From a virus, in IMG/VR virus record IMGVR_UViG_3300005253_000051, positions 17,506 through 81,505 of that record: a DNA stretch of 64,000 bases. One strand, given 5' to 3'. Shown piece after piece: positions 1 to 64,000 of this stretch. The notes below the pieces were generated by a model, which was not told the DNA's origin, ran no database searches, and worked only from the letters and a program-made list of their open reading frames with translations. A program made the translations under genes and the position numbers. Numbering within the stretch: position 1 is the stretch's first letter; each line of letters opens with the position of its first letter.

Positions 1-300
1 GTCGGTGGCGGCGCGAGCTGCGCAAGCGGCGGCGCGAGCGGCGGCGTAGGCGGAATCGGCGTCGGTGGAGTCGGTGGCGGCATAGTCGGTGGCATAGGCG
101 GAGTAGATGGCGGCACGAGCACCGGCACGAGCGGTAGTACTGCTTATTTGTTCCCCGTTCACATAGCTCTCTGCAATCTCAATTGCAGTCACGACACCGG
201 ATCGTCGTTCGCCGCCGTAAAACGGCAACGCCAGACGAGCACACGCGGCGGCGAATCCGGTGGCATTTCGCAAGTCGTTCCATTTGCGTTCGTATTTCAT
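1..300 (-). CDS. Alanine-rich paralogue family protein, partial (copy 1)
   Basis: The start codon is at 300 and the reading frame runs off the left edge, so only the N-terminal 100 residues are visible. It opens with a Lys-Tyr-x-Arg-Lys-Trp stretch and the family block GFAAACARLALPFY, followed by AIEIAESYVNGEQI, then enters an alanine-rich helical stretch. The same architecture recurs in eight other genes and one remnant here. Its ATG overlaps the stop of the upstream HNH gene by ATGA, so the two are probably translationally coupled. Function is unknown; the layout recalls putative Imm5-like immunity proteins, but that is only a resemblance. Confidence 0.75.
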   Translation of the reverse strand, partial: MKYERKWNDLRNATGFAAACARLALPFYGGERRSGVVTAIEIAESYVNGEQISSTTARAGARAAIYSAYATDYAATDSTDADSAYAAARAAACAARAATD

Positions 301-839
301 ACGTACGGAATCCAGCCTTTTCCAAACAGAACGCTGCGGCACTTGTCACACGTGATCGAGAGATCACTTCCTGAGATGTTGTCGCGGGCGCCGCAGTAGG
401 CTGTAAGCGGGTAGCAGCTATTTTCGGCGTGTTTGGGTTCCCATCGGCCGGGCTCGGGCAGACCGCCGGCATACTCGATTAGCTCGTAGACGCGCTGCTG
501 CTGTCCACGCGGGAAGTAGTGCGCCCAGAACTGATCGTGAAACGGATCATTGGTGCTCTTGCGGTAGTTGCATGAGCTACACGCAGGAACGCAGTTGCCC
601 AACACCGAGTGACCGCCGCGCCCGAGCGGCACGAAGTGCTCCAGCTGAAGCGGCCGGGTTTCGCACGAAACGCCGCAATAGGCGCACGTGTACTCGAAAA
701 ATTCGAGCGTGTAGCGCCATTCATCAAGCGTAATGCGGGCTATGTAGCCGCGTCTGCGAGCTTCTGTACGCGCGTTGGTCGCTTGGTACGTGGCGTACTT
801 GTAATGGGCGTCGCGGCCGTATCTGGGTCTTCGAGCCAT
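297..839 (-). CDS. HNH endonuclease
   Basis: A 180-residue protein with a classical HNH core: a CAYCG knuckle, LEHFVPLGRGG (first His) and NCVPACSSCNYRKS (Asn plus second CxxC). This is the zinc-stabilised HNH fold of free-standing phage and intron endonucleases that nick double-stranded DNA. A second Cys-containing tail (CYPLTAYCG and ITCDKCRS) may bind another zinc. The start is preceded by AGGATG. It sits between two members of the alanine-rich family, a typical homing-endonuclease position, though no insertion boundary is visible. Confidence 0.85.
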   Translation of the reverse strand: MARRPRYGRDAHYKYATYQATNARTEARRRGYIARITLDEWRYTLEFFEYTCAYCGVSCETRPLQLEHFVPLGRGGHSVLGNCVPACSSCNYRKSTNDPFHDQFWAHYFPRGQQQRVYELIEYAGGLPEPGRWEPKHAENSCYPLTAYCGARDNISGSDLSITCDKCRSVLFGKGWIPYV

Positions 840-843
840 GATT

Positions 844-1341
844 TCATCCTGCTAAGAGTTCTTTGGCTAGGTTCTCATCCCCGGCTATGATCGCAGCACC
901 CGCGGCTTGGCGCAGCTCTGTGTCAAAATCTTGACCGCCGCTGAGATCTCGGGTGACCCAGCGAGCGAAAGCGATTTGCAACTCGCTGTCACAGACGCCA
1001 GCACGGGAAGCGTAAACGGCGGCGCGAATGGCGTCGTCGGCGGCGTTGGCGGCGTTGGCGTAGGTGATGTCGGCAGCGTAGCCGGCAGCATAGGCGGCAA
1101 CACGAGCGGCATCGGCCGCGCCGCTCGCGTCGGCGGCGCGAGCGACGTGAAGGGCGTTAGCGGCGGCATAGGCGTCGGTAGCGTTTATTTGTTCGTCCTC
1201 TGCAATCTCGATCGCGACTACGACAACAGATCGTCGATCTCCCCTGTAAAACGGCAGTGCTAGACGCGCACACGTGGCGGCGAATCCGACCGCGTTCCGC
1301 TGATCAGCCCACTTTCGATCCCATTTAGGTCGTTGAACCAT
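844..1341 (-). CDS. Alanine-rich paralogue family protein (copy 2)
   Basis: 165 residues. N-terminal block NAVGFAATCARLALPFY, then AIEIAEDEQI, a variable alanine-rich centre (AADAARVAAYAAGYAAD and similar), and the C-terminal block RWVTRDLSG...ELRQAAGAAIIAGDENLAKELL. The conserved ends with a hypervariable helical centre define the family. Tandem palindromes lie just upstream (1366-1415). No catalytic motif is visible. The function is not recognised; an immunity-like or small helical-repeat binding role is possible. Confidence 0.75.
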   Translation of the reverse strand: MVQRPKWDRKWADQRNAVGFAATCARLALPFYRGDRRSVVVVAIEIAEDEQINATDAYAAANALHVARAADASGAADAARVAAYAAGYAADITYANAANAADDAIRAAVYASRAGVCDSELQIAFARWVTRDLSGGQDFDTELRQAAGAAIIAGDENLAKELLAG

Positions 1342-1365
1342 GGATCCACCCTATCAAAAATAACT

Positions 1366-1415
1366 AAAGTAGACAACGTCTACTTTACGTCCGTATCGTT
1401 GAGAAATACGGACGT
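1366..1415. repeat. Two tandem perfect inverted repeats
   Basis: AAAGTAGAC and GTCTACTTT (9-bp arms, 3-nt loop, 1366-1386) are followed at once by ACGTCCGTAT and ATACGGACGT (10-bp arms, 9-nt loop, 1387-1415). They lie in the 120-bp gap between copies 2 and 3 of the alanine-rich family. Read on the minus strand, the second hairpin is followed by a loosely T-rich tail, so it may be a terminator; an operator for a dimeric regulator is the alternative. Confidence 0.7.
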
Positions 1416-1460
1416 AGGCTGGTTCTTGGGCCGCGCCAAATGCCTGTGAATCCGAGCTGG

Positions 1461-1972
1461 TTATGCGAGTATCTCACGAGCGAGATCTTCATCGCCTGCC
1501 ACGATCGCGGCGCCCGCGGCTTGGCGGGTTGCCTCGTCGATGGGCCACCGTGGGCTGATATCCCGTACGATCCAGCGCGCGAACGCCACATCCATATCGT
1601 GGGCATCGACGCCAGCTTTGATAGCGCGAGCGATGACGCCCCTGGTTTGGGTAGCGTACCGGGTAATAGCACCCTTGGCTTTTGTGAGTGCGCGATTAGC
1701 TATATAAAGGTCCTGTCTGGCTTCTACGATTGCGCGATTAGCATCGCTGAAAGTTGCTTTGACGATGCTTAAATCATCGTTGCTAGAGGCCGGACCGAAG
1801 GCTTTATCAGCGATATCCCAGGCATTTTTGGCAGTCTTAACAGCTTTGATAGCAGTTTTCTGAATTGCCTTGGCGAGAAGTAATTCTCTTTCGTAGAACG
1901 GCAGTGCCAAACGGGTGCATTCAGCCTCGAACTCAAACTCGTTTTTCAGATTAGCCCATTCACGTTTGTAGT

Positions 1973-1976
<4 letters not shown>
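1461..1976 (-). CDS. Alanine-rich paralogue family protein (copy 3, lysine-rich centre)
   Basis: 171 residues. It keeps the family ends (ECTRLALPFY near the N terminus; AFARWIVRDIS and RQAAGAAIVAGDEDLAREIL at the C terminus), but the centre is a charged Lys/Ala helix (KAIQKTAIKAVKTAKNAW) rather than a near-pure Ala run, with lower GC. The start overlaps the stop of copy 4 by 4 bp. It is the most diverged full-length member nearby. Function unknown. Confidence 0.75.
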
Positions 1977-2461
<485 letters not shown>

Positions 2462-2467
2462 CCCGCC

Positions 2468-2719
2468 TCACCCCGTCGCCAAGTACAACCGGCGGCGCTG
2501 CGATCGTGACATTCGCAGCATCATGACCATGATCCGCGCCCCGGCCCAATCGTATTGGCTCATGCAGCGGTCAAAGCACCACTGCACGTCCTTGAGTTTG
2601 ATGTTCCCGTCGTCCAGTACCACGTGCAGGTTACCGCCCGCCTCGTTCCCGGGTCGCGCGTAGTAGACCTGGATCAACGCCAGCACTTCAGGAACGATCG
2701 GTTTTTCTGGATGCTTCAT
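2468..2719 (-). CDS. Small conserved-type phage protein
   Basis: About 83 residues from Met at 2719; a start at 2740 is also open but overlaps the upstream gene more deeply. It contains NLHVVLDDGNIKLKDVQWC followed by a helical Met/Arg-rich end. The LHVVLDDGN block is of a kind seen in small hypothetical phage proteins; I cannot assign a function. It overlaps the upstream small membrane-protein gene by about 32 bp. Confidence 0.6.
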   Translation of the reverse strand: MKHPEKPIVPEVLALIQVYYARPGNEAGGNLHVVLDDGNIKLKDVQWCFDRCMSQYDWAGARIMVMMLRMSRSQRRRLYLATG

Positions 2720-2927
2720 CAGCCCACTTGCGCCAGCCATAGAGGTTGATACAGAAGAACGTCATCGCATTCGCAATCATCGACGGACTCCATATTTGGT
2801 AAGCGTAGATGCCCCACAAAACGATGCTCGCAATGCGAACGATCCAACCTTCGATTCGTTTCCAGGCGAGCAAAAGGTTGCCGAATACGTTGAGCGCGAA
2901 TGCTAAAAACCCGACGATTTCGATCAT
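2688..2927 (-). CDS. PnuC-like small membrane protein
   Basis: 79 residues with three hydrophobic segments and the ending CINLYGWRKWAD, which resembles the last helix of PnuC nicotinamide-riboside/NMN transporters. At this length it would be a half-transporter of SemiSWEET type working as an oligomer. NAD-precursor uptake genes are common in large phages. The assignment rests on pattern only. ATGA overlap with the upstream gene. Confidence 0.5.
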   Translation of the reverse strand: MIEIVGFLAFALNVFGNLLLAWKRIEGWIVRIASIVLWGIYAYQIWSPSMIANAMTFFCINLYGWRKWADEASRKTDRS

Positions 2928-3160
2928 GCCTCTAGCAACTTGATGGCGCGCGAGATCTGTACGAGCGGTCGATCGTGCTCAGCGGCCCACGTCACCGATT
3001 GAACGCCCAACACCACCACCGGCAATTCCCGTACGAGATCACGAAAGCATCCGAGGCAGCGCCAATGCAGGCAAGTCTCGGGATGCTTGACCTTGAACGC
3101 GCGCGGGCGCTTCCGACAGTACTCGCAGAGTAGGGGCATCAGCTTTTCTGGAATACCCAT
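2924..3160 (-). CDS. Small zinc-knuckle protein
   Basis: 78 residues with CEYC near the N terminus and CLHWRCLGC about 15 residues later, giving a likely Cys4 zinc site, then a helical tail (AIKLLEA). One of many small zinc-knuckle proteins in the left arm. Function not recognised; nucleic-acid or host-protein binding is plausible. Confidence 0.6.
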   Translation of the reverse strand: MGIPEKLMPLLCEYCRKRPRAFKVKHPETCLHWRCLGCFRDLVRELPVVVLGVQSVTWAAEHDRPLVQISRAIKLLEA

Positions 3161-3438
3161 TTGGCTTCGTAACTTTCGTTGTAACCAGGCTTGTCATACA
3201 TCACTTGCCATCCGGCGGCGCGGAACATTCCTTCGATGTCAAGCCATCCCCTATCGAAGATACACGTTCGATCGAGTCCAGCATCGACTAATCGTTTCAC
3301 CACTTCGTTTTGAAGGATGGTTACATATCCGTTGCGGTAGTTCTCACAAATGAGATCGTTGAACACCTCGATCACGACACTAGGAATGGTTTCTTTTTTG
3401 TGAGCTGCTGCTTCGTCGGGTCGTATGGGTCTATCCAT
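3139..3438 (-). CDS. Hypothetical protein, 99 aa
   Basis: The start at 3438 (MDRPIRPDE) is chosen because GGAGGA lies seven bases upstream; the open frame extends to 3513 without a good ribosome site. Mixed alpha/beta composition with SVVIEVFNDLICENY and a C-terminal YEAKWVFQKS. No recognised domain. It overlaps the downstream gene by 22 bp. Confidence 0.6.
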   Translation of the reverse strand: MDRPIRPDEAAAHKKETIPSVVIEVFNDLICENYRNGYVTILQNEVVKRLVDAGLDRTCIFDRGWLDIEGMFRAAGWQVMYDKPGYNESYEAKWVFQKS

Positions 3439-3455
3439 GGAAGTCCTCCATTTCA

Positions 3456-3935
3456 TCAATGCCTCCTGGCTGAGAGCACGTTCCGGGCGCCTGAGATCGC
3501 GCGCTCGTCCCACAGCAGTGACGGCATGTACGGCGCACGCCAGTACTTCGCCACTTTTTCAGCGAGCGCGACGCTGAAGGTTGTGTACGGTGGATCGTCG
3601 AACTCGAAGCGTTCGATATCGATAGGGCGCTCGCAGTCTTCGGTGCACAGATTGAAATTCGGAGCGCCTGCTATCGACAGCGTTTTGTTGTAGGTCGAGT
3701 GGCCCTGCGGCAGCACTTTGTCGTCAAGGGCGTAGTCGATCGACGGCAGCATGAAATCGAACACGTGCCAGGAACACACGGGCCCGTAGCCAATGGCACG
3801 ATATCGGTACATTTCATGAGCGCTGAGGGGAGGGGGGTGATCGGACAGCGCCAACGCGAAACTCGACGTGCGCACGTCGTTGACGGTCACGTAGTTGAGG
3901 TTGGTGAAGAGGATGTACGTTATTTTGCTCATCAC
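3456..3935 (-). CDS. Hypothetical protein, 159 aa
   Basis: A 159-residue acidic-neutral protein starting MMSKITYILFTNLNYV. Contains HEMYRYRAIGYGP and RFEFDDPPYTTFSVALAEK. No membrane segment and no recognised motif. Its start overlaps the end of the next alanine-rich gene by 4 bp, placing it in the same minus-strand operon. Confidence 0.6.
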   Translation of the reverse strand: MMSKITYILFTNLNYVTVNDVRTSSFALALSDHPPPLSAHEMYRYRAIGYGPVCSWHVFDFMLPSIDYALDDKVLPQGHSTYNKTLSIAGAPNFNLCTEDCERPIDIERFEFDDPPYTTFSVALAEKVAKYWRAPYMPSLLWDERAISGARNVLSARRH

Positions 3936-4486
3936 CTGTGGACGCTACGCCTTCGGGAATATTCAAGCAGCTGCCGGGCTAGATCCTCATCGCCGGCCAC
4001 GACGGCTGCGCCCGCGGCAGCGCGTAGTTCTTCGTCTAAATCTCGACCACGGCTGAGATCTCGGATGACCCAGCGTGCAAAGGCGATCTGAATCTCACTG
4101 GAATCGACACCAGCGTGAGAAGCGTCGGCGGCGGCGTAGGTGACATAGGCGGCAGCGGAGTCGTCGGTATAGGGGGAGTTGGTAGCGTGAGCGGCGGCCC
4201 AAGCGGTAGCACTGGCGACGCGAGCAGCGTCGGCGGCGGCATAGGCGGCAGTGGCGGCATAGGCGGCGCGGGTGGCGCGGGCGGCAGCGCGAGGGGCGCC
4301 GCGAGCGGCGGCGCTAGCAGCGGCACTATCTATTTGCTTCTTGTTCGCATAGCGCTCCGCAATCTTGATTGCAGCTATGACAGCAGATTGTTGATCGCCG
4401 TTATAAAACGGCAGCGCCAGACGCGCGCATTCAACTGCGAATCCAACTGCATTGCGGAGATTACTCCATTTCCGATCGTATTTCAC
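3932..4486 (-). CDS. Alanine-rich paralogue family protein (copy 5), GTG start
   Basis: About 184 residues. The GTG at 4486 is preferred because it aligns with the family N terminus (KYDRKWSNLRNAVGFA), overlaps the upstream stop as GTGA and follows GGCGGAG; an ATG at 4516 is also in frame. Family C-terminal block AFARWVIRDLSRGRDLDEEL and AVVAGDEDLARQLL. The long Ala-rich centre includes AAYVTYAAADA. Ends YSRRRSVHR, a basic extension absent from other copies. Function unknown. Confidence 0.75.
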   Translation of the reverse strand: MKYDRKWSNLRNAVGFAVECARLALPFYNGDQQSAVIAAIKIAERYANKKQIDSAAASAAARGAPRAAARATRAAYAATAAYAAADAARVASATAWAAAHATNSPYTDDSAAAYVTYAAADASHAGVDSSEIQIAFARWVIRDLSRGRDLDEELRAAAGAAVVAGDEDLARQLLEYSRRRSVHR

Positions 4487-4695
4487 GCACTCCGCCCCCA
4501 CGCCAATTCGTTGCACCGAATTTCATCTTTACAACGAGGACAGAAAACAACTTTCCACATGATATCCGGGGTCTCTCGGTCGTACACCGTGCGTATATCA
4601 GAAGGCTCGTATTCTGCAAGCACGAGACAGTTGCGGCACCGCGCACGCGCTACGACATTCACCTTATTCGGATCTTCTATGATTTTAGCCATCAC
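4483..4695 (-). CDS. Small zinc-ribbon protein
   Basis: 70 residues with CRNC and, some 30 residues later, CPRC (KVVFCPRCKDEI), a typical two-knuckle zinc ribbon. Coupled to the next gene by GTGA and to the previous one by ATGA. Likely binds zinc; partner unknown. Confidence 0.6.
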   Translation of the reverse strand: MMAKIIEDPNKVNVVARARCRNCLVLAEYEPSDIRTVYDRETPDIMWKVVFCPRCKDEIRCNELAWGRSA

Positions 4696-5327
4696 TTGAT
4701 CGCACTGAGCACCAGCTCAGTTTGAAATCCCGTCGCGGCGTAGTCGTCGGCGTGCATCGGCGGCTGAAAGTGAAGTATGACAACTTCCTTGCCTTTCGCG
4801 GCGCGCACGATGCCCAACAGATGGGTCTGCGACTCCGGCGCGTTTTCGTCCTCGGGGATATAGCTCCAATACTGGCTCATGGTCTTGGCTACCGAGTGAA
4901 CTGGGAACTTCGTGGTGTAGTCGAACGCACAGACAGAATCGGGGCTGTATTTGGCGTTGATGAACGCTCGAAGCCGCGCCTCGCCCAGATCTCGATCTGT
5001 TTTATGCTCCGGACCCGGATCGGGAATCGTGAGCACATGAGATCTAATTTCCTCGAACCTATCGGGTCGTACGTCGTAGCTGTTGAGCTGAAGCGCGGCG
5101 CCTGCGAAGTACGAGTAGCCGAGCACCTTGCCTGTTTTTACGGCCACGATTTCAATCGCGAGATCACCCGGTTCGGCGGTGACGGATTTGCCTCGAAACG
5201 GGCGTCGCCGCTCTACCGCGTTGAGCGTTTGTGAATTAGTCTCAACCGGGTGCGCATGAATGACGCGCAGAAGACGCCCGCCGCGCACGTGGACCCAGCC
5301 GAACCGCTTGCGTAGTGAGAGCTTCAT
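4692..5327 (-). CDS. Hypothetical protein, 211 aa
   Basis: The start at 5327 (MKLSLRKRFGWVHVRGG) is preceded by AGGAGG and overlaps the HD-gene stop by ATGA. The protein has a beta-rich first half with EIVAVKTGKVLGYSYFAG and a C-terminal VVILHFQPPMHADDY. No domain recognised. Co-transcribed with the HD phosphohydrolase, so a role near nucleotide metabolism is possible but unsupported. Confidence 0.6.
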   Translation of the reverse strand: MKLSLRKRFGWVHVRGGRLLRVIHAHPVETNSQTLNAVERRRPFRGKSVTAEPGDLAIEIVAVKTGKVLGYSYFAGAALQLNSYDVRPDRFEEIRSHVLTIPDPGPEHKTDRDLGEARLRAFINAKYSPDSVCAFDYTTKFPVHSVAKTMSQYWSYIPEDENAPESQTHLLGIVRAAKGKEVVILHFQPPMHADDYAATGFQTELVLSAIK

Positions 5328-5863
5328 TGAAGCCTCCTGAACCGTGACATAAATTCTCGCCGCGCGGTTTCCACCGACCACCCTTCGATCCGGTCCTTCA
5401 ACGGCTCGACTCCCTCAAGCACCTCCCACTCCTTCCAACAGGGCTCCATCAGATCACGCTTCTCGGTCGCCAGCATGATGAGATCAGCTCGTTTGATCTC
5501 ATCAACCGCATCCAATCGCTCCATGAGTGATTCCCGAGAAAAAAACTTCTCGAACACAGCGCTCTCAACTCGCTTTTCTATGCGCCGGAAGTCGGGAAGC
5601 ATGTACTTGAGCGGCGCCACCATATCGCCGGTGTAGGCTTCGGCCGCATCGTGCAGTAGCGCGGTGAGCTGGCCGGCTTTGCTACCAGTGATGATATCGC
5701 ACACGTAGCAGGAGTGCTGCGCGACCGAGTAGAACTCGGTGCAGTGACCGTTGAACCGGCACTGCTTTGACAGCGCGTGGGCGATGTCCTCGATGTTGAT
5801 TGCGTCCGGGGACGGGTCCTCGAAATCGAATACCTGCCCGCTTCTAGTTTGAAACCAGGTCAT
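5324..5863 (-). CDS. HD-domain phosphohydrolase (YfbR-like 5'-nucleotidase type)
   Basis: 179 residues. HD superfamily signature: His in SVAQHS (about residue 50), the HD pair in ALLHDAAEAYTGD (71-72) and a later Asp in KRADLIML. This arrangement matches the YfbR-type 5'-deoxynucleotidases and related phage HD hydrolases acting on nucleoside monophosphates in the cytoplasm. In this genome it would work alongside ThyX, dCMP deaminase and the DUF5664-like protein to adjust the dNTP pool. The substrate is not shown by sequence. Confidence 0.8.
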   Translation of the reverse strand: MTWFQTRSGQVFDFEDPSPDAINIEDIAHALSKQCRFNGHCTEFYSVAQHSCYVCDIITGSKAGQLTALLHDAAEAYTGDMVAPLKYMLPDFRRIEKRVESAVFEKFFSRESLMERLDAVDEIKRADLIMLATEKRDLMEPCWKEWEVLEGVEPLKDRIEGWSVETARREFMSRFRRLQ

Positions 5864-5922
5864 GTTTGTTTCCTTCTTTGGAATTCATGGTACGGGGACC
5901 AAAACGTGGTCGGATCGAGGCT

Positions 5923-6150
5923 CTAGGTAGGGATCGAGTATGGTTCGTTCCAATCTCCGCCGATCAGCCCGTAGTAGAGTTTGCGCGCAGACTTTTCATC
6001 GGCTGCACGAAGTGTAAAATCCGGTCCCTGGGTAAACTGAACATCGACTGTCCACGGACAACCGTGCTTGGGATGGAGCTTATCTGGCATGTTTTCCCAG
6101 CTGCATATATCGACACGTGCGATTATGCGCACCATGGTTTTCTTCTTCAC
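5923..6150 (-). CDS. Hypothetical protein, 75 aa (GTG start)
   Basis: The GTG at 6150 overlaps the stop of the preceding 33-residue gene as TAGTG, suggesting coupled translation; an ATG five codons in is an alternative. Contains MVRIIARVDICSW and ARKLYYGLIGGDW. No recognised domain. Confidence 0.5.
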   Translation of the reverse strand: MKKKTMVRIIARVDICSWENMPDKLHPKHGCPWTVDVQFTQGPDFTLRAADEKSARKLYYGLIGGDWNEPYSIPT

Positions 6151-6251
6151 TACTGCCCTCCACCGGTTTTGCGCTCATCGAACAATCGATCTCGTTTGCG
6201 ATCAAGTGCTTCGATTTGCTGCACGAGTTTGCGCATCTTCTTGTCTTTCAT
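6150..6251 (-). CDS. 33-aa charged helical peptide
   Basis: A very short gene with a clear ribosome site (CAGGAGAC, 6-7 bases before ATG) and a TAGTG junction to the next gene. The product is Lys/Arg/Glu-rich, with RKLVQQIEALDRKRDRL forming a likely coiled-coil helix. Function unknown. Confidence 0.55.
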   Translation of the reverse strand: MKDKKMRKLVQQIEALDRKRDRLFDERKTGGGQ

Positions 6252-6305
6252 TCGTTGTCTCCTGGCGGCCGGCGGCGCGGCCGGGTGCGGCGCAGTCGTC
6301 ACACT

Positions 6306-6620
6306 TCACCGATTCGCGATCCCGAACACTCGCTCAAACACTGAAGAGTCCATGCTCCAGAACCATTCGGGCTCGTCTTCGAGCCAGCAACGGAAAAGGT
6401 AATGGTTCTTTGGCCGGAATGCCCGTATGCGTACACCTTCCTTCGAGACGTACGTAACGGCGCTGTTCTTCAGTTTCTTTTCCTCGGCTAGTTCTTGCTG
6501 GCCTTTCAAGAAACCGAGTTTGGCGACTTCTGCCACCTCTTCGAGTGTCCATTCGATGTTACCGTATCGGGCGGCTTGGGTTGCTTGACGATAGATTTCT
6601 TGCAGCAGCGTTGATGGCAT
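6306..6620 (-). CDS. Hypothetical protein, 104 aa
   Basis: 104 residues: a helical N-terminal half (IEWTLEEVAEVAKLGFLKG) and a beta-rich C-terminal half (YLFRCWLEDEPEWFWSM). No motif recognised. Part of the continuous minus-strand operon. Confidence 0.6.
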   Translation of the reverse strand: MPSTLLQEIYRQATQAARYGNIEWTLEEVAEVAKLGFLKGQQELAEEKKLKNSAVTYVSKEGVRIRAFRPKNHYLFRCWLEDEPEWFWSMDSSVFERVFGIANR

Positions 6621-6677
6621 TGTTTAGTCCTTTCGACGGTTTTTCAGCTCCCTCTCGAACTCGTAGATCTTGTCTTC

Positions 6678-6920
6678 CTAGTCCTCCGGCAAAAGCTCGA
6701 CTTGGCACTCCGGGAACTTTTTCGCTCGTGCGTCTTGATGGGCGCGTAGTTGCCGGGCTCTATTCAGTGCATCCTCCGCTCTAAATGCTGCTGTCGTAGC
6801 AGAGTCTTCAGCCTGGCACGCGCCGCAGATCTCGTTCCAGTTGGCTCCCTGAACGCGCACGCGCCGTTTGTACCCACAACGAGTACACGCCTTAGCTTCG
6901 ATGGTCGTGGGGATTCCCAT
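6678..6920 (-). CDS. Small zinc-knuckle protein
   Basis: 80 residues with CTRCGYKRR and CGACQ, two CxxC knuckles 17 residues apart, followed by a long Ala/Arg helix. A DksA-like or zinc-ribbon-like small protein; family not certain. Confidence 0.6.
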   Translation of the reverse strand: MGIPTTIEAKACTRCGYKRRVRVQGANWNEICGACQAEDSATTAAFRAEDALNRARQLRAHQDARAKKFPECQVELLPED

Positions 6921-6922
6921 GG

Positions 6923-7150
6923 TTACTGCGGCACCACGGCCAAACCGATAGGTCTTTTCCAGATGAGCCTATGCGACGCTATAGAGGTAACAAGCTCCCA
7001 CCCGTCGGCTCCCAACTTGTTCAGTTCGTCTTTTTGAGGGTACTCTTGTTGAGAATACCGCCAGGACGTTACCTTGTACTCCCAGCGCTTCGTTGAAATA
7101 TCTGTATACATGGCCGCTTGGACGCACCCCGCGCCGCCGTATTCAAGCAT
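6923..7150 (-). CDS. DUF4177-like small protein
   Basis: 75 residues from Met 7150, or 62 from Met 7111. The pattern KRWEYKV...ELNKLGADGWELV...LIWKRP matches the small DUF4177 fold: a WEYKV strand, a helix with LGxDGWELV and a final KRP strand. The biochemical role of this family is unknown. Confidence 0.6.
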   Translation of the reverse strand: MLEYGGAGCVQAAMYTDISTKRWEYKVTSWRYSQQEYPQKDELNKLGADGWELVTSIASHRLIWKRPIGLAVVPQ

Positions 7151-7643
7151 TCACGATATCGTGAGCAGTTTTCGACAGCTCCAACACCGTCGTACCCACC
7201 AGCTCGGCCGCTAGCTCGGTGGCGCCGCCGTACGCCGCGGCCAGCGCCGCACTTCTCAGCTCGGCATCGAGCCCCTTGTCGTGCGCCGCAAGACGCACGG
7301 CCCAGCGTACCGCGGCTTGGAATCGCTTCTCCTGTTGCTCACGGTACCGGCCGTAGACGTAGCCTTGCGCGAATTGCGCGGACTCTAAGTATTCTTGGGC
7401 CACGCGGGGATCGTCGCAGAAGATCGCGGACAAGATACGAGCCATGGCGAGATTGCTTCCCAGTCTCCCTGCGCGCTCGTCGATCGCGTCTCGAATTTCG
7501 TCCAGATCAGCTTTTGCGAACTCGGCGCCCGCGGCGTAGTCGAGCACCGCGTTGATGCCGCGTTCAAGTACGAGATCAACGTGTGCGTCGTCGCGTACCA
7601 GCTCAGCAATGAGCCCCAGTTTCATTCTGAACAGGTCTTCCAT
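7143..7643 (-). CDS. Diverged alanine-rich paralogue family protein (copy 6)
   Basis: 166 residues. The C terminus (RWAVRLAAHDKGLDAELRS and AALAAAYGGATELAAELV) aligns with the family C-terminal block RWVVRDLS...LDEELRQAA, but the N terminus (MEDLFRMKLGLIAELV) differs and the centre is not a near-pure Ala run. It has a good ribosome site (AAGGAGTG). Membership is inferred from the C-terminal block. Function unknown. Confidence 0.65.
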   Translation of the reverse strand: MEDLFRMKLGLIAELVRDDAHVDLVLERGINAVLDYAAGAEFAKADLDEIRDAIDERAGRLGSNLAMARILSAIFCDDPRVAQEYLESAQFAQGYVYGRYREQQEKRFQAAVRWAVRLAAHDKGLDAELRSAALAAAYGGATELAAELVGTTVLELSKTAHDIVNA

Positions 7644-7666
7644 CGTGTTACACTCCTTGTGGATGC

Positions 7667-7690
7667 CACAGACCCCCGGCTGTGTTTTTT
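7667..7690 (+). terminator. Short hairpin plus T6, plus strand
   Basis: CACAG, 8-nt loop, CTGTG, then TTTTTT. Oriented for plus-strand transcription although flanking genes are on the minus strand. It may terminate an antisense RNA or be part of a structured leader. Confidence 0.4.
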
Positions 7691-7816
7691 AGATAGTTCC
7701 CGGGTGGCTTACTACACCTATGATCAAGTAGAACACCAAGCGTGGAGGGGCCACGATGCGGTACAAGATCTGATTTTGGCCGCCCTGCCGTCGCATCCGG
7801 GTAGGGTGGCTTTTTT
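7690..7816 (+). ncRNA. Candidate plus-strand small RNA ending in a strong terminator
   Basis: A non-coding 127-bp gap bounded on the right by an 11-bp GC-rich hairpin (7779-7789 with 7800-7810, three G-U pairs) followed by TTTTTT. The hairpin loop begins GTCGCATC (7790-7797), which is complementary to the last eight bases of the CRISPR repeat as read on the minus strand. No promoter is identified. A scoutRNA-like or regulatory RNA is one reading; a plain terminator opposing the operon is another. Confidence 0.35.
7779..7816 (+). terminator. Rho-independent terminator, plus strand
   Basis: Arms GCCGCCCTGCC and GGTAGGGTGGC with T6 directly after the stem. A clear intrinsic terminator for rightward transcription, ending at the 3' edge of the minus-strand 93-residue gene. 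Confidence 0.65.
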
Positions 7817-8097
7817 CATGATTCGCTATCCTTGAGAATGGCGTCCACCCACGGAGGGGGCTGCTTTTCTGAGTCGGCCGTGGCTTCTTTCCCCCACTCG
7901 AAGCCATCCTGGATCTCTTTATTCAAGAGCACCCACGCTGTATGAGCTGTGCAACAGAGCGACAAGAAAACCTCGCTCAGCACGTGCCCGCTCTTCATGA
8001 GTTTTTCTGCCGTGATATCGGCGCTCTCAGAAACGTTGGCGAGCAATCGCATCGCTCCTTCTAGATCATTTTCAAGATCGAACAGGTCTTCTTCCAT
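7816..8097 (-). CDS. Hypothetical acidic helical protein, 93 aa
   Basis: 93 residues, acidic N terminus (MEEDLFDLENDLEGAM) and helical throughout; ends WVDAILKDSES. It lies one base after the Fis-like gene and so belongs to the CRISPR-proximal transcript. No known accessory Cas family recognised. Confidence 0.6.
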   Translation of the reverse strand: MEEDLFDLENDLEGAMRLLANVSESADITAEKLMKSGHVLSEVFLSLCCTAHTAWVLLNKEIQDGFEWGKEATADSEKQPPPWVDAILKDSES

Positions 8098-8098
8098 T

Positions 8099-8317
8099 TC
8101 ACCCCGTATTCACGATTTTCTGTTTCAGCGTCGAGAACCCAATCCCGAGCTTCTTGGCTGCGCGGTCGCGGTTTCCGTCGCTCTTGGCGAGCACAAAGTT
8201 GGTGTAGAATTTCTCGAACGCATGGCGGGCTCGACGCAGATGCCACGGTCGCTTTATCGAGATCAGGGTATTGATCAGCGTGTCCACTTGGGTTTTGAGC
8301 TGTTTTTCTGGTGTCAT
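8099..8317 (-). CDS. Fis-type helix-turn-helix DNA-binding protein
   Basis: 72 residues. The C-terminal half, AAKKLGIGFSTLKQKI preceded by AKSDGNRDR, is the HTH_8/Fis domain found in Fis and at the end of NtrC-type activators (GN-x-x-x-AAxxLGI-x-x-x-TLxxKI). It lies directly downstream of the CRISPR array on the same strand, so it may regulate the locus or simply share the transcript. Confidence 0.75.
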   Translation of the reverse strand: MTPEKQLKTQVDTLINTLISIKRPWHLRRARHAFEKFYTNFVLAKSDGNRDRAAKKLGIGFSTLKQKIVNTG

Positions 8318-8367
8318 TTTTTGAGACTTACCACAAAAAGGCTAGAAATTCAACTGTGCCACTCGCG

Positions 8368-9835
8368 GTCGCATCTTGAAAGGCGATGCGCTGCCATTGC
8401 TAGTTCGTCGAGAACTGCGACGAGCCCGTCGCATCTTGAAAGGCGATGCGCTGCCATTGCTACGTCGCGTGCCACGCGCCAGGAGACGAGTTGGTGTGCC
8501 GTCGCATCTTGAAAGGCGATGCGCTGCCATTGCTACCTTCCTCTCGGCCGCGGGGTCGCATCTTGAAAGGCGATGCGCTGCCATTGCTACAGCACGACCA
8601 ACGTCGTTGGTTACGGCACCGACGTGTCGCATCTTGAAAGGCGATGCACTGCCATTGCTACCGCGAGCCATCGGTAAACAGTCGCTCGGCTCACTCCGTC
8701 GCATCTTGAAAGGCGATGCGCTGCCATTGCTACGTGGCCGACGCGGCGAAGATCCTGGGCGTATCCACGTCGCATCTTGAAAGGCGATGCGCTGCCATTG
8801 CTACCTCCTCGATGTAGTCGCATTCGACGACCGAGCACGAAAGGTCGCATCTTGAAAGGCGATGCGCTGCCATTGCTACTAGACGGACCGTCTTCGAGTA
8901 CCCGTGATCCAGTCCGTCGCACCTTGAAAGGCGATGCGCTGCCATTGCTACCCGCGCTGGGATCAATTCCGTGAGGAGATCAGACTCGACGTCGCATCTT
9001 GAAAGGCGATGCGCTGCCATTGCTACAAACCAGCGGCGGCGTTCGCGTTCGCTCCCTCCCCCAGTCGCATCTTGTAAGGCGATGCGCTGCCATTGCTACG
9101 CACCAACAGCGCGACGACTGCGCAGAATGACTGGGAGTCGCATCTTGTAAGGCGATGCGCTGCCATTGCTACAGCATATCCATGGAGGAGCACCCCGAGC
9201 TATCAGCCAAGGTCGCATCTTAAAAGGCGATGCGCTGCCATTGCTACGGATGCGGTGCGTACGGCGATTGCGTGAGACAAAGTGAGTCGCATCTTAAAAG
9301 GCGATGCGCTGCCATTGCTACCGAGCTGGGCGACGGCGAACAGAAAACAATTCTGGTCGTCGCATCTTAAAAGGCGATGCGCTGCCATTGCTACATGCGG
9401 CGCACGCCGGTGAGAACAATGCTTCCGCGACGTCGCATCTTAAAAGGCGATGCGCTGCCATTGCTACAGGCAACCTGGCCCCTAGTGGAGTGGACAATTC
9501 GACTGGTCGCATCTTAAAAGGCGATGCGCTGCCATTGCTACACGATGACATTTTTGCGTGCCCATTCATCTGGTGCGACGTCGCATCTTAAAAGGCGATG
9601 CGCTGCCATTGCTACGGATCGGTGCTCTAGCAATCAGCCCACGCTCTTTCGCGTCGCATCTTAAAAGGCGATGCGCTGCCATTGCTACCGTGAAGCCTAC
9701 TGGCGACAGAGCTATCCGGGCACCGTGTCGCATCTTAAAAGGCGATGCGCTGCCATTGCTACAGCCCTACGTAAACGTGTCGATCTGCGTTGATCTCGCG
9801 TCGCATCTTGAAAGGCGATGCGCTGCCATTGCTAC
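8368..9835 (-). CRISPR. Type V CRISPR array, 21 repeats and 20 spacers
   Basis: Repeats are 36 bp, starting at 8368, 8428, 8501, 8555, 8626, 8698, 8769, 8844, 8916, 8991, 9064, 9137, 9212, 9286, 9359, 9432, 9506, 9580, 9653, 9727 and 9800. Spacers are 35-39 nt, except 24 nt (8404-8427) and 18 nt (8537-8554) at the left end. Each repeat holds a 6-bp stem CGCATC/GATGCG. Loop variants cluster: repeats 1-10 and 21 TTGAAAGG, 11-12 TTGTAAGG, 13-20 TTAAAAGG. The two stem variants (repeats 5 and 9) become G-U wobbles only in minus-strand RNA, and that orientation puts the hairpin at the repeat 3' end as in type V crRNAs. The left terminal repeat has a changed last base. The right terminal repeat contains the effector stop codon, so there is no separate leader; the array is probably read through from the effector. 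Confidence 0.97.
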
Positions 9836-11367
9836 GGCGCCTCTGGATCTTTGTGTTTTTTCGCAAACCTAGGCGTGCTTTTTCGAGTGGTTGGGTTACG
9901 GACGTTTCCGATCGCATACATATTCATCATGTTTTGCGTGCTTACGCGGTCACGATCTTCTACGACACCACAGCCCCCACACGTCACCACGCGCTCGGGC
10001 CCGTAGCTGTTGACGAAGCTGCAAGCCGGGCAATGGTTGGTCGTATCGACCGCACAGACGACGGAAACACCCGTGATGCGGCCAAACACGCGCGTGATCT
10101 CTTCAATCACCTCGCCGGGCGCGGCATGATGACCCTGGCGTCGAGCCGGCTTCGGAAGGCTCGTTTTGTTTTCCTTCATCTTCTTGTGGCAGGAATCCTT
10201 GATGACCGCATGCGCGTAGCGTCGGCGTAGATCACGCAGCCAGACGCGCACGTCGTTGCGCCGCCGGGTGACCGACCGGTTACGACACCCTGCTTCGTAC
10301 TGCCACAAGTGCCGCTCCTTCTTGATCCACTTGGTGTGCTCTCCTGGTTTTGCGACACGTCGAACGCTCAGTGTCGATTTCAGTCGTGCGAAAAGTTTTT
10401 TGTTCGAGAATCCGCAAACGGCCAAAATGACGCTCCAAAAACGCTCTTGTTTTTGTAACTCCACAAGGTTCTGATCACGCGCTGATCGTATCCGATCAGC
10501 TTGATCAGCATGCTTCATCCATTTAGGAGGGAGCACCAACTCGTACTCGGCACCGTCGTCACCACGCGCGTAAGCGATGCGCATGCCGTCGTCGGTCTTA
10601 CGCCAACCGACATCGATAGCGACAGCGCCTCGCTCGGCGTTGTCTTTGCGCTCGGGGATATCGCGGCGCGTGAACTGCACAGACCAGATGACACGATCTG
10701 CGACGTACTTGCGGGCGATCTTGACCCACGTGGCCGTACCTTGAAGGGGACGATGCATCTCGAAAGGTAGTGGCTCGGCCCACACAGGCGCTTGGCCTTT
10801 GGATCCCACACGAAGACGGAGCGTGTAGCGCTGTTGCTTTTTCTTACGAGGATCCGGCGCCGACTTGATCAAGAACATCCGGTCTGGATCCTTGTCGCGC
10901 TGGATTTGGACCGCACACATATCACCCTGGCGCCAGCTGCGGAATTTCACCAGCGAGAAAGATTCAGTCTCTTTCCAAGCCGCCGAAAAGTCTTGTTCGA
11001 TCACAAGATAGGTGCCCCAGTATAGGCCACCTTCGGCCGCTTTCTTGCGGAACGGCTTCACGTCAAGAGGAGGCTCAGAACGGTACTGCTTGCGCAGTGC
11101 CTTGTAATGAGCGCGGCAAACCGGACAGAATTTCTTGCACTCGTGCTTTCGTGGTTTGCGTTTCTTGCTTTCCGCTTTATCACAGGTCGAACAAGATTTT
11201 TTGCACACGTGTGTTGCCGGTGAAGGGGGACGATCCCCGCCCCACATAGTCGTGCGCCTCTCGTTCTCCGCTTCGACGAGACTGTTGTAGTAGACACGGC
11301 CCAGGTTCATTTGGGCACACAAGGTGTCCCCACCGGGGAGTGCTCCGTACTTGTAGACTTTGGTCAT
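9832..11367 (-). CDS. Miniature type V effector, Cas12m (V-U1)-like
   Basis: 511 residues. The N terminus (VYKYGALPG...NSLVEAENERR) resembles Cas12m proteins. Residues 53-84 carry two CX3CX2C clusters (C55, C59, C62; C77, C81, C84), an unusual N-terminal zinc-type insert. RuvC-I is AVAIDVGW (Asp252). At the expected RuvC-II site the sequence is HAVIKDSCH, with Lys390-Asp391 where Glu is normal. Zinc ribbon CPAC...CGGC (446-466) and RuvC-III EDRDRVSTQN (Asp473). Adjacent to a 21-repeat array whose last repeat supplies the TAG stop. No cas1, cas2 or cas4 in the locus. It should bind crRNA and target DNA; the missing Glu suggests binding-only interference, as known for Cas12m, or altered cleavage. 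A TnpB-derived relative outside named subtypes is possible. Confidence 0.85.
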   Translation of the reverse strand: MTKVYKYGALPGGDTLCAQMNLGRVYYNSLVEAENERRTTMWGGDRPPSPATHVCKKSCSTCDKAESKKRKPRKHECKKFCPVCRAHYKALRKQYRSEPPLDVKPFRKKAAEGGLYWGTYLVIEQDFSAAWKETESFSLVKFRSWRQGDMCAVQIQRDKDPDRMFLIKSAPDPRKKKQQRYTLRLRVGSKGQAPVWAEPLPFEMHRPLQGTATWVKIARKYVADRVIWSVQFTRRDIPERKDNAERGAVAIDVGWRKTDDGMRIAYARGDDGAEYELVLPPKWMKHADQADRIRSARDQNLVELQKQERFWSVILAVCGFSNKKLFARLKSTLSVRRVAKPGEHTKWIKKERHLWQYEAGCRNRSVTRRRNDVRVWLRDLRRRYAHAVIKDSCHKKMKENKTSLPKPARRQGHHAAPGEVIEEITRVFGRITGVSVVCAVDTTNHCPACSFVNSYGPERVVTCGGCGVVEDRDRVSTQNMMNMYAIGNVRNPTTRKSTPRFAKKHKDPEAP

Positions 11368-11394
11368 GGTTTCTAAGACGTCTAGGCCGTCGAA

Positions 11395-11613
11395 TTATTC
11401 ATCTGAACTGATCTCCTTCCATCGAACAACGACTTCCTCGTCGCCGTCAATTTCCAGGTCCATACCCGACCAATCCCCGCCTCCGGGTACACGCACAAAG
11501 ATCTCCACGCTAGCCGGTAGATCGGTAGCGTAGTGGTCCTTGATGAATTTGATCAGGTCGGCGCGGCCGATTCGAACCGTGTACGTTGATTCTGTTGTCT
11601 TTGTTTTTTCCAT
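11395..11613 (-). CDS. Hypothetical protein, 72 aa
   Basis: 72 acidic residues, YTVRIGRADLIKFIKDHY then DLEIDGDEEVVVRWKE; a small alpha/beta fold. It is the gene immediately upstream (27 bp) of the effector and probably co-transcribed with it. The acidic character would suit a nucleic-acid mimic, but nothing demonstrates this. Confidence 0.6.
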   Translation of the reverse strand: MEKTKTTESTYTVRIGRADLIKFIKDHYATDLPASVEIFVRVPGGGDWSGMDLEIDGDEEVVVRWKEISSDE

Positions 11614-11617
11614 GGGC

Positions 11618-11824
11618 TTACTCGATCAACCATCCTGCTCGCGCCGGGCACCCATCGCCAACGATGATTTCCCAGCCGTATGTAGGCTCGGGCCGCACCT
11701 CGATAACCTCGGTGCGGTAGTAGCGTTCGCCGGAAAAAAGCAGCCCTCGCACATTCGTGGGCTCTTCTTTGACCACTAGCGCCGTTTGGCCGTCGGCGGG
11801 TGAGTAGGTGGACACGATCATCAT
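11618..11824 (-). CDS. Hypothetical protein, 68 aa
   Basis: Starts MMIVSTYSPADGQTALV; beta-rich with RYYRTEVIEVRPE and ends ARAGWLIE. No recognised family. Four bases separate it from the next gene. Confidence 0.55.
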   Translation of the reverse strand: MMIVSTYSPADGQTALVVKEEPTNVRGLLFSGERYYRTEVIEVRPEPTYGWEIIVGDGCPARAGWLIE

Positions 11825-11852
11825 TTCGTACGTCCCCAGCGGAAAATGGTTT

Positions 11853-12125
11853 TCATTTTCGTTGTCTCCTCCAGTAGCGCGTGGCGTGATTGCCGATGCG
11901 CTCCCAGCATTCTTGTGATGGCCCGCGGATGTCTTTGCCGTCGGGTTTCGTCGATGCGATCGCGATCAAGACATCGAGCAACACGCACTCTTCGAGCATG
12001 GTCACCGGCTCGACCCCGAGGCTTCCACAGCGCTGTGACACGTGCTTGATCTGGTTCTCAGGTCCTTGTCGCAGCACGACCGCGAGCGCGACGCCGACAG
12101 CCTTTTCAAGCTCGTGATCGATCAC
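11853..12125 (-). CDS. Hypothetical protein, 90 aa
   Basis: Helical, starts MIDHELEKAVGVALAVVL; contains three cysteines not in zinc spacing and a basic end (RYWRRQRK). ATGA-type overlap with the upstream gene. Function unknown. Confidence 0.55.
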   Translation of the reverse strand: MIDHELEKAVGVALAVVLRQGPENQIKHVSQRCGSLGVEPVTMLEECVLLDVLIAIASTKPDGKDIRGPSQECWERIGNHATRYWRRQRK

Positions 12126-12343
12126 CTTTCGACTCTGTGACGAATATACGCAACCGCATCGAAAGCGATCGTGTATAAGAACTGCACGGGCGAAGTCGTG
12201 AACACGACTTTAATGGTCACCATGTCGGGATACACCTCGATTACTTCTCCTGTAATGACGGGTCCACCAACTAACCCGACGTCGAGTTGCTGTCCGATCT
12301 TGGTTGCGAATACGCGCCTAAACACGATTTTCTTGTTGCTCAC
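12122..12343 (-). CDS. Hypothetical small beta protein, 73 aa
   Basis: GQQLDVGLVGGPVITGEV then IEVYPDMVTIKVVF suggests a small SH3/Sm-like beta barrel. No sequence signature decides the family. It overlaps neighbours on both sides by 4 bp. Confidence 0.55.
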   Translation of the reverse strand: MSNKKIVFRRVFATKIGQQLDVGLVGGPVITGEVIEVYPDMVTIKVVFTTSPVQFLYTIAFDAVAYIRHRVER

Positions 12344-12630
12344 TCGTCTACCTCCGTGAACTCGAAATCTAACTCAAACACGATGGACCCGAAGTCCTCA
12401 GTGAAGTCCTCTTTCGCTTTCTGGATCTGTCGTGGCCCGAGGCTGGCGCCCTCGCCTTCGGCGCTCCAGCCCGTGTCGGTCACGGCGACCGTTCGAAACT
12501 CGCCGTTTTCGTCCTTGGGCCACAGCGCCGCGAACATCAGTTCGCCGTTGGCGTCGCGCGGCCAGCTCTTCGGGAACACCGGCTTGGCATAGAGGCGTTT
12601 CTTCTTCGTTGGTTTGGCTTTTCCGCCCAC
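12340..12630 (-). CDS. Hypothetical protein, 96 aa (GTG start)
   Basis: The GTG at 12630 is preceded by AAGGAG seven bases upstream. Basic N terminus (KAKPTKKKRLYAK), then a repeated-looking WPRDANGELMFAALWP and PKDENGEF, acidic end (DFEFTEVDE). Its frame is overlapped for 233 bp by the upstream gene in another frame. Confidence 0.55.
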   Translation of the reverse strand: MGGKAKPTKKKRLYAKPVFPKSWPRDANGELMFAALWPKDENGEFRTVAVTDTGWSAEGEGASLGPRQIQKAKEDFTEDFGSIVFELDFEFTEVDE

Positions 12631-12781
12631 GGCTCGTCTCCTTCAGGATGCGGCGCATGCGTGGCAAGATGGCCTCGACGCCGTTCTCGATCTCTTCTGC
12701 GGTCCATTTGACGGGTAGATCGTTGATGACGTCCTGTGCGATTTTCCGCGCGGTGCGCGGCGGCCGTGCTTTCATTCCCAT
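12398..12781 (-). CDS. Overlapping hypothetical gene, 127 aa
   Basis: The ATG at 12781 follows AGGGAG. The first ~57 residues look like a genuine helical protein (KIAQDVINDLPVKWTAEEIE); the remainder is read out of frame over the next gene and becomes Arg-rich. Either a true long overlap or an ancestral shorter gene that lost its stop codon. Confidence applies to the N-terminal part. Confidence 0.45.
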   Translation of the reverse strand: MGMKARPPRTARKIAQDVINDLPVKWTAEEIENGVEAILPRMRRILKETSRGRKSQTNEEETPLCQAGVPEELAARRQRRTDVRGAVAQGRKRRVSNGRRDRHGLERRRRGRQPRATTDPESERGLH

Positions 12782-12833
12782 GATCAGCTCCCTAGTAATT
12801 TGGGCATCGAGCCCGAGTTGATGGCATATCGGG

Positions 12834-13091
12834 TCACGTCACTTCCCTCCACGCCAAAATGCGGTGTTTGCCGTGTGGAGTAAATCGGTGCCGACAATGA
12901 ACGACGATTCCCCGGCATTGAGCGCTACGAATTTGATTCTCGACTTTTTTCAAGCGCTTGCGCAGCTTGCGCACGATTTTGGAATCGATGATGCGGTTCC
13001 AGCCCTTGCTTTCGTCGGCGAGCATCGCGGGCGTGATGAATAGCCACTCTCGAACAGTAATTTTTCGACCATCAGGCATCGTAATGCTCAT
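12834..13091 (-). CDS. Hypothetical basic protein, 85 aa
   Basis: Begins MSITMPDGRKITVREW, then a strongly basic helix KIVRKLRKRLKKVENQI and a His/Cys end (IVVHCRHRFTPHGKHR). Possibly nucleic-acid binding. No family recognised. Confidence 0.5.
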   Translation of the reverse strand: MSITMPDGRKITVREWLFITPAMLADESKGWNRIIDSKIVRKLRKRLKKVENQIRSAQCRGIVVHCRHRFTPHGKHRILAWREVT

Positions 13092-13101
13092 TTTCTAGCT
13101 C

Positions 13102-13620
13102 CTAAGCTGCGTTTTCTACCAGGTAAGCGGCCATCTTGTAATCCCCCACGGCCGCGGCGGCGAGCGCCGCCTTGCGCACCATGTTCCCGAGGCGCCGGTC
13201 CAGGGTGCGCTCCATGTCCTTGACCACCCAGCGGCCGACGATGACGTCGCGCTCGGAGTTGTCGAGACCAATGTTCTCCCAATACGCGTGTACCTTGTCG
13301 AAATTCACATAGCGCTGGAGGTTATAGGGAATCACAATGCGTGCTGAATGCACCGCCATCGTAGGAACAACATTCGCAGCGGAACGAAATGCGTGGCGCA
13401 TACGCGGATGAACATGTTCAATGTCATCTAAATTATTGATCGCTAGGCTCATTTCCAGCGGATCGATCCACTGCTTGGACTCCCACAACTCTACGAATCG
13501 GATCACGCTCACGATCTTGCTCTTGTGCTTTCCTCGATACTGCGGCAATGCTGCGCGAACGAGCGCCGCCGCGCAGCCCGCCATCGACCGCGGACACTTC
13601 CAGTCGTAGTTAATAGTCAT
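13102..13620 (-). CDS. Diverged alanine-rich paralogue family protein (copy 7)
   Basis: About 172 residues from Met 13620; a GTG at 13686 overlapping the upstream stop is an alternative. MTINYDWKCPRSMAGCAA and LVRAALPQYRGKHKS align with the family start, and GRWVVKDMERTLDRRL plus AALAAAAVGDYKMAAYLV with the family end. The centre is not Ala-rich (HVHPRMRHAFRSAANVV), so this member shows what the domain looks like without the Ala expansion. Confidence 0.65.
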   Translation of the reverse strand: MTINYDWKCPRSMAGCAAALVRAALPQYRGKHKSKIVSVIRFVELWESKQWIDPLEMSLAINNLDDIEHVHPRMRHAFRSAANVVPTMAVHSARIVIPYNLQRYVNFDKVHAYWENIGLDNSERDVIVGRWVVKDMERTLDRRLGNMVRKAALAAAAVGDYKMAAYLVENAA

Positions 13621-13682
13621 CTTCTTCTTCAGGGCAAAGTTGATCCCCCACCCGTACACCATCATTTTCCATTTGACCTGGC

Positions 13683-13868
13683 TCACAATCGCCTCAGCTT
13701 GAGCAAGCCGGCGCCCGACTTGGTGATGAATCCGTGGCCGGGGTTGTGCAAGACGATCTCTCCGTCGCTGTCGATCCGGTACACGATCCAGTCGCCGTGA
13801 TGCTCAGACCGGTACTTGTCCCCGAGGCGTGGGCGTCGGGTGAGCACTTGTGCTAGCCAACTATCCAC
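13683..13868 (-). CDS. Hypothetical protein, 61 aa (GTG start)
   Basis: GTG at 13868 overlaps the upstream stop by 8 bp; a longer open frame to 13943 would overlap by 83 bp. Contains HHGDWIVYRIDSDGEIVLHN, a small beta hairpin unit. Function unknown. Confidence 0.5.
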   Translation of the reverse strand: MDSWLAQVLTRRPRLGDKYRSEHHGDWIVYRIDSDGEIVLHNPGHGFITKSGAGLLKLRRL

Positions 13869-14094
13869 GAGCGCGATCCAGGTAATCGGTGTAGCGCTGA
13901 AACGCCCGCCAGACCGCATCGCGGTATTTGGTATCGCAGGCATTGCCGACGATTCGTCCGGCGTTGCGCGCGGCGCTCACGCTGTCGTACTCCTGGGAGT
14001 ACACGGTCGCCCACCAAAGATCTTGCTCTCGGTTGTAGTACATCGACAGGCGAAGTTTCTTTTCGGCGATCTCTACCATCAATCGTGGGTCCAT
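13861..14094 (-). CDS. Hypothetical protein, 77 aa
   Basis: MDPRLMVEIAEKKLRLSMYY, Tyr- and Asp-rich with a helical C terminus (AVWRAFQRYTDYLDRARG). No motif recognised. Confidence 0.55.
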   Translation of the reverse strand: MDPRLMVEIAEKKLRLSMYYNREQDLWWATVYSQEYDSVSAARNAGRIVGNACDTKYRDAVWRAFQRYTDYLDRARG

Positions 14095-14355
14095 TTACTC
14101 GTTCCTCTGAGCATAAAAGCTCAGTAGTTCATCCTTCACCAATTGGTAGCGAAGCTCATCCACTCCTCTCATAATAAACTTGATAAAATCGAGAAGACCC
14201 CGCAGATCTTGCTTACCATTCGCATTTATATAGGTCTGAAAAGCACTATTAGGATTCCAGTGCTTCAAGAACAAATCAGCAATCATCGCTTCTCGGGTCG
14301 GTACGTCTCCGGGTATGAACTGCTGAATCTGCCGCAGATGTTCTATTTCATACAT
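14095..14355 (-). CDS. Hypothetical protein, 86 aa
   Basis: The start at 14355 (MYEIEHLRQIQQF) has GGAGCGGGAA upstream. All-helical; ends ELLSFYAQRNE. Unknown function. Confidence 0.55.
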   Translation of the reverse strand: MYEIEHLRQIQQFIPGDVPTREAMIADLFLKHWNPNSAFQTYINANGKQDLRGLLDFIKFIMRGVDELRYQLVKDELLSFYAQRNE

Positions 14356-14551
14356 TTCCCGCTCCTGTGATGAGGCACTCACGCGAGCAAAACAACTCGC
14401 TCTCGGTGAGACGCCAGCCAGCGGCAAACGCGACGCTCACGGTCTTGTAGACGCCAGAGATGCGGCATGTATCGCACCGCAGTTCTGCAACATGCTCAGA
14501 AAGCCGCAGCCGCGTGATTGTGGTGAAAAGCCTGCGCGGTTCGCTCTTCAT
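14348..14551 (-). CDS. Small zinc-finger protein, 67 aa
   Basis: Start at 14551 chosen because the longer open frame upstream reads over another gene. CDTC then, about 30 residues on, FCSRECL gives a Cys4 knuckle. Overlaps the upstream zinc-protein gene by 56 bp. Confidence 0.5.
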   Translation of the reverse strand: MKSEPRRLFTTITRLRLSEHVAELRCDTCRISGVYKTVSVAFAAGWRLTESELFCSRECLITGAGNV

Positions 14552-14678
14552 GAGCCCGCTGTCTGGCCACCTGCGCATGGTGTTCATGACGCGCGGCGAG
14601 GTTGTCGTATTCACAGGCGTCGCAAAACTCCTGCTCAGTTGGTTCACCACACCGCGCGCAAGGCTGGAATTTGTGCAT
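14496..14678 (-). CDS. Small zinc-finger protein, 60 aa
   Basis: MHKFQPCARCGEPTEQEFC followed by DACEYD gives CARC...CDAC, a zinc ribbon. The C terminus is His/Ala-rich (AFHHNHAAAAF), which may bind metal. Function unknown. Confidence 0.55.
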   Translation of the reverse strand: MHKFQPCARCGEPTEQEFCDACEYDNLAARHEHHAQVARQRAHEERTAQAFHHNHAAAAF

Positions 14679-14719
14679 GACCTTCCCCCTGTCGCTGTGA
14701 GTGTACCGCTCATCATCCC

Positions 14720-15457
14720 TTAGGCGGCGATGCAATCGAGCGTGTCGGCCATCAGCTCCAGGCCGCTAAACATGCCGATCGCCGCGTCGATGGCTTCGAG
14801 GTCAAGATCGGGCTCGCGCTCGGCTTTCTTGGCCGCTTTCAACTCGGCTCGCGCGGCTTTGGCGCAGTCGATCGCGGTTGTGATCGAAAACTTCTGCATG
14901 CCCGCGGCGAGTTTGCCCAGGTTTTTGACCTTGCTCTGATAGAAGCTACCCCACTGCGCCGAAGTGCAGCCTTCTTCAAGCCTGGTTTTCATGTCGCTCA
15001 GCGTCTCGCGGATCGTGCGCGCGATTTCCTGCGCGGCGGCTTCGTTGTCGATTTCCAATTTGACCGGCACGAAGCCGATTCGAACGCGTCGCGCGCACCA
15101 GCTCTGTGCCGCGCGCTGGTTGAATAGATCCGCGACAGCTTGAAGCTCGCGGAAGTCTTCCCGCAGATGAATCAGCTGATTTTCCTCGCAAATCCAGCCG
15201 ATCGCGGTGTAGGCGCAGCGTCTGCGCAAGATGCCCGCGGCCTTGCTCCTGAGCGCGTCGGCTTTCTGGCACAATTCCTTGTGATCGGTGCGCTTGTTGG
15301 TCTTCCACTCGCGCTCTTCGCCGTCGCCGTCGTTGATCTCGTGCTCGGATAGTGTCTCGCGGGTGTAGGTCACCCCGCCGCTGGCGGCGCTGATGTCCAT
15401 GATCACGTAGCTCGGCTGCACTTTGAAGGTCTCGGTCTCGGTGGTTTGGTTGGTCAT
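14720..15457 (-). CDS. Hypothetical phage protein, 245 aa
   Basis: 245 residues, largely helical, with a short beta N terminus (SYVIMDISAASGGVTYTRE). Contains RRRCAYTAIGWICEENQLI and a long Lys/Ala helix (KAARAELKAAKKAEREPD). The size and helical layout are like DUF3150-type phage proteins that often lie near AAA+/VWA genes, as here (16.3-20.8 kb), but the assignment is tentative. Confidence 0.6.
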   Translation of the reverse strand: MTNQTTETETFKVQPSYVIMDISAASGGVTYTRETLSEHEINDGDGEEREWKTNKRTDHKELCQKADALRSKAAGILRRRCAYTAIGWICEENQLIHLREDFRELQAVADLFNQRAAQSWCARRVRIGFVPVKLEIDNEAAAQEIARTIRETLSDMKTRLEEGCTSAQWGSFYQSKVKNLGKLAAGMQKFSITTAIDCAKAARAELKAAKKAEREPDLDLEAIDAAIGMFSGLELMADTLDCIAA

Positions 15458-15484
15458 GTTCTTGAGACTGATCAGGGCTGCAAT

Positions 15485-15694
15485 CTATTCAACCGGTGGA
15501 AGACGAATTCTTGAACACAAGTCTCTGATAGCCTCGTTGATCTCCATGAATATTTCTGTAATGTCTTGATGATATGCTGCTAGATCAGCCGGCCTTATTT
15601 CAGACCACGTAATCCCACCTAAAATACTAATCGCCATTCCTGCCAATTTGGTGTGAGCCTTCTCGGCTTCAACAGCGCTCATCTTCGTTGACAT
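15485..15694 (-). CDS. Hypothetical helical protein, 69 aa
   Basis: MSTKMSAVEAEKAHTKLAG, then ADLAAYHQDITEIFMEINE. All-helical, unknown. It directly follows the paralogue remnant. Confidence 0.5.
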   Translation of the reverse strand: MSTKMSAVEAEKAHTKLAGMAISILGGITWSEIRPADLAAYHQDITEIFMEINEAIRDLCSRIRLPPVE

Positions 15695-15780
15695 TTTTTA
15701 GCTCCATACGTTTTGTCTTGAACTACCAAGCGTGCAAAGGCGATCTGAATCTCGCTGAAATCTACGCCGGCGCGAGCCAT
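15679..15780 (-). pseudogene. Truncated remnant of the alanine-rich family
   Basis: An open frame of 33 codons reads ARAGVDFSEIQIAFARLVVQ, an almost exact match to the conserved segment AGVDSSEIQIAFARWVVRDL of full-length members, and then continues in unrelated sequence to a stop. The N-terminal domain and the C-terminal ELRQAAGAAIVAGDE block are missing. This is a decayed or recombined fragment of a tenth family copy. Confidence 0.65.
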
Positions 15781-15783
15781 GAC

Positions 15784-15975
15784 TCACCCGTCCGCTGCAA
15801 TTGAGCGGGCCCAGTACTGAGCCGCTCTGTCGGTCGCTGCTTGTGCGACGTCGTAAAGTCCCCGGGTACGAGCGTCGCGAGCAAGCGTCTCCCACTGTCG
15901 CGCGTTGACTCCTAGCGCCATACGCAGGGTGCTCCGGGTCGGACCGTACGTGCAAGTTGAAAACTTGTTGGTCAT
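15784..15975 (-). CDS. Hypothetical protein, 63 aa
   Basis: MTNKFSTCTYGPTRSTLRMA then a helical LARDARTRGLYDVAQAATD ending RSIAADG. No strong ribosome site. Lies just upstream of the family remnant. Confidence 0.4.
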   Translation of the reverse strand: MTNKFSTCTYGPTRSTLRMALGVNARQWETLARDARTRGLYDVAQAATDRAAQYWARSIAADG

Positions 15976-16005
15976 GCTGGGTAGACGATCCCAGTCCTGA
16001 TCTAT

Positions 16006-16152
16006 TCATCGGATTCGACCGTGCCCACGTCGTGATCCCTTCTTTGGGTGGCATGTTCCGCCGTCCCATTCGCATTTACCACCAAGTACGCGAATCCAGT
16101 TGCCGCACTTAGCGCAGATTTCTGCGCGAGGGTTAGGTGGATAATCGATCAT
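16006..16152 (-). CDS. 48-aa zinc-knuckle protein
   Basis: Short gene joined to its upstream neighbour by ATGA. CAKCGNW, then KCEWDGGTC, gives four cysteines in zinc-ribbon spacing; the tail is basic (KKGSRRGHGRIR). Likely a small zinc-binding nucleic-acid protein. Confidence 0.55.
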   Translation of the reverse strand: MIDYPPNPRAEICAKCGNWIRVLGGKCEWDGGTCHPKKGSRRGHGRIR

Positions 16153-16355
16153 CGCTTCCACGTCTTAATTGGACCACTGCCTGTCATGCCTAGTCGTACC
16201 TCCCACAACATGGGTAACTCGATCTTCTCGAACCATCCGGGGACCGCTTTCTCGGCGGCTTCCTGCGTCCCGTACGCGGCTATAAAGTAGTTCCCTGTGC
16301 CGAAAATGCCGCCAACGCCGCGTCCGTACAGTTTGAATCGCTTTCGAGCCATCAA
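16149..16355 (-). CDS. Hypothetical protein, 68 aa
   Basis: MMARKRFKLYGRGVGGIFG then NYFIAAYGTQEAAEKAVPGW, a small alpha/beta protein with a basic start. ATGA overlap with the VWA gene stop. Unknown function. Confidence 0.55.
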   Translation of the reverse strand: MMARKRFKLYGRGVGGIFGTGNYFIAAYGTQEAAEKAVPGWFEKIELPMLWEVRLGMTGSGPIKTWKR

Positions 16356-17623
16356 CAGCTCCCAATCTCGATGACCCGGGCGCCCTCCGGCACGCTAGCC
16401 CCGTCATAGCCCACGAGCGCCACGACTTTTTGACGAGCACTCGATGGCCACGGAGGCCACACCAAGCCGCCGTCGGTGAGGTGAATCATCACGTCGAAGC
16501 GACCCGCGGCGGCGACCTTCCGGTAAGCGTCTTCGGCGCACGTGCCGCCGCGCCCTCTGAGCGTCTTTTTGATCTCAGCGGGATGGCACTTCGGTGAAAG
16601 CCAGCCCTCCCACTGAACGCCATGATCGTGGGTCACGAGGTAGACCGAGACCCCCGAAGCCTGCGAGATCTTCATCGTCTCAGCGACGAACTGGGACAAC
16701 TCTTCATCCGAAACCGAGCCCGAAGTGTCGATCACGACTGCGGCGCGCGCCGCTGTCGCGTGCCAGCCCGGAAACTGCGCCCCGCGTGCTCGTGAGCGAC
16801 GCCCGCGGCGCGTCCAGGTCTGCGAGTCCCGACCGTGGACCGCGAGCGCAGAAGCCATCCCACGACGCACCACAGCGGCCCAGTTGACGCGAGCTGGCGG
16901 AATGTCGCATATGGTCGCCAGCGCCGCACCCGCGGCGTCGCCGGCTTTGCGCGCCATGGCCTGGGCCTGCGCCGCGATCTTGGACCACTCTTGATCGAGT
17001 TGCGTTTCGCTTTTGGGCTCTTCGCCGTCCTCAGAACCCTCGGGGGGCATGACACCACAGCCGGCGCCGGGGGTAAGGCCGTCGCCGCTCATGGATACCG
17101 AAGGCTTGTCCTGTAAATTCTGAACGATCTGATCGTATATCCGCTCAGCGTGCCAAGTTTCCCACCCGGACTCAGGAAAAATTGCGCCTTTGGAATAACT
17201 CTTGAGCCCCGAGGTCACCAGTGCGTGGTTGATCGCCATGTCCCCGGCGATGTTCCAGACCGAGATCGGCTTTGCGTCAGGATTTGGTTTTCCATCTGGA
17301 AGAGTAGGAGGATACGGTTTCCCATCGGGACCGACGGGGATAACCATCACGGTCCGATTGCCTTGCCGCGCCGCGTGGCGCATTAAAAGATGCATCAGCT
17401 CGTGCGCAATCACCCACTTGAACTGGGCATCGCTGAGTTTTTTGCAAAATGGCGTGTGCAAATAGATGATCCCGTCGGCGGTGACGCCCATGGTATTGAC
17501 CTTGAAACCCACCGCGTCCTCACGAAATCGGACCTTAGCTGCGGGAATCGCGAAAAACGGGGAGTACCAACCCAGGGCGATCGATAGGCGCTTGGCTTTT
17601 TCGACGATTTTGCTCATGGTCAT
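16352..17623 (-). CDS. VWA-like protein with N-terminal metallopeptidase domain
   Basis: 423 residues. The N-terminal domain holds HELMH at 74-78 (VIAHELMHLLMRH), the zinc site of putative metallopeptidases, and DMAINHAL. A Pro/Gly/Glu linker follows, then a VWA-like domain with the MIDAS-type DTSGS (AVVIDTSGSVSDEEL) and THDHG. This is the DUF2201-type VWA/metallopeptidase architecture, which usually pairs with a MoxR AAA+ ATPase; such an ATPase is encoded 2.1 kb upstream (19754-20842). Together they may act as a chaperone or remodelling pair, perhaps in virion or DNA-protein assembly. The target is unknown. Confidence 0.85.
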   Translation of the reverse strand: MTMSKIVEKAKRLSIALGWYSPFFAIPAAKVRFREDAVGFKVNTMGVTADGIIYLHTPFCKKLSDAQFKWVIAHELMHLLMRHAARQGNRTVMVIPVGPDGKPYPPTLPDGKPNPDAKPISVWNIAGDMAINHALVTSGLKSYSKGAIFPESGWETWHAERIYDQIVQNLQDKPSVSMSGDGLTPGAGCGVMPPEGSEDGEEPKSETQLDQEWSKIAAQAQAMARKAGDAAGAALATICDIPPARVNWAAVVRRGMASALAVHGRDSQTWTRRGRRSRARGAQFPGWHATAARAAVVIDTSGSVSDEELSQFVAETMKISQASGVSVYLVTHDHGVQWEGWLSPKCHPAEIKKTLRGRGGTCAEDAYRKVAAAGRFDVMIHLTDGGLVWPPWPSSARQKVVALVGYDGASVPEGARVIEIGSC

Positions 17624-17674
17624 GCCCTTGAGACTGATCGAGGCTGCGATCTATTCATCGTGTTAACCTGAAGC

Positions 17675-17893
17675 ATGGCGCAGAAGAAAATTGTAGTAGA
17701 TGGTATGCGGCTATGGTTCAACAAGGACACCTGCACAGTAAACCCTGTCAAACCTACTCAGGGTAAATGGGCGTTGCTATTCAAAAAAGCGGCGGCGCGC
17801 GGTGGAAAATTTGAGTTGAAATTTGCTGGACTAGAAACAATGGGACACGCAGATGTTGTACTTCGATCTACCGAGTGCAAACGACTTCGATGA
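17675..17893 (+). CDS. Isolated plus-strand small protein, 72 aa
   Basis: One of two possible plus-strand genes in the left 44 kb. MAQKKIVVDGMRLWFNKDTC, then KPTQGKWALLFKKAAARGG and ADVVLRSTECKRLR. The base composition is lower in GC than its neighbours. It overlaps the 3' end of the minus-strand gene at 17868 by 26 bp. The ribosome site is weak (CTGAAGC). Possibly a recently acquired gene. Confidence 0.5.
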   Translation: MAQKKIVVDGMRLWFNKDTCTVNPVKPTQGKWALLFKKAAARGGKFELKFAGLETMGHADVVLRSTECKRLR

Positions 17894-18416
17894 GCTGGCG
17901 AGCCAGATCTTCATCGCCGGCCACGATTGCCGCGCCTGCGGCCTGGCGCAGCTCTTCGTCTAGATCTCGGCCACAACTGAGATCTCGAACTACCCAGCGA
18001 GCAAAAGCGATCTGAATCTCGCTGGAATCGACACCGGCGTCATCGGCGCCGCGGGCGGCATCGGCGGCGTCGGCAGAAGCATCAGCGGCAGCATCAGAAT
18101 CGTAGTTGACGACGTTGGCGGCACCGTAAGCAGCGTAGGCGGCGACGGAAGCAACGGCGGCAGCGGCGATAGTGGCCCAGGCGGAATGAGGGGTCGGGTA
18201 GGGGCCGGCAGGGGCAGCAGAAACAGCGGCTCCAGCTACACGATGAGCATCGGTATCATCTATTTGCTCACCGTTCGCATAACATTCTGCAATCTCGATC
18301 GCAGCTACGAGATTAGATCGTTGATCGCCGTCGTAAAACGGCAGCGCTAGACGCGCACACGCGGCGGCGAACCCAACCGCATTGCACCGGTTGTTCCAAT
18401 CTCGTTCGTAGTTCAT
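17868..18416 (-). CDS. Alanine-rich paralogue family protein (copy 8)
   Basis: 182 residues. NAVGFAAACARLALPFYDGD and AIEIAECYANGEQIDD at the N terminus; AGVDSSEIQIAFARWVVRDL and AGAAIVAGDEDLARQLIE at the C terminus. The Ala-rich centre is interrupted by GPYPTPHSAWAT. Closest in layout to copy 9. Function unknown. Confidence 0.75.
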   Translation of the reverse strand: MNYERDWNNRCNAVGFAAACARLALPFYDGDQRSNLVAAIEIAECYANGEQIDDTDAHRVAGAAVSAAPAGPYPTPHSAWATIAAAAVASVAAYAAYGAANVVNYDSDAAADASADAADAARGADDAGVDSSEIQIAFARWVVRDLSCGRDLDEELRQAAGAAIVAGDEDLARQLIEVVCTR

Positions 18417-18421
18417 GCAAT

Positions 18422-18616
18422 CTATTCAGCCGTTAATGCACGAACCGGACACCCGTTCTCGTGGTAGCCACTGTGAAGCGTGCAACCACACCATTGACAT
18501 CGCGGTCGCCCAAACGCTCTAATCTGTTCTTCACTAAATTCCCTCTGCCATTCATAAAGATGTTCCGACGAACAAAAAAACTGGGGCGGCGTACATTCAC
18601 GACAGTACGAACTCAT
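18422..18616 (-). CDS. Small multi-cysteine zinc protein, 64 aa
   Basis: CREC, FCSSEHLYEW, CQWCGC and a final NGCPVRAL place at least six cysteines and two histidines for one or two zinc sites. The FCSSEHLYEW block is like a zinc finger of the FCSxxC/H-W type seen in small phage proteins. Partner unknown. It lies between two alanine-rich family genes and overlaps the next by 4 bp. Confidence 0.6.
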   Translation of the reverse strand: MSSYCRECTPPQFFCSSEHLYEWQREFSEEQIRAFGRPRCQWCGCTLHSGYHENGCPVRALTAE

Positions 18617-19179
18617 GTTATTCCTTTGACGAGCTGGCGAGCTAGATCTTCATCACCAGCCACGATTGCTGCGCCCGCGGCTTGACGCAGCTCTTCGTCA
18701 AGATCTTGATCATCGCCGCTGAGATCTCGGACGACCCAGCGCGCGCAGGCCACTTGAATCTCGCTGTTGCAGACGCCAGCACGACCAGCGTGATTGGCAG
18801 CAGCGGCGGCGTAGTGGACGATGCGAGCGGCAGGGGCATAGCGAGCGATGCGAGCGGCAGCGACGTCGGCGGAGACGGCGTAGTAAGCGGGGGTAGCGTA
18901 GACGGCGATGGCGGCGTCTGCGGCGGCGGCGGCACAAGCGGCAACAGCAACGTCGGCGTCGGTGTCGGCATCGTAAACAACATCCTGTGCAGCGTTGGCG
19001 GCTTTGAGCGAGGCGGCGGCAACGCTAAGGGCACCGTTCACACAGCATTCTGCAATCTCGATCGCAACTACGAGATCTGATCGTCGATCACCGCTGTAAA
19101 ACGGCAGCGCCAACCGCGCGCATTCCGCAGCAAATCCAACCGCGTTGTGGGGGTTGCCCCATTCCCGTTCGTAGTTCAT
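18613..19179 (-). CDS. Alanine-rich paralogue family protein (copy 9)
   Basis: 188 residues. NAVGFAAECARLALPFYSGD, AIEIAECCVNG, then the longest Ala-rich centre (ACAAAAADAAIAVYATPAYY), and the C-terminal RWVVRDLSGDDQDLDEELRQ plus AGDEDLARQLVKG. The pair with copy 8 suggests a local duplication separated by the zinc protein. Function unknown. Confidence 0.75.
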   Translation of the reverse strand: MNYEREWGNPHNAVGFAAECARLALPFYSGDRRSDLVVAIEIAECCVNGALSVAAASLKAANAAQDVVYDADTDADVAVAACAAAAADAAIAVYATPAYYAVSADVAAARIARYAPAARIVHYAAAAANHAGRAGVCNSEIQVACARWVVRDLSGDDQDLDEELRQAAGAAIVAGDEDLARQLVKGIT

Positions 19180-19434
19180 TTACGCCTTGGACGAGCTGGT
19201 GAGCCACTGGCGTAAATCTTCATCAAGATGATCTTCGATGGAGCTGTCCGAAGAGAAGTAAGGGACCTCCTTACCGGACGCGATCGCTATGCCAGCTCGG
19301 ATCGCGCCAGCGATCGCGACCCGTACGCTGTCGTTGAATACTCGAAAATCCCTTCGATCCTGGAAAGGAATGGGGATCTCCCATCGACATTTTGTGTCGT
19401 TGTAGTAGATCTCCAACTTCATGATTTTGCTCAT
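19180..19434 (-). CDS. Hypothetical protein, 84 aa
   Basis: MSKIMKLEIYYNDTKCRWEI, then SVRVAIAGAIRAGIAIASG and an acidic end. Tightly packed between neighbours. Unknown function. Confidence 0.55.
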   Translation of the reverse strand: MSKIMKLEIYYNDTKCRWEIPIPFQDRRDFRVFNDSVRVAIAGAIRAGIAIASGKEVPYFSSDSSIEDHLDEDLRQWLTSSSKA

Positions 19435-19757
19435 TGGTGTTTTCCTTCAAAAATCAGCTCATTTATCTTGGATTCAGCTTCCTCTCGCGAAAGAAATATC
19501 TCTAGGCGGCCGATGGAGATGCCGTACTCGTTCAGTCGAACGACTTGATATTCAGTTCCACCAAACAACCTATGAGTGACGACCATGAAAATAACCTGTC
19601 GGCCTAACGAGTCGGCGCGCCTCGCTCGGACTCTGAATTCTTGATCAGACTCATCAAACCACCATCGCCTTCGCTTTCGTCGCAGACCGAAGAGGACTAA
19701 CACAAGGTTGTCAAGCCCAGGACCATAGAATAGATCAATCGCGTCGGTCTCCTTCAC
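19431..19757 (-). CDS. Hypothetical protein, 108 aa
   Basis: Starts MKETDAIDLFYGPGLDNLV; contains FGLRRKRRRWWFDESDQEF and ends with a charged helix (SREEAESKINELIFEGKHQ). 4-bp overlap with the MoxR gene, so it is likely in its operon. Confidence 0.55.
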   Translation of the reverse strand: MKETDAIDLFYGPGLDNLVLVLFGLRRKRRRWWFDESDQEFRVRARRADSLGRQVIFMVVTHRLFGGTEYQVVRLNEYGISIGRLEIFLSREEAESKINELIFEGKHQ

Positions 19758-20842
19758 AGACCCATCGCGTTCCCGGCCTTGCCGAGCAAAGTCACCATGG
19801 CTTTTTTGCCCTTCGCCTGAAAGCGCTTTTTCCCGTGCTGCCGGCGGGACATGAGCGCTTTGGCCGCCGATGCGCCGATTTCATCCCGCAGGCGGCTCGC
19901 GTAGATCCACGCCGCCCAGCAATCCGCATCTGCGACGTTGGCCAAAAGCCCGAGCGCGCCTACCTGGTACATCGCGTTGTCCGGCACCTTGGCGCCGTCG
20001 GGGTTGACCACGATCTCGCTGATCGTGGGTAGGTGGATTCGGTACTCGCGGATCCCCATGTAGCTCGCGGCCCCATGCTCACCCACCGAACCCGACAGAA
20101 TCAGGTGAGCGATTTCATCGCCCACGTTCTCACCTGCTTGCGCCCACGCGCACAGCCCGCGTTCCCAGTCGCGCGGCGATGCCCACTTGGCGCCTTCGTT
20201 GACCGCAGCCGGTGGCGGGTCAAACTGGACCATTTCGGGCGCATGCTCAGCCGTCGCGGCGAAATCCTGTGCCAGCGCCCGTAGCGGGCTGTCATCGGCG
20301 CCCAGCTTGTACAAATAACTTTGGAACTCAGACAGTGTAGGTTCGAAGGTGTAGACGGAGAACCGGCCCATGAGCGGCGCACAGGGCTCGGTGCCACCCG
20401 GAGACTGCTCCACGGGGTTGGCGAACGCGATCACACGGGACTCAGGGTGAAGCGTCACATCGCCGAACGTGCGTTCCAGGATGCCGCGGAGTAAAACCGC
20501 CTGAACCGCCGGGGGCGCGGTGAACAGCTCGTCGAGAATCAGCAAGCATGGTTTTTCGGCCGCTTCGCGGATCACGCGCATCGGAATGCGGTCGAACGCA
20601 CCGCCATCGCCCACGACCGGGAATCCGCCGATGTCCGTCGGATCACACGTGGACCCGATGACCGTGACGGCTTCGAGCTGAAAGCCGAGCGCCGCGGAAA
20701 GCTCAGGGACCAGATCATGGCCGAGTGTGGTTTTGCCCACGCCGGGCGAACCGATCAACAGGACGGCTTTGTTCGCGATGAGGTACGGCATAATGACGGG
20801 GAGCGCGGTCGAAAAAGTGAGTTTGGGATACGTGGTGGCCAT
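19754..20842 (-). CDS. MoxR-type AAA+ ATPase
   Basis: About 362 residues from the ATG at 20842 (MATTYPKLTFSTALPVIMPY), which has AGGA upstream; the open frame continues 57 codons further without support. Walker A GSPGVGKT (31-38), Walker B region CLLILDELFTAPPAVQ, sensor region VIAFANPVEQ followed by MGRF. This is the MoxR/RavA family, which partners VWA proteins such as the 16352-17623 product. Likely remodels or loads a phage or host complex. A Lys-rich tail (RRQHGKKRFQAKGKKAM) is unusual. Confidence 0.85.
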   Translation of the reverse strand: MATTYPKLTFSTALPVIMPYLIANKAVLLIGSPGVGKTTLGHDLVPELSAALGFQLEAVTVIGSTCDPTDIGGFPVVGDGGAFDRIPMRVIREAAEKPCLLILDELFTAPPAVQAVLLRGILERTFGDVTLHPESRVIAFANPVEQSPGGTEPCAPLMGRFSVYTFEPTLSEFQSYLYKLGADDSPLRALAQDFAATAEHAPEMVQFDPPPAAVNEGAKWASPRDWERGLCAWAQAGENVGDEIAHLILSGSVGEHGAASYMGIREYRIHLPTISEIVVNPDGAKVPDNAMYQVGALGLLANVADADCWAAWIYASRLRDEIGASAAKALMSRRQHGKKRFQAKGKKAMVTLLGKAGNAMGL

Positions 20843-20916
20843 GGTCTTTGTCCTGGTTTGGGATGCGCTGTGAGATAACTCAGACGGAACCCACCTGATC
20901 AAATTCATGAAAAACA

Positions 20917-20949
20917 GAAAAAGCCCGAAACCACTAAGGGTTCCGGGCT
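20917..20949 (-). terminator. Rho-independent terminator, minus strand
   Basis: On the minus strand AGCCCGGAACC, a 6-nt loop and GGTTTCGGGCT form an 11-bp stem with one G-U pair, followed by TTTTT. It separates the virion-like block starting at 27.1 kb from the MoxR operon. Confidence 0.8.
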
Positions 20950-20969
20950 GATCCAGGCTAGAAATCGAA

Positions 20970-21680
20970 CTACACGAACTCCGCAGAAATCTCCGTGTCG
21001 GTATTGCCTCCACCGATGGCGCCCGCTTTCACTCCGATAAAGTCGATGAGATCCCCCATAGAAACAGGCACAGTGGAAACTAGATTACTTGCGCTTCCGA
21101 TAGCTCCAGTAAGCAAAGTCACCGAAGCAGCATCGATCCCGTTCACACGGAGACGGTAGTCAATGGGGCTGCCGTTCCCACCGGCCGCATTGTGTCTAGC
21201 AAAAAACTTCTGGAACACGCCAGGACGAGGCGCATTGAACGTGAAATCACGTGATGAAGACGCATTTCCTTGTCCTCGACCGGGCGTGAGAAAAACTGTT
21301 CCGGGACCCGCTGTCAGGAAATCGTTTCCCCATAAGGCAAGAGCGCTGGTACCCCCACCAGGCCCCGCGCCTCCAGCTTGGTTGAGGATGAATGGCCGAA
21401 CGGAAAGCCCGTCTGGCTGAAAAGCCCCGTTAGCGCCGAACGCCCGTAAAATGGTGTGCAGATGAGCAACCCATACATCGACATTTGGACCTGGAGATGT
21501 CGCAGTGCGGACTACCGTAACGGTTGTTCCGTTCGCTGTAACGACAAACGGCCCGAGTGCCGGGGCGACGAAATCGGGGATGAGGGGGAACCCGTCCTGA
21601 TTCAGATCATGGTCGAGTATTTGGGGGACGCCGACTACCAAACCGGTAAACATCAGCGTCCGATAAAGTCGATTCGCCAT
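20970..21680 (-). CDS. Virion-type beta protein, paralogue of the 24.8-27.1 kb trio
   Basis: 236 residues. The N-terminal ~115 residues match the three tandem paralogues in order: FTGLVVGVPQ, PDFVAPALGPFVV, VDVWVAHLHTILRAFGA, QPDGLS and RPFILNQAG. The C-terminal half is different, beta-rich and Gly/Asn-rich (RLRVNGIDAASVTLLTG). Likely a capsid-surface, spike or decoration protein with a shared base domain and a swapped tip. It is the last gene before the terminator. Confidence 0.65.
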   Translation of the reverse strand: MANRLYRTLMFTGLVVGVPQILDHDLNQDGFPLIPDFVAPALGPFVVTANGTTVTVVRTATSPGPNVDVWVAHLHTILRAFGANGAFQPDGLSVRPFILNQAGGAGPGGGTSALALWGNDFLTAGPGTVFLTPGRGQGNASSSRDFTFNAPRPGVFQKFFARHNAAGGNGSPIDYRLRVNGIDAASVTLLTGAIGSASNLVSTVPVSMGDLIDFIGVKAGAIGGGNTDTEISAEFV

Positions 21681-21689
21681 CCCCCTGCC

Positions 21690-21872
21690 TTACCGAGAGT
21701 ACTTAGCACAGCGATGCCGGCCGCCGCTGATCAACTTGAGGCGGATGCACCGGCGTTTAGTGACCTTTCGGTGCTTTGGAGCCATCCCGGGCCCGCGATA
21801 CTTCGCACACCGCTTCCCGGCATCAGTCATCTTGTAACGGATACACGTCCTGAATTCACCACGAAGTGCCAT
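21690..21872 (-). CDS. Cys/Arg-rich basic repeat protein, 60 aa
   Basis: Two copies of a motif of form TCIRYKMTDAGKRCAKY and RCIRLKLISGGRHRCAKY. Highly basic with paired cysteines. The same motif occurs three times in the protein at 23967-24218. Suits a small DNA-condensing or capsid-interior protein with disulfide or zinc links, by analogy with basic core peptides of other viruses. No signal peptide. Confidence 0.6.
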   Translation of the reverse strand: MALRGEFRTCIRYKMTDAGKRCAKYRGPGMAPKHRKVTKRRCIRLKLISGGRHRCAKYSR

Positions 21873-21884
21873 GGTTCTAGCCTA

Positions 21885-22121
21885 TCACACCAGTGTTGGC
21901 GGCTGAAATTTCCCTGTTTTCGCCCATGCAAAGACCGCGGCACCTACCACGATCGCCGCAAACGAAACCGTGATGATGGTTGTCGTACGCTGTAATCGAA
22001 AGATTTTCTTCGTTAATTCAGCATGTTGCTTTGCAATCTCTTGCTCTTTTTCTTGCAAGCGAAGCAGGTTAGCCCGGAACTCTTCTTCAGTCTGTCCGAA
22101 TGAAACATGACTTACCAACAT
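21885..22121 (-). CDS. Small coiled-coil membrane protein
   Basis: 78 residues: N-terminal coiled coil (LLRLQEKEQEIAKQHAELTK), then one membrane helix (TTIITVSFAAIVVGAAVFAW) and a short tail. Could be a virion membrane protein or a spanin/holin-type accessory; not decided. Confidence 0.6.
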   Translation of the reverse strand: MLVSHVSFGQTEEEFRANLLRLQEKEQEIAKQHAELTKKIFRLQRTTTIITVSFAAIVVGAAVFAWAKTGKFQPPTLV

Positions 22122-22155
22122 TGACAGTTACTCAAAGGGCTTCTAGTGTGCGCCC

Positions 22156-22329
22156 ATGTGCGTGCGATTCATAGACCGATTTGAGTTTTGGCGTTGCTGT
22201 CATTGCGAAGGACTAAATAATCACGAGCGCTGGAAGTGCGCACTCTGTGGCGTCCTGCCCTGTTTTGCACGAATTAACTTCCAGCTTTCAAGTATCGATA
22301 AAGCAATGCCCCGTCCAAAACCAGGCTGA
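22156..22329 (+). CDS. Possible plus-strand zinc-ribbon protein, 57 aa
   Basis: FWRCCHCEGLNNHERWKC followed by CGVLPCF gives CxxC-CxxC with an intervening Asn/Arg/Trp typical of zinc ribbons. It is antisense to the 3' end of the 22274 gene. No clear ribosome site, so confidence is limited. Confidence 0.4.
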   Translation: MCVRFIDRFEFWRCCHCEGLNNHERWKCALCGVLPCFARINFQLSSIDKAMPRPKPG

Positions 22330-22717
22330 AAACACCAACACCTGCAGCACCAACGCGTGCCCACCCCGGAAGTTGCTTTCGAGTCGCCAAGTACGCCATA
22401 AATGGCACCACGAGAGCCACTGCGGCCAGCTCGCTTCCTACATGCCACGCGCGCTGGCGCTTACTGATGCAGATGGCACGGTCGGCCGGGTTGATTGGGA
22501 GCACGTGCTCGACAGGGGCGCCGGCTTCCTGAGGCTGGCAGACAACCTCGTCCCACTGGCCGCGCTCAGTGCAGTCACGCATGAACTGATCAGTGGTCAT
22601 GTGTGCATCGAAGTAGCGCTGTGCTTCATCACGCGTCTTGCCGTAGAACACGTGGCGCACGACCGGATAAGCGTCTCCGACGGCTTTTTCGTAGATGTCT
22701 TGTGTGAGCGCGTACAT
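22274..22717 (-). CDS. Membrane protein, 147 aa
   Basis: Soluble N-terminal domain (residues 1-95, with KTRDEAQRYFDAHMTTDQF) and two hydrophobic C-terminal segments (ELAAVALVVPFMAYLA and VGAAGVGVFSLVLDGALLY). The ATG at 22717 overlaps the upstream stop as TGATG. Probable virion membrane component. Confidence 0.6.
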   Translation of the reverse strand: MYALTQDIYEKAVGDAYPVVRHVFYGKTRDEAQRYFDAHMTTDQFMRDCTERGQWDEVVCQPQEAGAPVEHVLPINPADRAICISKRQRAWHVGSELAAVALVVPFMAYLATRKQLPGWARVGAAGVGVFSLVLDGALLYRYLKAGS

Positions 22718-22824
22718 CACCGCACTCTATCGCCATTGGGTTTACTGAAACATCGTCGCTTTAGGCATTGAAGCCCTTCATAGTAGTCTGGGCAGAGAGC
22801 GCGTTTGCAGCTAGAGCAATGCAT
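22717..22824 (-). CDS. 35-aa cysteine-rich peptide
   Basis: Five cysteines in CSSCKRALCPDYYEGLQC plus RRC, and a basic end. Coupled to the next gene by TGATG, which supports translation. Probably a zinc knuckle. No strong ribosome site. Confidence 0.45.
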   Translation of the reverse strand: MHCSSCKRALCPDYYEGLQCLKRRCFSKPNGDRVR

Positions 22825-22868
22825 GCTAGGTGGCTGTCGATTGCAGTAATGGACTTTCGATCAGCACA

Positions 22869-23564
22869 TCAACTCAGGCAGATCGGCGTGAGCGCACACA
22901 TGAAGTTGAAGCAAGTAATGGCAAAGGGCCCAACAATGCGGTTAATTATCTGTGTCCGTGGACCGGTTAAGCCGATAGGTGCAAACAACTCATCATGGAT
23001 CGCTACTTCAGAGTTCTCACTGAGCGAAACACCAAATGTCGATTCACCCGACTGCTCTAGCGTCATACCCGTAGGGGGTGTTTGCAGATCAATAAACTGG
23101 CCCCCGTGAGCGTCCGCGCTAACACAATACACGAGCACAGTATTCTGAATCGTGGTGAGTATCGAGGGCGCCGTCATGACAATGAACGGGGCACCAAAAC
23201 TGATATTGATCCCGGGGTTTTGAGCATTGATAGGCGTTGTCGGATTCACGTTGGTATAACCGGCCATGTTGACAGCGTAAATGGCCGCCTGAACCGTACT
23301 AAACGTTGCGATCAGTGGTGATCCAACTGGAACCACCAAAGAAAATACTGCGAATTGTGTAATATGGGTGCCTGTTGGGGTTTGAGCTAGCTGCACCCAC
23401 GGATCAGAACCAGTCTGAATAATCGGATCTGAAGTTACAGCCGGTACGGTTGCAGCTACCGCAGCGATCAGAACATCACCTGCGACGGTTCCAACTGGGT
23501 AGGCAGCCGCGATCGAGGTGACAGGGGCTCCCACTCCAACAGCTGTACAAAGTACATTAGACAT
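22869..23564 (-). CDS. Probable structural beta protein, 231 aa
   Basis: Ala/Val/Thr-rich, starts MSNVLCTAVGVGAPVTSIAA; contains GDVLIAAVAATVPAVTSD, QAAIYAVNMAGYTNVNP and NTVLVYCVSADAHGG. The composition is that of a secreted or virion beta-sandwich protein (head-decoration or fibre type). No specific family recognised. Confidence 0.55.
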   Translation of the reverse strand: MSNVLCTAVGVGAPVTSIAAAYPVGTVAGDVLIAAVAATVPAVTSDPIIQTGSDPWVQLAQTPTGTHITQFAVFSLVVPVGSPLIATFSTVQAAIYAVNMAGYTNVNPTTPINAQNPGINISFGAPFIVMTAPSILTTIQNTVLVYCVSADAHGGQFIDLQTPPTGMTLEQSGESTFGVSLSENSEVAIHDELFAPIGLTGPRTQIINRIVGPFAITCFNFMCALTPICLS

Positions 23565-23565
23565 C

Positions 23566-23967
23566 TTACTCGTTGGTATGCACAGTGCAGGAGGTCTCGC
23601 GAATTGCGATGACCGCTGTCACGCTACACGGAGGACCGTTGTAAAAAACAGCATCACCAGGGCTAATGTGCGTGTGAGGATTCCAGAACAACACGTTGAT
23701 CGTGGTGAGAGCGGGCGCTACAAAAATGACTTCCACAGTGCCTGTGGGACCCTGTGCAGGTTCTGAGTGCGTCACACCGAGCCAAGCATCAATCGGCATC
23801 AGCGGCACCACCATAACTCGTGACGCATTCAGGAGAGAGCCGAACAGAGGCGGATCAGGATCAAAATTTAGGTTGGTCTGAATGAGCCCGGTATCGACAA
23901 CGGTAACCCCAACCGACAGCTCGATTTGCTGCCGGTTCCACATGAGCTGTCCTGCTTGAAGTGACAC
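23566..23967 (-). CDS. Probable structural beta protein, 133 aa
   Basis: Val/Thr/Pro-rich: VGVTVVDTGLIQTNLNF, TVEVIFVAPALTTINVLFW, then TSCTVHTNE. A beta-sandwich minor virion protein is likely from composition and position. Start overlaps the next gene's stop by one base. Confidence 0.55.
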   Translation of the reverse strand: MSLQAGQLMWNRQQIELSVGVTVVDTGLIQTNLNFDPDPPLFGSLLNASRVMVVPLMPIDAWLGVTHSEPAQGPTGTVEVIFVAPALTTINVLFWNPHTHISPGDAVFYNGPPCSVTAVIAIRETSCTVHTNE

Positions 23968-24218
23968 TATCTCCCAGGGCGATACTTGGCACAGCGGCGT
24001 CCAGCGCGCGTCATCTTGAAGCGCACGCAGTGACGTAGACTGCCGCCCATGGTGCCCGGCCCGTACTTAGCGCACCTGCGACCAGCACGGGTCATCTCAT
24101 AGCGCAAGCAGGTCTTGTACTCGCCACTGAGCCCCTTGCTAGGGCCGTACTTCGCACAGCGTTTGCCAGCACGGGTCATCCTGAAACTAATACAGGTCTT
24201 ATATTCTCCGTGCATCAT
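23967..24218 (-). CDS. Cys/Arg-rich triple-repeat basic protein, 83 aa
   Basis: Three tandem ~25-residue repeats, each of form YKTC-x5-MTRAG-x-RCAKYGP (GEYKTCISFRMTRAGKRC; GEYKTCLRYEMTRAGRRC; LRHCVRFKMTRAGRRC). Net charge strongly positive, two Cys per repeat. Related to the two-repeat protein at 21690. Likely binds DNA inside the virion or cross-links capsid parts. No known family recognised. Confidence 0.65.
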   Translation of the reverse strand: MMHGEYKTCISFRMTRAGKRCAKYGPSKGLSGEYKTCLRYEMTRAGRRCAKYGPGTMGGSLRHCVRFKMTRAGRRCAKYRPGR

Positions 24219-24230
24219 GGTCGAATCCTC

Positions 24231-24665
24231 CTACGAGGCATCAGTGAACGGGCGCCCGACTACCAGCACCGTGAGAAAGGCCAGATCGCTAAAAAGAGTT
24301 GAATACAGCGTGCCCCCAACCAATTCAATTAGCGGCGCTAGCACACCCGGGGCCTGGTAAAACCTCAGGTGCCCTGAATTGATTCCAGCAGGGGCTGTAT
24401 CGCGCTCCCATAAGACAGACAGGCTCGTGGTGCCCCCCACCCCCGGAGTAGGTTGCTCTAGCAAGGTGGGAATGCAAGCATGAACCTCTCGAAAAAGATT
24501 CAGCCCCGCAATCCCAAAATCTAGAGGTTCACCGCCTACAGGATAAGTATTCCCGTCGGCAGGATCAATCGCGATATCTGCGACCACGATCGGCAGATCA
24601 CCAGCGTTCGGAGACGGAAGCGTGGTGTTGGTGTTGTACCGAACAGTGATGGTAGAAAGAGCCAT
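24231..24665 (-). CDS. Probable structural beta protein, 144 aa
   Basis: STITVRYNTNTTLPSPNAGD, TTSLSVLWERDTAPAG and TLYSTLFSDLAFLTVLVVG. Beta-rich with a hydrophobic C terminus. Position within the virion-like block suggests a minor capsid or spike component. Confidence 0.5.
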   Translation of the reverse strand: MALSTITVRYNTNTTLPSPNAGDLPIVVADIAIDPADGNTYPVGGEPLDFGIAGLNLFREVHACIPTLLEQPTPGVGGTTSLSVLWERDTAPAGINSGHLRFYQAPGVLAPLIELVGGTLYSTLFSDLAFLTVLVVGRPFTDAS

Positions 24666-24667
24666 TG

Positions 24668-24820
24668 CTACCTTTCCAGACAGTCACTCATACAGCGGCG
24701 AAACCGAGGTTTGCCCTTGCACACCCTTCGAGCGCAGTTGGCGAACCTCTTCTGCTGTGATGTTTCACGACGACCGAGTGTCCTGCGACGGGGGCGATAG
24801 CGTTTGCGTCTACGAGCCAT
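24668..24820 (-). CDS. Arginine-rich protamine-like protein, 50 aa
   Basis: Start at 24820 (MARRRKRYRPRRRTLGRR) is preceded by AGGAGGA. About one third Arg/Lys, with four C-terminal cysteines (NCARRVCKGKPRFRRC). Fits a DNA-condensing virion core peptide, similar in character to adenovirus mu/VII-type proteins, by composition only. Confidence 0.6.
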   Translation of the reverse strand: MARRRKRYRPRRRTLGRRETSQQKRFANCARRVCKGKPRFRRCMSDCLER

Positions 24821-24830
24821 GTTCTTCCTC

Positions 24831-25583
24831 CTAGAAGAGACTGTGAATGGCAAATTCTGGGTTAAGACCTTGGGGAATCACGGTGCTAGAAGCATTGTTG
24901 GTGAATGCAAACACCTCCAGAAAATCTCCAGCAGTTAGATCGAAATCGCTAGCAAACTCTGTGGTGACGTCAAACCCAACGGTTCCTGTCAAAGTTTCCG
25001 TGGCTTCTACAAGGATTCCGTTGATGGCAATCGTAAGCCTCTGCGTGTGATTGGCAATGGGAGCAACTGTCCCGTACTTGGCGGTAACAGCATACCGACC
25101 GGGGCTAGCGATCACGAAACGACTGAGTGGAAGATTTACGATTCCACCGAAATCGTATTCGAGCGTATTGAACAAGAGCTTCGTATCAGGAAAACCCGCA
25201 GGGATTGCTTGCGTGACCGTATTCCGCATCTTCCCTGCAGCAGTTGCCTCTCCTGCCGACGAAACCCCTTGATTGAGGATGAATGGCTGCGGGACCAAGG
25301 AGCCATCTGGTTGAGCGCCAGGTTGAGGCTGAGTCGATCCGAACTCACGGCGAATCGTGTGCCACGAGCTAGCCCAAACATCGACCGCATCAGGAGACTC
25401 GTCGGCTAGACGCGTGACCGTGATGTCGATGTCGTCTGCCGTAACTTGGAAGCCACCTTCGTTCGGCGCCACAATATCAGGGACGAGGTTTCGCGGAGGG
25501 TTGACCAGTCCATGAGGAAGAGAAACCGGAACACCAACAACTAGGCCGGTGAACTGGACGATGCTTTCGATTTTGATTCCCAT
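24831..25583 (-). CDS. Virion-type protein with C1q-like C-terminal domain (paralogue A)
   Basis: 250 residues. N-terminal base domain (VQFTGLVVGVPVSLPHGLV; PDIVAPNEGGFQVT; VDVWASSWHTIRREFGS; QPDGSLVPQPFILNQG) and a C-terminal domain with LSRFVIASPGRYAVTAKYG and LTAGDFLEVFAFTNN, a pattern resembling C1q/TNF-like jelly rolls. One of three tandem copies; the divergent C-terminal tips suggest receptor-binding or decoration diversity. Confidence 0.65.
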   Translation of the reverse strand: MGIKIESIVQFTGLVVGVPVSLPHGLVNPPRNLVPDIVAPNEGGFQVTADDIDITVTRLADESPDAVDVWASSWHTIRREFGSTQPQPGAQPDGSLVPQPFILNQGVSSAGEATAAGKMRNTVTQAIPAGFPDTKLLFNTLEYDFGGIVNLPLSRFVIASPGRYAVTAKYGTVAPIANHTQRLTIAINGILVEATETLTGTVGFDVTTEFASDFDLTAGDFLEVFAFTNNASSTVIPQGLNPEFAIHSLF

Positions 25584-25594
25584 AGTCCTGAACC

Positions 25595-26344
25595 CTAGAA
25601 GTTGCTGTGGATGGCGAACACAGGCTCGCGGCCGTTTGCAATCAGTGTACTAGCGCCGGCAGACAAGAATGCAAATACCTCCAGGAAATCTCCAGCGACT
25701 AGATTGAAGTCGCTAGCGAATACTGGAGTGATTCCGAACGCGATTGATGCTGTCAATTCTTCTACAGTCTCCACAAAAATCCCGTTGATGGCAATCGTAA
25801 GTTGCTGCGTGAAAGCAGCACCGGGGGCAGTCGTCGCATACTTGGATGTAACGGTATACCGACCAGGTTCAGTGATCACGAAACGATCAAGTCCGATGTT
25901 TACGATTCCACCGAAATCGTAATCGATCGAGTCAAACGCGACCTTTGTGTTTACCCCTGCGGGGATTGCTTGAATAACAAGCGCTCGTATCTTTGCGGTA
26001 ACAGCTGCCTCCCCTGATTCCGAAACCCCTTGGTTGATGATGAACGGCTGTGGAACCAGCGAACCATCCGGCTGAATACCGGGCTGAGGCTGAGTCGATC
26101 CGAACTCGCGGCGGATCGTGTGCCACGAGCTAGCCCAAACATCGACCGAATCAGGAGACTCGTCGGCTAGGCGCGTAACCGTAATGTTGGTGTCATCGGC
26201 AGTGACCAGGAAGCCGCCTTCGTTTGGCGCCACAACATCAGGGACGAGCTTTCGCGGAGGGTTGACCAGCCCGTGGGGAAGAGAGACCGGATCATCAACA
26301 ATGAGATCGATGAACTGGACGATTGCTTCGATTTTGATTCCCAT
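25595..26344 (-). CDS. Virion-type protein with C1q-like C-terminal domain (paralogue B)
   Basis: 249 residues, same two-domain layout as its neighbours: PDVVAPNEGGFLVTADDTN, VDVWASSWHTIRREFGS, then LDRFVITEPGRYTVTSKYA and LVAGDFLEVFAFLSA. Overall very close to A and C, with substitutions concentrated in the C-terminal half. Tandem duplication is evident. Confidence 0.65.
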   Translation of the reverse strand: MGIKIEAIVQFIDLIVDDPVSLPHGLVNPPRKLVPDVVAPNEGGFLVTADDTNITVTRLADESPDSVDVWASSWHTIRREFGSTQPQPGIQPDGSLVPQPFIINQGVSESGEAAVTAKIRALVIQAIPAGVNTKVAFDSIDYDFGGIVNIGLDRFVITEPGRYTVTSKYATTAPGAAFTQQLTIAINGIFVETVEELTASIAFGITPVFASDFNLVAGDFLEVFAFLSAGASTLIANGREPVFAIHSNF

Positions 26345-26359
26345 AGTCCGAACCCAACC

Positions 26360-27106
26360 CTAGAAGTTGCTATGAACAGCGAACATAGATTCACGAAGAC
26401 CCGTGAGTGTGGAGGCGCCAGTGTTGAGTAGAGCAAACACCTCCAAGAAATCTCCAACGGCTAAATCGAAGTCGCTAGCGAATACTACGGTAACTCCCCG
26501 GCCAGCGATTGATGTAAGAGTTTGAGTAGCCTTTACGAGAATCCCGTTGATGGCAATCGAAAGCCTTTGCACGTGGTTGGCACCAACAGATTGTGTGCCG
26601 TACCTAGCTTCGACGCTGTATCGACCAGCGGTAACGATCACGAATCGATCGAGCCCGATGTTTACGATTCCACCGAAATCGTAATCGGTCACATCGAATG
26701 TGAGTTTCGTGTCTGCCGCCGCTGGAAGCACTTGAGCGACAGAAGCTGTAATCTTCCCGGAGACGGCCGCCTCTGCCGCTTGTGAAACCCCTTGGTTGAT
26801 CACGAATGGCTGCGGAACCAGTGAACCATCTGGCTGGATACCGGGCTGGGGTTGAGTCGATCCGAACTCGCGCCGCATTGTGTGCCACGAGCTGGCCCAG
26901 ACATCGACCGCATCAGGAGAATCGTCGGCAAGACGCGTGACTGTGATGTCGATGTCGTCTGCGGTAACTTGGAAACCGCCTTCGTTCGGCACCAAAAGGT
27001 CGGGGACAAGATTTCGCGGAGGGTTGACCAACCCGTGGGGAAGAGCGACCGGCACGCCAACAGCTAGATTGGTGAACTGGACGATGCTTTCGATTTTAAT
27101 TCCCAT
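26360..27106 (-). CDS. Virion-type protein with C1q-like C-terminal domain (paralogue C)
   Basis: 248 residues; first gene of the leftward virion block. NLAVGVPVALPHGLVNPPRN, PDLLVPNEGGFQVT, VDVWASSWHTMRREFGS, then LDRFVIVTAGRYSVEARYG and LAVGDFLEVFALLNTG. A 107-bp gap upstream likely holds the promoter; 9-bp inverted repeats ATAACTCTA/TAGAGTTAT lie near the two ends of that gap. Confidence 0.65.
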   Translation of the reverse strand: MGIKIESIVQFTNLAVGVPVALPHGLVNPPRNLVPDLLVPNEGGFQVTADDIDITVTRLADDSPDAVDVWASSWHTMRREFGSTQPQPGIQPDGSLVPQPFVINQGVSQAAEAAVSGKITASVAQVLPAAADTKLTFDVTDYDFGGIVNIGLDRFVIVTAGRYSVEARYGTQSVGANHVQRLSIAINGILVKATQTLTSIAGRGVTVVFASDFDLAVGDFLEVFALLNTGASTLTGLRESMFAVHSNF

Positions 27107-27213
27107 GGGATAACTCTACTCGCTTCCAGCGGGGTTCGAACTGCTCTTACCATACCAAACCATTCGGGATCACTGTAGTAATGAAGCCCGCCAGAGCTGA
27201 AAATAGAGTTATT

Positions 27214-28026
27214 TCATAACGTTGTCGTGATGATCACGCACGGAGCATCCCCACGGCCGGCGGGGTCTGAGTTGATCGCGCGCTTTTCGCCCGTAAGTTC
27301 CAAGTGAGCCCACTCGCTGTAGAGATACTGGATCAACTCGGTGTTCGCGTTGTGCGCGATCACTGCGACGCCGCGCTCATGGGCTAGGAAAAGCTCTTCG
27401 GCGAGTCGAGTCTGATCGTCGTCGGAGAACCCCGAGGCGACGTAGTTTACATAGCCGCCATGGTAGGGGGGATCTATGTAGAGCAAGTCGCCGCACTTCG
27501 CCGCGTGGATCGGCTCGACAAAATCTAGTGCTACCAGCGTCGTGCCTTGGAGTACAGTGGCTACTTCCTGGAGGTGTTCGAGGTTCGGAAAAAGCCCCGC
27601 GTCGCGCCGATTCGGATCGCCAAAGGGCACGTTGAATCCCCCGCTTTTGTTCTCGCGGTGCAACCCGTTGAAGCCGGTTTTGTTCAGATAGATAAACCGC
27701 GCTGCACGCTCGATCGAACACGTTGGATCTTGCTCACGGATCCAGCAGTAGTAGTCCTTGGTGATGCAGTTGCCCAGCATATCCAGCATCGTCCTAAGCC
27801 GCTCGCACGGTACATCCCGAACGACGCGGTAGAGGTTCATCAGGTCGTCACAGGCGTCGCTGAGGAACATCTGAGGACGCGCTACAGCCAGCGCCATCGC
27901 GCCGCCGCCGACGAACGGCTCGATATACCGGCCGCCGGTCTTGTCGAGCAACGTTGAGATGCGCGAGCTGAGAACGGGGACAGCCCATGCTTTCCCGCCC
28001 GCCCACTTGAGTAGGGGCTTAGTCAA
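27214..28026 (-). CDS. dam: Dam-type DNA adenine methyltransferase
   Basis: 270 residues, class D12/Dam family. FxGxG-type SAM motif as LLKWAGGKAWAVPVL and EPFVGGGAMALAV; catalytic DPPY as LLYIDPPYHGGYVNYV. Family members methylate N6 of adenine, usually in GATC, which would shield phage DNA or time replication. It overlaps the HNH gene by 8 bp. Target site not determinable here. Confidence 0.9.
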   Translation of the reverse strand: MTKPLLKWAGGKAWAVPVLSSRISTLLDKTGGRYIEPFVGGGAMALAVARPQMFLSDACDDLMNLYRVVRDVPCERLRTMLDMLGNCITKDYYCWIREQDPTCSIERAARFIYLNKTGFNGLHRENKSGGFNVPFGDPNRRDAGLFPNLEHLQEVATVLQGTTLVALDFVEPIHAAKCGDLLYIDPPYHGGYVNYVASGFSDDDQTRLAEELFLAHERGVAVIAHNANTELIQYLYSEWAHLELTGEKRAINSDPAGRGDAPCVIITTTL

Positions 28027-28657
28027 GATGTGCCCAACTAATGCCGTTTACGATCCTACTGATTTGTGATCTAGAAACACCGTATTTTTTGGAAAGCGCT
28101 TTCTTGGTCATTGAGTCTTTGGCGTACGCTTTACGAATCATTTTTACTTGGTACTCGTTCAGCTTTTCTCCTGGTTTTGGAATACCTTTATTCTGAAATG
28201 TATTCTGTCCCCAACGAACACCATTTACGATTTTCCTGATCTGCCCTTGGGACACACCATAATTTTCAGCTAGTGCCTTAGCCGTCACTGAACTTTCAGC
28301 GTATGCTTTACGAATCGCCGTTACTTGGTCCCTGCTCAGCTTTTGTGCTGGTATGCCTTTCTTCTGAAAGACATTCCTGCCCTTGTTCCACATGTCGCGG
28401 CTATTATCAGCAGCCGTTCCTAACCACAGGTGATCAGGCCGGACACAGATAGGATTATCGCAGTGATGACATACCATCAGCCCTTCGGGGATTTCCCCGT
28501 AAACTAATTCCCACGACACACGGTGTGCTCTACGTGATGACCATGGCCCTGAACGAACTTGACCGTAGTCGCCCCGAGTCTTAGAGCCAGTCCACAGCCA
28601 GCACTCCCCCGACTTGTCTACCTTGACCCAGAACCGATCAGCTAATGCCCTAGTCAT
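28019..28657 (-). CDS. HNH endonuclease with two HTH repeats
   Basis: 212 residues. N-terminal HNH of the phage/intron type (ECWLWTG; RAHRVSWELVYGEIPEGL; VCHHCDNPICVRPDHLWLG) followed by two copies of a ~50-residue helix-turn-helix unit (VTAIRKAYAESSVTAKALAE and VKMIRKAYAKDSMTKKALSK, each ending in a YGVS...QIRKIVNG-like turn). This is the layout of free-standing homing endonucleases with NUMOD-like DNA-recognition modules. AT-richer than its neighbours, consistent with acquisition. Confidence 0.85.
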   Translation of the reverse strand: MTRALADRFWVKVDKSGECWLWTGSKTRGDYGQVRSGPWSSRRAHRVSWELVYGEIPEGLMVCHHCDNPICVRPDHLWLGTAADNSRDMWNKGRNVFQKKGIPAQKLSRDQVTAIRKAYAESSVTAKALAENYGVSQGQIRKIVNGVRWGQNTFQNKGIPKPGEKLNEYQVKMIRKAYAKDSMTKKALSKKYGVSRSQISRIVNGISWAHLD

Positions 28658-28781
28658 TTTTCATCACCGGGAAAACACACCTGGTGAGCCTATCGACTTT
28701 TCTCTCTAGTGACAGCACGCGCCACACGAACATGCTCACCCACATAGACAACCCCACCACCACAAACTCGATGCCTGTCAT
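28650..28781 (-). CDS. 43-aa single-span membrane peptide
   Basis: IEFVVVGLSMWVSMFVWRVL forms one membrane helix at the N terminus, followed by a basic tail (ERKVDRLTRC). It begins two bases after the stop of the RiPP-like peptide gene and overlaps the HNH start by 8 bp. It might help export or act with the RiPP-like peptide; that link is positional only. Confidence 0.5.
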   Translation of the reverse strand: MTGIEFVVVGLSMWVSMFVWRVLSLERKVDRLTRCVFPVMKND

Positions 28782-28783
28782 GG

Positions 28784-28981
28784 TCAACACAGTTTCGGAA
28801 AGGCGCTCGTGCATCCCAGATTGGGATCAGAGCAAGGGCCACAGAACGTGAAGCGGTAGCAAGTAGCCTTGAGGGAACAGATAACAGACCACAGAGTGAG
28901 CACGCCGCCAGCTCGAACATGATCGAGTTGACGGACGGTGAGCCTGGACAACTTGAGCTTAGATCGTTGTTTACGTTTCAT
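28784..28981 (-). CDS. RiPP-precursor-like peptide A (double-glycine leader, Cys-rich core)
   Basis: 65 residues. Leader-like half: KLKLSRLTVRQLDHVRAGG, with the K-L-x-L-x-x-L-T-V...L...GG pattern of class I lanthipeptide-type natural-product precursors. Core-like half: TLWSVICS, TCYRFTFCGPCSDPNLGC and a 7-residue extension ending in Cys. The five core cysteines have the same spacing (5, 5, 2, 6) as in the homologue at 49775-49948. No LanB, LanC, radical SAM or cyclodehydratase gene is in the window. Alternatives: a small zinc-binding protein with a basic N terminus. Confidence 0.6.
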   Translation of the reverse strand: MKRKQRSKLKLSRLTVRQLDHVRAGGVLTLWSVICSLKATCYRFTFCGPCSDPNLGCTSAFPKLC

Positions 28982-29323
28982 CTACTCCCCTCCGATAATC
29001 GCGGTGTAGATCTCGCCGTTCACTACGGAGCCGATGCTCTGCGACGCCTTCGCCAGTTCACTTAGAACCTTTTCGAGCAGAGCTATCTCGCTTCTTCCGG
29101 CCATTCCTTGTGTTGCTATCGCGCCGCTGCTGCCCTGAATCGCGAGCATCGAGATCGCGTCGGCCGACGACTTCACCATCTCCTTGATCTGGCGAAGCGT
29201 CGCGATCTTTTCCATGATCTCGCTCTGAGCTTTTGCCATCGTCGCCGCTGCCCCGAGCACTTCCTTCTGAATCGTGTGCTTCGGAACCATCTGGATCTGT
29301 ACGTTCGCCTGTGCCTGGCTCAT
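28982..29323 (-). CDS. Hypothetical helical protein, 113 aa
   Basis: All-helical: EVLGAAATMAKAQSEIMEK, then EIALLEKVLSELAKASQSIG. No cysteines and no motif. The start lies inside the 3' part of the TSCPD gene frame. Could be a small scaffold or coiled-coil protein. Confidence 0.6.
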   Translation of the reverse strand: MSQAQANVQIQMVPKHTIQKEVLGAAATMAKAQSEIMEKIATLRQIKEMVKSSADAISMLAIQGSSGAIATQGMAGRSEIALLEKVLSELAKASQSIGSVVNGEIYTAIIGGE

Positions 29324-29672
29324 CTAGAAACCTCTTTTCTAACCAGCGGCAAATGTAGCTCACTGGACTTTCTGCAAATCGAATCGCGTGGGTATCGGTC
29401 ATCCCCGCGGGCTCGAAGCGCATGTTTTTGAACTTGTCCACAATGACTTGCAATGGCGTGCCCGTCTGCAAAAGCAGAGAGACCGCGATGGCCCACGCAT
29501 CGATAAAACCAGAGACGTCGGAACCCTGCTTGTCCATCTTGACGAAAATCTCGCCGAGACGTCCATCGGGGTAAAGCCCGACGGTAACGTAGCCCTTATG
29601 GTCCTCCTTGGCGTGGATTACGAACTTGTGCGTGATGCCGCGCCGCTCTGCGGGCAGACGTTCTCTAGTCAT
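29058..29672 (-). CDS. TSCPD-domain protein with charged C-terminal extension
   Basis: Start at 29672 (MTRERLPAERRGITHKF), next to the AAAAGGAAAA stretch. Residues 1-110 match the TSCPD domain found at the C terminus of B12-dependent ribonucleotide reductases and alone in phages: KFVIHAKEDHKGYVTVGLYP, GEIFVKMDKQGSDVSG, VDKFKNMRFEPAGMT. Beyond ~residue 120 the frame continues as an Asp/Ser/Arg/Gly-rich tail lying over the next gene in another frame; the tail may be real but disordered. A role linked to dNTP supply is inferred from the family. Confidence 0.75.
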   Translation of the reverse strand: MTRERLPAERRGITHKFVIHAKEDHKGYVTVGLYPDGRLGEIFVKMDKQGSDVSGFIDAWAIAVSLLLQTGTPLQVIVDKFKNMRFEPAGMTDTHAIRFAESPVSYICRWLEKRFLDEPGTGERTDPDGSEAHDSEGSARGSGDDGKSSERDHGKDRDASPDQGDGEVVGRRDLDARDSGQQRRDSNTRNGRKKRDSSARKGSK

Positions 29673-29916
29673 GTTTTCCTTTTGGTAACTCAAACTCCGA
29701 AGCGGCAGCAAGTTCGGCGCTCAGTTGGCGCGTGTAGACTCGATCCAATTCAGGAAGCCCGCTTTCTAGAGTCATGGCCCACGTCTGAAGTCCGATCACC
29801 AGAGCGATCAGCTCTTGGTGGATCTTGTCGTCTGGCACGAGTGCTAGCCGAGTTGTAATTAGATCTAGGACTTGCTCAACGACCTCTCGTGAGCGATGTA
29901 CTGCTTCGGGTGTCAT
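29665..29916 (-). CDS. Hypothetical helical protein, 83 aa
   Basis: MTPEAVHRSREVVEQVLDLI then VIGLQTWAMTLESGLPELD; overlaps the TSCPD gene start by 8 bp. Function unknown. Confidence 0.55.
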   Translation of the reverse strand: MTPEAVHRSREVVEQVLDLITTRLALVPDDKIHQELIALVIGLQTWAMTLESGLPELDRVYTRQLSAELAAASEFELPKGKHD

Positions 29917-29957
29917 TGTAGAAAGACGCCTCTACTGGATCGGAAATTCACCATACC

Positions 29958-30224
29958 TTACTCATGAAACGCTTGCTTGCGATGCGCTTGAGCAGTAGCA
30001 ATAGCTTCTAACCAAACCTCGTTGTTGGACACGGGTACCCAAAGAATGCCTTCATCTGTTTCGACTTTGAAATGCACTTCTGCATTTTGGGTAACTGTAG
30101 CCAGGTCGGTATCGTTTTCTTCATAGGCTTCATGAAGCAAAACCCGAACAGGAAGACCTTCCCGAAGAGCGCCCGACCAAAGCAAGTACCTACCAGGATT
30201 CATATGGCTCAAAACGTGATGCAT
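29958..30224 (-). CDS. Hypothetical protein, 88 aa
   Basis: MHHVLSHMNPGRYLLWSGAL then a beta-rich region AEVHFKVETDEGILWVPVSN and a helical end. Unknown function. About 70 bp upstream of its start contain no gene. Confidence 0.55.
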   Translation of the reverse strand: MHHVLSHMNPGRYLLWSGALREGLPVRVLLHEAYEENDTDLATVTQNAEVHFKVETDEGILWVPVSNNEVWLEAIATAQAHRKQAFHE

Positions 30225-30295
30225 TAGTTGCTCTTTTCCTTTTCCGACTCCGGCGGCAGCCGCCGCCCCTCAGTGAGTGGTGTACTGCGACGCCT

Positions 30296-30688
30296 CTACT
30301 GGATACCTAGCTTTTCGCTAACAAGCACCGCCCAGCACTCATGGCATCGTCCCCCGGTCCCTCTCGCCGTAAACGGAAGTCCGCATTCACACGGCGGCGG
30401 CAGGGGCGGAAGATCGTCCGTGTTCAGCACGGACGACACACTCATGCCCAGCACAGGCGGCACCAAGTCTTTCTGAATGGAACGAATCCGACGCCAAATC
30501 ACGGCGCCCAACGTGAGCGTGACCAAGAGTCCCACGATCCGAACACCCGCAGACCACGGGTTGTCGTCTCGAATTTCGGCGGCTACTAGAAAAACGAACT
30601 CGATCAACGAAATCGTGCCGAGAAGCGCTGCCGCTGCGAGAATCTTCTTGACGTTCTTAGACGCCGTTTCACTGAGTCCAGGAATCAT
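30296..30688 (-). CDS. Two-span membrane protein with C-terminal zinc knuckle
   Basis: 130 residues. Two membrane helices (ILAAAALLGTISLIEFVFLV and VGLLVTLTLGAVIW), then a cytoplasmic-type tail with PCECGLPF and GGRCHECW, a Cys4 zinc site. Unknown role; could anchor a nucleic-acid or protein partner at the membrane. Confidence 0.6.
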   Translation of the reverse strand: MIPGLSETASKNVKKILAAAALLGTISLIEFVFLVAAEIRDDNPWSAGVRIVGLLVTLTLGAVIWRRIRSIQKDLVPPVLGMSVSSVLNTDDLPPLPPPCECGLPFTARGTGGRCHECWAVLVSEKLGIQ

Positions 30689-30691
30689 TTC

Positions 30692-31090
30692 TCAGTCCTC
30701 TCGAATTCGATCGACTAGATCGTCTAACTCGGTCGGCAACCCCGATGCGGCTATCTCGTCTTCCGTCCACATGAGCGCCATCATGTTCCACAGCACCGCC
30801 GCGCCATGGTCTTCGTCGATCTTGCCCTCGATCCAGTCGGCAAGATGTCGCTCCAGTGACGCGAGCGTGCGCTGAAGGGGGATCCCCTTGCGCCAGTTAT
30901 TGGGGCCGTACTTCTCGGCGCCCGCAGAGTAGAGATCCGCGAGCCGGCGAAGCGGACCGAGCGGAATCAGATCGAAACGCGGCTTGCCGCTTTGCATGTC
31001 GCGCTGGGCGCCGGTTTCAAAGTCCTGGCGCTCGCCGGAGTCCTTGACGACGTACTTATTGCTCTTGCACTTGAGATCGGGTTTGCTCAT
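30692..31090 (-). CDS. DUF5664 / dATP-dGTP diphosphohydrolase N-terminal-like protein
   Basis: 132 residues from the ATG at 31090 (ATGA overlap with thyX). GKPRFDLIPLGPLRRLADLY, AGAEKYGPNNWRKG and LERHLADWIEGKIDEDHG match the phage family annotated as dATP/dGTP diphosphohydrolase N-terminal or MazG-like (His, Glu and Asp metal ligands on helices). Likely acts in nucleotide-pool control with thyX. Substrate not proven. Confidence 0.75.
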   Translation of the reverse strand: MSKPDLKCKSNKYVVKDSGERQDFETGAQRDMQSGKPRFDLIPLGPLRRLADLYSAGAEKYGPNNWRKGIPLQRTLASLERHLADWIEGKIDEDHGAAVLWNMMALMWTEDEIAASGLPTELDDLVDRIRED

Positions 31091-31923
31091 GATCCCCATC
31101 CTAATTCGTTAACGAAGCGCTGGACCTTGTCTAGAAATTCATCGGCTTCACGCTCCGTAGGGAAGTCCCCTTTATCCACGGCGGGGACTGATGCCGTAGC
31201 GAGGATCTTTGCGAGTGCCTTGACTTCGTGCCTAGTAAGAAACATCCCGTTGAGCCGGTAGTCCTCGAACGCTTCCCACGCCAGCGGCACGATCGGCTTG
31301 ATTAGTTCAGCCATGGCCTCGGCATAGACGCGGATCTCGTACTGCGCGTGCGAGTCGAGGCGAAGGCTCAGAAAGTGGAACAGGTTGTGAAGATCGATCT
31401 TCCAAATCCACTGCGTGTAGGTCGAGAGCGGCAGGTTGATGCGCGCCAGCTCGCGCGCCATACCGGCTTCGAGGCGGTACTGATAGGCCGAGAACGCATC
31501 GTCACTTTCACGCTTGAACGATTCCGCGTGAAGATCAGCATTAAGTACCGTTTCAGACGCAGAACCTTGCTTGTTATTCTTAGACTGCCGCATCAGTCGA
31601 ATCGACAAAGGCGTATAGGACTCCGCTGGTAGTTCCGAATAGCGTGCACTCATCTCGTTGATGCTGGCCGTACGATGACGCACCCACTGCCGCGCGACGA
31701 AGATCGGCATCTTCGCCCGGAACTTCAGTTCCACCATCTCGAACGGAGTCGTGTGGCGCTTGCGCATGAGGTAGCGGATCAGACCGCGGTTCTCTTGCAC
31801 GGGTCTCACGTTCTCACCCGCGATGGATACGCGAGCGGCATCAATGATCGCTTGATCGTCGCCCATGACGTCCACTAACTCGACGAAGCCGTGGTGGTCA
31901 AGAACGTCAATTCGTTTGGTCAT
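31087..31923 (-). CDS. thyX: Flavin-dependent thymidylate synthase
   Basis: 278 residues from the ATG at 31923 (GGAG upstream; open frame extends to 32028). The ThyX signature RHR-x7-S-x-R appears as RHRTASINEMSARY. It makes dTMP from dUMP using FAD, NADPH and methylene-THF, feeding phage DNA synthesis with the adjacent dCMP deaminase. It overlaps the upstream gene by 17 bp and the downstream gene by ATGA. Confidence 0.93.
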   Translation of the reverse strand: MTKRIDVLDHHGFVELVDVMGDDQAIIDAARVSIAGENVRPVQENRGLIRYLMRKRHTTPFEMVELKFRAKMPIFVARQWVRHRTASINEMSARYSELPAESYTPLSIRLMRQSKNNKQGSASETVLNADLHAESFKRESDDAFSAYQYRLEAGMARELARINLPLSTYTQWIWKIDLHNLFHFLSLRLDSHAQYEIRVYAEAMAELIKPIVPLAWEAFEDYRLNGMFLTRHEVKALAKILATASVPAVDKGDFPTEREADEFLDKVQRFVNELGWGS

Positions 31924-32287
31924 GCTGTGTTTTCTCCAGCGGGATAGCGTTAATAGAGCCGAACTTGTCCACCAAGAATTTGCTAAGTGTGAGACCAAAG
32001 CCGTCGCAGATGCTGCATTCGTAATCACCGCGGAGCAAAACTAATCCCCACCCATCCGGCATTGGAACCCGCACCAGCTTAAAATCACGCCTGAGAGGAA
32101 GGCTTATATCGATAGTTCTGTGTTGCTCGAACTCGAACAACATCACCACCCATCCATCGCTTTCGCCCTGCACTATGCGTATTCTAAAACCCATTTGGAT
32201 TTGGTTTTTGAACACGCTGCGAGTCCAAGTCCACTCAGCATCAAAAAGAGCCTTGGCGAATTGCACTTGCAAATTGTCAGTGGTCAT
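31907..32287 (-). CDS. Hypothetical protein, 126 aa
   Basis: RIVQGESDGWVVMLFEFEQH, then LLRGDYECSICDGFGL. Beta-rich with a lone CxxC. Sits between dCMP deaminase and thyX in one operon. Function not recognised. Confidence 0.6.
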   Translation of the reverse strand: MTTDNLQVQFAKALFDAEWTWTRSVFKNQIQMGFRIRIVQGESDGWVVMLFEFEQHRTIDISLPLRRDFKLVRVPMPDGWGLVLLRGDYECSICDGFGLTLSKFLVDKFGSINAIPLEKTQHDQTN

Positions 32288-32292
32288 CCGAT

Positions 32293-32856
32293 CTATCCTC
32301 CATGCTTAGTGCCACGGCCGTCGTTCTCGGCGATGTCGTGAAGGCCGCAGAAGCCACTGTCGTAGCGACCTTCGTTCGAGCACCCAGCCCTGATACACAA
32401 CAGGGGCAGGCGCATCTCGAATCGCAGCGGCATATGCCACAAGCCCGTCGAACTCCCTCGAAAGTAGTCGGCGACGAGCTGCGTGTTACGACTCTCGTAG
32501 TACTCGGCATAGACCACGCGCGCGATGCCTGCATTGACGATGCGCTTGGCGCAGTCGTAGCAGGGAATCACCGTGCAGTAGAGCGTGCAGCACTTCGCGC
32601 GGCCCCCGGCGTAGTCGAGCGCATTGGATTCTGCGTGCAAGGTGCGTACGCAGCTCATTCGGCCGTCGATCTCTTTCAGCTCGTGGCCGGCGTCGTCACA
32701 GTGCTCCATGCCCGCGGCAGAGCCGTTGTAGCCGGTGGCAACGATGCGATGATCAGGATCCACGATGACGGCGCCGACGTGTTTTCTATCACATGTCGCG
32801 CGTGTCGCCACGACATGCGCGAGCATCAGAAAGTACTGGTCCCAGTTGGGTCTCAT
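32293..32856 (-). CDS. Deoxycytidylate deaminase-like protein
   Basis: 187 residues. Zinc-dependent deaminase signature: HAES (TLHAESNALDYAG) and PCYDCAKRIV, with an extra Cys/His near GMEHCDDAGH as in phage T4-type dCMP deaminases. Converts dCMP to dUMP, the ThyX substrate; thyX is two genes downstream. The C terminus carries an extra CIRAGCSNE...CGLH knuckle not needed for deamination, possibly a second zinc site. Confidence 0.88.
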   Translation of the reverse strand: MRPNWDQYFLMLAHVVATRATCDRKHVGAVIVDPDHRIVATGYNGSAAGMEHCDDAGHELKEIDGRMSCVRTLHAESNALDYAGGRAKCCTLYCTVIPCYDCAKRIVNAGIARVVYAEYYESRNTQLVADYFRGSSTGLWHMPLRFEMRLPLLCIRAGCSNEGRYDSGFCGLHDIAENDGRGTKHGG

Positions 32857-33095
32857 TTGGTTTCCTTGCGCTTATCAAACAAGAGACGGATATCATCGGC
32901 GATCTCGATGCTTCCGTTGTCGTAGAGAAAGCGCTGGAAGTGAATAGCCTCTTCGTTGTCCGTGAAGGACGCGACGGCATCAGAGATGATGAGGGCTCCT
33001 CCCTTAGCAATGACGTAACGGACAAGGCACCAACTTTCTGGGTATTCCTGGCAGTCGTCTTGCCACTCGATCTTGTAACTGATCTTCGCGTCCAT
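32853..33095 (-). CDS. Hypothetical protein, 80 aa
   Basis: MDAKISYKIEWQDDCQEYPE then a helical FTDNEEAIHFQRFLYDNG. First gene of the transcript that runs into dCMP deaminase, just after a terminator. Unknown function. Confidence 0.55.
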   Translation of the reverse strand: MDAKISYKIEWQDDCQEYPESWCLVRYVIAKGGALIISDAVASFTDNEEAIHFQRFLYDNGSIEIADDIRLLFDKRKETK

Positions 33096-33110
33096 TTATC
33101 CTATCCTGGT

Positions 33111-33171
33111 AAAACAAGGAGCCCGGCCAATCGATGGCGACCAACCAGGGAATGAAAACTGGCCGGGCTCC
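33111..33171 (-). terminator. Rho-independent-type terminator, minus strand
   Basis: A perfect 12-bp stem (GGAGCCCGGCCA and TGGCCGGGCTCC) closes a 30-nt loop and is followed by TTGTTTT on the minus strand. It ends the transcript coming from the replication module. The large loop is unusual for a simple terminator. Confidence 0.75.
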
Positions 33172-33173
33172 TC

Positions 33174-33500
33174 TCAAACCTTCTTGCTTTCGTAGTAGGT
33201 GTGACTACACCGATTGCAGCAAAAGTGCCGAGAGTTTGGGATGTACCTAATGACCCAGTTCAGGCCATCTCGAAAGCTTTTGTGTCGCTGTTCCACCTCT
33301 ACGACACCGACTTGCGTATCGACGCCAACCAGATCATCGATGATCTCGCGCGTGCCGCACCAGTCGCAAATCCCGAGCAGGTAGTGCCGGACATTGGCGG
33401 TTTTTCCACTGATACCAACCGGCGCCTTGGCTTGGGTGAGCAGGTCGAATATGACATTGGAGTGCTCGATGGTATGAGATGTCGAAAATGGTTTGATCAT
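33174..33500 (-). CDS. Zinc-knuckle protein, 108 aa
   Basis: CDWCGTREII in the middle and HFCCNRCSHTYYES at the end form a Cys4 site split by ~50 residues. Unknown role. It ends just before the 12-bp-stem terminator. Confidence 0.6.
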   Translation of the reverse strand: MIKPFSTSHTIEHSNVIFDLLTQAKAPVGISGKTANVRHYLLGICDWCGTREIIDDLVGVDTQVGVVEVEQRHKSFRDGLNWVIRYIPNSRHFCCNRCSHTYYESKKV

Positions 33501-33513
33501 GTTTTCCTCTCAA

Positions 33514-33828
33514 CTAGTTCGCAGTGCTTCGCACCACCTCTTGATGCTTCGCCGCGTTGTCTTTCCACTCATCGATCGCGCCCTGGATCATCTCGTCCAG
33601 ACTTGGTTCACCGTCTCGAAAAATTCCGACCGCGTTCCACGCTTTCAAATCGCTCACGTTGAGTGAGTCGCGAACGCCAAGCGGGATAACGCAACCACAG
33701 GCGTGAAGACCCCACGAGATTAGAGGCGTTGAAAAATAGGTGTCCTCTTCTTCCTCGTAGTAGTACGCGCGCCAGCCATCCGCCGGCAGAAGTTGAATCA
33801 GCTGAAGGTGTTTCTCGTCGTGGTTCAT
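33514..33828 (-). CDS. Hypothetical protein, 104 aa
   Basis: Acidic patch YYYEEEEDTYFSTP, then LHACGCVIPLGVRDSLN and a helical tail. Coupled to the resolvase gene by 4 bp. No recognised motif. Confidence 0.55.
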   Translation of the reverse strand: MNHDEKHLQLIQLLPADGWRAYYYEEEEDTYFSTPLISWGLHACGCVIPLGVRDSLNVSDLKAWNAVGIFRDGEPSLDEMIQGAIDEWKDNAAKHQEVVRSTAN

Positions 33829-34304
33829 TTTCCCCTTACCCAGTGAAGCCCTATACCGACGGAATCCCAGACGTTGTGGTGCAAACTCTTAGTTTTCGGT
33901 AGCTCCACGCGCCTTGTTTCGGCGGCCGTGAGCGCGCGTTGCGTGCGCTCAACGCTAACTTTTTTCGGAGTCTGCCCCTTCCACTCGCGAGGCAGCAGCA
34001 ACTCTACATGGACCGACGGCCACTCGCGCTTGAAGTCGTTCGCGATGGCACCAACGACGACTGCAAGCGAGATCAAGTCGTTGGGATCGCCTTTTAGCAG
34101 GTGCTGCCGGTAGACCTGCGGTTTTTCAATCACGACGATATTGACGTCCATCGCCCAATCTAGAACCCAAGAAGTCGCATCACGTACGAGGCTGAGCCAG
34201 TCGCCGTTTTTCTTTATCAACGCCGCCCCGGCAAGTTCTGTCCCCGACCACGCTGCAATCCCGATCTCGTTGACGCCGGGGTCGATACTAACCGTATGGA
34301 TCAT
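33825..34304 (-). CDS. RuvC-like Holliday junction resolvase / RNase H-fold nuclease
   Basis: 159 residues from MIHTVSIDPG (34304). Acidic positions of the RuvC fold: Asp in SIDPGVNEIG, Glu in IVVIEKPQVY, and a late Asp in HHNVWDSVGIGLHW. Resolves recombination or replication intermediates before packaging. The upstream ribbon-helix-helix gene overlaps it by 17 bp. Confidence 0.82.
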   Translation of the reverse strand: MIHTVSIDPGVNEIGIAAWSGTELAGAALIKKNGDWLSLVRDATSWVLDWAMDVNIVVIEKPQVYRQHLLKGDPNDLISLAVVVGAIANDFKREWPSVHVELLLPREWKGQTPKKVSVERTQRALTAAETRRVELPKTKSLHHNVWDSVGIGLHWVRGK

Positions 34305-34461
34305 GGACAACCTCTGCTGGGTCAAGTTGTCGCAATGCAATGCGAACCAGACGCGAAAAACTCATGTGCCCATGACCTAACTTTTTGAGCGCGCGCATCT
34401 TTTGGTTCGCGGCTTTCAGGTCGCTTTCGTACAGCGAAATTGTAACAGTTTTGCGTGACAC
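34288..34461 (-). CDS. Ribbon-helix-helix regulator (CopG/Arc type), 57 aa
   Basis: A GTG start at 34461 gives RKTVTISLYESDLKAANQ, a beta strand then helix A, a turn GHGHMSFSRLVRIAL and helix B: the classic ribbon-helix-helix fold. A TTGACA/CATACT promoter and a GTGACAC direct repeat lie over its start, so autoregulation is likely. It is the first gene of the resolvase transcript. The transcript would be nearly leaderless. Confidence 0.65.
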   Translation of the reverse strand: MSRKTVTISLYESDLKAANQKMRALKKLGHGHMSFSRLVRIALRQLDPAEVVHDPYG

Positions 34462-34502
34462 TGGTGTGACACGAGTATGAACACGGAAAGCGCAGGTGTC
34501 AA
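34455..34502 (-). promoter_or_regulatory. Sigma70-like promoter with direct-repeat operator
   Basis: On the minus strand TTGACA (34497-34502), 17-bp spacer, CATACT (34474-34479). Just downstream, GTGACAC occurs twice 11 bp apart (34455-34461 and 34466-34472 on the plus strand), one helical turn, as expected for two ribbon-helix-helix dimers. Placed at the start of the RHH gene. Confidence 0.55.
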
Positions 34503-34735
34503 CCGTTCAATGCTTTTTGCGCCTCAATATAGGCATTCAACATGTCGCGCAAGTCACGAACCCCTTCTGGAGAAAGGAGGACGCCCCTATCTATGACTAG
34601 ATTGTCGCTAAACCCTATCGATACGACATCAACCCCTTCTGGGTGTGCAATAGTCACGCGGCCCATGCCTTTCTCTAAGCATCTCGGACCGGGAATGCTG
34701 CATTCCAAAATGAATTTTTGATTTTCAATTGCCAT
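34499..34735 (-). CDS. Hypothetical protein, 78 aa
   Basis: MAIENQKFILECSIPGPRC, beta-rich, then a helix SPEGVRDLRDMLNAYIEAQK. Overlaps the polymerase stop by 11 bp. Probably a small accessory protein of the replication operon; no family recognised. Confidence 0.55.
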   Translation of the reverse strand: MAIENQKFILECSIPGPRCLEKGMGRVTIAHPEGVDVVSIGFSDNLVIDRGVLLSPEGVRDLRDMLNAYIEAQKALNG

Positions 34736-36926
34736 CGTCGTGCACCCACTTTGTTTTTTCTTCGCCTTCTACGTTCATGTACTTCTCGGGCCTACTCGGT
34801 AGCAAGATCCCGTTTTCGATCACTGGCTTTCCGCCCTTGTACCAGCGCCGGTGCATCGTCGCCGATGCGCTGATCGGCACGTCGGGGCACCACTTCCGCA
34901 TGACCTCTTCCATGATCGCTTGCAGTCGATACGCAGCATCTGATGCCCGCTGGCCGGTGTAGGGATTCTCGGCGCCGATCTCGTCGTGGGCGAACAGCCA
35001 CGGGCGGCACCCGTACAGCGCTGAGTCTTCGCCGGCCGCCGTCTTGCCGGTGTAGCACTCGCGCGCGACTTCGTAGCCGGCTTCCTTGGCGCCCATCGCC
35101 GCCAAGTGCTGAAAGAAGCCGTTGCAGATCGCCGTGTAGCGAACTTGACCGCGAACCATCCCAGAGCGAACGAACTCGATGTGCTTGGCTTCGTTTTCTT
35201 GACCGACGAGCGCACCACAATATCGGAAGTAGTCGTGCATCTCGCGCCACTTGGCACGAAACCCTTGGTGCAGTTTGCAGGCGTGATCGAAGGTTACCTC
35301 GATGCCGTAGCCCTTGGCGTAGCTCACGAATGCATGCGGTCCCATACCACCGGCAAATCCGTAGTTCGCGATTTTGCAGTACTGCCGGACGCCGTTGTCA
35401 CCTGCGATCTCGGGGTCGCCGTCTTTGTAGCGGCGCAGGACTTCATCGTACGAGATCTCTAGCGTGTCGGCCGCCATCGCCAGGTGAAAATCTTGGCCGG
35501 CGCGCGCTGCGTCGGCGATGTAGCTGTAGCCGAATAGGTCAAGACAAACCTGCGCTAACGTGAGCATTTCCAACGTGTCGTAGTCACAGAACATGAACAC
35601 GAAGCCGAGCCGCGCGACGAAGCACTCACGCACGCCGCCCGCGCGTGGTGGATTTTGCAGGTTGGGCTTGCCGCATGAGGTGCGCAGCGTCTCTAGGATC
35701 GGGTTGTAGCGGCAGTTGATCGGAACTTCGATCCCGAGTTCAAGCGCGGGCACGTATGTGCTGAGCACCTTGCCGATGCGCACGCACTCAGATACGGCGT
35801 GAAGCCCATCGTCGTCGCTGTTGATGAGCACGTCGCGCTCCGTACAAACCTGTTTCGTCTTCGTGAGCTTGACCCTCTTGCTTTGTCGCTCACAGCTGTC
35901 CACGACGGCCGCCTTGATCTTTTTCATGTCGCGCGTGCCGACCGCGCGCATGTAGCCGTACTCCTTCGCGATGATTTCTTGCTCTGCGTAGTCGCCTTTG
36001 AGTAAACGCTTTAGCTCCTCGACGCCTCCGCGATCTGTGCGCACGCCCCACGTACTCATCAGCGCAAGAAACCAGTGCGCCTTGGCTTGGTAGATCTCAC
36101 CTGGGATCCCCTCGGGCGCAACGATCAACTCCTGACTGTCGTGGACGCCGAGGTTGTCCACCGAGTCGCCGATGGCGTAGTCGAGCGCATCTTGCGGCCA
36201 CTCATCAAGAGGCACGCCGTCTAGCTCGTTGTAATGCAACCGCCAAGTGTCCTCGCCTTTCTGGATGATCTTGCCCAAGTGACGAAGCACGAGATTTTGC
36301 AGAGAGAAATTCTGCTTCTTCATCTCGCCCAGTTCGTTCTCGACGAACTTTAGCTCGCCGTTGGCGTTGTCGATCAACATCTGGCGTAACTGGACGCACC
36401 GGATGCGGCCTTCGTCGAGCGCCTTGAACACGAGCGGAATGAGCGTCTCGTCTTCAGCGCAGAGTACAACTAAGTCGAAGCCGATGAAGTTGGCCCCTGT
36501 GAGAATCGCATCGCCCGACAATAGTTCCCGTGCGCGCTCGATGGCTTCATCACGAAGCAAAATCGAGCCGTCGCCCTCGGTCCAGCAAACGAGCTTGGGC
36601 GCGGGCATGCCGGGCTTGATGAGGTGCGTCTCGGTGTCGGCGGAGATGACCTTCATCGATGGTTCCTTTTCGCTGGTCTGCCATACGATGGCAGCTCGAT
36701 TCGATCGCGTTGGTCGTCGATACCCGGAATCGAAAACCCAACCCATCTGAGCTAGTTCTCGAATACGCGCCGAAGCCGTTTGATGCTTCAAGTCGAGATC
36801 GACCTCGATCTCGTCACACGTTCGACCATTACGATCACGGATGCGATCGCGAATCTGGTGGTGAAGCCTGCTGATATGCGGCTCCATCGATGATACCGCC
36901 GCGAGCGACGTCTCTTGATAGCTCAT
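34725..36926 (-). CDS. Family A DNA polymerase with N-terminal winged helix
   Basis: 733 residues from the ATG at 36926 (GGGGGAG upstream). Residues ~1-88 form a winged-helix unit (DLDLKHQTASARIRELAQMG). A 3'-5' exonuclease follows: Exo I ISADTETH (Asp97, Glu99) and Exo III YAIGDSVD. Polymerase: TSCGKPNLQNPPR, motif A FCDYDTLE (Asp448, Glu453), motif B CKIANYGFAGG (Lys518, Tyr522), motif C HDE (647-649). No 5'-3' exonuclease domain. An internal ATG at 36656, just before the exonuclease domain, has its own AAGGA, so a shorter polymerase may also be made. This is the replicative polymerase. Confidence 0.93.
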   Translation of the reverse strand: MSYQETSLAAVSSMEPHISRLHHQIRDRIRDRNGRTCDEIEVDLDLKHQTASARIRELAQMGWVFDSGYRRPTRSNRAAIVWQTSEKEPSMKVISADTETHLIKPGMPAPKLVCWTEGDGSILLRDEAIERARELLSGDAILTGANFIGFDLVVLCAEDETLIPLVFKALDEGRIRCVQLRQMLIDNANGELKFVENELGEMKKQNFSLQNLVLRHLGKIIQKGEDTWRLHYNELDGVPLDEWPQDALDYAIGDSVDNLGVHDSQELIVAPEGIPGEIYQAKAHWFLALMSTWGVRTDRGGVEELKRLLKGDYAEQEIIAKEYGYMRAVGTRDMKKIKAAVVDSCERQSKRVKLTKTKQVCTERDVLINSDDDGLHAVSECVRIGKVLSTYVPALELGIEVPINCRYNPILETLRTSCGKPNLQNPPRAGGVRECFVARLGFVFMFCDYDTLEMLTLAQVCLDLFGYSYIADAARAGQDFHLAMAADTLEISYDEVLRRYKDGDPEIAGDNGVRQYCKIANYGFAGGMGPHAFVSYAKGYGIEVTFDHACKLHQGFRAKWREMHDYFRYCGALVGQENEAKHIEFVRSGMVRGQVRYTAICNGFFQHLAAMGAKEAGYEVARECYTGKTAAGEDSALYGCRPWLFAHDEIGAENPYTGQRASDAAYRLQAIMEEVMRKWCPDVPISASATMHRRWYKGGKPVIENGILLPSRPEKYMNVEGEEKTKWVHDDGN

Positions 36927-37015
36927 TAGCTCCCCCGAACCCATGATCAAAAAATCAGCGCGACGCCCACCCGCCCGGCGAAGGAGAGCAGGCGTCACGC
37001 TAATTGGGAGCCGAA

Positions 37016-37549
37016 CTAGCTCGCGGCCTGTGCGGCCTGTGCAACCTGCGTGGCCTGCGCGACCTTCGCCACTTGAATCTTGGTGCGCGCCTCTTCGGAC
37101 GTCATCCACCGGTGCCGCGTGAACGGATTACCAGCCTTGGTGTCCTTGTTGTAGGCGTAGACGCCCATGACCAAACCAGCCAGAGGGTTGTTCTCGCCCA
37201 CGACTTCGTCGGCGATGTCTTCGTCCATCTCGACGTCTTCAGCGCTCGGTGGAAGGCCGTCTACCTCAGCATCACGACCCTGAATCCACAGGCCCATGCG
37301 CATGAAGTCTGCGATGTTACCCAGAGCTGGATCCTTGTCCAACGTGACCATCATTTCGCCCGGCGCCCCCGGTCTCATCTTGTCGCTGTCGGTCTCCCTG
37401 ATCAGGCACTCGACGACGAAGAAATCGACGTTCTTGCGCGTCTTGCCCGTCTTGCAACGCTGAATTTCGACGACGTAGTGCGCGTCTGGGATGAAATAGT
37501 GGCCACCCATGGTACTGCGCTGGCCCTTGATATCTCCGAAAAGTCCCAT
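37016..37549 (-). CDS. SSB-like / DUF669-type protein
   Basis: About 177 residues from MGLFGDIKG (37549; a start at 37582 is possible). YVVEIQRCKTGKTRKNVDFF and VECLIRE suggest an OB-fold; GRDAEVDGLPPSAEDVEMDE is acidic; an Ala/Gln-rich tail follows (VAQATQVAQAAQAAS). The layout fits phage DUF669-type ssDNA-binding proteins, and its place beside the polymerase supports this. Confidence 0.65.
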   Translation of the reverse strand: MGLFGDIKGQRSTMGGHYFIPDAHYVVEIQRCKTGKTRKNVDFFVVECLIRETDSDKMRPGAPGEMMVTLDKDPALGNIADFMRMGLWIQGRDAEVDGLPPSAEDVEMDEDIADEVVGENNPLAGLVMGVYAYNKDTKAGNPFTRHRWMTSEEARTKIQVAKVAQATQVAQAAQAAS

Positions 37550-37628
37550 TTCTCTTTCTCTTTCTCGGCCGAAGCCGTTCATTTTCGGGCCCCGTAGGGC
37601 CGCTTCCTTTGCGCGCTACAGTAGCACG

Positions 37629-37793
37629 CTACGAGCGATCTAGTTCCACGAATACGACGAAGAACTCGAACCAATCTGGTTCTTCATTTGTCGTCGGAAA
37701 CGCATCGGCTGCTTGCTTTTCGCCGTCTGTCCAGTAGGTTGAAAACCTGTCTACGTCGTCTTTCAATCGCTTGATGAACTCTTCCCTAGTCAT
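37629..37793 (-). CDS. 54-aa acidic peptide
   Basis: MTREEFIKRLKDDVDRFSTY then EEPDWFEFFVVFVELDRS. Its start sits at the end of a 24-bp direct repeat shared with the end of the SNF2 gene. Unknown function. Confidence 0.5.
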   Translation of the reverse strand: MTREEFIKRLKDDVDRFSTYWTDGEKQAADAFPTTNEEPDWFEFFVVFVELDRS

Positions 37794-38032
37794 CTTCAAA
37801 TCCTTGTCGCGTAGAGATCAATTATTTTCGTCGGGGCGTCCCTGATGTGCGATCGCCGGACGATCGCATACGCTGAGTGCTTCGTTGATCTGTTTCAAAG
37901 TCCAGTTGTTGTCACGTGCTTTAGCAATGACCTCGACGTGTTCAACGTCCACGGGACCCTTGTCATCCGTGTAAATGGTGATGACCAGTGCTCTGTTTGA
38001 ATCATCAATCATCTTCAAATCCTTGTCGCGTA
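37790..38032. repeat. 24-bp direct repeat flanking a small gene
   Basis: An identical 24-bp sequence occurs at 37790-37813 and 38009-38032. On the minus strand it encodes the end of the SNF2 protein (YATRI and stop) plus the next gene's start (AAGATGA). The 64-residue gene lies between the two copies, so it may have entered by recombination at this site. Confidence 0.7.
37818..38012 (-). CDS. Hypothetical protein, 64 aa, between direct repeats
   Basis: MIDDSNRALVITIYTDDKGP then EVIAKARDNNWTLKQINEAL. A small alpha/beta protein. It is bracketed by the 24-bp repeat and looks inserted between the helicase gene and its former neighbour. Confidence 0.55.
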   Translation of the reverse strand: MIDDSNRALVITIYTDDKGPVDVEHVEVIAKARDNNWTLKQINEALSVCDRPAIAHQGRPDENN

Positions 38033-39655
38033 AAGCACTTTCTGAACGTGCCCCTTGGTCTGCTGGATGAACTCGGCGTCCTCGATAATCGAGCCCATCG
38101 ACGCCGCCAGCTCCGATGTGTGACCAAACCAGTCGATCGTCACTTCGTCCGCCATTTGCCCCGGTCGGTGCGTACGCCCGGCGACCTGCTCGAACACCTG
38201 CCCGCTGCCTGGCAACGTCGTAAGCAAGTTGCGGCTGTAGTGCTGTAGATTTTTGCCCGTGCCCTGCGCCTTGACGCTGCAAATGATCACTGGATCACGA
38301 GCAAGATCTGCGTCGGTGCCCGCGCCGTAGTGCGGCCACCTGGTTTTTTTGGCGATGCGCTCGCCGAGGGCCTTGTGCTGGTACCAGATGATGCCGCCGT
38401 CTTTTTGGCCCCACTGGATCGCGGCATTGACGATGAAAGGGTCTTTCCACACCGGTACCGTCGGCGGCACAGGACGATCTCTCACCGCTGCCCAAGGTGC
38501 CCAAGACGGCACATTGATCCTGCCAGCCTTCGCGGCCAGGTAGACGAGCAAGGGACTATCCAGACCCTTTCTGGAACGCTTGAGAATGTCTCGCACATCA
38601 CAATTCCAATTCTTCCGCGCTTCGAGCCACTCGAAATCCGGCTTTCCATCGGGCCAATCCCAGCGCAGGTAGAACCCACACGCGAGCTGGCGCATCACAC
38701 GCGATAGCGCCAACGGACTGTCAAACTCATCCCCCTCGATCGACCACGTAGCCTTGGTGATCTGGCGTAGTTCTTCGATAACCGCGGGTACCTGCGGAAT
38801 GAGTTTCTGGATCACGAGGCTCGTGCCAATCATGTTCTTTTTGCCGGCCACCACGCCGGGCGTCTCGACGAATCGGCGGCGATACCCGTCGCGAACACCC
38901 TCACCATTGGAGCAGAATTGCTTGAGCACACCGGGGCGCATGCGGTAGTCGGGCTTAACATCGATCGCTCCGGCCCAGTCCATGATCTCTCGGTAGCCGC
39001 GGGGAAGAGGCGAGTTTTTTCTGAGCGCCAACTCCACAAGATGCGCGCTCTCGATGATGCTCCGATTTTCCATCGTTCCCGAGAGCATGACGAACCGACA
39101 GCCGGGATTCTCGGCCATGTACCGCCGAAACCGTTTGGTACGCGCCGACTGTAAACGCTTGAGCAAATGCGCCTCGTCCGCGATGATTAGATCGGGTTTG
39201 ATCTCGTCCAAGATCTCAGCCGATTTGGCCGACGACAGTTCGGTGTACTTCACGATATGCAGGCGATCGAGCGGCAAATCGAAGTACCGGCCGTAGACTT
39301 CATCGATCTCGCGCAGTGTTTTTTCCTTGAGCCTCGGAGGAACGAGCAGCACTGCGCAGTCGCTGTCCATCGCGGTGGGTAGCGCGAGAGAGATGAGCGT
39401 TTTTCCCGATCCAACGCCGATATCCCCCACTAAACCGTCGGCAGTCGCCGCTTCGATCAACGCCGCAGATTGGAGCGGCCAAAAACGCATCGCGTCTGAA
39501 GGAGCGTTGGGCCGCAGAAACATGCACGTCACGTCGAGAACAGCCTCAAGATCGAGCACGCGCCTCGGCAACGCTGAAATGCGCTTGAACTCTACTGAGT
39601 TCGTGACGACGCCGATGGCGCCGTTGATGTCGGCAAATCGGCCCATACGAAACAC
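38015..39655 (-). CDS. SNF2/SF2-type helicase-like ATPase
   Basis: 546 residues from a GTG at 39655 (ATG at 39646 also possible). Walker A GVGSGKT, DEAH box IIADEAHLLKR, motif III MLSGT, and motif VI QVAGRTHRPGQ typical of the SNF2 family. SNF2-type proteins in phages act in replication, recombination or antidefence. Part of the polymerase/nuclease/primase operon. Confidence 0.88.
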   Translation of the reverse strand: MFRMGRFADINGAIGVVTNSVEFKRISALPRRVLDLEAVLDVTCMFLRPNAPSDAMRFWPLQSAALIEAATADGLVGDIGVGSGKTLISLALPTAMDSDCAVLLVPPRLKEKTLREIDEVYGRYFDLPLDRLHIVKYTELSSAKSAEILDEIKPDLIIADEAHLLKRLQSARTKRFRRYMAENPGCRFVMLSGTMENRSIIESAHLVELALRKNSPLPRGYREIMDWAGAIDVKPDYRMRPGVLKQFCSNGEGVRDGYRRRFVETPGVVAGKKNMIGTSLVIQKLIPQVPAVIEELRQITKATWSIEGDEFDSPLALSRVMRQLACGFYLRWDWPDGKPDFEWLEARKNWNCDVRDILKRSRKGLDSPLLVYLAAKAGRINVPSWAPWAAVRDRPVPPTVPVWKDPFIVNAAIQWGQKDGGIIWYQHKALGERIAKKTRWPHYGAGTDADLARDPVIICSVKAQGTGKNLQHYSRNLLTTLPGSGQVFEQVAGRTHRPGQMADEVTIDWFGHTSELAASMGSIIEDAEFIQQTKGHVQKVLYATRI

Positions 39656-39862
39656 TCATTTTTGTTCGATAGCTGCTGCAATTTCCCGAAGAGCTGATGC
39701 TATATCGGCACTCCCTTCTTTAATTGAAACAGCGAGAAATTCTATAGCACCCATAGCAGGAGTAGTTGCATCCCCCACACCTAACCACTTTAGTTGTGAG
39801 GCAATGTTTTCCAGAGCACTAACAAACTCAGGAGCATAATCAAGTCCACTGAACTCACCCAT
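39656..39862 (-). CDS. Hypothetical protein, 68 aa
   Basis: MGEFSGLDYAPEFVSALENI, all-helical, ending SALREIAAAIEQK. Its first codons resemble those of the next upstream gene (MGE), part of a duplicated junction. Unknown function. Confidence 0.5.
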   Translation of the reverse strand: MGEFSGLDYAPEFVSALENIASQLKWLGVGDATTPAMGAIEFLAVSIKEGSADIASALREIAAAIEQK

Positions 39863-40212
39863 CAGAAAACCGCTCGCACGATCTCGATGGCGACATTATT
39901 CAGAGACTCCTGCGGAGGTGCCCCCTCATAGGCATCCACAAGAATAGCCTCAATCGCTAAACAGCCGTCATCGATGATCACGGAAGGAAACCGCCAAACC
40001 ACATCGGATTCCCCAAACACGGCGAGGAACGAAGCGAAGATGTGAACGGGATCTTTCCAAATGAACTTCACAACATTAGGAGCGGTCCACCACAAAGCAG
40101 CCTTTCGATAGAGTTCGAGATCATCTTCTGCTCGCACACTAAAAATTTTCTCTAGATCAATCACGTACCTGCGCCGGATCTCGTGATCGGTATAATCTCG
40201 TTTTTCCCCCAT
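39862..40212 (-). CDS. Paralogue of the nuclease C-terminal domain, 116 aa
   Basis: The C terminus EIVRAVF is identical to the end of the adjacent 554-residue nuclease, and FPSVII...AIEIVRAVF parallels LPSVMV...ASEIVRAVF there. So this free protein probably arose by duplicating the nuclease C-terminal domain. It contains WRFPSVIIDDGCLAIEAILV. It might compete with or assist the nuclease. TGATG junction upstream. Confidence 0.6.
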   Translation of the reverse strand: MGEKRDYTDHEIRRRYVIDLEKIFSVRAEDDLELYRKAALWWTAPNVVKFIWKDPVHIFASFLAVFGESDVVWRFPSVIIDDGCLAIEAILVDAYEGAPPQESLNNVAIEIVRAVF

Positions 40213-41876
40213 CAGAAAACGGCCCGCACGATCTCGGACGCCAACGGGATCAACGCCGACAACGCATCCTGAGCGCCGAGTGATTTGGATCGCACGACCA
40301 TGACCGAAGGAAGACGCCCGGCGTCGCTCTGCGCTTTGATCGAGATGACCACAGCTGCTTTTTCTTGGGCATATGGCAAGAGGCGATAGTCCGGCAGACT
40401 GGCCTCTTCGGCGATCTTGTCGGCCACGCTCGAAAACCAATCCTCGAACAGCGTGTATTCGGTGTTCCGTGTCGGCATGCAATCGACGTACAGAATCAGG
40501 GCGGGTTCAGCAGTCTCCCCTGATTTCACGCACGCCTCAGCCATAAGGACCTGCATCTTTAATGCTGCAATCTCCTCTTTCGCTTCCGTAAGAGCTTTCC
40601 ACTCCTCGGGTGGATGATAATCCGGGTGTCCCGGTCGATCCCGAGGAGATGGAACTCCACCCTGAACAGACACCCTGGCCATCGCCCTGGTCATAGCTTG
40701 CTCTTCGGTAAGATCGTGCCAGGCTGTCACCGGTACTTCAAGACCCTCTGCGACGGCTAGCGCCCGTGCCTCTCCCTCAGCCTTCCGCAGCTTCTCCCTG
40801 TCGCGCTCGATCTTGCGCAGCGCCTTTTCCGCCGCGGTCATCTTCTTGCGCCCAGGTTTGCCCTTGGTCGCTTCTTGAATCTGCACGGCTTCCTCGGGCG
40901 TCGTGGTACGTGGGGGTGCATCCGGGGCCAACACACCCGTGGGGACTGGCGTCGGCTCGGGCGCCGGTGGCGCAGGCACCGGGGCGACGGTCATAGGCGG
41001 TGGGCCCGGCAGAGCAGGCACCAAGGCGACGGCAGCAGTCGGCGGGACCGGAAGTGTGGGCGTCGGGGCCGGAAGCGTGGGCGCCGTGCCGACTCCGTTG
41101 CCGGCTCTCATCTCCGCTTGCTTCTTCCGTAGGTCGGTCAAAAACGACATGTTCACTTTTCCTTTGGTTCCGAGTTGCTTGAACGGTGACGGGACGATGA
41201 CTCCACAGCGCGCTCGATGAGGACACCCGCCGTACATGCTGCACGCTGTGATAGTGGGTTTGGTTTGCATGACCTCGGTGCATTTAGCCACTTCGATCAT
41301 TTTTTCGACGATGACAAGACGCTTGTTCCACTCCGCTCGGACGTGTTCACGATCGACGATCGTCTTGACGGGTTTGATGAGTGGCGTCTTGCGCCGCGTG
41401 TGAATGTACGTATGGCCTAATTCGATCTCGCCGACGTAGCCTTCCTGGTAACACCACTCGGCGTAGCTGATGAGTTGTGTGTTCTTCGAAAGCTCGTCCG
41501 GTGTCTTGGCATATCGAAAATCACTCGTGCTCTTGTAGTCGCGCACGCGCATCGGCGCGCTCTCGTATTCGATCAAATCAACGTAGCCGATCCACGGAAG
41601 ATCGCCAACTGTTGAAAGCTGAATTTTCAGCTCTACGAAACAATTGATATCCGGCGTCGGAAGGTACGGCTTGAGCGCTATGACGAATTTTTTGAACTCG
41701 TCGTCGCGGATCCAGCCGTAGAGCAAGTAGTGCTCGATAGCTCCGTGAATGTCGGACCCGAGCTGCATGGCTCGGCTCTTGGGCGAACGAAATCCTGCAA
41801 CCCGCTCGAACCACCAGAGCCTCTCACACCTCTCGAATGTTGTGACCTGTGATGCGCTAACATTTTTCAGCTTCAC
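40212..41876 (-). CDS. Cas4/RecB-like PD-(D/E)XK nuclease with Pro-rich linker and extra domain
   Basis: 554 residues. Starts with VSASQVTTFERCERLWWFE (Cys17) and GSDIHGAIEHY (His44); nuclease motif GYVDLIE (Asp100) and VRDYKS (Asp113, Lys115); Cys-rich end CSMYGGCPHRARC, consistent with a 4Fe-4S cluster as in Cas4/AddB nucleases. Then a long Pro/Ala/Thr linker (~245-340), a basic helix and a C-terminal alpha/beta domain. In a primase/helicase/polymerase operon this is a replication-recombination exonuclease, not a CRISPR-adaptation Cas4. The C-terminal domain is duplicated in the next gene. Confidence 0.8.
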   Translation of the reverse strand: MKLKNVSASQVTTFERCERLWWFERVAGFRSPKSRAMQLGSDIHGAIEHYLLYGWIRDDEFKKFVIALKPYLPTPDINCFVELKIQLSTVGDLPWIGYVDLIEYESAPMRVRDYKSTSDFRYAKTPDELSKNTQLISYAEWCYQEGYVGEIELGHTYIHTRRKTPLIKPVKTIVDREHVRAEWNKRLVIVEKMIEVAKCTEVMQTKPTITACSMYGGCPHRARCGVIVPSPFKQLGTKGKVNMSFLTDLRKKQAEMRAGNGVGTAPTLPAPTPTLPVPPTAAVALVPALPGPPPMTVAPVPAPPAPEPTPVPTGVLAPDAPPRTTTPEEAVQIQEATKGKPGRKKMTAAEKALRKIERDREKLRKAEGEARALAVAEGLEVPVTAWHDLTEEQAMTRAMARVSVQGGVPSPRDRPGHPDYHPPEEWKALTEAKEEIAALKMQVLMAEACVKSGETAEPALILYVDCMPTRNTEYTLFEDWFSSVADKIAEEASLPDYRLLPYAQEKAAVVISIKAQSDAGRLPSVMVVRSKSLGAQDALSALIPLASEIVRAVF

Positions 41877-44427
41877 CGCCGTAATTCACTTTCATTTGGT
41901 CCAGGTCACCAATTTGATACTCGGTAGCCCACCCAAAAACGTTGTCCGAATCGATCTTGTGAAAATTACACCGTTTTCCATCGACCTTTTTGTTGATCGT
42001 TCCGTTCGACAATTTTTTAAGAGCCGCTCCTATGTATTGAGCGCCGTTTTTGTGTACCGGAGTCTTCATGTAGAGATCCCAGCAGTCAATCGCTCCCTGC
42101 GTGTTAACGAGTAGTTTGCCTGCACCCACCTGAGCCAGCGGGGTTTCTTTCTTGGTGCGGTAGACCTTGGTCAATATCTCCGGTGCGCTCATGAAACGCA
42201 CAAGCCACTCGAACACGTCTTGGTGCGGACCCTGCATCAATAGCCGACGGTGGATCTCAGAGCTTTCCCCCTCGACGATGAATCGCTTGCCGGGGGTGAC
42301 AACGCGATTGTCCCGCAGCCACAGCAGGTGTCTCGCCATGAGATCGCCCACTACCCATCGATCGGTGAGACAGTTTGCCGGGTTGTTCTCGACGAGCCAA
42401 TCTGCCGCGGCTTCGGTTGCGCTCAGGTGAAGGAATCGACGCGACACCGCCTTCATGTCTTCTTGCGTCATATTTTCGCTGCCCATCGATAGCACCGAAT
42501 CATTGTTCGCGCCGATGAGCAGCCGCACGCTGCCACGCACACGGTGATTCGCGAGGTACTTCTCGGTGCTGGTGAAGCTCGTGGCGCCGATGAGCGCACG
42601 TAGTTTGATAGAAATATCCTTGACGCCCTTCGGCAACCCTTCATCGACGTAGATCAGGGGGCACTGAAAGATGTCGGCGTTGAAACCCGATCCTCCGATC
42701 ACGTTTTCGATCAGCGTTGGGCCCCCGTCTTGCCACAGACGGGCGACCCCTTCGGATAAGAGATTTTTCCCTGAACCGGTGGCGCCCGACAAATAGAGCG
42801 CGCAGCACGGCTTGTCGAGAAAGGTCACAACCGCGAGCCAATCGAGAAGTTTTTCGTGGTCGCTAGACAGAAGTAAAAGCCACGTAGCGATGTTGGTATC
42901 GAACCGAGGAGTAAGATTCCGCAAAGGCAAAACGGCGTGATAGAACTCGCGCTCGTCTGTGCTGAAGTAGCTTTCCTGTAGCGTCATATCACCGATGATC
43001 TTCCTGGCGTTGGTGGCGTACTCCTGAAGTATGCGGCCGATGGTTTTCTGCTTCTCAACGTCCTTGTCGTTGATATACGTGAGATCGAAAATTGCCGTCG
43101 TCTCCCATGCATCCCGTGCATAGACGAGCACTTCGTCGCGCGTGAGTGGGTGGCTGTAGCGCTGAGGCTCGTTGAAGTCGAAGACGTGGAAAGTCGTTTT
43201 GTGCTGGATGATCGCATGCTGGCGAACGAACGCGGACTCGTGTTGATCGTCGCTGGGCTCGTTGGGCTCATCTGGTTCATCTGGTCCGATTGATTTGCGC
43301 AGCGCTCTTGCTAGCGCTTGGAGCTGCGGCGATTGCTTCGCGTCTTTGACGCGAAAATCTTCCTGAGCGCGCGCCAGTTTTTCCGCTGCTTTTTCTAACT
43401 CCTCGTCGAGCGTCTTCTCTGCGCCGGGTTCTGCGGCCCAGATCGAAAGCGATGCCTCCAGCACGCGGGCGAGCACGACAGGATCCATCGTGCGCGCGGT
43501 CGGGCTTATCCAGACGATTGTGGAGCAAACCGCCTGCATTACCGCATCGCGATTACCGGAGTCGGCGAAACTCTGTCCCATGAGCACCGCGTTGATCGCC
43601 GCTTTGTTGCGATGCTGTGGATCGAGCACGCGCATTGCGTTGACGACCGGCAGCAAGACGACATCGACCGGTACTGGTCCGGGCGCGGGCGCAGACGGCG
43701 CGGCTGGCGGCGGCACAGGAACAGCGACAGATATCCTGGAGATCCCAGCTGCGATCTCGCTGGGGTCATAACGCACTGCATTATTGAGGTACTCCAGACG
43801 GACAAGAGCGCGGGCGCCGCCTTTGAGATTGTCAAAGCCGGGCACGCGCCATACGCGCTGGATGGTGGCCGTCGAATCTACTTGCCAGCCCTTGGCTGCC
43901 CCCCTGTCGATGAGGGTCTGCTGAAAGCTCTGATAAGCTCTCTGGGCCTGCTTACGATCGGCCGGCGTCCGAAGAATCCAGGGCTTGTGGAACAGCCAGT
44001 AGGGGTGCCAGCCGTACCCGGTGAACACCAACATGCTGGGGTCGGGCCCGCCGTAAAGCAGGTCGAGCGCGGCGTCGTCGGTTGGTGGAAGATTCTGTGC
44101 TGCGTGGGCGCCTGGGATCTCAGGGTGAGCGACGTCGAGATCTCCTGCGAAACCCGGAAGGGCGATGACATCCTGTTTCCCGCCCTGTTGTCGATGACTC
44201 AAACCATCGCAGCGAAGTCCAAGACCAAAGTAGACGTTCTTGGTTTGATTCTCAGCAGTTAACTCGGCTATGTCGTCGTCGGTAGCAACGACCAGATCGA
44301 CTAGCGGCACATGGAGTGATTCCCGGGTTGGATTCAGCCAAATTGTAATATTTCCACATGATGGGCTCCCTGTGGGCCACAGCGCCGAGAAAAACTCTCG
44401 CATCCGCTCCCCCGCATAGCTCGACAA
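41857..44427 (-). CDS. Primase-helicase (AEP-like primase plus SF3 helicase)
   Basis: 856 residues. N-terminal RepB/AEP-like primase: GFAGDLDVAHPE (Asp96, Asp98), GYGWHPYWLFHKP (His141) and VDSTATIQRVWRVPGFDNLK. A linker domain, then an SF3/D5-type helicase: Walker A SGATGSGKN (~547-555), Walker B CPLIYVDEG (~589-597) and IGANNDSV (~638-645). It would start and unwind replication at the iteron region that begins ~75 bp upstream of its start codon. First gene of the leftward transcript. Confidence 0.88.
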   Translation of the reverse strand: MSSYAGERMREFFSALWPTGSPSCGNITIWLNPTRESLHVPLVDLVVATDDDIAELTAENQTKNVYFGLGLRCDGLSHRQQGGKQDVIALPGFAGDLDVAHPEIPGAHAAQNLPPTDDAALDLLYGGPDPSMLVFTGYGWHPYWLFHKPWILRTPADRKQAQRAYQSFQQTLIDRGAAKGWQVDSTATIQRVWRVPGFDNLKGGARALVRLEYLNNAVRYDPSEIAAGISRISVAVPVPPPAAPSAPAPGPVPVDVVLLPVVNAMRVLDPQHRNKAAINAVLMGQSFADSGNRDAVMQAVCSTIVWISPTARTMDPVVLARVLEASLSIWAAEPGAEKTLDEELEKAAEKLARAQEDFRVKDAKQSPQLQALARALRKSIGPDEPDEPNEPSDDQHESAFVRQHAIIQHKTTFHVFDFNEPQRYSHPLTRDEVLVYARDAWETTAIFDLTYINDKDVEKQKTIGRILQEYATNARKIIGDMTLQESYFSTDEREFYHAVLPLRNLTPRFDTNIATWLLLLSSDHEKLLDWLAVVTFLDKPCCALYLSGATGSGKNLLSEGVARLWQDGGPTLIENVIGGSGFNADIFQCPLIYVDEGLPKGVKDISIKLRALIGATSFTSTEKYLANHRVRGSVRLLIGANNDSVLSMGSENMTQEDMKAVSRRFLHLSATEAAADWLVENNPANCLTDRWVVGDLMARHLLWLRDNRVVTPGKRFIVEGESSEIHRRLLMQGPHQDVFEWLVRFMSAPEILTKVYRTKKETPLAQVGAGKLLVNTQGAIDCWDLYMKTPVHKNGAQYIGAALKKLSNGTINKKVDGKRCNFHKIDSDNVFGWATEYQIGDLDQMKVNYGGEAEKC

Positions 44428-44500
44428 CTACCAACGCTGCCGAGACTAGATTTTGTACGCCTCCTGCGAAGCGGAGTCAAGAGGCTAATCCCGGAAGGGT

Positions 44501-44958
44501 GTGTCATTTATGACACTACGAGGGGTACGAGGGGTTTTCGGAAAACTATTTTATTTGGTTCTGGCTCCCTCTTCAGCTCTTCTATTTCTCTTCTCTATTA
44601 TTCTATTTATTTTCTATTATATCTCTATCTCTATATTATTTATTACACTTTTACCAAAACCCCTAGTACCCCTCGTAGTACAGTATAATAAGGCAAAATC
44701 ATAGGCTTTTTCACTACGAGGGCTACCCTCGTAGACCCCTCGTGAGCCCTCGTAAAAGCCCTCGTAGTGCCCGCTTGTGCGCCCACGGGATTTCGAATAA
44801 ATAAAAAACGCTCACTTTTTTACATCGATGTAAAAAAGTGAGCGTTTTTTAGATCTAGCACCATAGTTACAAAATCAGTGCTTTCGGGGGGCTATAGTTA
44901 CAAAATGAGGTTACTACGAGGGGTCTACGAGGGGTCTACGAGGGCTACCCCTCGTAGT
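44501..44958. other. Candidate replication origin: AT-rich tract with iterons
   Basis: No gene in this stretch. It has a GTGTCAT/ATGACAC inverted repeat (44501-44516); TACGAGGG iterons at about 44517 and 44526 and, inverted, at 44670; a ~110-bp AT-rich, pyrimidine-biased tract (44565-44660); five iterons in both orientations at 44713-44768 (including CTACGAGGG, 3 nt, CCCTCGTAG); and four more at 44913-44956, three as an 11-12 bp direct repeat. ATAGTTACAAAAT is also repeated (44863 and 44893 areas). It sits at the strand switch beside the primase-helicase. Confidence 0.7.
44803..44850. repeat. Perfect 48-bp palindrome
   Basis: 24-bp arms with no loop, centred at 44826/44827 (CATCGATG), beginning AAAAAACGCTCAC and ending GTGAGCGTTTTTT. 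Both strands read as a long hairpin followed by T6, so it can act as a two-way terminator. A perfect palindrome in an origin could also be a dimer-resolution, protelomerase-type or cruciform site. Confidence 0.85.
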
Positions 44959-44983
44959 GAAATACTCGATCTGAGGGCACAAA

Positions 44984-45054
44984 AATGGCCCCCATGCTCA
45001 GTAGCCTGGGGGCCGGTGGTCCCATGCTGGTTGGCCAGGGAGCCGGGGGCCATT
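44984..45054 (+). other. Nested GC-rich hairpins (possible structured RNA)
   Basis: GGCCCCC at 44987-44993 can pair with GGGGGCC at 45008-45014 or with GGGGGCC at 45045-45051 (outer arm AATGGCCCCC/GGGGGCCATT). Two mutually exclusive stems suggest a switching RNA or a structured origin transcript. No gene lies from 44428 to 45129. Confidence 0.45.
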
Positions 45055-45129
45055 GCCTCCGCTCATCGCGGTTTCGGGGGACACGCAAGATCGGAAAGCG
45101 TCTCTACTATATGAAGATCGCTACCAGAG

Positions 45130-45357
45130 TCAAGTGCTACATAGGAACTTCAGTTCTGAGTGGGCGGCAGTGACACTGATTCGGCCTTCTCTGGCGCCTT
45201 CGACGGCTTCCCACACGTGCTGGATGGTGTCCAGGATGCGCGCGGCATCTTCTACGTTCTCGTTTTTCACTAGATCACCAATGATTTTCCAGGCTTCGTT
45301 CTTCAGAACTGCTCCTGTAGAGATCTTGGGCGGAATCGTATAGAGTCTTGGCATCAT
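45130..45357 (-). CDS. Hypothetical protein, 75 aa
   Basis: Start at 45357 (MMPRLYTIPPKISTGAVL) with AAGGAG upstream. Mostly helical (AARILDTIQHVWEAVEGARE). It is divergent to the next gene, and the two start codons overlap. Leftward, toward the origin. Confidence 0.6.
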   Translation of the reverse strand: MMPRLYTIPPKISTGAVLKNEAWKIIGDLVKNENVEDAARILDTIQHVWEAVEGAREGRISVTAAHSELKFLCST

Positions 45358-45805
45358 GGCAATCTCCTTCACATTGCTTTCAGCGAACAAGTACCAACTC
45401 GTTTATCGAGCTTCTCAAGATGGCGCAGCAGGGGCCGAACAGCTCATCACCAATCGAGATGCAACTGGTCTCGCAGGTGCCGATCTTCGTCTTGATTCCA
45501 GAGGTGCTGTAGGCGGATTTGGTGTGGGTGGTGCCATATTCGAGATGGTTTCAACGCCGACGGTTGATGATGCAGCCGCTAAAGCTCTCCTGATCTCAGG
45601 GATAGGGAGAGTCCTTATCACGATCGAACAACGCTCTGCACCGGCTAACGTGGCAGATCGGCAGGTATGGGCCGCTAACATCTTGGAAGGGGGCGGCGAT
45701 CCTGCTTCAGCAGGGTTCGCTGTGATAGCGATTGCCGGCCCCGATGTTGGACCAGCTTCTGCTATCGTTCGTGTTCAACGACAGCACAGTTACGTAAATG
45801 AGTAG
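45356..45805 (+). CDS. Hypothetical, possibly virion protein, 149 aa
   Basis: MAISFTLLSANKYQLVYRAS then Gly/Ala-rich beta segments (ADLRLDSRGAVGGFGVGG) and VIAIAGPDVGPASAIVRVQR. The composition fits a capsid-associated beta protein. Its ATG overlaps the divergent gene's ATG, leaving no visible ribosome site. Confidence 0.55.
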   Translation: MAISFTLLSANKYQLVYRASQDGAAGAEQLITNRDATGLAGADLRLDSRGAVGGFGVGGAIFEMVSTPTVDDAAAKALLISGIGRVLITIEQRSAPANVADRQVWAANILEGGGDPASAGFAVIAIAGPDVGPASAIVRVQRQHSYVNE

Positions 45806-46219
45806 TTAGCTGTCTTTAGGGGCAACCGTAAACAACTCTTTGGCGTCGGCGACGCGCTCTTGTCGGAAGGCGTCGATGTCGGCCGCATGCCGGGCTTGGG
45901 AACAGAACGCGCCAGCCATTTCCAGGATGCGGGGGTCGTCGGTGACTTCCTTCAGGTGACGCCCTAGCGCGTCAAGTTGCGCGTGGGGCCAACCACGAAC
46001 GGACTCGGGGTTGAGGTTGGACACAGCGAATTGGATGACCGGTAGCGCGGCATACAGCGCGGCTCGCAGGTCGGCTTCGTCATCCTGGATCTCCGGGGGG
46101 CATTTCTTCAATGCCAGGTTCTCCGCTACCAGCTCGTCGATCCTCTTCTTCATCGTCTGGAATGTCTGGTAGGGGACTGTCATCAAGATTCCCGAGTAGT
46201 TCACGTTCACATCCGACAT
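45806..46219 (-). CDS. Hypothetical protein, 137 aa
   Basis: Coiled-coil start (MKKRIDELVAENLALKK), then helical; contains AFCSQARHAADIDAFRQER. Its first 140 bp overlap the Fis-like gene in another frame. Function unknown. Confidence 0.6.
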   Translation of the reverse strand: MSDVNVNYSGILMTVPYQTFQTMKKRIDELVAENLALKKCPPEIQDDEADLRAALYAALPVIQFAVSNLNPESVRGWPHAQLDALGRHLKEVTDDPRILEMAGAFCSQARHAADIDAFRQERVADAKELFTVAPKDS

Positions 46220-46418
46220 TTTCCTCTTCTTCCCTTCTTTTGTGCTTTTGAGGGGGCAACTTTACCCCTAGTTCCTGGGCTTTTTTGTAGAACCACCCTC
46301 GTTCTTTGCCCAAATACTCCGCCGCATCTGAGGCACTTCCGGTAAATTCGAGTGCGTGGCGCAAGATGATGCGGTCGCTTTCATCACGCATCATCCTGTA
46401 ACGGTTAGACTTTTTCAT
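46080..46418 (-). CDS. Fis-type HTH protein with acidic tail, 112 aa
   Basis: Residues 10-55: DRIILRHALEFTGSASDAAE and YLGKERGWFYKKAQELGV form an HTH_8/Fis-like domain; the tail is Glu/Asp/Pro-rich (DSPLPDIPDDEEEDRR). Second Fis-like protein in the window. Long out-of-frame overlap with the downstream gene. Likely a transcription regulator of the central region. Confidence 0.6.
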   Translation of the reverse strand: MKKSNRYRMMRDESDRIILRHALEFTGSASDAAEYLGKERGWFYKKAQELGVKLPPQKHKRREEEENVGCERELLGNLDDSPLPDIPDDEEEDRRAGSGEPGIEEMPPGDPG

Positions 46419-46872
46419 CGTTACCCGTAGTAATGATTTCGCTAGTGACGGCGTCGTAGGCGGCAGAAGCAGAATCATAGGCGGAGATGGCGGCGGCATA
46501 AGCAGCGGTGATGGCATCAAGGTCATCCGCAGTGGTATCGGGGTCATCTTGAGTAGTTTCCGTCTCCATGAGGTTGGACCATCCGAGCACTTGGAGGTAA
46601 GCCACAATAGGGGTAAAGACCATCCCGAGCGCGCCAGCGACGACAATCGCGAGTGGATGGTCGCCTGCGAAGCCCAGAAGGGGGAGATCGTAGTGCCGGC
46701 CAAGCACTACCGCGGCGCCAGCACAGTAGAACGTCCCCGAGCACGCTGCACACAGCGTCCAATACTCCAACCACGCCGGGAAACGGCTCCAGAGCCATTG
46801 TGTTATTTTGGCGCGCGCGAGCAGATAGTATAGGGCCGTAGAAATTGTAATATAGAGTACTACTGTGTTCAT
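46405..46872 (-). CDS. Three-span membrane protein with Ala/Asp-rich tail
   Basis: 155 residues. VVLYITISTALYYLLA, TFYCAGAAVVLG and AIVVAGALGMVFTPIVAYL are hydrophobic; a CAAC pair lies between. The tail (DAITAAYAAAISAYDSAS) is helical. Small phage membrane proteins of this layout are often annotated DUF1360-like, which is a tentative fit. Confidence 0.55.
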   Translation of the reverse strand: MNTVVLYITISTALYYLLARAKITQWLWSRFPAWLEYWTLCAACSGTFYCAGAAVVLGRHYDLPLLGFAGDHPLAIVVAGALGMVFTPIVAYLQVLGWSNLMETETTQDDPDTTADDLDAITAAYAAAISAYDSASAAYDAVTSEIITTGNDEKV

Positions 46873-47348
46873 TTGGTACCGTTTCCTCGTGGTTTTGGGT
46901 TAAGTGCGGCGCCTTGGGTTTGCTCGTGGTCGTCGGAGCCAAACACAGAGGCGCGAGTGTCGGCCGAGGTGATGTCGCCTTTGTCGGCGCCGTCTGGGGC
47001 GTATCTTTGTTCCCAAGATGCACAAAGTGCACGATATTCTACGAAATCTCCGGCCATTTTGTTTTTGGCGCACAGACCCATGGTGCCTTGTTGGAGCCGG
47101 ATCATCCCCTCGTCTTGACTTTCGATGAGTTTGAGCGCGCGCTTGGCGTCGAAACTGCGGCCAATTAGCGAGATTCCCTCTTTTTCTAGGTTCAGTCTCG
47201 CTTTGTACTCCAGTTCGCGACTCCTCTTTACGTAGTAAACTTGTTGTGCTTTCGGGCCGTTATCGAAATGGATGCAATTCTGGCAGCGTTTTGAACGCTC
47301 GATTGTCGGCGCCGAGATGAATAGGTCGGGCTTGTCGCTGGCATTCAT
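46869..47348 (-). CDS. Cysteine-containing protein, 159 aa
   Basis: Start at 47348 (MNASDKPDLFISAPTIE) with TAGGAC upstream. CQNCIHF near the start and LCAKNK...RALCASW later give four cysteines, possibly a metal site as in small phage zinc/Fe-S proteins. The long middle helix is charged. Divergent from the 613-residue gene; 79 bp between them hold the promoters. Confidence 0.55.
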   Translation of the reverse strand: MNASDKPDLFISAPTIERSKRCQNCIHFDNGPKAQQVYYVKRSRELEYKARLNLEKEGISLIGRSFDAKRALKLIESQDEGMIRLQQGTMGLCAKNKMAGDFVEYRALCASWEQRYAPDGADKGDITSADTRASVFGSDDHEQTQGAALNPKPRGNGTK

Positions 47349-47427
47349 GGGTCCTATCATAGACATTCTACGGAATCCGACAAGTGGTGGTTGACGGATT
47401 GGTAACAAGCGCTTAGTTTCGAAGGGT

Positions 47428-49269
47428 ATGGCAGCCGTCAAAAAACAAGTCGGGTTTGATCTCGCTAAGTTGGCAAAGCTCCCTGGGCCTTTCCGGCTGT
47501 ATCTAACGCGACAACTTCCCGGTGGTCAAAAAGAACCGATCCCTCTGCCGCAGACTGAGTGGTCGAACCAAGAGGTAATCGACTTCGAGAACACCGTTGT
47601 CACTCGTATTTCAGGCGGCGGCAATTACGCGGCGCAGCTTACGACTCTCGACGGCGGCGACGGTTTTACTTGGGAGTTTGGTTACAGCGAAAAACTGTAT
47701 CCTTCGATGGTGCCCCCCGGACTCCAGTCCGCGTATGTGCCTCCACCTGTGACTGTCCAAGGAGCCCCAGTGGCTACACCTGCTCCGATCCCGTATGGCC
47801 TTCAGATTCAGAATCAGAATCAGCCACTCGCGCAGCCGCAGGCGCATTTCGCGACGCCGATTTCCCAACTCTCGGGTCCAGCATACATGTATCCCCCTGG
47901 GTACGGACAACCCATTCCACAGTACCCGTATCCGAGTCCCTATCAGCCACCGCGGCAGGCGGCGGACTCGAAAGAGGACGCGCTGAAAAAGGAACTGGAA
48001 CAGATCAGGCTTGCGAATCAGCAAGCGGAGCACCGACGCGAACGAGAGTCTGATGCAGCGCGTCATACCGCTCAAATGACTTCGTTGCGAGAGGAGATCC
48101 GCCGCGCTTCTGAAGCAGTGAAGCAACCGGCTGGCGAGTCGCCGGAGTTGGTCGCACTCAAGAGCCAGAACGCGATGCTTCAAAAGCAGATTGAAGCTCA
48201 GGCACAGGCCCAGCGCGATATGATGACCAAGATAGAGCGGCAACAAGCCGAGTCACGGGATCAGACGGCGCGAGATGTCGCGCAGCGGCAACACGAAGAG
48301 CGCATGCGCCAGATGGAGGAAAACAGCCGCCGTGAGATGCAGGGTCTCAAGGATCAGATGGCGCTGGTACAGGCCAATAATGGCAAACAAGATCCGATGC
48401 TCCCCTTTCTCATGGAATCGCAGAGGCAGGCTGCCGATGTAGCGCGCGAGCAGGCGCGCACCGCAGCCAGTGCGCCTCAGCAGCTCATGAGCATCGTCGA
48501 AGGTGTGCGGCGTAGCTCCGGTGCTGATCAGATCATGACGAACCTCGCGGGTGCTTACGACTCCGTGAACAACATGGTGATGCGCAACGCCGAGATGATG
48601 GGCAACTTCATGGCGCAGAGCCAAGGTTCACCCGTGATGGGGCTTATCGGCGATGCTTTGCATTCCGGCAAAGAAGTGCTAGCCCAGATGGTGACGGCGA
48701 AGTCGAAATCAGAAGAAGCACGGGCTCAGGCCGACGCCGCCCGCGATCAGCAGACTGCCGCGATTGAATACGCACGGGCTAACGCCGCCGCAGCGGCAGC
48801 GGCCCAGAGCAAGGGTAATGGCGTACCTGAAGAGGATCAGGTCATTCAGGCGACTGAGGCGCGACAGGAAGCAGAAGTCGAGGCGGAACAAGCCAATCAA
48901 GAGGTAGCGAATCTAGAGCCGAAGCTTTTCGGCTCTCTGCTCTGGCCCGAGATTGAAAAACTCCGGCAGTGGATTGCCAAGGAAGGGATCGAAAATGTTG
49001 ATCCCCGTGGCATCGTAGTCATGTTGATCCAGGCAGCTGGAAAGATGAAGGAGAATGGGCTCGACGCCCCCGTCCTCTACTTGTTTGAAAATCAGCAGTG
49101 GGCCGAACTGTTCGATCGTGTCATTCCTGATGTGACCGCTGAATTTGCCAGCGAGTGCGTCAAGATCATGTCTGAGATTAGCACTCGGCTTGCGACAGTG
49201 ACCAAGCCCGAAGAAATTGAGGAGATCCTTCGAGGACCCTCCAAAACCCCGGAACAGACAGCGAACTAG
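47428..49269 (+). CDS. Large coiled-coil protein, 613 aa
   Basis: Short folded N-terminal domain (RLYLTRQLPGGQKEPIPLPQ; ISGGGNYAAQLTTLDGG), a Pro/Gln/Tyr-rich segment (SPYQPPRQ), a long charged coiled coil (~180-330), and a helical C-terminal domain with two Ala-rich stretches (ANAAAAAAAQSKGN). No known motif. It opens the rightward transcript. Could be a scaffold, partition or virion-assembly protein. Confidence 0.65.
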   Translation: MAAVKKQVGFDLAKLAKLPGPFRLYLTRQLPGGQKEPIPLPQTEWSNQEVIDFENTVVTRISGGGNYAAQLTTLDGGDGFTWEFGYSEKLYPSMVPPGLQSAYVPPPVTVQGAPVATPAPIPYGLQIQNQNQPLAQPQAHFATPISQLSGPAYMYPPGYGQPIPQYPYPSPYQPPRQAADSKEDALKKELEQIRLANQQAEHRRERESDAARHTAQMTSLREEIRRASEAVKQPAGESPELVALKSQNAMLQKQIEAQAQAQRDMMTKIERQQAESRDQTARDVAQRQHEERMRQMEENSRREMQGLKDQMALVQANNGKQDPMLPFLMESQRQAADVAREQARTAASAPQQLMSIVEGVRRSSGADQIMTNLAGAYDSVNNMVMRNAEMMGNFMAQSQGSPVMGLIGDALHSGKEVLAQMVTAKSKSEEARAQADAARDQQTAAIEYARANAAAAAAAQSKGNGVPEEDQVIQATEARQEAEVEAEQANQEVANLEPKLFGSLLWPEIEKLRQWIAKEGIENVDPRGIVVMLIQAAGKMKENGLDAPVLYLFENQQWAELFDRVIPDVTAEFASECVKIMSEISTRLATVTKPEEIEEILRGPSKTPEQTAN

Positions 49270-49587
49270 ATGAACTTTTTGCAGGTCATCTACTTCTATC
49301 AGACCGGGTGTCCCGCTTGTGAAGAGATACGCCCCTTGTTGGACAAGGCCGTGGCGCACTACGCGCAATGTGGCGTCGTGGTTCGCTACGTGGACGTGCA
49401 CCACGAAGGGCTTACTGCCGACACGATGCAGGTCCAGGAAACGCCCACGGTCATCGGCACACGCAACCATTCGCCGGTCACTCGCATGATCGGCGCCCAG
49501 AACGCAGATCAACGACTCGGACAGTTATTCACTGAACTACTCAGCGGCGGCTCGTGCGCGGTCCAGCCATGGCGGGGAGACGTGTAG
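49270..49587 (+). CDS. Thioredoxin-like protein
   Basis: 105 residues; IYFYQTGCPACEEIRPLLDK holds the CPAC redox site after a beta strand, and cis-Pro appears in QETPTVIG, as in thioredoxin folds. Likely a thiol-disulfide oxidoreductase or host-redox interactor. Relevant given the many Cys-rich virus proteins. Starts at the stop of the coiled-coil gene. Confidence 0.8.
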   Translation: MNFLQVIYFYQTGCPACEEIRPLLDKAVAHYAQCGVVVRYVDVHHEGLTADTMQVQETPTVIGTRNHSPVTRMIGAQNADQRLGQLFTELLSGGSCAVQPWRGDV

Positions 49588-49589
49588 AA

Positions 49590-49778
49590 ATGGTCAAGAA
49601 GGTAGAGATCAAAATCGAGCTTGATGGGGGATCGATCTCGATCGACTGCGAGAATCCCAAGGTTATTTTTTCTGCCTGGGATTCAGAATATTTGGGACGT
49701 ATTGTTTTCTCTTTGGTACAGGAGATACAAAGGCACAAAGAGAACGCCGAGGCAAAATCTCGGTCGGAGCGCCGATGA
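49590..49778 (+). CDS. Hypothetical protein, 62 aa
   Basis: MVKKVEIKIELDGGSISIDC, then IVFSLVQEIQRHKENAEAK. ATG at 49590 follows GGGGAGA. Coupled by ATGA to the RiPP-like gene. Function unknown. Confidence 0.55.
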   Translation: MVKKVEIKIELDGGSISIDCENPKVIFSAWDSEYLGRIVFSLVQEIQRHKENAEAKSRSERR

Positions 49779-49948
49779 AACGCAAACGCAAACTCAAACT
49801 GTCTAGACTCACCGTTCGTCAACTCGATCGTGTTCGAGCCGGCGGCGGCAGCTTCATCACGCTGTGGTCTGTCATTTGTTCGGGGGGGCGTACTTGCTAC
49901 CGCTTCACCTGGTGTGGCCCTTGTTCTGATCCCGCTCTTGGGTGTTGA
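49775..49948 (+). CDS. RiPP-precursor-like peptide B (double-glycine leader, Cys-rich core)
   Basis: 57 residues, too short for routine gene finding. KLKLSRLTVRQLDRVRAGGG leader, then TLWSVICS and TCYRFTWCGPCSDPALGC. Shares most residues with peptide A (28784-28981), with the same cysteine spacing; nucleotide differences are largely at third codon positions, which suggests selection on the protein. ATGA overlap with the upstream gene. No modification enzyme nearby; host enzymes or a different role would be needed. Confidence 0.6.
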   Translation: MKRKRKLKLSRLTVRQLDRVRAGGGSFITLWSVICSGGRTCYRFTWCGPCSDPALGC

Positions 49949-49949
49949 G

Positions 49950-50459
49950 CTACTTCCGTTTCCCGTAGCCCTGTGCGACCGCAATGACCGGGGTGATGAC
50001 GGGGAAGAAGCTGCCCAGCGCGAACCAGACGAGCGCCCAACCGACGCTATTGTTGCGCTTGTAACCGTGGTACGCGCTCACGGCGCCCGAAGCGGTGCTC
50101 AGGATTCCCCACGCCCAGGCGTACTTTTTGTAGTAGGGGTAGAGGCCGTTCGCTTTTCCTTTCGATAGCGCTAGGGCGTCTCCGACAACCCTAGCGTCAC
50201 CACCCGCGGCAATGATCACCGCTGCTAGTTTTTCTTGCGTAGGTCTGTCGTATTGACGAAATACCTCTGCTAACCCAGACATTTGGAGCGAAAACGTCGC
50301 CATCTGTTCGGCGAGTTGGACTGCCGTCGCCGTGATTTGTTCGTCCGACAAAACCGCGCCCAGAGTCGCCATCTCGCGAACCGACAGGGTGCCAAGAGAC
50401 GGCATGTCGCGAACGGACAAGGTACCGAGACCGGGACCGGATGTGTTCAGGGTCATCAT
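49950..50459 (-). CDS. Membrane protein with GTLSVRDMP repeats
   Basis: 169 residues. The N terminus has LGTLSVRDMP and again LGTLSVREMA; the same motif recurs in the 60190-60873 protein. A helical middle, then a C-terminal hydrophobic region (WALVWFALGSFFPVITPVIA) and GYGKRK. Probable virion membrane protein. Confidence 0.6.
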   Translation of the reverse strand: MMTLNTSGPGLGTLSVRDMPSLGTLSVREMATLGAVLSDEQITATAVQLAEQMATFSLQMSGLAEVFRQYDRPTQEKLAAVIIAAGGDARVVGDALALSKGKANGLYPYYKKYAWAWGILSTASGAVSAYHGYKRNNSVGWALVWFALGSFFPVITPVIAVAQGYGKRK

Positions 50460-50471
50460 GATCGATTTCTC

Positions 50472-50960
50472 CTAATGGCGGCGGCTGTACCAGTAGCCGC
50501 CAGCGACAGTTACTCCGGCCCCGAGCGTAAGCGCGACGATCCAACCCCAAGGGGTTTTTTTCGCGGCGATGCGTTTGTAGGCATCCCAGTGAGAAAGGAG
50601 CGCACGGGTCTCGTTGACGACTACGAAGAGGGAGCTAAGATCAATACCGATTTGCGGGTAGGCTCCCTGCTTGGTCATCGCGGCGATACCGGCACCGGTT
50701 GTAGGTTTAGAGATTAGGATGAGCGACGTAACGGCGTTGTCGAATCGCTCCGCTTCGGTTTTGGATATCGGGATGTAGTTCTCAGGCGAGTCACCAGGGA
50801 AGAGCCATCCTTCGACGGGACCCAGCAACTCGGGGGAGTATAGGGCCTTGAGCCCCTTGCCCTCGTTGATGAGCCTTTGAAACATGACCAGGAATGCGCG
50901 CACGACGCTCTCGGCGGCGGGGCCTGCCATGGAAGGGGGGGCACTAAGAAAGCTCAGCAT
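50472..50960 (-). CDS. Tail-anchored membrane protein, 162 aa
   Basis: Helical N-terminal region, then at the C terminus KKTPWGWIVALTLGAGVT and a Gly-rich membrane span ending YWYSRRH. Same anchor plan as several right-arm proteins. Probable virion or assembly membrane protein. Confidence 0.6.
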   Translation of the reverse strand: MLSFLSAPPSMAGPAAESVVRAFLVMFQRLINEGKGLKALYSPELLGPVEGWLFPGDSPENYIPISKTEAERFDNAVTSLILISKPTTGAGIAAMTKQGAYPQIGIDLSSLFVVVNETRALLSHWDAYKRIAAKKTPWGWIVALTLGAGVTVAGGYWYSRRH

Positions 50961-50964
50961 GGGT

Positions 50965-51279
50965 TTAGATTTCCTTCGTTGCTACATCGAATACGAGAAC
51001 CATAGCTAAAATCGCGGCGGTACCAAGTAGGAGAGGAGGCAAGATCCCCCATCCAAACCCGCGGCCAGCACCGCGGCCAGCGGTCTCTGCGACCGCCTCG
51101 ACGGTTGTCGAGAGTCGTTGAGGAAGCGTGTCAAGCACAGTGACTGCTCGATCCGCAATGGCGACGCCGGATTTGGCGGCTTCACTGAGCACTAGAGCAA
51201 CCTGGAGGAGATCAGCGCCGGTGATGTCGAGCTGTCCCAGAGTGCCTCCGAACGGCACTACGTGTGACGACGTGAGCAC
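50965..51279 (-). CDS. Membrane protein, 104 aa
   Basis: FGGTLGQLDITGADLLQVAL at the N terminus, a Gly-rich hinge (GRGAGRGFGWG), then one membrane helix (PPLLLGTAAILAMVLVFDVA). Probably in one leftward operon with its two neighbours. Confidence 0.55.
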   Translation of the reverse strand: MLTSSHVVPFGGTLGQLDITGADLLQVALVLSEAAKSGVAIADRAVTVLDTLPQRLSTTVEAVAETAGRGAGRGFGWGILPPLLLGTAAILAMVLVFDVATKEI

Positions 51280-51282
51280 AGG

Positions 51283-51591
51283 TCATTTCCACGAGCAGCG
51301 GGCAGTTTTGGCGAGTCGCTTGGCTTTGTTGGCGGCGGCGCGGTATTTGCGGGCGGCGCTTGGTTTGCCGGCGCGCTCGGCTACATCAGCCATTTGTTCC
51401 CCGCGGCGGAAGGCAGATAGGAGTCCCATACAGTCGGGCACGCACGGGCCACGATAAGCCATGACCGGAAATTTCAGCTTGCCAGGCATCAGAAAGGCCC
51501 TGGTTCCGCAGCGCTTTCTCAGATCGCGGCGCTGAAATTTGCCTCGTGGCATCCGCTTAGACCAGCCTATTCGGGTTACTCGTCGTGCCAT
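51283..51591 (-). CDS. Basic Cys-containing protein, ~102 aa
   Basis: Start uncertain: MARRVTRIGWSKRMPRGKF at 51591. Strongly basic (SAARKYRAAANKAKRLAKTA) with six cysteines, including GPCVPDCMG. Similar in character to the other basic core-type proteins; likely DNA- or capsid-binding. Confidence 0.5.
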   Translation of the reverse strand: MARRVTRIGWSKRMPRGKFQRRDLRKRCGTRAFLMPGKLKFPVMAYRGPCVPDCMGLLSAFRRGEQMADVAERAGKPSAARKYRAAANKAKRLAKTARCSWK

Positions 51592-51680
51592 AACTGTGGA
51601 CGATACCATTGAAATCGTTGTACTACTAATGTAGGGCACCGCCCCAGAACCCGGATCGGGTGTAAGATCGGAGAAATCTC

Positions 51681-52574
51681 ATGCTATTTGCTGGAGTATT
51701 CGGAGTAGCACCCGGCGCCCCGACCACACCGGATGGTCTGCGCCCCGGCACGCTGGTTGTTTTGGAGCCTGGTCTTCCTCCCATTCGGCCGCCGAATTAT
51801 CGTCAACTGGCACGAGAGGAAGCGGCACGCGCTCGTGCTGCGTACGATTCTGCGTTGACGAAAGCATTTGCGACTGGAGAACAAGCAGTTAGGTCGGGCG
51901 GAACCGATATTTCCAATGCTTCGGCTGCTGAAGCCGTGGCGGTGGCGCAAGAGGTTCTTTCGTTCGTAGTGAGCGCCGAACAAGCGGCAGCAGCACCCGT
52001 AGTGAATCAAGCCGCCTACGAGAAAGCCAAGGCGCAAGCAAGTGTTGCTGTCCAGAAAAAGAACCGCGTCGATGTACTTTTCGCGATCGCGAAGTCTGAT
52101 GCAGATACGGCCGTCGCTGTCATGAAACTTCGCGTAGACGCCGAGGGCGCAGCTACGAGCGCTGAAGGTAGCGCTGCGGTTGCAAAAACAGCTGCGGGGG
52201 CGGCACAAGACGACGCCAGGATTGCTCTCACGATTCGAGCTGAGACAGCAGCCACCGAGGCCGTCGAGTTTTCAGTAGCGGCAGAAAAAGCAGCTATTGA
52301 GGCTAGAAATTCATCGAATACAGCAACGGCTACCCACTACACCAATGTTGTCCCAATTCAGGTAGCTTCTGCGACCGCAGTCGCGCTCTCGAAAACCGCC
52401 GAGGTGTACGCCATGAAAGCCCGGCTATCGGCGGACGTGGCCGCGGAGGAAGCAGGCAAGGGCTCGCCTCCGAGTGATCTTGACAAGTGGTATACGAAAC
52501 CTTGGGTCTGGGCTGTGATCGGTGGCGGCGTTTTGGTGGTCGGCGGCGGCTCATATTTTGTTTTTCGTCGATAA
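51681..52574 (+). CDS. Ala-rich tail-anchored protein, 297 aa
   Basis: Pro-rich start (GLPPIRPPNYRQ), then ~200 residues of Ala-rich alpha-helix (spectrin-like composition), ending KWYTKPWVWAVIGGG, a membrane span and FRR. The first of a run of rightward genes with this C-terminal anchor. Likely virion-membrane rod or spike. Confidence 0.6.
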   Translation: MLFAGVFGVAPGAPTTPDGLRPGTLVVLEPGLPPIRPPNYRQLAREEAARARAAYDSALTKAFATGEQAVRSGGTDISNASAAEAVAVAQEVLSFVVSAEQAAAAPVVNQAAYEKAKAQASVAVQKKNRVDVLFAIAKSDADTAVAVMKLRVDAEGAATSAEGSAAVAKTAAGAAQDDARIALTIRAETAATEAVEFSVAAEKAAIEARNSSNTATATHYTNVVPIQVASATAVALSKTAEVYAMKARLSADVAAEEAGKGSPPSDLDKWYTKPWVWAVIGGGVLVVGGGSYFVFRR

Positions 52575-52588
52575 CTGAGGGATAGAAC

Positions 52589-52948
52589 ATGCTCTACGGA
52601 AACAACTACGGTTTGAGTGTATCGCCATTCGGGGTCGAACAACCTCCTCCAGCGCCTCCGCCTCTGATTCCGCATGAGCGTCAAAGGTTGCAAGGGCTAC
52701 CAAGTCTCAGGGGTTTTGGTCAAGCCGATGAAGTGACGGCCGGGGTCCAGACGGCAATCGCGAAGGGCAAGGTCAAACAGATCGCGGTGGTGGATACAAA
52801 ACCAGCCACGATTTTGGTCATGTCGTTCTCTCAGTTCAAAAAAGAGTTTCTCAAAGCTTGGTACGCCAAGTGGTGGGTGTGGGCGATTGCCGGCAGCGTT
52901 GTTGCCGCGGGCGGCGGCACCTACTTGTACATGCGGAGGCGGCGATGA
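52589..52948 (+). CDS. Tail-anchored protein, 119 aa
   Basis: Pro-rich N terminus (PPPAPPPLIPHERQ), a small folded centre, then AKWWVWAIAGSVVAAGG and YLYMRRRR. The anchor closely parallels the previous protein. ATGA overlap with the next gene. Confidence 0.6.
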   Translation: MLYGNNYGLSVSPFGVEQPPPAPPPLIPHERQRLQGLPSLRGFGQADEVTAGVQTAIAKGKVKQIAVVDTKPATILVMSFSQFKKEFLKAWYAKWWVWAIAGSVVAAGGGTYLYMRRRR

Positions 52949-53646
52949 TTCTGGGATCAGAACTGGGGAATTTCGGGCGCACCAAAAAAGAGTGGGAATC
53001 GTACCGAGCTGGGTTGAGCCAGGCAAAGCGGAACATCCTCGACTTGAAAAGAGCGCTTTTCTTTATTTCAGCGCAGACGGGCGAAGGCAAGTTCAATCCA
53101 CAGTTTACTGAGAACGAGTACGATCTAGACGCCGAGTTTAGTCTCGATTTGACCCATGCCATCGTCGAGCTAGCCGATGCGGTCTTGAAAAAGATCGGCG
53201 TCACCGACGAAGTGCCTGGGCTCAACACGTTGCTCAGCATCGCATCGCATCGCGCTGTTGTGGCCGGCTTATATTCGGCTCAAAAAAGCGAGATCGATGG
53301 GTACATTCAACGGCTCGCCAACTCAGTCACCGGGTACACCAACAAGGTGCTCAACTTTATCGACGACGTTCGAGACAGAGTTGGGAACTGGACCGGCAAA
53401 TTGAGCATTGCTGATTTGAAAGCTGTCTTTTATTTCATCATCAAGGGTGGTTCGGTGCCGCCTGTTCCAAGTTTGGGCGAGCGTGGACCCACGGTTCCGG
53501 CCCCGTTGCCTTGGGTGACCGTGACACCTAAGTTCCCTGGACTGTTGCCGGTTAGCCCTGAGCGGGTAGTAGTAGGTTATCCAGTGGATTCTTTCACGGT
53601 CCACGATCCAGCGATCAACAAGTGGCGAGTGTTCGTCCGCGCTTAG
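52945..53646 (+). CDS. Hypothetical assembly/virion protein, 233 aa, with C-terminal FTVHDP motif
   Basis: ATG at 52945 by ATGA overlap. Helical first two-thirds (GLSQAKRNILDLKRALFFIS), a Pro-rich linker, then C-terminal DSFTVHDPAINKWRVFVR, a variant of the motif ending the next two proteins. The series suggests a shared sorting or docking tail. Confidence 0.6.
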   Translation: MILGSELGNFGRTKKEWESYRAGLSQAKRNILDLKRALFFISAQTGEGKFNPQFTENEYDLDAEFSLDLTHAIVELADAVLKKIGVTDEVPGLNTLLSIASHRAVVAGLYSAQKSEIDGYIQRLANSVTGYTNKVLNFIDDVRDRVGNWTGKLSIADLKAVFYFIIKGGSVPPVPSLGERGPTVPAPLPWVTVTPKFPGLLPVSPERVVVGYPVDSFTVHDPAINKWRVFVRA

Positions 53647-53652
53647 GGCCCT

Positions 53653-54267
53653 GTGTCGGCGACTGTTTCTACGCTTCAGAAAGCGCTCACGGAGGTGAGT
53701 CGCTGGATGCAGCGCGGCGAGTACAACCCCGGGCGCACCGACGGTACGGTGGACATCTGGACGGCGAACGCAGTGCTAAACGTGATCGCTGATGCGCTTG
53801 AAAAGATTCCCAAGTTCAAGGATCTGATCGATGGGCTCGGCATTGCCTGGGACTTGTTGACATCGCGAACTGGGATTTTAACTGCGTGGATCGCATTTGA
53901 GGGGCAGATCATAACCGCGATCGACCATATTGCTGATGCTCTCGCGCCGCTTTTGAAGGGCATCGTCGAAGTGCTCACGCGGATGCGCCAGGAAATGAAT
54001 AATTTCGACGTCGAGCTTTCTCTTGACGACATCGTGCGCGCGGCCAAATACGTGCTCGGGATGCTGAGCGCGCCGCCAGCGCCGTCCGAGCTAGTGGAGG
54101 AAGAACCGATAGTCGTAGGACCACCCGGAACCGCACAGCCCGACGAGATTTCGAAGCAAGTCCGAGAACAGTTGGCTAAAAAACTCAAAGTCGAGCTGTT
54201 CCCTGAGACGGCGTTCGCTGTCTACAATCCTACCCAGAAGAGCTACCACGTTCTGGTGTCCGCATGA
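53653..54267 (+). CDS. Peptidoglycan-binding-like protein, 204 aa, with FAVYNP tail
   Basis: GTG start. LQKALTEVSRWMQRGEYNPG and TDGTVDIWTANAV resemble a PG-binding repeat (LQ...L, G-x-DG, T-x-x-AV). A helical middle and C-terminal TAFAVYNPTQKSYHVLVSA follow. Could bind the cell wall during entry or exit. Confidence 0.55.
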   Translation: MSATVSTLQKALTEVSRWMQRGEYNPGRTDGTVDIWTANAVLNVIADALEKIPKFKDLIDGLGIAWDLLTSRTGILTAWIAFEGQIITAIDHIADALAPLLKGIVEVLTRMRQEMNNFDVELSLDDIVRAAKYVLGMLSAPPAPSELVEEEPIVVGPPGTAQPDEISKQVREQLAKKLKVELFPETAFAVYNPTQKSYHVLVSA

Positions 54268-55229
54268 GACCCATGGTCACGACCATGACGCTGCCTACGG
54301 GCGTGGTGGTAAAGGTCGAATCACCTAACGCTGTTGTCCGGGGCACGTTCACAGCTTTCGGCAAAACTATTATCAACCCAACGCTCTTTGTTCCATTTTT
54401 GCGTCTTACAGGCGCGATGGAAGAAGGCACCGCGGATCGACAAGAATGGGATCACACCTGGGATCGAACGATCATCAAACGCAACGAAGCGTGTGTGACC
54501 GGCAATGATCAACGCTGTCGAACGTACGAGGTAATACTCGACGGTCTCACCAAAGGCGTGATCCCGTTTGCTCGTTTCACGAATATGTCGGATGGCCGAT
54601 GGTGGGGGAAGTTTTACGATGCGAGCGTTGACACAGTGACGGTTCGACCGTCTCCGACAGAAAAACTCATCAACCTGATCAGCACTTCATCGTCGGCAAC
54701 ATTTCAGGGTGTACTCGGTGACGTTGGCAGTTGGATCTCAGATACGGTGTCGGACATCGGAAGCGCCATCGTCGAGTTTGCAAACCAGGCATGGGATATT
54801 CTTGAAGACGGCATTGAAGCCGCTTGGGAATTTCTCAAAGACGTGCTGGCAGCGCTCCTGGATATCTGCGATCGACTCAAAAAGTACTTGCCGCCGGGGG
54901 AGAAAAAGGACGTTGCTCTCGCTGCGTTGTCGGTGGTGGCGCCTGGCGTTGGATCGACAGTGGCCGGCGCTATCGCGTTGGCCGAGAAGATTTGCAACGC
55001 AATCGCGGTGATTGCGTTTGCTACGCAAGGGCCATTGCCTCCACCCCCGCTGAATCCTCAAGGACGCCAAGATGCTGAAGATGAGGACAAATTCATCAGG
55101 ATGGTTTCGGTAGTGATGGAGGTTAGGCCGCCCGTCGAACCTGAGCCTGAGCGGGTGGTGTATCCTCCAGGGAGTTTCAGCGTCTACAATCCGTACACTC
55201 AGCGTTATCACATCTTGGTAGATCTATGA
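54264..55229 (+). CDS. Hypothetical virion protein, 321 aa, with FSVYNP tail
   Basis: N-terminal beta domain (~1-130, LPTGVVVKVESPNAVVRG), amphipathic helices (WDILEDGIEAAWEFLKDVLA), a hydrophobic stretch and Pro-rich linker, ending GSFSVYNPYTQRYHILVDL. Possibly a membrane-active entry protein. GTG/ATG coupling: its start overlaps the previous stop by 4 bp. Confidence 0.6.
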   Translation: MRPMVTTMTLPTGVVVKVESPNAVVRGTFTAFGKTIINPTLFVPFLRLTGAMEEGTADRQEWDHTWDRTIIKRNEACVTGNDQRCRTYEVILDGLTKGVIPFARFTNMSDGRWWGKFYDASVDTVTVRPSPTEKLINLISTSSSATFQGVLGDVGSWISDTVSDIGSAIVEFANQAWDILEDGIEAAWEFLKDVLAALLDICDRLKKYLPPGEKKDVALAALSVVAPGVGSTVAGAIALAEKICNAIAVIAFATQGPLPPPPLNPQGRQDAEDEDKFIRMVSVVMEVRPPVEPEPERVVYPPGSFSVYNPYTQRYHILVDL

Positions 55230-55318
55230 GCAAGTATGTCCTTCAGGGAGCCAATGGCAGCGAGATGCCTTCAAAATCTCGACTCTGTCTACAATCCAGT
55301 GCTATCACACGGATCTAG
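55226..55318 (+). pseudogene. Decayed copy of the SVYNP tail region
   Basis: After the 54264 gene, the shared strings GTCTACAATCC, TATCACA and GATCTA reappear in order but with deletions; in one frame DSVYNPVLSHGS is readable. A 30-codon open frame from ATG 55226 is in a different frame. This looks like a broken duplicate of the previous gene's 3' end. Confidence 0.45.
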
Positions 55319-55374
55319 ACGCCGACTGTGTTCTTGGTCTAAGCTAAGTCCTATACCTCCAAGGAGAAACCCTC

Positions 55375-55770
55375 ATGTTGCAAGCAGCTTACACGCAGTA
55401 CTCAGATCCGTCGGTGCCGCCCCAGGCGATTCCGCACAACATTCCGCAGACCCCGTGGTCGCAGTTGTATCGATCGGCTCCGGGTGCGCAGATTCCATCC
55501 ACGATGCTTCCCCAGCTCAGTGGTCCGTCTCCGATTCAGTTTCAGGGCGCGCTCGGCCAGCCGACCCGCGGAGGCGTGACTCTTGTCGGTCTTGGTCAAG
55601 AGCCGGCGATCGGTCCCAAGACGTTGCTCTTGCTCAATGCGGTCATCGCGGCCGGAGTGGGCGTGGCTCTGGCGTACACCATGCAAAGCGATCGGCCAGC
55701 TTTGTGGACCGCCGCTCTGTTCGGTAGTGTATCGGTGGCCAGTGGTGCTCTCTGGATGAGCGCGAAGTAG
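55375..55770 (+). CDS. Membrane protein, 131 aa
   Basis: Preceded by AAGGAGAAACCCTC. Pro/Gln/Ser-rich N terminus (SQLYRSAPGAQIPS), then two hydrophobic C-terminal spans (LLLLNAVIAAGVGVALAY and ALFGSVSVASGALWM). Probable virion membrane protein. Confidence 0.6.
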   Translation: MLQAAYTQYSDPSVPPQAIPHNIPQTPWSQLYRSAPGAQIPSTMLPQLSGPSPIQFQGALGQPTRGGVTLVGLGQEPAIGPKTLLLLNAVIAAGVGVALAYTMQSDRPALWTAALFGSVSVASGALWMSAK

Positions 55771-55771
55771 G

Positions 55772-56062
55772 ATGTTGGTCGCGGTTCCCCTCGGAGGTTT
55801 TCGAGAGGACGCCATCGATGTCCTCTCGATAGTAGTCGGTGATGCTCAAGCCCAGAACTTCGTTTCTGGGCTTGAGCGACATATTCGAGCAGAGGCAAAA
55901 AGGGGTGCGGAGCAAGCCGCCCCGACGATCGAGGCAAGAGTACGTAAAGCCGCCAAAGACGCGGTGAAACCGTACGTGATTGCGTCCTTGATCATCGGTG
56001 GTCTCGGTGCGGTTGTCGGAGGTTGGGCGCTCGTTCGCTCGTACAGTCGGTACAGGAGATGA
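55772..56062 (+). CDS. Tail-anchored protein, 96 aa
   Basis: Helical N-terminal two-thirds, then PYVIASLIIGGLGAVVGGWA and RSYSRYRR. Same anchor-plus-Arg layout as others. One base separates it from the previous stop. Confidence 0.6.
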   Translation: MLVAVPLGGFREDAIDVLSIVVGDAQAQNFVSGLERHIRAEAKRGAEQAAPTIEARVRKAAKDAVKPYVIASLIIGGLGAVVGGWALVRSYSRYRR

Positions 56063-56063
56063 C

Positions 56064-56648
56064 ATGATCCATGCAGACATGAGGGGATACGTAGGGGTCG
56101 CTCCTGGAACGACGACGTTCACTCTGGGCAAACCGCCGCTGTACGCGCGGATGCCGCAACATCCGACGCAGGCGTGGCTCATCCCACAGGACGCCTACAG
56201 CCAGCAGCAGAAGATCGCTGTTCCGCCGAACCAGATGATCCCGCGCGAAGGCGCGCATATTCCGATCCCGGCGTACCCGACCCAAGCGTATGTGGACTGG
56301 CCGATGGTCAACGACCGGGTGCGGATGGCGATTCCGCCGAACCAGCACTACGTCGGCCCGCAGACGATCAAGGTTCACGTGCCGCCGGTACAGCACACGT
56401 TCGGCCCTTTTCCGAACGACTACATGCTGTCGAAGATCAGTCCGTACCGCGGAGGGTATTTGCCCTATTTCAAGGGCTGGATTTCGGGTCTCGACAAAGA
56501 CGGCAAGTTGGTCACGATTTTCACCCTCGCCGGGCCCGAAGAGGAAGAGAAGGCTGCGAAGCGCTGGGGACGTGCGGCGGGGATCGTGGTTCTTCTAGGA
56601 ATCACCGCGACGGCGGCAGCTGTTGCGATTGCTTGTTTGGCAAAGTGA
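56064..56648 (+). CDS. Pro-rich membrane protein with GYVGVAPGTTT motif, 194 aa
   Basis: Start at 56064 (MIHADMRGYVGVAPGTTTF), after the previous stop and AGGAGATG. The 11-residue motif is shared with the start of the capsid-type protein at 60920. Three HxPxQA/IPPNQ-like repeats (IAVPPNQMIPREG, MAIPPNQHYVGPQ, VHVPPVQHTFGP), then a C-terminal membrane helix (AGIVVLLGITATAAAVAIA). Possibly links membrane and capsid. Confidence 0.6.
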   Translation: MIHADMRGYVGVAPGTTTFTLGKPPLYARMPQHPTQAWLIPQDAYSQQQKIAVPPNQMIPREGAHIPIPAYPTQAYVDWPMVNDRVRMAIPPNQHYVGPQTIKVHVPPVQHTFGPFPNDYMLSKISPYRGGYLPYFKGWISGLDKDGKLVTIFTLAGPEEEEKAAKRWGRAAGIVVLLGITATAAAVAIACLAK

Positions 56649-56649
56649 G

Positions 56650-56826
56650 ATGTTGAATTCTTATCCACAGTTTTCTTGTAGTTGGTGCCGCTATCGATAT
56701 GGCATCGACCCCTACCTCTTCACGTACTGCAATTCATGCAGCCGCCGATTGGATCGAGCGCATCGTGAGCGTGTACACATGCGCGACGCAAGTGCTGCTG
56801 CGATTGCACGTTTGGCAGCAAAGTGA
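56650..56826 (+). CDS. Zinc-knuckle protein, 58 aa
   Basis: SCSWCRYRYGIDPYLFTYCN and SCSRRL give a CxxC...CxxC ribbon, then a basic helix. Overlaps the next gene by GTGA. Confidence 0.55.
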   Translation: MLNSYPQFSCSWCRYRYGIDPYLFTYCNSCSRRLDRAHRERVHMRDASAAAIARLAAK

Positions 56827-57008
56827 ATCGATCATTACAATGTCCACCATGCCCTCCGTGCTCACGGCAGCTAGAAAATCCAGGGGAGCACGCCGCTCGA
56901 AACTGGGCGATTTTGGCATCGGTTGTGAGTGTTTTGGCACTCGGTACTTCGACAGTGATCGGGGTCCTAGAGTTTCGTCGGCATAGGGCGAGGGAAAAAG
57001 AAAAGTGA
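56823..57008 (+). CDS. Small membrane protein with N-terminal CPPCPPC
   Basis: GTG start overlapping the previous stop. CPPCPPC, then one membrane span (WAILASVVSVLALGTSTVIG) and RRHRAREKEK. It might be a lysis protein of spanin/holin type or a redox-anchored virion peptide. Confidence 0.5.
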   Translation: MNRSLQCPPCPPCSRQLENPGEHAARNWAILASVVSVLALGTSTVIGVLEFRRHRAREKEK

Positions 57009-57256
57009 TCAACAAGGCCCCCGTTGATCGATTCACGTTGGCGCATGGGGGCGTCGGTGCTGTCTACGGGCTTGTTCGTTTTCCGTGGTGGGTTGCTCTC
57101 ACGCTCGGAGTCGGCTGGGAACTTGTCGAAATCGAACTAAAGAAACGAATACCGATCATTTTCCCGCACGCGAGCCAAGACACCCTACCGAATGCGACGA
57201 TAGACGTAATCGCGGTCATGATAGGATGGGTTGTCGGTCGGAAAATACGAGGATAA
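57005..57256 (+). CDS. Small membrane protein, 83 aa
   Basis: GTG start. Pattern HGGVGAVYGLVRFPWWVAL, LGVGWELVEIELKK, and DVIAVMIGWVVGR: three hydrophobic helices with conserved-looking His, Trp-Glu and Asp. Families with GWExxE are common in viruses but of unknown function; a holin role is possible. Confidence 0.55.
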   Translation: MINKAPVDRFTLAHGGVGAVYGLVRFPWWVALTLGVGWELVEIELKKRIPIIFPHASQDTLPNATIDVIAVMIGWVVGRKIRG

Positions 57257-57258
57257 AC

Positions 57259-57426
57259 ATGGCACAACGAAAATCGTGTCCACGGTATACGGTAGAGGCA
57301 GGGCGGATGATCTATCGCAACGGGGAACCGTTCATTGGTGTGACACGCGAGGGAAGTACGAGACCTGTTGATGCGGACGCGATGACGCGTAAAATTGCTC
57401 GTCATCTCAACAAGCAATGTAAATGA
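57259..57426 (+). CDS. Hypothetical protein, 55 aa
   Basis: ATG at 57259 with GGATAAAC before it: MAQRKSCPRYTVEAGRMIYR, ending RKIARHLNKQCK. Basic, two cysteines. ATGA-type overlap with the protease gene. Confidence 0.5.
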   Translation: MAQRKSCPRYTVEAGRMIYRNGEPFIGVTREGSTRPVDADAMTRKIARHLNKQCK

Positions 57427-58187
57427 AAGCCAGTAAAACAGAGATCGCGCTGTACGCTCTCTCGGGTGTGTCGTTGATTGGGGCCGTGATCACGTATTTC
57501 AACCAGCGCAAAAAGCCCGCTGAAGATCGCTTCTACGCTCCGATGTTCGCGCTCAGTGGCGGCTTGCTCGTCGGCGCCGGTGCTATGTCGTACAAGCGCA
57601 TGAGCAGTCGCGCGCTCGCGGGCGGCCTCGGGCTCACGAACGACTCGACGCACTACAACAACGGCATGACGCTGCGCACGTGGTCGGATCCCGAGATGGA
57701 CGTCTACTCGCGAGTCGAATTGCTACAAGGTCTCGTGGCATCGTCGAACAAGGATCCGCTCGTCCGCAAAAAGGCACTCGCGGTCACGCACACGTGCCCG
57801 GCACGCGATGATGCATGCGAATTGTCGGCAATCTTCGAGCACAACTCTGATCCTGAAAATGTTCGCTACACTGGTGACATCGGCGCACATGTGCTCGTGC
57901 CCGGTGGTGAGCCCGAAGCCGTGGACACGTTCCAGACGGCGAAGCGCACGCTCGAATTCCGCGGTGGTGACTGCGACGATCATGCCGTGTTGAACGCGAC
58001 CATGGCATCGCAAAACGGTTTTGATACCAAGTTCCGCATCACCAGCAACACCGGCGCGACCTGGGATCACATCTATGCCATGGCGCGCCGCAACGGTGGC
58101 AAGTGGCGCGCGCTCGATACAACACTCGGCCCCGGAAAGTTCGGCAAGGAGCCACGGCAGGCGAAGCACCTCGACTTCCCCGCATAG
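57423..58187 (+). CDS. Membrane-anchored transglutaminase-like protease
   Basis: 254 residues. Two N-terminal hydrophobic segments (LYALSGVSLIGAVITYF; MFALSGGLLVGAGAM), then a transglutaminase-like core: Cys in EFRGGDCDDHAVLNA, His in TWDHIYAMA, Asp in WRALDTT. This Cys-His-Asp fold serves as a peptidase or isopeptidase. In a membrane-rich virion block it may process or cross-link virion proteins, or degrade cell wall peptides at exit. Confidence 0.75.
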   Translation: MKASKTEIALYALSGVSLIGAVITYFNQRKKPAEDRFYAPMFALSGGLLVGAGAMSYKRMSSRALAGGLGLTNDSTHYNNGMTLRTWSDPEMDVYSRVELLQGLVASSNKDPLVRKKALAVTHTCPARDDACELSAIFEHNSDPENVRYTGDIGAHVLVPGGEPEAVDTFQTAKRTLEFRGGDCDDHAVLNATMASQNGFDTKFRITSNTGATWDHIYAMARRNGGKWRALDTTLGPGKFGKEPRQAKHLDFPA

Positions 58188-58195
58188 GAGACACC

Positions 58196-58756
58196 ATGCT
58201 CTTTGGACAAGTCGATTGCCCTTCTGGATTTCACTGGGACTCAATTGAAGGCCAGTGCGTTGCAGGTCGAGCGCGGCCTGTTTTTACGACCATGCGGCCG
58301 GATATCGTCGATGTCATTCCGGCGCCGCCACCGGCACCACCGACGCCTATTGCACCGACCATTGTACGGCTTCCTCGTCAAGAGTTGCGTCCAGAACGCC
58401 CCGGTTGGAAGTGGTGGTACTGGCTTTTGCTTGCTGGCGGCGTGGGCGGTACGGGCGCATTGCTTTACTACGGACTCAAGCGTAAACGTCCTACAAGTGC
58501 GAATCTACGTGGGGGTCGTAAACGTAAACTATTACTTCCTAGGTATAGTGAGCGGAAAGGGTGGTATGGAGGTTCCAAAAACACACTTTTCGTTTTTACC
58601 GATAAGCGTACGGGGAGTTCTGTTGTACGGCCTGTTTATGATGCCAGAGGCATTGGTCCAGCAGCAGCAGTACGTGTAGCTACACGCGCTGAAGCCGAAA
58701 AAGAATGGCAGTCTCCTTTACGTGCTGGATGGCAAACTCTTGGTCGTAGGCGTTAG
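58196..58756 (+). CDS. Tail-linked membrane protein with basic domain, 186 aa
   Basis: N-terminal CPSGFHWDSIEGQC, Pro-rich linker (PAPPPAPPTPIAP), KWWYWLLLAGGVGGTG membrane span, then a ~95-residue very basic C-terminal domain (KRKRP; GGRKRKLLLPRYSERKGW). The short N-terminal part may face out and the basic part the DNA or capsid. Confidence 0.6.
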   Translation: MLFGQVDCPSGFHWDSIEGQCVAGRARPVFTTMRPDIVDVIPAPPPAPPTPIAPTIVRLPRQELRPERPGWKWWYWLLLAGGVGGTGALLYYGLKRKRPTSANLRGGRKRKLLLPRYSERKGWYGGSKNTLFVFTDKRTGSSVVRPVYDARGIGPAAAVRVATRAEAEKEWQSPLRAGWQTLGRRR

Positions 58757-59334
58757 GTGATTCCCAACTCGGCGCGCGCCTGCTGGTGAGCTGCGTTGAT
58801 CGCCTTGAACATCTCTTCGTCGCCGCCGTGATCCGGGTGGTGTTTCCTCGATAATTTATGGAACGCCTCTTTGACTTCTTCGCGTGTCGCGTCCGGCGGC
58901 AACCGCAAGATCGACCACCACGTTTTTTCGTGACCTTTGCTCGTCTGCTGGAACGGCAAGAACGCATCTTGCCAGCGCATCAGCCCGTGCTTGACTGCTT
59001 GGTCTAACGATTCGAGCATGAGCGAGATGATGCGTAGATTGCCTTGTGCCGATGTCGCGCGGGTGGTTCGGATCGAGTACCGGATTTTTTCGTAGGTGAA
59101 ATCGACGTTGGCGCTGCTGTCGTCGGAGTGGATCACGAACGGAATCGGCACGTGCTTCAGCACGTAGTAACCGGGTTTGTTGTTACCAGGAGGGTCCGTG
59201 ATCCATACCGAGTCTGGATCTTCTTCGACCGAGGGGAAAAAGCGCTGTCCTCCCAGGCTGTTCATGAGAGCTGAAATTCTGCCCTCAGGATCGATGAGGC
59301 TCGTCCCGAGTTTACTCACCCATTCAGAAATCAT
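58753..59334 (-). CDS. Protein with C-terminal J domain
   Basis: 193 residues. Residues ~130-193: WSILRLPPDATREEVKEAFH, KLSRKHHPDHGGDEEMF, a J domain with the HPD motif that recruits DnaK. The N-terminal part resembles no known substrate domain. Phages use host Hsp70 for replication or capsid assembly. Convergent with the previous gene (4-bp overlap). Confidence 0.8.
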   Translation of the reverse strand: MISEWVSKLGTSLIDPEGRISALMNSLGGQRFFPSVEEDPDSVWITDPPGNNKPGYYVLKHVPIPFVIHSDDSSANVDFTYEKIRYSIRTTRATSAQGNLRIISLMLESLDQAVKHGLMRWQDAFLPFQQTSKGHEKTWWSILRLPPDATREEVKEAFHKLSRKHHPDHGGDEEMFKAINAAHQQARAELGIT

Positions 59335-59537
59335 CAGATTCCCCCGGGTACTTGTTTGTCGAGCAAACGACGGACATATGCTGCTACCGAAATTGATTCG
59401 GAGTCGGCTAAGTTTTCGATCCGCTGTTTTAAGTTCGCGCTCACTGAGGTCTCGATACGCTCGGGGAATTTAGTTTGTCGAGTTCGCTTTTTTACCACCG
59501 CGTGGATCCTCAGTTTGAGGGGTTGTCTCTTAAACAT
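59334..59537 (-). CDS. Ribbon-helix-helix-type regulator, 67 aa
   Basis: ERIETSVSANLKQRIENLAD then SESISVAAYVRRLLDKQ: beta strand, helix, turn, helix, as in CopG/Arc proteins. Basic N terminus (KRQPLKLRIHAVVKKRTRQ). Helically phased CCTCA repeats lie directly upstream (59561-59616). Confidence 0.65.
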   Translation of the reverse strand: MFKRQPLKLRIHAVVKKRTRQTKFPERIETSVSANLKQRIENLADSESISVAAYVRRLLDKQVPGGI

Positions 59538-59560
59538 AGGGACTGAACCCTCTTATCTTA

Positions 59561-59616
59561 CCTCAGAGCACCGGGGAGTTACCTCATGCTAAAGTAACTT
59601 TCCTCAATTTCCCTCA
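59561..59616. promoter_or_regulatory. Phased CCTCA direct repeats (operator candidate)
   Basis: CCTCA at 59561, 59582, 59602 and 59612: spacings 21, 20 and 10 bp, that is 2, 2 and 1 helical turns. Located in the divergent gap between the RHH gene and the rightward 59680 gene; fits cooperative RHH binding. Confidence 0.5.
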
Positions 59617-59679
59617 AAACAAGAGTAATTTCAATAGGTTTGGTTTGACAGCAAATAAGAAGTAGGGCCAACTAAGAAC

Positions 59680-59988
59680 ATGATGAGCGCCGCGATCATG
59701 ACTCGCCCCGACGACGTATATCGCACGGGCGTGATTCAGCCGTACAACATCATGACGCGCACTGCCGGCCAGCAAGCGCAGGACTCCATCAGCCGGTTCA
59801 TCCAAGTTGCTCGCCCTCACGGTGCTTACGTCGGCCTCGACGGAGCTGGTTTTGGTCTTGTAACCCCCGAAGTGATCCGCACTCTCGGTGCCGAAAACGA
59901 TGAGGACAAGACGAACAGATACTACTGGGCAGCCGGTGGTGTGCTTCTCGGCTTGCTCGGCGGCGTTCTCATCGGAAGGGCGCTGTAG
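59680..59988 (+). CDS. Tail-anchored membrane protein, 102 aa
   Basis: YYWAAGGVLLGLLGGVLIGR at the very C terminus forms a Gly-rich membrane anchor; the rest is soluble (TAGQQAQDSISRFIQVARP). First gene of the capsid transcript. Probable virion membrane protein. Confidence 0.6.
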   Translation: MMSAAIMTRPDDVYRTGVIQPYNIMTRTAGQQAQDSISRFIQVARPHGAYVGLDGAGFGLVTPEVIRTLGAENDEDKTNRYYWAAGGVLLGLLGGVLIGRAL

Positions 59989-59999
59989 GAATCGGTGTC

Positions 60000-60185
60000 G
60001 TGCCTAGCGTTTACACCATTTCCGGCGCTTCTCAGAATGCACACGCCTTCCAGATCTCGACGCTAACAGGGGCGGAAGATGAAATTGATCGAGTCAAAAG
60101 ACAAAGCTGGTACATCGCTGGAGGTAGTGCGGTTATCGGCATTCTCATCGGAGTTTTTGTCGGCATCGCGGTGAAGGGGTCCTAA
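60000..60185 (+). CDS. Small membrane protein with VYTISG start, 61 aa
   Basis: GTG start. MPSVYTISGASQNAHAFQ, then QSWYIAGGSAVIGILIGVFV. The start MPxVYTISG is shared with the next gene. Confidence 0.6.
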   Translation: MPSVYTISGASQNAHAFQISTLTGAEDEIDRVKRQSWYIAGGSAVIGILIGVFVGIAVKGS

Positions 60186-60189
60186 CTCG

Positions 60190-60873
60190 ATGCCGCACGT
60201 GTACACGATTTCTGGATCTACGGAGGGGCGAATGGCTCGACGACGACATTATGGAACGTTCATGGGACCCGACGGCCTCAGCCCACTCGTTGGCGCAGCG
60301 GCCGGTGCAGGTGTTGGAACAATCACAGCTATTGCAGTTCGTCGATTTTCGTCGATGGACAGCTGGAGTGAGCTGGTTGGCATGGGCGGCGGGGTTCTTA
60401 CGGGGCTCGTCATGATGTTCCCCGAAGGCTCACGGCAAGCAGGCATTGCTGCCACAGTGACTGCGATTCTCAATAACGGCGTGCGCTTTGCGGCCTCGAA
60501 GATCTTCGAGAAAGAGAAGATCCGCGATGCGATGGGCGAGCTGGCGACTCTCAAGGAAAAGTCCCCCGAGAAGCTCGCGCTCAAGACCCAGTACGACGCG
60601 CTTGTTGCTCAGATCGAGACGGTCAAGGTGGTCAAGGACAACATGGGCCTTGTGCGGCCAGAGCAGGTCCCTACGCTGGCCGGCGGTCTCGGAGCAGTGT
60701 CGGCGCATCCGATGCAGCTGGCGGCGGTCTCGACACACGATCCGGGGGCTCTGGGAACTCTGTCGGTCCGCGATATGCCCCTGGCTGATGGCGGTGAGAC
60801 GGGGGCGGGACCTCCGGTTCAACTCGTCGGCCTTGGGAAGCACTACGGTGCCACGATTTACGGTTCCCGGTAA
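60190..60873 (+). CDS. Membrane-associated protein with VYTISG start and GTLSVRDMP motif, 227 aa
   Basis: MPHVYTISGSTEGRMARRRH; Gly/Ala-rich hydrophobic segments (GAAAGAGVGTITAIAV; GGGVLTGLVMMFPEG), a charged helix, and C-terminal LGTLSVRDMP as in the 49950-50459 protein. Directly precedes the capsid gene. A membrane-capsid connector is plausible. Confidence 0.6.
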   Translation: MPHVYTISGSTEGRMARRRHYGTFMGPDGLSPLVGAAAGAGVGTITAIAVRRFSSMDSWSELVGMGGGVLTGLVMMFPEGSRQAGIAATVTAILNNGVRFAASKIFEKEKIRDAMGELATLKEKSPEKLALKTQYDALVAQIETVKVVKDNMGLVRPEQVPTLAGGLGAVSAHPMQLAAVSTHDPGALGTLSVRDMPLADGGETGAGPPVQLVGLGKHYGATIYGSR

Positions 60874-60919
60874 GACGCCGTGGGCCATTGAACAACGTTA
60901 GAAAAACGGAGGAATCACA

Positions 60920-61627
60920 ATGGGTTATGTAGGCGTCGCACCAGGTACCACCACCATCACTTTGCCCGATGGCCGCACCGTTGCACTGTCCGACTGGATC
61001 GACGACAAGCTGTACGGCTCGATCCAGCTCGTCAACGGGCAGACCAACGAAGTCATGGCGTTTTCCAACGGCCGCAGCCAGCCGATTCCGAACGGGACGC
61101 GCGTCCAGACCCGCGTGGACACGAATGTGCCCCGCGCTGGCGAAGCGGGTCTTCCGAAGGACTGGGAGATGTACGTGTACGGCTGGGGCATCAAACTCGT
61201 TCGCGCGATGCGTCCGCCGAGCGGTGCTACACAGCCTGTGCTGGCCGACGGCAACGGTGCACTTTCGGATCCGGTCGATCAGCGTACGTACTTCAACCTG
61301 GATCGAGTGATCTTTTTCCAGTACAGGTACAACAACAAGGCGTACACCGATGGTGTCATGCAGGACTACCCACAGGGTGGCGGCCTGAACCTCGTGACGA
61401 CCAACGCCGCTCGCGAGCAGGTCACCAACGGTATTCCCAGCCCGCGCGACCGCGTTGCGCTGGTCATCCCGGTGTACGAGCGTGAGAACCTGGGCTATTC
61501 GGGGATTTTCCAGCCGGAAGCCCCGCTCGGCATCAACCAGCCGCCTTCGGATGGCGACCAGGTACAGTTGACCTTCGTCGATCTGAAACTTTACAAGTGG
61601 GGCCTCATCCGCCGTACCGTCGTCTAG
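60920..61627 (+). CDS. Probable major capsid protein
   Basis: 235 residues. Best ribosome site in the region (GGAGGAATCACA before ATG), beta-rich with balanced composition: WIDDKLYGSIQLVNGQTNEV, DWEMYVYGWGIKLVRAM, RVALVIPVYERENLGYSG, QLTFVDLKLYKWGLI. A stable hairpin follows the gene. The traits suggest a highly expressed jelly-roll capsid subunit. It starts with the GYVGVAPGTTT motif. No HK97 features are seen. The call is inferential. Confidence 0.5.
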   Translation: MGYVGVAPGTTTITLPDGRTVALSDWIDDKLYGSIQLVNGQTNEVMAFSNGRSQPIPNGTRVQTRVDTNVPRAGEAGLPKDWEMYVYGWGIKLVRAMRPPSGATQPVLADGNGALSDPVDQRTYFNLDRVIFFQYRYNNKAYTDGVMQDYPQGGGLNLVTTNAAREQVTNGIPSPRDRVALVIPVYERENLGYSGIFQPEAPLGINQPPSDGDQVQLTFVDLKLYKWGLIRRTVV

Positions 61628-61640
61628 TCGATCTAGTCTT

Positions 61641-61669
61641 GGGATCTCGGGACAGTTTCCCGAGATCCC
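61641..61669 (+). terminator. 12-bp perfect hairpin after the capsid-type gene
   Basis: GGGATCTCGGGA and TCCCGAGATCCC with a 5-nt loop, but no T run follows (TTGGCTTCG). Probably an attenuator or mRNA-stabilising 3' end that lowers expression of downstream genes relative to the capsid gene. Confidence 0.5.
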
Positions 61670-61702
61670 TTGGCTTCGTGTACTATGGCAACAGGGTGAG
61701 AC

Positions 61703-62197
61703 ATGGGCATTTTTCCGACGTCATTTGCCGACCAGTCCATCAAGTATCGGATTCCGTATTCGATGCCGGGCGAGTTGATCGTTGATACCGGTCTCACTAA
61801 CGTAGAGTTTCCGGCGGCGGCGTTCCTGCAAAACACAGAGTTGCCGTTTGAAATTCACGCTGTGAAGCTCGTCGCAGCGCAGGATTTGAACGCAGCGGGA
61901 CAGCCGTTTGTTCCGATCGCTGATCCAGCCCCGAGCATTGATCAGTTTTGGCGCGTGCGAATCCGCGACACGAGCAAGATCAACGCTGTGATCACGAAAA
62001 ATGCCCAGCTCGTGGCATCGCTCAAATCCGATCTGAGCGGCTATTGGGAGTGGGATTATCCCTACACGATCGTCAATTCGGAGGGGTTCACGATCTCGGT
62101 GGACAATCTGTTGACGGCACCTGCTCGACTCCGTGCCGCGATTACGTTCATCGGTTACTCGCTGGTTATTCGTCCCCCGAGCCAGACACGCGGATAG
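61703..62197 (+). CDS. Second capsid-like or structural protein, 164 aa
   Basis: YRIPYSMPGELIVDTGLTNV, ELPFEIHAVKLVAAQDLNA, WRVRIRDTSKINAVI, GFTISVDNL. Beta-rich with a single-jelly-roll-like size. Next to the major capsid candidate, so a second capsid or penton-type protein is possible. Confidence 0.5.
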   Translation: MGIFPTSFADQSIKYRIPYSMPGELIVDTGLTNVEFPAAAFLQNTELPFEIHAVKLVAAQDLNAAGQPFVPIADPAPSIDQFWRVRIRDTSKINAVITKNAQLVASLKSDLSGYWEWDYPYTIVNSEGFTISVDNLLTAPARLRAAITFIGYSLVIRPPSQTRG

Positions 62198-62236
62198 GTT
62201 GGACGCTCAGCTCTGGCGCTGGCATCATGGGAAAAC

Positions 62237-62983
62237 GTGAAGCCAGTCGTCAAAATGGAACCCACCAAGTTTCGCACCGTGTCGCTTCCTGCTGTGGGGA
62301 GCCGATCAGATGCGGCGGTTCCACTAGTTGAACCGCGACCGACGTTTCAACGCGTCGTCATCGTTCAGAGCACCGGCGCGCCAGGTGCTTTCGTTTCAGC
62401 AAGCGCGCAAGAGTTAAACACGTCCGGAGCTATCTTCGGTTTGGGTTTTCAGCTCATTGTGCCTGGTCCTTTTTCGTCGATGGTGCTGGTGATTTCTCCG
62501 CATCAGACGCTTTACGGGGTGGGGACATCCCTGGTGATTCCCACGAGGGTGTCCATATCAACTTCGGTCGAAGTGCCAGCGGTCTCTAAAGAATTCGAGG
62601 ATGAATGCCCATCCACTTGGTTTCGCACGATTTCGATTCCGACGGTTGAAGCCATTCAGATCGTGCCTGGTGGAGGCATTCCGAAGCGGGTCGTCATCGA
62701 GAGTCGTCCGCCCCCGTTGCCGGCGCCAGCTTCGTCGATTTTCATTTCTGATTCTGCGGAAGAGCTGAACATCCCCTCGCCCGTTCCAGGGGGCTCGTTC
62801 GAGTTGTTGCGTTCGGGTAGCCGGCCGCCTCGTGTCATCTTCATCACAGCCCCTCAGCAGCCGCTGTATGCCATCCATCGGCCTGCGATGGGTCCGGCGA
62901 ACATCTCCGTGTCCGTGTCTAACCTTCATCTGGCGGCGTTACGCGGCCCCACAGGTATCCCTGGCCCGGACGGTGAAGAATGA
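62237..62983 (+). CDS. Two-domain repeat beta protein, 248 aa
   Basis: Two copies of a ~110-residue domain: FRTVSLP...RVVIVQS...GAFVSASAQELN...LVISPHQTLYGV...VSISTSV, then FRTISIP...KRVVIES...IFISDSAEELN...VIFITAPQQPLYAI...NISVSVS. GTG start. The same domain occurs in the next two genes; likely a decoration or spike protein. ATG at 62255 is an alternative start. Confidence 0.6.
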   Translation: MKPVVKMEPTKFRTVSLPAVGSRSDAAVPLVEPRPTFQRVVIVQSTGAPGAFVSASAQELNTSGAIFGLGFQLIVPGPFSSMVLVISPHQTLYGVGTSLVIPTRVSISTSVEVPAVSKEFEDECPSTWFRTISIPTVEAIQIVPGGGIPKRVVIESRPPPLPAPASSIFISDSAEELNIPSPVPGGSFELLRSGSRPPRVIFITAPQQPLYAIHRPAMGPANISVSVSNLHLAALRGPTGIPGPDGEE

Positions 62984-63642
62984 CGGGGATGGCGCCGACC
63001 ACTTTCCGCACGCACACGCTCCGGCCGCTGGGGCAAGATGCGGTTACGATCGCGTCACCTGCACCGCACTTCCGCCGGGTGATTATCTTTCAGCGCCTCG
63101 CGCTCACGGGCGCATTCATTTCACGAAGCGCCACCGAGTTGACTATCCCAGACCAGGTACAACCCGGAGACGCATATCAGCTCCCTGTGACCCCAGCACA
63201 GCCCAGGGTGTTCGTGCTGGCTCCTGGAGATGCGCTGTATGCGGGCGGGGGAACATCGGCTGGCGGACTGGCTAGTGTGTCGGTATCGATCTCACAAGAG
63301 ATTCTTGGCCTTGCGCCGATTTATGAAGTTAGGACGGTGTTTCGCACTTTTACGGTGCCTATCAGTGGCATCAACCCGTCGATCACGATTGTTCCTATCG
63401 CCCAGGTCCCTCGACGCATGATCGTGACCTCGGTCTCTGTAGGCGGCGGCGTTTTTCTGAGTACGTCGGCTCAAGAGCTGGACATTCCTCAAGTGGTACC
63501 CGGTGAAGGGTTCGATGTCGGGGGCGGAGGTATTTTTGTGGTCGGGCCTGGGCAGGCTTTGTATGGGATACGTACTTTTGCTCCTGCGGCACAGATCTCA
63601 GTTTCGATCTCAGACATCCACCTAACATCTGGATCTTCCTGA
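62980..63642 (+). CDS. Two-domain repeat beta protein, 220 aa
   Basis: Domain 1: FRTHTLR...RRVIIFQR...AFISRSATELTI...VFVLAPGDALYAG...SVSVSISQ. Domain 2: FRTFTVP...RRMIVTS...VFLSTSAQELDI...IFVVGPGQALYGI...ISVSISD. Same fold as its neighbours. ATGA overlap with the previous gene. Confidence 0.6.
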   Translation: MTGMAPTTFRTHTLRPLGQDAVTIASPAPHFRRVIIFQRLALTGAFISRSATELTIPDQVQPGDAYQLPVTPAQPRVFVLAPGDALYAGGGTSAGGLASVSVSISQEILGLAPIYEVRTVFRTFTVPISGINPSITIVPIAQVPRRMIVTSVSVGGGVFLSTSAQELDIPQVVPGEGFDVGGGGIFVVGPGQALYGIRTFAPAAQISVSISDIHLTSGSS

Positions 63643-63917
63643 TGCAGCAGTCCATTTTTCAAACGATTACGTTGGTGGCCGATGGCATCGGGCGCATTGT
63701 CGTGCCTGCGGATCCGTCATGGCGGCGTGTCCTCATTGGAAATGTGATCGGGACCATTTTCATTTCTGCTAGCTTCAGTGAAGATGTTCTAACCGATGCG
63801 ATTCGTGTAGGTGGAGGGGAAACGTTTGTTATTTCACCCACTCAGATGCTGTACGCGACAGTGTTCAAAGCGGGTGCCGTTTCTACCATTTCCATCCATG
63901 TATCTCACGTGGTCTAG
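63642..63917 (+). CDS. Single-domain repeat beta protein, 91 aa
   Basis: One copy of the domain: FQTITLV...WRRVLIGN...IFISASFSEDVL...TFVISPTQMLYAT...ISIHVSHVV. Shows that the domain folds alone. TGATG junction upstream. Confidence 0.6.
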   Translation: MQQSIFQTITLVADGIGRIVVPADPSWRRVLIGNVIGTIFISASFSEDVLTDAIRVGGGETFVISPTQMLYATVFKAGAVSTISIHVSHVV

Positions 63918-63936
63918 GCACGTGATAAAGTAGGGC

Positions 63937-64000
63937 ATGGACAAGGGCTGCTGTGGACGATCGCTGCGTCGCGTAGGTATCGGCGGGGGCTTTCGTCACC
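63937..64000 (+). CDS. Partial gene at right edge
   Basis: ATG at 63937 begins MDKGCCGRSLRRVGIGGG and runs off the window. Basic with two adjacent cysteines, recalling the other Cys/Arg-rich basic proteins. Only 21 codons visible. Confidence 0.4.
   Translation, partial: MDKGCCGRSLRRVGIGGGFRH

What the first reader, a model, noticed from the sequence alone, without database searches (positions are those of the whole stretch)
8099..11367. Minimal phage-type Cas12m-like CRISPR locus with array fused to the effector stop codon
The effector TAG (9832-9834) lies inside the last array repeat (9800-9835), so there is no room for a leader on that side. No cas1 or cas2 is present, and a Fis-type HTH gene follows the array. 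Seen: gene, repeats, shared bases. Known: Cas12m systems often lack adaptation genes. Inferred: effector and array are one transcript, and spacers are gained in trans or by recombination.
Basis: partly seen in the sequence, partly recalled or inferred. Interest (0 to 1): 0.9.

Follow-up and report, generated by a model that had tools for sequence, protein, structure and literature searches.

The report
Phage CRISPR leader hidden inside effector
A bacterial virus carries a one-gene CRISPR system whose DNA-binding protein gene runs straight into its own guide array, so the end of the gene also serves as the array's conserved leader and first repeat; this fusion is shared by a small family of phages and makes the coupling of a CRISPR protein to its guides open to test.

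Summary
The ORF at 9832-11367(-) is a Cas12m (subtype V-M) effector. Its TAG stop is bases 2-4 of the FIRST repeat in crRNA direction of a 21-repeat, 20-spacer array (8368-9835). No cas1 or cas2 was found in the 81.5-kb virus record. Four intact phage lineages (this one, L005, L011/L012, L013/L014; 45-50% identical) form one clade in which the effector ORF enters the first repeat in the same frame, exactly 18 nt after a conserved His-Lys, with stops at different places inside the repeat. The catalytic RuvC-II Glu is Lys in all four (D-K-D), so the protein is probably a DNA-binding silencer. The repeat folds into the Cas12m crRNA pseudoknot, with strong covariation over 12 loci. The effector 3' end therefore encodes protein and probably the CRISPR leader, and it runs into the first guide scaffold. 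Phage-borne V-M without adaptation genes is known; the leader and repeat inside the ORF is a new variant. Targets, transcription and the box's function are untested.

The parts
9832..11367 (-). Cas12m (subtype V-M) effector, 511 aa; predicted RuvC triad D252-K390-D473
   Evidence: PADLOC Cas12u1 1.2e-50; Cas12m structures by sequence and fold; alignments
10198..10200 (-). codon of Lys390, at the position of the RuvC-II catalytic Glu (end of predicted strand 386-390)
   Evidence: alignments; model
8368..9835 (-). CRISPR array, 21 repeats of 36 nt and 20 spacers, transcribed in the effector's direction
   Evidence: crRNA pseudoknot covariation
9800..9835 (-). first repeat; bases 2-4 (9834-9832) are the effector stop codon TAG
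9880..9887 (-). leader box CTCGAAAA at -52 to -45 from the first repeat, inside the effector ORF (codons T-T-R-K)
   Evidence: chance rate
8368..8403 (-). last repeat, terminal base changed (CTAG... instead of GTAG...); trailer end
   Evidence: sequence
8404..8427 (-). 24-nt spacer at the trailer end (another short one, 18 nt, at 8537-8554)
8099..8317 (-). small Fis-type HTH gene after the array; no such gene seen beside the array in related phages, so probably not part of the system
   Evidence: HTH_8 1.4e-7; ORFs of L005, L011, L013
11395..11613 (-). small phage ORF (phrog_32511, unknown function) 27 nt upstream of the effector, same strand

Best explanation
A phage-borne subtype V-M (Cas12m) CRISPR locus in which effector and array are one physical and probably one transcriptional unit. 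SHOWN by sequence: the effector's coding sequence contains a leader box at -52 and ends inside the first repeat; this junction (frame and 18-nt spacing) is conserved in four phage lineages; the repeat has the Cas12m crRNA pseudoknot in the effector's direction; the RuvC-II Glu is replaced by Lys. INFERRED: (1) effector and array are transcribed together, and Cas12m trims crRNAs from the 3' part of its own mRNA, as TnpB does with its guide RNA; (2) the Cas12m-crRNA complex binds DNA without cutting and blocks transcription of competing phages or plasmids; (3) the embedded box and first repeat are the leader end used for spacer integration by a Cas1-Cas2 supplied in trans, which is compatible with the overlap because integration would duplicate the first repeat and leave the ORF end intact; (4) because the ribosome must terminate on the first crRNA scaffold, translating the effector and maturing the first guide compete on the same RNA, a possible built-in brake.
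For: Family. Clade and Lys390: (monophyly 100/100). Junction: (window ...GCG CCG TAG CAA TGG CAG; L005 ...TCG GAA TGC CAG CGC AGT GGC TTA TGA; L011 ...AAC CAA TGC CAG CGC GAC GGC TTA TGA; L013 ...CCG GAA TGC TAG), with six codons from His-Lys to the CAA/GAA codon in all four. Leader box: exact CTCG[AC]AA at -52 in window, L005, L011, L013, L008, L017, L018, at -51 in L006 and L020; variants at -51/-52 in L002, L003, L010, L015, L019; positional conservation in 8 loci outside the clade reached by 0 of 1000 permutations; Pelobacter plasmid locus, not used to find it, has it at -53; chance of an exact box at -51 to -53 about 0.0004. Codon choice in the ORF tail: same-codon fraction 0.62-0.81 against 0.28-0.44 in the body. 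crRNA: 108 of 108 cells paired, 36 with changes on both sides, slid controls 27-41%; same layout as the Cas12m2 crRNA (PMC10442227). DNA binding without cleavage by Cas12m, D-E-D members included: PMC11013384. TnpB processes its own mRNA: PMC10278001. Operon setting: upstream genes overlap the effector start in L005 and L011.
Against: No RNA data. No protospacer found, so neither targets nor PAM are known. The box is absent in L007, in two plasmid loci (Methylomonas L040, Mycobacterium L048) and in the single-unit Manganitrophus loci, so it is not universal. The box could be a promoter element instead. Codon constraint is not significant for every pair (p 0.06-0.5 for pairs with the window; below 0.001 for two others). 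Within the clade the four boxes are homologous, hence not independent. L020 has a 17-nt instead of an 18-nt junction and a broken effector.
Confidence: 0.62

Rival explanations
1. The -52 box is part of an internal promoter of the array: it lies in the effector's 3' end for want of space, and array and effector are separate transcripts.
For: Fixed distance to the first repeat and intergenic position in relatives suit a promoter as well as an integration leader.
Against: Only one conserved block; no second block at promoter-like spacing stands out in the column scan; no sigma-70-like site in 8000-12400 (weak because the host is unknown and shuffles give only 1.8).
Confidence: 0.22
2. The overlap is a neutral accident: a deletion removed the intergenic stretch in the clade's ancestor, and the ORF simply reads on to the first stop in the repeat. 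No coupling of function.
For: Stops fall at different places inside the repeat; phage genomes are compact; L007 (3-nt gap) and L040 (10-nt gap) show that short gaps also occur elsewhere.
Against: Frame and the 18-nt spacing are unchanged over lineages only 45-50% identical, while the repeats themselves have diverged; the leader box kept its exact -52 position inside the ORF.
Confidence: 0.3
3. A decaying or passive array: effector and array are kept by chance, no new spacers are gained, and the phage uses the protein for something else.
For: No cas1/cas2 in the record; no spacer targets found; terminal repeat and short spacers at the trailer end.
Against: 21 repeats with at most one difference each over the conserved core, all spacers different, intact effector with conserved crRNA-binding fold; the array survives in four divergent lineages.
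Confidence: 0.12

Closest known systems
Subtype V-M CRISPR-Cas12m (formerly V-U1): MsCas12m of Meiothermus silvanus plasmid pMESIL02, MmCas12m2, GoCas12m
   Same: Single compact effector with RuvC and zinc finger, no adaptation genes, 36-nt repeats with the same crRNA pseudoknot, array downstream in the effector's direction; 27% identity to MsCas12m over 527 columns
   Different: RuvC triad D-K-D instead of the published D-E-D, H-D-D or N-D-D; effector ORF contains the leader box and ends in the first repeat (MsCas12m: 151 nt from stop to array)
Cas12m of Virus Rctr197k (KX853510), annotated there as a transposase
   Same: Phage genome, Cas12m next to an array in the same orientation, leader box variant at -52 reaching into the ORF
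   Different: 33-nt gap between stop and first repeat, D-E-D triad, degenerate distal repeats; 29% identity
TnpB with its guide RNA (IS200/IS605)
   Same: Guide RNA scaffold at the 3' end of the effector gene; TnpB cuts its guide from its own mRNA (PMC10278001)
   Different: Here a real CRISPR array with 20 spacers and a short 36-nt scaffold; the effector is closer to Cas12m than to any TnpB
Phage-encoded type V systems of huge phages and landfill phages (PMC7162821, PMC12607003)
   Same: Compact Cas12 relatives, Cas12m-like ones included, without Cas1/Cas2, in phage genomes
   Different: The overlap of leader and first repeat with the effector ORF was not found described in the papers searched here

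Membership tests
Subtype V-M (Cas12m) | Effector homologous over its length to Cas12m | tested here: met
   PADLOC Cas12u1 residues 2-482, E 1.2e-50; profile against PDB Cas12m 5.8e-132, Cas12m2 6.9e-78, GoCas12m 8pm4 2.3e-70; Foldseek ranks 1-4 Cas12m
Subtype V-M (Cas12m) | RuvC-like domain that does not cleave DNA | tested here: inconclusive
   RuvC-II Glu replaced by Lys, which predicts no cleavage; activity itself not testable here
Subtype V-M (Cas12m) | Single crRNA with 36-nt repeat, pseudoknot plus stem, terminal AC | tested here: met
   108 of 108 cells paired over 12 loci, layout as in PMC10442227
Subtype V-M (Cas12m) | No adaptation genes in the locus | tested here: met
   no Cas1 or Cas2 in 81.5 kb; no Cas1 in six related phage records
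Subtype V-M (Cas12m) | No tracrRNA | not tested
   only an Rfam scan, no match in the window
Subtype V-M (Cas12m) | PAM-dependent DNA binding and transcription block | not testable with these tools
   needs a bench assay
Subtype V-F (Cas12f) | Effector closest to Cas12f | tested here: not met
   PDB profile E about 1e-8 or weaker for Cas12f against 5.8e-132 for Cas12m
TnpB / OMEGA | Single guide RNA next to transposon end, no CRISPR array | tested here: not met
   21-repeat array; TnpB scores far below Cas12m

The most novel reading that the evidence does not exclude
In this phage clade the effector mRNA is a self-limiting guide precursor: the C-terminal codons double as CRISPR leader, the ribosome terminates on the first crRNA scaffold, and Cas12m binding or cutting of that scaffold shuts off further effector translation. 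It would be a CRISPR system regulated through coding overlap, organised like TnpB and its guide RNA.
Probability: 0.3. Interest if true: 0.82.

Novelty: new variant of a known kind. Interest (0 to 1): 0.62.

Why it matters
CRISPR leaders are expected to be non-coding. Here the leader-like element and the first repeat are coding sequence of the effector, conserved over divergent phages, which directly ties making the protein to making its guides. It gives a concrete, mutable site for asking how minimal phage systems without Cas1-Cas2 gain or keep spacers, and whether Cas12m retains the TnpB way of cutting guides out of its own message. The -52 box is also a testable candidate leader signal for subtype V-M, for which I found no leader description in the papers searched.

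Tried and rejected
Spacer targets: own genome and fetched loci, chance matches only; phage and plasmid collections, best E about 1; exact 20-24-nt seeds of spacers 1 and 2 in IMG/VR, none. The window's repeat core in other IMG/VR contigs: none. Dispersed solo repeats in the window: none. AlphaFold with 4 sequences: poor (pLDDT 46); with 11 sequences: usable (pLDDT 78). Self-targeting by the dispersed units of L009: no excess over shuffles. A hairpin at the leader box: visible by eye in L008, L015 and L018 but not conserved, so not taken as an RNA element. Fis gene as a partner: not seen beside the array in relatives. Bacterial distribution: 1 of 395 genomes of the phylum of the L020 MAG, that one being the MAG itself.

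Full report
WHAT IS THERE. The ORF at 9832-11367(-) encodes 511 aa; its TAG stop lies in the 36-nt repeat 9800-9835. Read in the effector's direction, that repeat is the first of 21 (20 spacers). The last repeat (8368-8403) has a changed terminal base, and the two short spacers (18 and 24 nt) are also at that end, so the far end looks like the trailer. In effector order the repeats carry sequence variants in blocks: TTTCAA (first repeat), TTTTAA in the next eight, TTACAA in two, then TTTCAA again. A Fis-type HTH gene follows. The record is an IMG/VR virus contig of 81,505 bases with a phage-like DNA polymerase A, helicase, ThyX, adenine methyltransferase, dNMP phosphatase, endolysin-like peptidase and tyrosine integrase.

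WHAT THE EFFECTOR IS. It matches PADLOC Cas12u1 over residues 2-482 (1.2e-50). A profile of 11 relatives finds the solved Cas12m structures first (5.8e-132 to 1.8e-52), with TnpB and Cas12f far behind. A model with pLDDT 78 has four solved Cas12m chains as its best fold matches. RuvC-I Asp252 and RuvC-III Asp473 are kept. The RuvC-II Glu is Lys390 in this protein and its three close relatives. Published Cas12m triads are D-E-D, H-D-D and N-D-D, and the members tested, D-E-D ones included, bind DNA without cutting (PMC11013384, PMC10442227); a D-K-D site should be at least as inactive (inference).

THE JUNCTION IS CONSERVED. IMG/VR scans gave three further intact lineages at 45-50% identity: L005, L011/L012, L013/L014. 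With the window they form one clade at 100/100 support. In each, the effector ORF runs into the first repeat, in the same frame, and with exactly six codons between a conserved His-Lys and the CAA/GAA codon of the repeat. The stop is at repeat bases 2-4 (window), 26-28 (L005, L011) and 11-13 (L013). A MAG contig (L020) carries a broken fifth member with Lys at RuvC-II and a 17-nt junction; its tail is out of frame after a run of G. More distant Cas12m loci mostly have gaps: L015 23, L002 33, L008 56, L006 83, L018 126, L017 133, L019 140, MsCas12m 151 nt; L007 has 3 nt and the Methylomonas plasmid 10 nt.

THE GUIDE SCAFFOLD. Twelve repeats from divergent loci share a stem (columns 9-11 with 20-22) and a pseudoknot (14-19 with 30-35): 108 of 108 cells pair, 36 through changes on both sides, and slid controls fall to 27-41%. 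This is the architecture of the Cas12m2 crRNA, with its non-canonical G-A pair and terminal C (PMC10442227). It fixes the transcription direction and shows that the first repeat, which holds the stop codon, is a complete scaffold.

A LEADER INSIDE THE ORF. Aligning loci at the first repeat shows CTCG[AC]AA at -52 in the window (9880-9887), L005, L011 and L013, where it is coding (T-[A/T]-R-K). The same box is at -52 in the intergenic stretches of L008, L017 and L018, at -51 in L006 and L020, and in one-mismatch forms at -51/-52 in L002, L003, L010, L015 and L019. Using only eight loci outside the clade, no permutation of 1000 reached the observed positional conservation. A Pelobacter plasmid locus that played no part in finding the box has CTCGAAA at -53. 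Chance of an exact box at -51 to -53 is about 0.0004, and with one mismatch 0.008. Misses: L007, Methylomonas L040, Mycobacterium L048, and the single-unit Manganitrophus loci. In the clade, codon choice around the box is more conserved than in the body (same codon 0.62-0.81 against 0.28-0.44); after correcting for amino acid the excess is clear for two pairs (p below 0.001) and weak for the rest. So the array is not leaderless: the probable leader is coding sequence of the effector.

HOW IT MOST LIKELY WORKS. Effector and array read as one unit: the upstream gene overlaps the effector start in L005 and L011, no promoter-like site was seen in 8000-12400 (weak), and the effector ends in the array. 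I infer one transcript from which Cas12m cuts crRNAs. TnpB, the relative from which Cas12 descends, does this with its own mRNA (PMC10278001), and Cas12m processes pre-crRNA without its RuvC site (PMC11013384, PMC10442227). The complex then probably silences competing elements by binding. Integration at the leader-repeat border would duplicate the first repeat and leave the ORF end unchanged, so trans-acting Cas1-Cas2 could still add spacers; this is unproven. A terminating ribosome would cover part of the first scaffold, so translation and guide maturation may exclude each other on one RNA; that is the most novel reading and is untested.

WHAT IS KNOWN AND WHAT IS NEW. Phage-borne compact type V systems without Cas1-Cas2 are known (PMC7162821, PMC12607003), and V-M is enriched in plasmids and found in prophages (PMC11656645). 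A Cas12m beside an array is already present, annotated as a transposase, in Virus Rctr197k. New here, as far as the searched papers show: the conserved fusion of effector ORF, leader box and first repeat; the D-K-D site; and the -52 box as a candidate V-M leader signal.

LIMITS. No RNA or protein data, no targets found, host unknown, the record may be incomplete, and near relatives of this record may be left out of the collections searched.

Noticed in passing
L009/L027-L035 (IMGVR_UViG_3300014613_000001, 178 kb; same phage as L007): About 30 solitary crRNA-like units (GCTGGGAGGTTTAGTGATCCCAGAC core) dispersed over the genome, many 14-25 nt after a gene's stop codon, some in pairs 51-58 nt apart, beside a Cas12m with RuvC-I Asp changed to Asn. 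Looks like an array broken up into single guide units. No excess of self-targets.
   Followed up: partly
L036 4247-4282 and L037 (Candidatus Manganitrophus plasmids CP114554, CP114559): Cas12m with Lys at RuvC-II and a single crRNA unit, no array, overlapping the effector stop codon TAA. The tree needs a second origin of the Lys. Resembles a TnpB-like one-guide arrangement, or the remnant of an array.
   Followed up: partly
L011 contig (G002) and L013 contig (G001): Besides the compact array, solitary repeats of the same family lie outside it: downstream of the array in L013, upstream, downstream and at the contig ends in L011.
   Followed up: partly
window 8368-9835: Repeat variants occur in blocks along the array (first repeat TTTCAA, next eight TTTTAA, two TTACAA, rest TTTCAA), odd for simple leader-end growth because the first repeat differs from its neighbours.
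   Followed up: no
L002 208-462: Virus Rctr197k has a second small CRISPR array with a different repeat and no effector annotated beside it.
   Followed up: no
L005 3071-3925: ORF with a caspase-like HYSGHG motif on the same phage contig as the related Cas12m (by eye).
   Followed up: no
window 16352-17623 and 19754-21013: DUF2201/VWA-metallopeptidase gene near an AAA ATPase gene, a MoxR-like pair in a phage.
   Followed up: no
L020 3025-4814 (MAG contig JAUYJC010000630.1): Cas12m relative whose N-terminal half is missing, preceded by a long low-complexity repeat stretch, with its conserved tail out of frame after a run of G.
   Followed up: partly
L004 10909-11949: Tyrosine integrase in the window's phage record, suggesting a temperate phage.
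   Followed up: no

Follow-up and report, generated by a model that had tools for sequence, protein, structure and literature searches.

Two class I lanthipeptide precursor-like genes on a virus genome without recognisable LanB or LanC

A small precursor-like gene, A, lies in a virus record of IMG/VR (81,505 bp), in the 64,000-nucleotide stretch analysed here as the window (positions 17,506 to 81,505 of the record). A whole-record search found a second copy, B, in the same window on the opposite strand. The two genes and the features discussed with them are as follows, in window positions:

28784-28981, minus: precursor-like gene A, 65 aa, with a LanA-type leader and a six-Cys core
28904-28981, minus: leader of A, MKRKQRSKLKLSRLTVRQLDHVRAGG, 26 aa with a GG end, which aligns with class I lanthipeptide leaders
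28787-28903, minus: core of A, VLTLWSVICSLKATCYRFTFCGPCSDPNLGCTSAFPKLC, 39 aa with 6 Cys and 8 Ser/Thr
28982-29323, minus: 113-aa gene without a family, immediately upstream of A, its stop abutting the start of A
29058-29672, minus: TSCPD-domain gene, two genes upstream of A (PF12637, E 2.5e-10)
28650-28781, minus: membrane peptide ORF, 43 aa, starting two bases after the stop of A; a neighbour only
49775-49948, plus: precursor-like gene B, 57 aa, the second copy of A (MKRKRKLKLSRLTVRQLDRVRAGGGSFITLWSVICSGGRTCYRFTWCGPCSDPALGC)
49270-49587, plus: thioredoxin-like gene (CPAC motif), two genes upstream of B (PF00085, E 1.1e-9)
60920-61627, plus: conserved 235-aa protein, candidate jelly-roll capsid, common to all 16 records of the virus group (54-64% identity by tblastn)

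The ORF of A translates as MKRKQRSKLKLSRLTVRQLDHVRAGGVLTLWSVICSLKATCYRFTFCGPCSDPNLGCTSAFPKLC and is preceded by a strong RBS (GGAGGGGAGTAG-ATG), the ATG abutting the stop codon of the 28982-29323 gene, which has no relative in the related virus records described below. The core of A, credited in the original prediction with five Cys, carries six (residues 35, 41, 47, 50, 57 and 65); that of B carries five. Each gene belongs to a compact operon in which stop and start codons lie close together. They share 84% identity over aligned residues and differ by 34 base changes over 55 codons, distributed 7/7/20 over codon positions 1/2/3 (binomial p = 0.002), with a dN/dS of about 0.18 overall (0.132/0.717). 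From this third-position bias and low dN/dS, A and B are clearly, at the level of sequence, real genes under purifying selection. A spurious ORF is ruled out by the same pattern: although a second, overlapping frame is free of stops in both A and B, it is at third positions of the A/B frame that the changes concentrate. Thus the 65-aa ORF predicted at this site is a real gene, but the description of it as an orphan, in the sense of a single copy, was wrong.

Selection differs between the two parts of the peptides. The dN/dS between A and B is 0.07 in the leader (0.048/0.722) and 0.29 in the core (0.203/0.712). Within the core five Cys are invariant, and the variable parts are its start, a run of three residues and the C-terminus. 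Precursor peptides typically show this contrast between a conserved leader and a more variable core. An AlphaFold2 model of A, made with an alignment of two sequences, has a mean pLDDT of 54.8 and a low-confidence hairpin in the core.

The membrane peptide gene does begin two bases after A, as had been noted, but its suggested pairing with A is not supported: no such ORF adjoins B, and none of the 15 related records holds a relative of the peptide. No RBS is visible before its start.

No close homologue of A was found in IMG/VR, phage records, plasmids or 84,980 genomes; a single plasmid match was at chance level (E about 1). Searching 396 Acidobacteriota and 195 Myxococcota genomes with an A+B profile gave weak matches only, one of which (L025) is a real LanA, judged by its leader. 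The cores of A and B show no likeness to any known LanA core. Nor did the zinc-binding or structural family named beforehand as the competing assignment appear: A has no match in Pfam, NCBIfam or PDB, and its best PHROG match is insignificant (E 0.23).

The leaders of A and B share a basic KLKLSRxTVRQL...AGG pattern, followed by a core of 33-39 residues rich in Cys, Ser and Thr. A first leader profile, built from motif-selected sequences, was partly circular and was replaced by one from 18 leaders picked with NCBIfam NF038153 itself, to avoid circularity, this profile being independent but uncurated. With it, A (16.1 bits) and B (15.3 bits) rank first and second among 1,950 viral ORFs; the next-best viral ORF scores 4.9 bits, and the highest score among the 70,538 ORFs generated by 30 shuffles is 12.0 bits. 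In the same comparison hhalign gives E 1.3e-5, leader E-values being modest because the query is short. The leader motif together with at least four Cys occurs in 2/1,950 of the virus's own ORFs, against 0/70,538 shuffled ORFs (30 shuffles). The nearest individual leaders are those of L069 (MKKKQRKLSLSRETVRALDSLPLGKVVGG) and L063 (MKKNLPRKLNLNRETLRQLEESALQVRAGA). A DNA pattern for K-K-L-x-L-x-R-x-T-[LV]-R-x-L found only 16 loci over 84,980 genomes, from Acidobacteriota, Myxococcota, Eisenbacteria and one Phycisphaerae MAG. These are short ORFs, all leader-like and nearly all with Cys-bearing LanA-type cores, and LanC-like genes are present in 11/11 motif-bearing genomes examined compared with 1/14 control genomes.

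The search with RiPP precursor profiles that had been proposed for A gave a divided answer: the NF038153-selected leader profile matches both peptides, whereas the curated models do not, neither NF038153 (cut-off 22 bits) nor TIGR04149, the latter even at E 10 for the model search. The RET triad of class I leaders is RLT in A and B, while Glu is present in 28/30 reference leaders, and the A/B leader is about four residues shorter before GG than the reference leaders. The missing curated match, the change of Glu to Leu and the shorter leader leave full membership of A and B in NF038153 unproven. However, the GG-type leader end and a core with Cys and Ser/Thr are present in both, and by leader profile and anatomy A and B appear to be divergent relatives of class I LanA. 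Of the predicted class I lanthipeptide-type leader-core organisation, the part that stands thus rests on the leader profile, the motif and the LanA genes in two related viruses described below; the part that does not is agreement with curated LanA profiles, the Glu of the triad and leader length.

The absence of a modification enzyme from the window, which had been noted from the outset, extends to the whole 81.5-kb record. The first and last 121 bases of the record are identical (a direct terminal repeat), and it is on this basis taken as a complete contig; as it has no match to LanC (PF05147) or LanB (PF04738), the host would have to supply these enzymes. Across all 16 virus records of the group there is no LanC match and no LanB match above the family cut-off, the lone sub-threshold PF04738 match being short and in G605. 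No radical-SAM gene was recognised among the viral proteins examined, and the virus that bears A and B has no exporter.

The viral genome encodes an integrase, a family A DNA polymerase, a helicase, ThyX, dCMP deaminase, Dam methylase, an M23 peptidase and an SLT lysozyme; among the proteins scanned from it, no terminase, portal or tailed-phage capsid was recognisable. The conserved 235-aa protein (60920-61627) was modelled at low confidence, and most proteins matched by the model are jelly-roll capsids, with no match attaining E 0.001. Fifteen related records (L074-L088, 39-221 kb) were found through this protein, giving a group of at least 16 records, possibly of little-known viruses without tails. 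A provirus search with the same capsid-like protein in 195 Myxococcota genomes found none.

Several other features of the genome were seen. Three tandem paralogues of 250 aa lie at 24831-27106 on the minus strand; their identity to the first of them is 71%, and up to eight related viruses have homologues. An Ala-rich repeat protein with many paralogues, starting MNYERDW..NAVGFAAECARLALPFY, occurs at 1-4500 and 15700-19200 of the window and at 8300-17000 of L003. At 8427-9835 lies a CRISPR array with about 20 copies of the repeat GTCGCATCTTGAAAGGCGATGCGCTGCCATTGCTAC and spacers mostly of 35-39 nt, adjoined by a gene for a 511-aa protein (9832-11367, minus) with a weak Cas12f-like nuclease-domain match; from their sequences the two may form a virus-borne compact type V system. 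The spacers have no convincing match in the 15 related viruses.

The 15 related records together contain 32,895 ORFs, and running the leader profile over them brought out two further precursors, in G598 (221 kb) and G602 (89 kb). The G598 precursor, with the ordinary leader VKKTIKKLTLKTETIKQLNDVQLGQVAGG and a core with many Cys, has an AAAGGAG RBS, lies directly downstream of another viral ORF and passes NF038153 (24.9 bits against the cut-off of 22). That of G602 is full-length, with the leader MKKIKATKLTLRAETIKLLTEPALREAAGG and a Cys/Thr-rich core, and scores 15.5 bits, below the NF038153 cut-off. Origin of these LanA genes from host flanks was rejected, as genes homologous to those of the present virus are spread over most of the length of both contigs. 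The G602 precursor adjoins, in divergent orientation, a homologue of the TSCPD gene that lies two genes upstream of A; as this neighbour is seen in G602 only, and divergently, a conserved genomic position of the precursors was rejected. A match in G611 (E 0.009) looked spurious on inspection. G602 also has a second leader-like ORF without a core (MKKIKNTKLSLNTETLKQLKTRKDACHLDEAAKATF; L106:10122-10232, minus), perhaps a decayed precursor.

Three strict leader patterns were run over all of IMG/VR: one had no matches, one matched G598 only, and one matched seven contigs, three of which are unrelated virus records that seem to bear a lone LanA gene. These LanA-like ORFs are at about 3191-3225 of L175, 1991-2025 of L180 and 3162-3196 of L181, on records without the group's capsid-like protein; that of L181 is near a ThyX-like gene. 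Thus 3/6 virus records seen with lone LanA-like genes belong to this one group, the patterns being strict and not a census. With the same qualification, the sparse matches suggest that lone LanA-like genes are rare in viruses.

The best explanation of these observations, given a probability of roughly 0.55, is that A and B are lone class I LanA-type precursors carried by the virus and matured in trans by host LanBC. It draws its sequence-level support from two real, conserved genes, a leader-core anatomy, a LanA-like leader, the absence of LanB and LanC, and the LanA genes of two relatives. During infection or lysogeny, the class I machinery of the host (LanB dehydratase, LanC cyclase and a double-glycine leader peptidase/exporter) would recognise the leader of A and B, and, because the virus has no such enzymes, would act in trans. 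We infer such recognition, together with thioether formation, cleavage at the GG and a purpose for the peptides; what results would be the virus's own version of a host lanthipeptide, directed for example against competitors or superinfecting phages.

Recognition of the leader could alternatively be the whole function. A and B would then be decoys that occupy LanB, LanC or the exporter/peptidase, or that yield an inactive product, disarming a host lanthipeptide system, possibly an anti-phage one. A leader more conserved than the core, the replacement of a near-invariant Glu by Leu in both copies, and the lack of LanC and of any above-cut-off LanB in the 16 viruses are consistent with this, and reports of anti-phage class I LanBC clusters in Actinomycetota (PMC12360287, section 2.1.8; PMC12715929, citing Shomar et al.) make it more plausible. 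However, by the account of the cited paper anti-phage lanthipeptides are known from Actinomycetota alone. In addition, the leader of the G598 precursor is an ordinary one, and in A and B the core too is under purifying selection and keeps all five shared Cys, which would be needless for a pure leader decoy. A decoy role is considered unlikely.

It is quite improbable that A and B are unrelated small Cys-rich viral proteins, metal-binding or structural, with a basic N-terminus that is LanA-like by chance or convergence. In favour of it are the lack of a curated family match, the Leu at the key Glu position and the hairpin predicted at low confidence in the core. Against it, there is one CxxC only and no zinc-ribbon CxxC pair. 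Moreover, the top two places in the leader-profile ranking, beyond every shuffled ORF, the absence of the motif with at least four Cys from all of the shuffled ORFs, and the real LanA genes carried by the same virus group speak against this reading. The least probable of the readings weighed here is that the leader serves for export only, A and B being unmodified or disulfide-bonded peptides secreted through a double-glycine exporter of the host, the virus's thioredoxin-like gene near B assisting their redox chemistry. The GG end of the leader and the Cys-rich core would suit such peptides, and the thioredoxin-like gene, two genes upstream of B, may possibly be a redox partner. Against this, what is conserved in the leader is the segment characteristic of class I LanA, KLxLxRxT[LV]RxL, no redox gene lies near A, and an exporter is missing from the virus.

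More broadly, it is conceivable, at a little under even odds, that viruses of this group capture class I LanA genes from hosts, and that the resulting enzyme-less mimics hijack or jam LanBC, as counter-defence or as borrowed weaponry. If A and B are matured by host enzymes or jam them, viruses can exploit the peptide-modifying enzymes of a host in trans, either as raw material for a viral peptide or as something to jam, and viral genomes are new ground in which to seek lanthipeptide precursors. The counter-defence idea is concrete and testable because some class I lanthipeptide clusters reportedly defend against phages. In the open-access literature, covered in part, no enzyme-less lanthipeptide precursors on viruses were found.

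Among known systems, the closest are class I precursors with the L1a leader (NF038153, lant_leader_L1a), which share with A and B an M-K-K/R start, the KLxLxRxT[LV]RxL segment, the GG end and a core rich in Cys, Ser and Thr. A and B differ in lacking a curated score, in RLT for RET and in the roughly four residues missing before GG, and also in being on a virus with no adjoining LanB, LanC or exporter. The GG-leader family of Bacteroidetes rSAM-modified RiPPs (TIGR04149) has a similar basic KL-x-L leader and GG end, but the model match is absent, as is a radical-SAM gene among the viral proteins examined. Phage-carried bacteriocin gene clusters exist, for example that of sublancin in prophage SPbeta, and, by its title, the study 'Phages carry interbacterial weapons encoded by biosynthetic gene clusters' deals with such clusters. 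As with A and B, a ribosomal peptide is brought by a virus; however, these clusters hold modification and export genes, whereas the present virus has the precursor only. To our knowledge, the viral RiPP clusters known so far carry their own enzymes, and lone precursors recurring without enzymes in one virus group appear to be a new variant beside them. Prochlorosins, class II precursors of cyanobacteria on which one promiscuous enzyme, ProcM, acts in trans (PMC10783134), provide a model for maturation of A and B in trans, although prochlorosins are class II, with Nif11-type leaders, and are encoded in bacterial genomes. Finally, the anti-phage lanthipeptides termed 'lanthiphages' (Shomar et al., as cited in PMC12715929 and PMC12360287), from Actinomycetota, would share with A and B the use of class I LanBC chemistry in phage-host conflict, but as described there they are a host-encoded defence, whereas A and B are lone precursors carried by the virus.

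Follow-up and report, generated by a model that had tools for sequence, protein, structure and literature searches.

Several described systems lie close to the two virus genes considered here. Precursors of class I lanthipeptides of the NCBI curated family NF038153 combine a leader motif, K-L-x-L-x-x-x-T-(I/V)-x-x-L, with a Gly-Gly end and a core rich in Cys, Ser and Thr. In the prochlorosins, many precursors are served by one promiscuous synthetase (PMC10783134). Phage-encoded bacteriocin gene clusters are described as rare and as found mostly in temperate phages (PMC10452541, which cites Dragos et al. 2021). The substrates of C39 proteases follow a rule by which the leader ends in Gly-Gly, Gly-Ala or Gly-Ser and carries hydrophobic residues at positions -4, -7 and -12 (PMC6363468).

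Two copies of a cysteine-rich peptide gene

The window, which is the whole stretch of 64,000 nucleotides that was analysed, contains two peptide genes, A and B, and a search of the whole virus record found these two copies alone. Their parts are as follows.

49775-49948, plus strand: peptide B gene, an intact open reading frame of 57 codons (57 residues, five cysteines) with an ATGA overlap at its start and GGAG just upstream, under codon constraint relative to A
49775-49846, plus strand: leader of peptide B, 24 residues ending in Ala-Gly-Gly, dN/dS 0.07, resembling the leader of a related virus, G001
49847-49945, plus strand: core of peptide B, cysteine spacing 5, 5, 2, 6, read from the sequence, dN/dS 0.29
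28784-28981, minus strand: peptide A gene, an intact open reading frame of 65 codons (65 residues, six cysteines), under codon constraint relative to B
28904-28981, minus strand: leader of peptide A, 26 residues ending in Ala-Gly-Gly, ranked next among 28,740 frames by a leader model from G001 and G005
28787-28903, minus strand: core of peptide A, cysteine spacing as in B, with a C-terminal extension holding a sixth cysteine, from sequence and alignment

The start ATG of B shares bases with the stop codon of the gene ahead of it, and A begins immediately behind its neighbour's stop. The first-pass annotation had described B as a second copy of the peptide, with the leader and the cysteine spacing in common, and this holds: both frames are intact and 84% identical (46 of 55 aligned codons), both leaders end in Gly-Gly, both cores are rich in Cys, Ser and Thr, and the five shared cysteines are identically spaced. 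A runs eight residues past the end of B, and its sixth cysteine lies in that extension.

The same annotation had noticed that many codons differ only at third positions and had taken this as a sign of purifying selection, a proposal that now has quantitative backing. The two genes differ at 34 bases, distributed over codon positions 1, 2 and 3 as 7, 7 and 20 (binomial P = 0.002), and the NG86 method counts 19 synonymous and 15 non-synonymous changes, giving a dN/dS of 0.18 (Fisher P = 1e-5), a value that comes from one pair and is not near 1. Nine amino-acid changes were observed, against the 21.6 expected from the same number of random changes, and none of 5000 neutral simulations gave a number as low. 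The 60 bases upstream of A and of B are 30% identical and thus unrelated, so that the reading frame is what has been kept. A and B are diverged duplicates under purifying selection, and the leader is under stronger constraint than the core.

The virus and its relatives

The record is a virus contig of 81,505 bases with an exact direct terminal repeat of 121 nt and therefore apparently represents a complete circular sequence of 81,384 bases. Its products, identified with Pfam and PHROG, include a family A DNA polymerase, ThyX, a dCMP deaminase, a Dam-type methylase, AAA and VWA-like proteins, a tyrosine integrase, and M23 and SLT cell-wall enzymes, together with many small membrane proteins. 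Neither Pfam nor PHROGs, the latter run on about half of the virus's proteins, recognised a terminase, portal or tail gene, and the record gave no match to a C39 peptidase, LanC, radical SAM or ABC transporter domain. The linker of a lipoprotein encoded at L003:8302-9144 is Myxococcota-like and may hint at a host from that phylum.

Other features of the genome are recorded here in their own right. A CRISPR-like array lies at 8358-9843 of the window; its 21 repeats of 36 nt (GTCGCATCTTGAAAGGCGATGCGCTGCCATTGCTAC) are nearly the same and mostly recur every 73 nt or so. It adjoins a gene for 511 residues (9832-11367, minus strand) whose product has a weak match to a Cas12f1-like TNB domain (E 6.6e-4, under the cut-off) and a 25%-identical relative in the related virus G014. 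A family of Ala-rich proteins ('NYERDW..RNAVGFAAECARLALPFY') has at least ten paralogues (window 844-4516 and 17868-19179, minus strand; L003:8924-10909 and 16480-17079, minus strand), and neither the genome contigs nor the viral ones yielded a relative. Three tandem paralogues of about 250 residues (24831-27106, minus strand; 70-81% DNA identity) have partial matches in 10 of the 15 relatives described below. A membrane protein of 79 residues (2688-2927, minus strand) is probably the source of a Pfam match to an NMN transporter (1.1e-5), and single matches to the C-terminal domains of RNA polymerase alpha and of DnaA were seen in another protein set.

The relatives were found with a capsid-like protein encoded at 60920-61627, which detects related viruses in 15 records (39 to 221 kb long; 54-64% identity); a profile scan with the alignment of this protein returned the same 15, while single-sequence scans with the 613-residue gene described below or with the DNA polymerase gave none. 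The capsid-like gene and its neighbour (61703-62197, plus strand) are both kept in all 15, five of which have direct end repeats of 90-127 nt, and the group had no match in the phage records searched. A structural model of the capsid-like protein reached pLDDT 30 from the single sequence and 52, still a low confidence, with 16 sequences, and the latter model matches mainly virus jelly-roll capsid proteins, including that of PRD1, with Z up to 6.9, a score that may reflect just a common arrangement and leaves families absent from the match lists possible. The model is thus suggestive of a capsid protein of the jelly-roll type, and the group, in which no tail or terminase gene was recognised, may be a lineage of large tail-less viruses.

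Leader-bearing peptides in the relatives

Searches of the viral, genome, phage and plasmid collections confirmed no homologue of A or B. The viral contigs, searched with B alone, gave none, the genome contigs likewise gave none, tblastn of phages and plasmids gave nothing better than E 0.5, and the peptide itself is absent from all 15 relatives. Two matches were judged to be due to chance: one on a 4 kb viral contig (L004), inside the span of a tape-measure-like gene, and a weak one in G014 (L022), in a frame opposite a longer open reading frame.

Cysteine-rich peptides with a leader motif of the A/B type are encoded by two of the 15 relatives, G001 and G005, as found by scanning short frames for Gly-Gly leaders. 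The G001 peptide (G001:117006-117248) begins MKKTIKKLTLKTETIKQLNDVQLGQVAGG, continues into a Cys-rich core, has a good ribosome site (AAAGGAG), and passes the NF038153 model with 24.9 bits at a cut-off of 22. The G005 peptide (G005:3382-3606) begins MKKIKATKLTLRAETIKLLTEPALREAAGG, has a six-cysteine core and scores 15.5 bits with the same model, under the cut-off. The leaders of A and B align to that of G001 with scores of 39-40, where shuffled sequences average about 18 and at most 1 in 5000 scores as high. When a model of the G001 and G005 leaders was run over all 28,740 stop-to-stop frames of the 16 records, A came next after the three leader-bearing frames of G001 and G005 themselves; weight is placed on this rank and not on its E-value of 12, which is not significant, and B fell below the list. 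Five occurrences of the motif [KR]L.[LIV]...T[VIL]..L with at least three cysteines behind it were counted, where shuffles would give 0.25; this is to be read as no more than supportive, since the motif was picked after the sequences had been viewed. Behind the same leader motif, the Cys-rich cores are quite different between viruses.

G001 is a record of 221 kb with no end repeats in the part examined. Its peptide gene lies between stretches homologous to the present virus (105.6-108 kb and 161-182 kb) and is therefore probably viral, but a tyrosine recombinase-like gene is found 6 kb away. A scan with the G001 peptide found the peptide itself alone, and tblastn found nothing in phages or plasmids. 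A second possible G001 candidate (54732-54938, minus strand) fits the motif but shares its stretch with other frames and matches no curated model. G005 also has a second leader-like frame (30122-30232, minus strand; MKKIKNTKLSLNTETLKQLKT...) of 36 residues, with neither Gly-Gly nor a Cys-rich core.

Proteins in which a hydrophobic segment lies C-terminal to a C39 peptidase domain are encoded by G001, G014 and G002 (L105, G001:166508-167122; L106, G014:66841-67413; L107, G002:30808-31926), so that certain viruses of this group may come with part of the machinery themselves; this virus does not. In G001, an M23-peptidase-like gene adjoins the C39 gene.

Relation to known peptide classes

Neither A nor B finds a match among the curated leader families, which include the class I lanthipeptide leader L1a (NF038153, cut-off 22 bits) and the TIGR04149-type leader of radical-SAM-modified RiPPs. 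The corresponding enzymes were likewise not detected: the lanthionine cyclase LanC (PF05147) was not found in this record or the 15 relatives, the radical SAM domain PF04055 is absent from all 16 records, and no C39 protease is encoded in this record. In the usual Gly-Gly register, positions -4, -7 and -12 of A and B are Arg, Asp and Thr, residues that C39 proteases reject; one residue earlier, with the cut after Ala-Gly, these positions are V, L and L and fit the rule. Because there is no curated leader match and the C39 rule agrees just with cleavage after Ala-Gly, A and B are not assigned to the class I lanthipeptides; judged from their sequences, they resemble, and probably work like, RiPP precursors. 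The earlier label "RiPP-like" is thus retained in part: the same leader motif occurs in relatives, one of whose peptides is over the NF038153 cut-off, and A is next best in the two-leader model, but no modification or export enzyme was detected in the virus.

Gene neighbourhoods

The genes around B and A are as follows.

47428-49269, plus strand: protein of 613 residues that opens the gene run closed by B, with matches in 13 of the 15 related viruses
49270-49587, plus strand: thioredoxin-fold protein (Pfam PF00085) with CPAC at the active site, encoded two genes ahead of B
49590-49778, plus strand: protein of 62 residues directly upstream of B (ATGA overlap), without Pfam, NCBIfam or significant PHROG match
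28982-29323, minus strand: protein of 113 residues directly upstream of A, without significant match in Pfam, NCBIfam or PHROG
28650-28814, minus strand: putative membrane protein of 54 residues, whose start is overlapped by the 3' end of A over 31 nt, without family match

The genes after the 613-residue gene differ between the related viruses, so B and its two upstream neighbours occupy a variable slot. Just downstream of A, an HNH endonuclease with HTH repeats is encoded (28019-28657, minus strand), and a gene related to it (35% over 85 residues) lies less than 1 kb from the G005 leader peptide, near 4375 (minus strand); as HNH genes are mobile, this may be a coincidence.

Possible roles of A and B

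The explanation towards which we lean, with modest confidence, is that A and B are a constrained duplicate pair of orphan RiPP-type precursors that would be matured by the host into a product acting outside the cell. The virus would supply the precursor alone, with its lanthipeptide-like leader and Cys/Ser/Thr-rich core. Given that enzymes for modification or export were not detected in the virus, the RiPP machinery of a host with a compatible system would modify, cleave and export A and B, and the mature product would take effect beyond the infected or lysogenised cell, with competing bacteria as its likeliest target. It could also act as a signal, in the exclusion of other viruses or as a decoy on a host pathway, effects that the evidence does not separate. 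By analogy, the prochlorosins are a precedent for one promiscuous synthetase that serves many precursors (PMC10783134), and phage-borne bacteriocins are one for the carrier (Dragos et al. 2021, cited in PMC10452541). The points against the explanation are the missing match to any curated leader family, the residues in the Gly-Gly register that C39 proteases reject, the E-value of 12 for A, the absence of B from the list, the failure to detect modification enzymes in the virus and its relatives, the odd number of cysteines in B, and the lack of direct homologues beyond this virus. A broader and rather doubtful extension is that orphan precursors of the lanthipeptide type, in some genomes two of them, belong to a lineage of large, possibly tail-less bacterial viruses with a jelly-roll capsid-like protein (records of 39-221 kb), and that host enzymes would turn them into secreted or decoy peptides while the virus infects the cell or is lysogenic in it.

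A and B could instead be intracellular effectors that bind metal or a host protein and keep the leader-like N-terminus uncleaved, or, in a variant of this proposal, decoys for RiPP enzymes or a transporter. Their N-terminus is very basic, the canonical Gly-Gly register disagrees with the C39 rule and the virus lacks the enzymes, all of which would suit such a role; for a decoy, the leader alone would suffice, and G005 has its second, core-less leader-like frame. On the other hand, no zinc-finger or other family match was found for A or B, Pfam, NCBIfam and PHROG included, and the relatives keep the leader motif with differing Cys-rich cores, as RiPP precursors do, and we consider an intracellular role unlikely.

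A further proposal, which we consider improbable, is that of unmodified, disulfide-bonded double-glycine peptides resembling class II bacteriocins, exported by the host and helped in their redox maturation by the thioredoxin-fold protein. The Gly-Gly leader, the Cys-rich core and the position of the thioredoxin-fold gene agree with it, although the class II leader model TIGR01847 finds nothing in this record at E 10 and five cysteines would leave one unpaired in B. The thioredoxin-like gene had been placed three genes before B, a position corrected here to two, and its product, which passes the PF00085 model (38.7 bits, cut-off 23.5), has not been adopted as a maturation partner for the peptides: it reaches 18.1 bits over 36 residues with the bacteriocin disulfide isomerase model TIGR01295 (PedC/BrcD), far under the cut-off of 120, it has no apparent signal peptide and is apparently cytosolic, its gene is not near A, and one of the 15 relatives has a match to it, weak even there.

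Small structural peptides of the virion or a membrane would fit a virus rich in small genes in packed runs, but no homologue of A or B occurs in the 15 relatives, where the capsid-like gene is conserved, and B stands in a variable slot, so this role is very improbable. That short frames without homologues beyond this virus are chance or decaying, functionless duplicates is hardly credible and, as to a chance origin, contradicted by the codon analysis, given dN/dS 0.18 (Fisher P 1e-5), 0 of 5000 neutral simulations, and intact frames in tight runs.

Comparison with known systems

Returning to A and B as orphan RiPP-type precursors, the closest likeness is to the class I lanthipeptide precursors of NF038153, with which they have the leader motif, the Gly-Gly end and the Cys/Ser/Thr-rich core in common, whereas A and B are about four residues shorter before Gly-Gly, lack a curated match and belong to a virus without synthetase genes. 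Prochlorosin precursors stand apart from their synthetase, as A and B are proposed to do, but they have a long leader of the Nif11 type and a synthetase of the ProcM type, and all of these are encoded by the cell. If the host does mature A and B, the virus would steer a secondary-metabolite pathway of the cell with a substrate alone. In its kin, leaders of one type precede differing cores. As in the phage bacteriocin clusters (Dragos et al. 2021, cited in PMC10452541), a bacteriocin-type peptide is found on a virus genome; there, whole clusters are described, while here precursor-like genes stand alone, duplicated and measurably constrained, in a virus group with no recognised tail genes.
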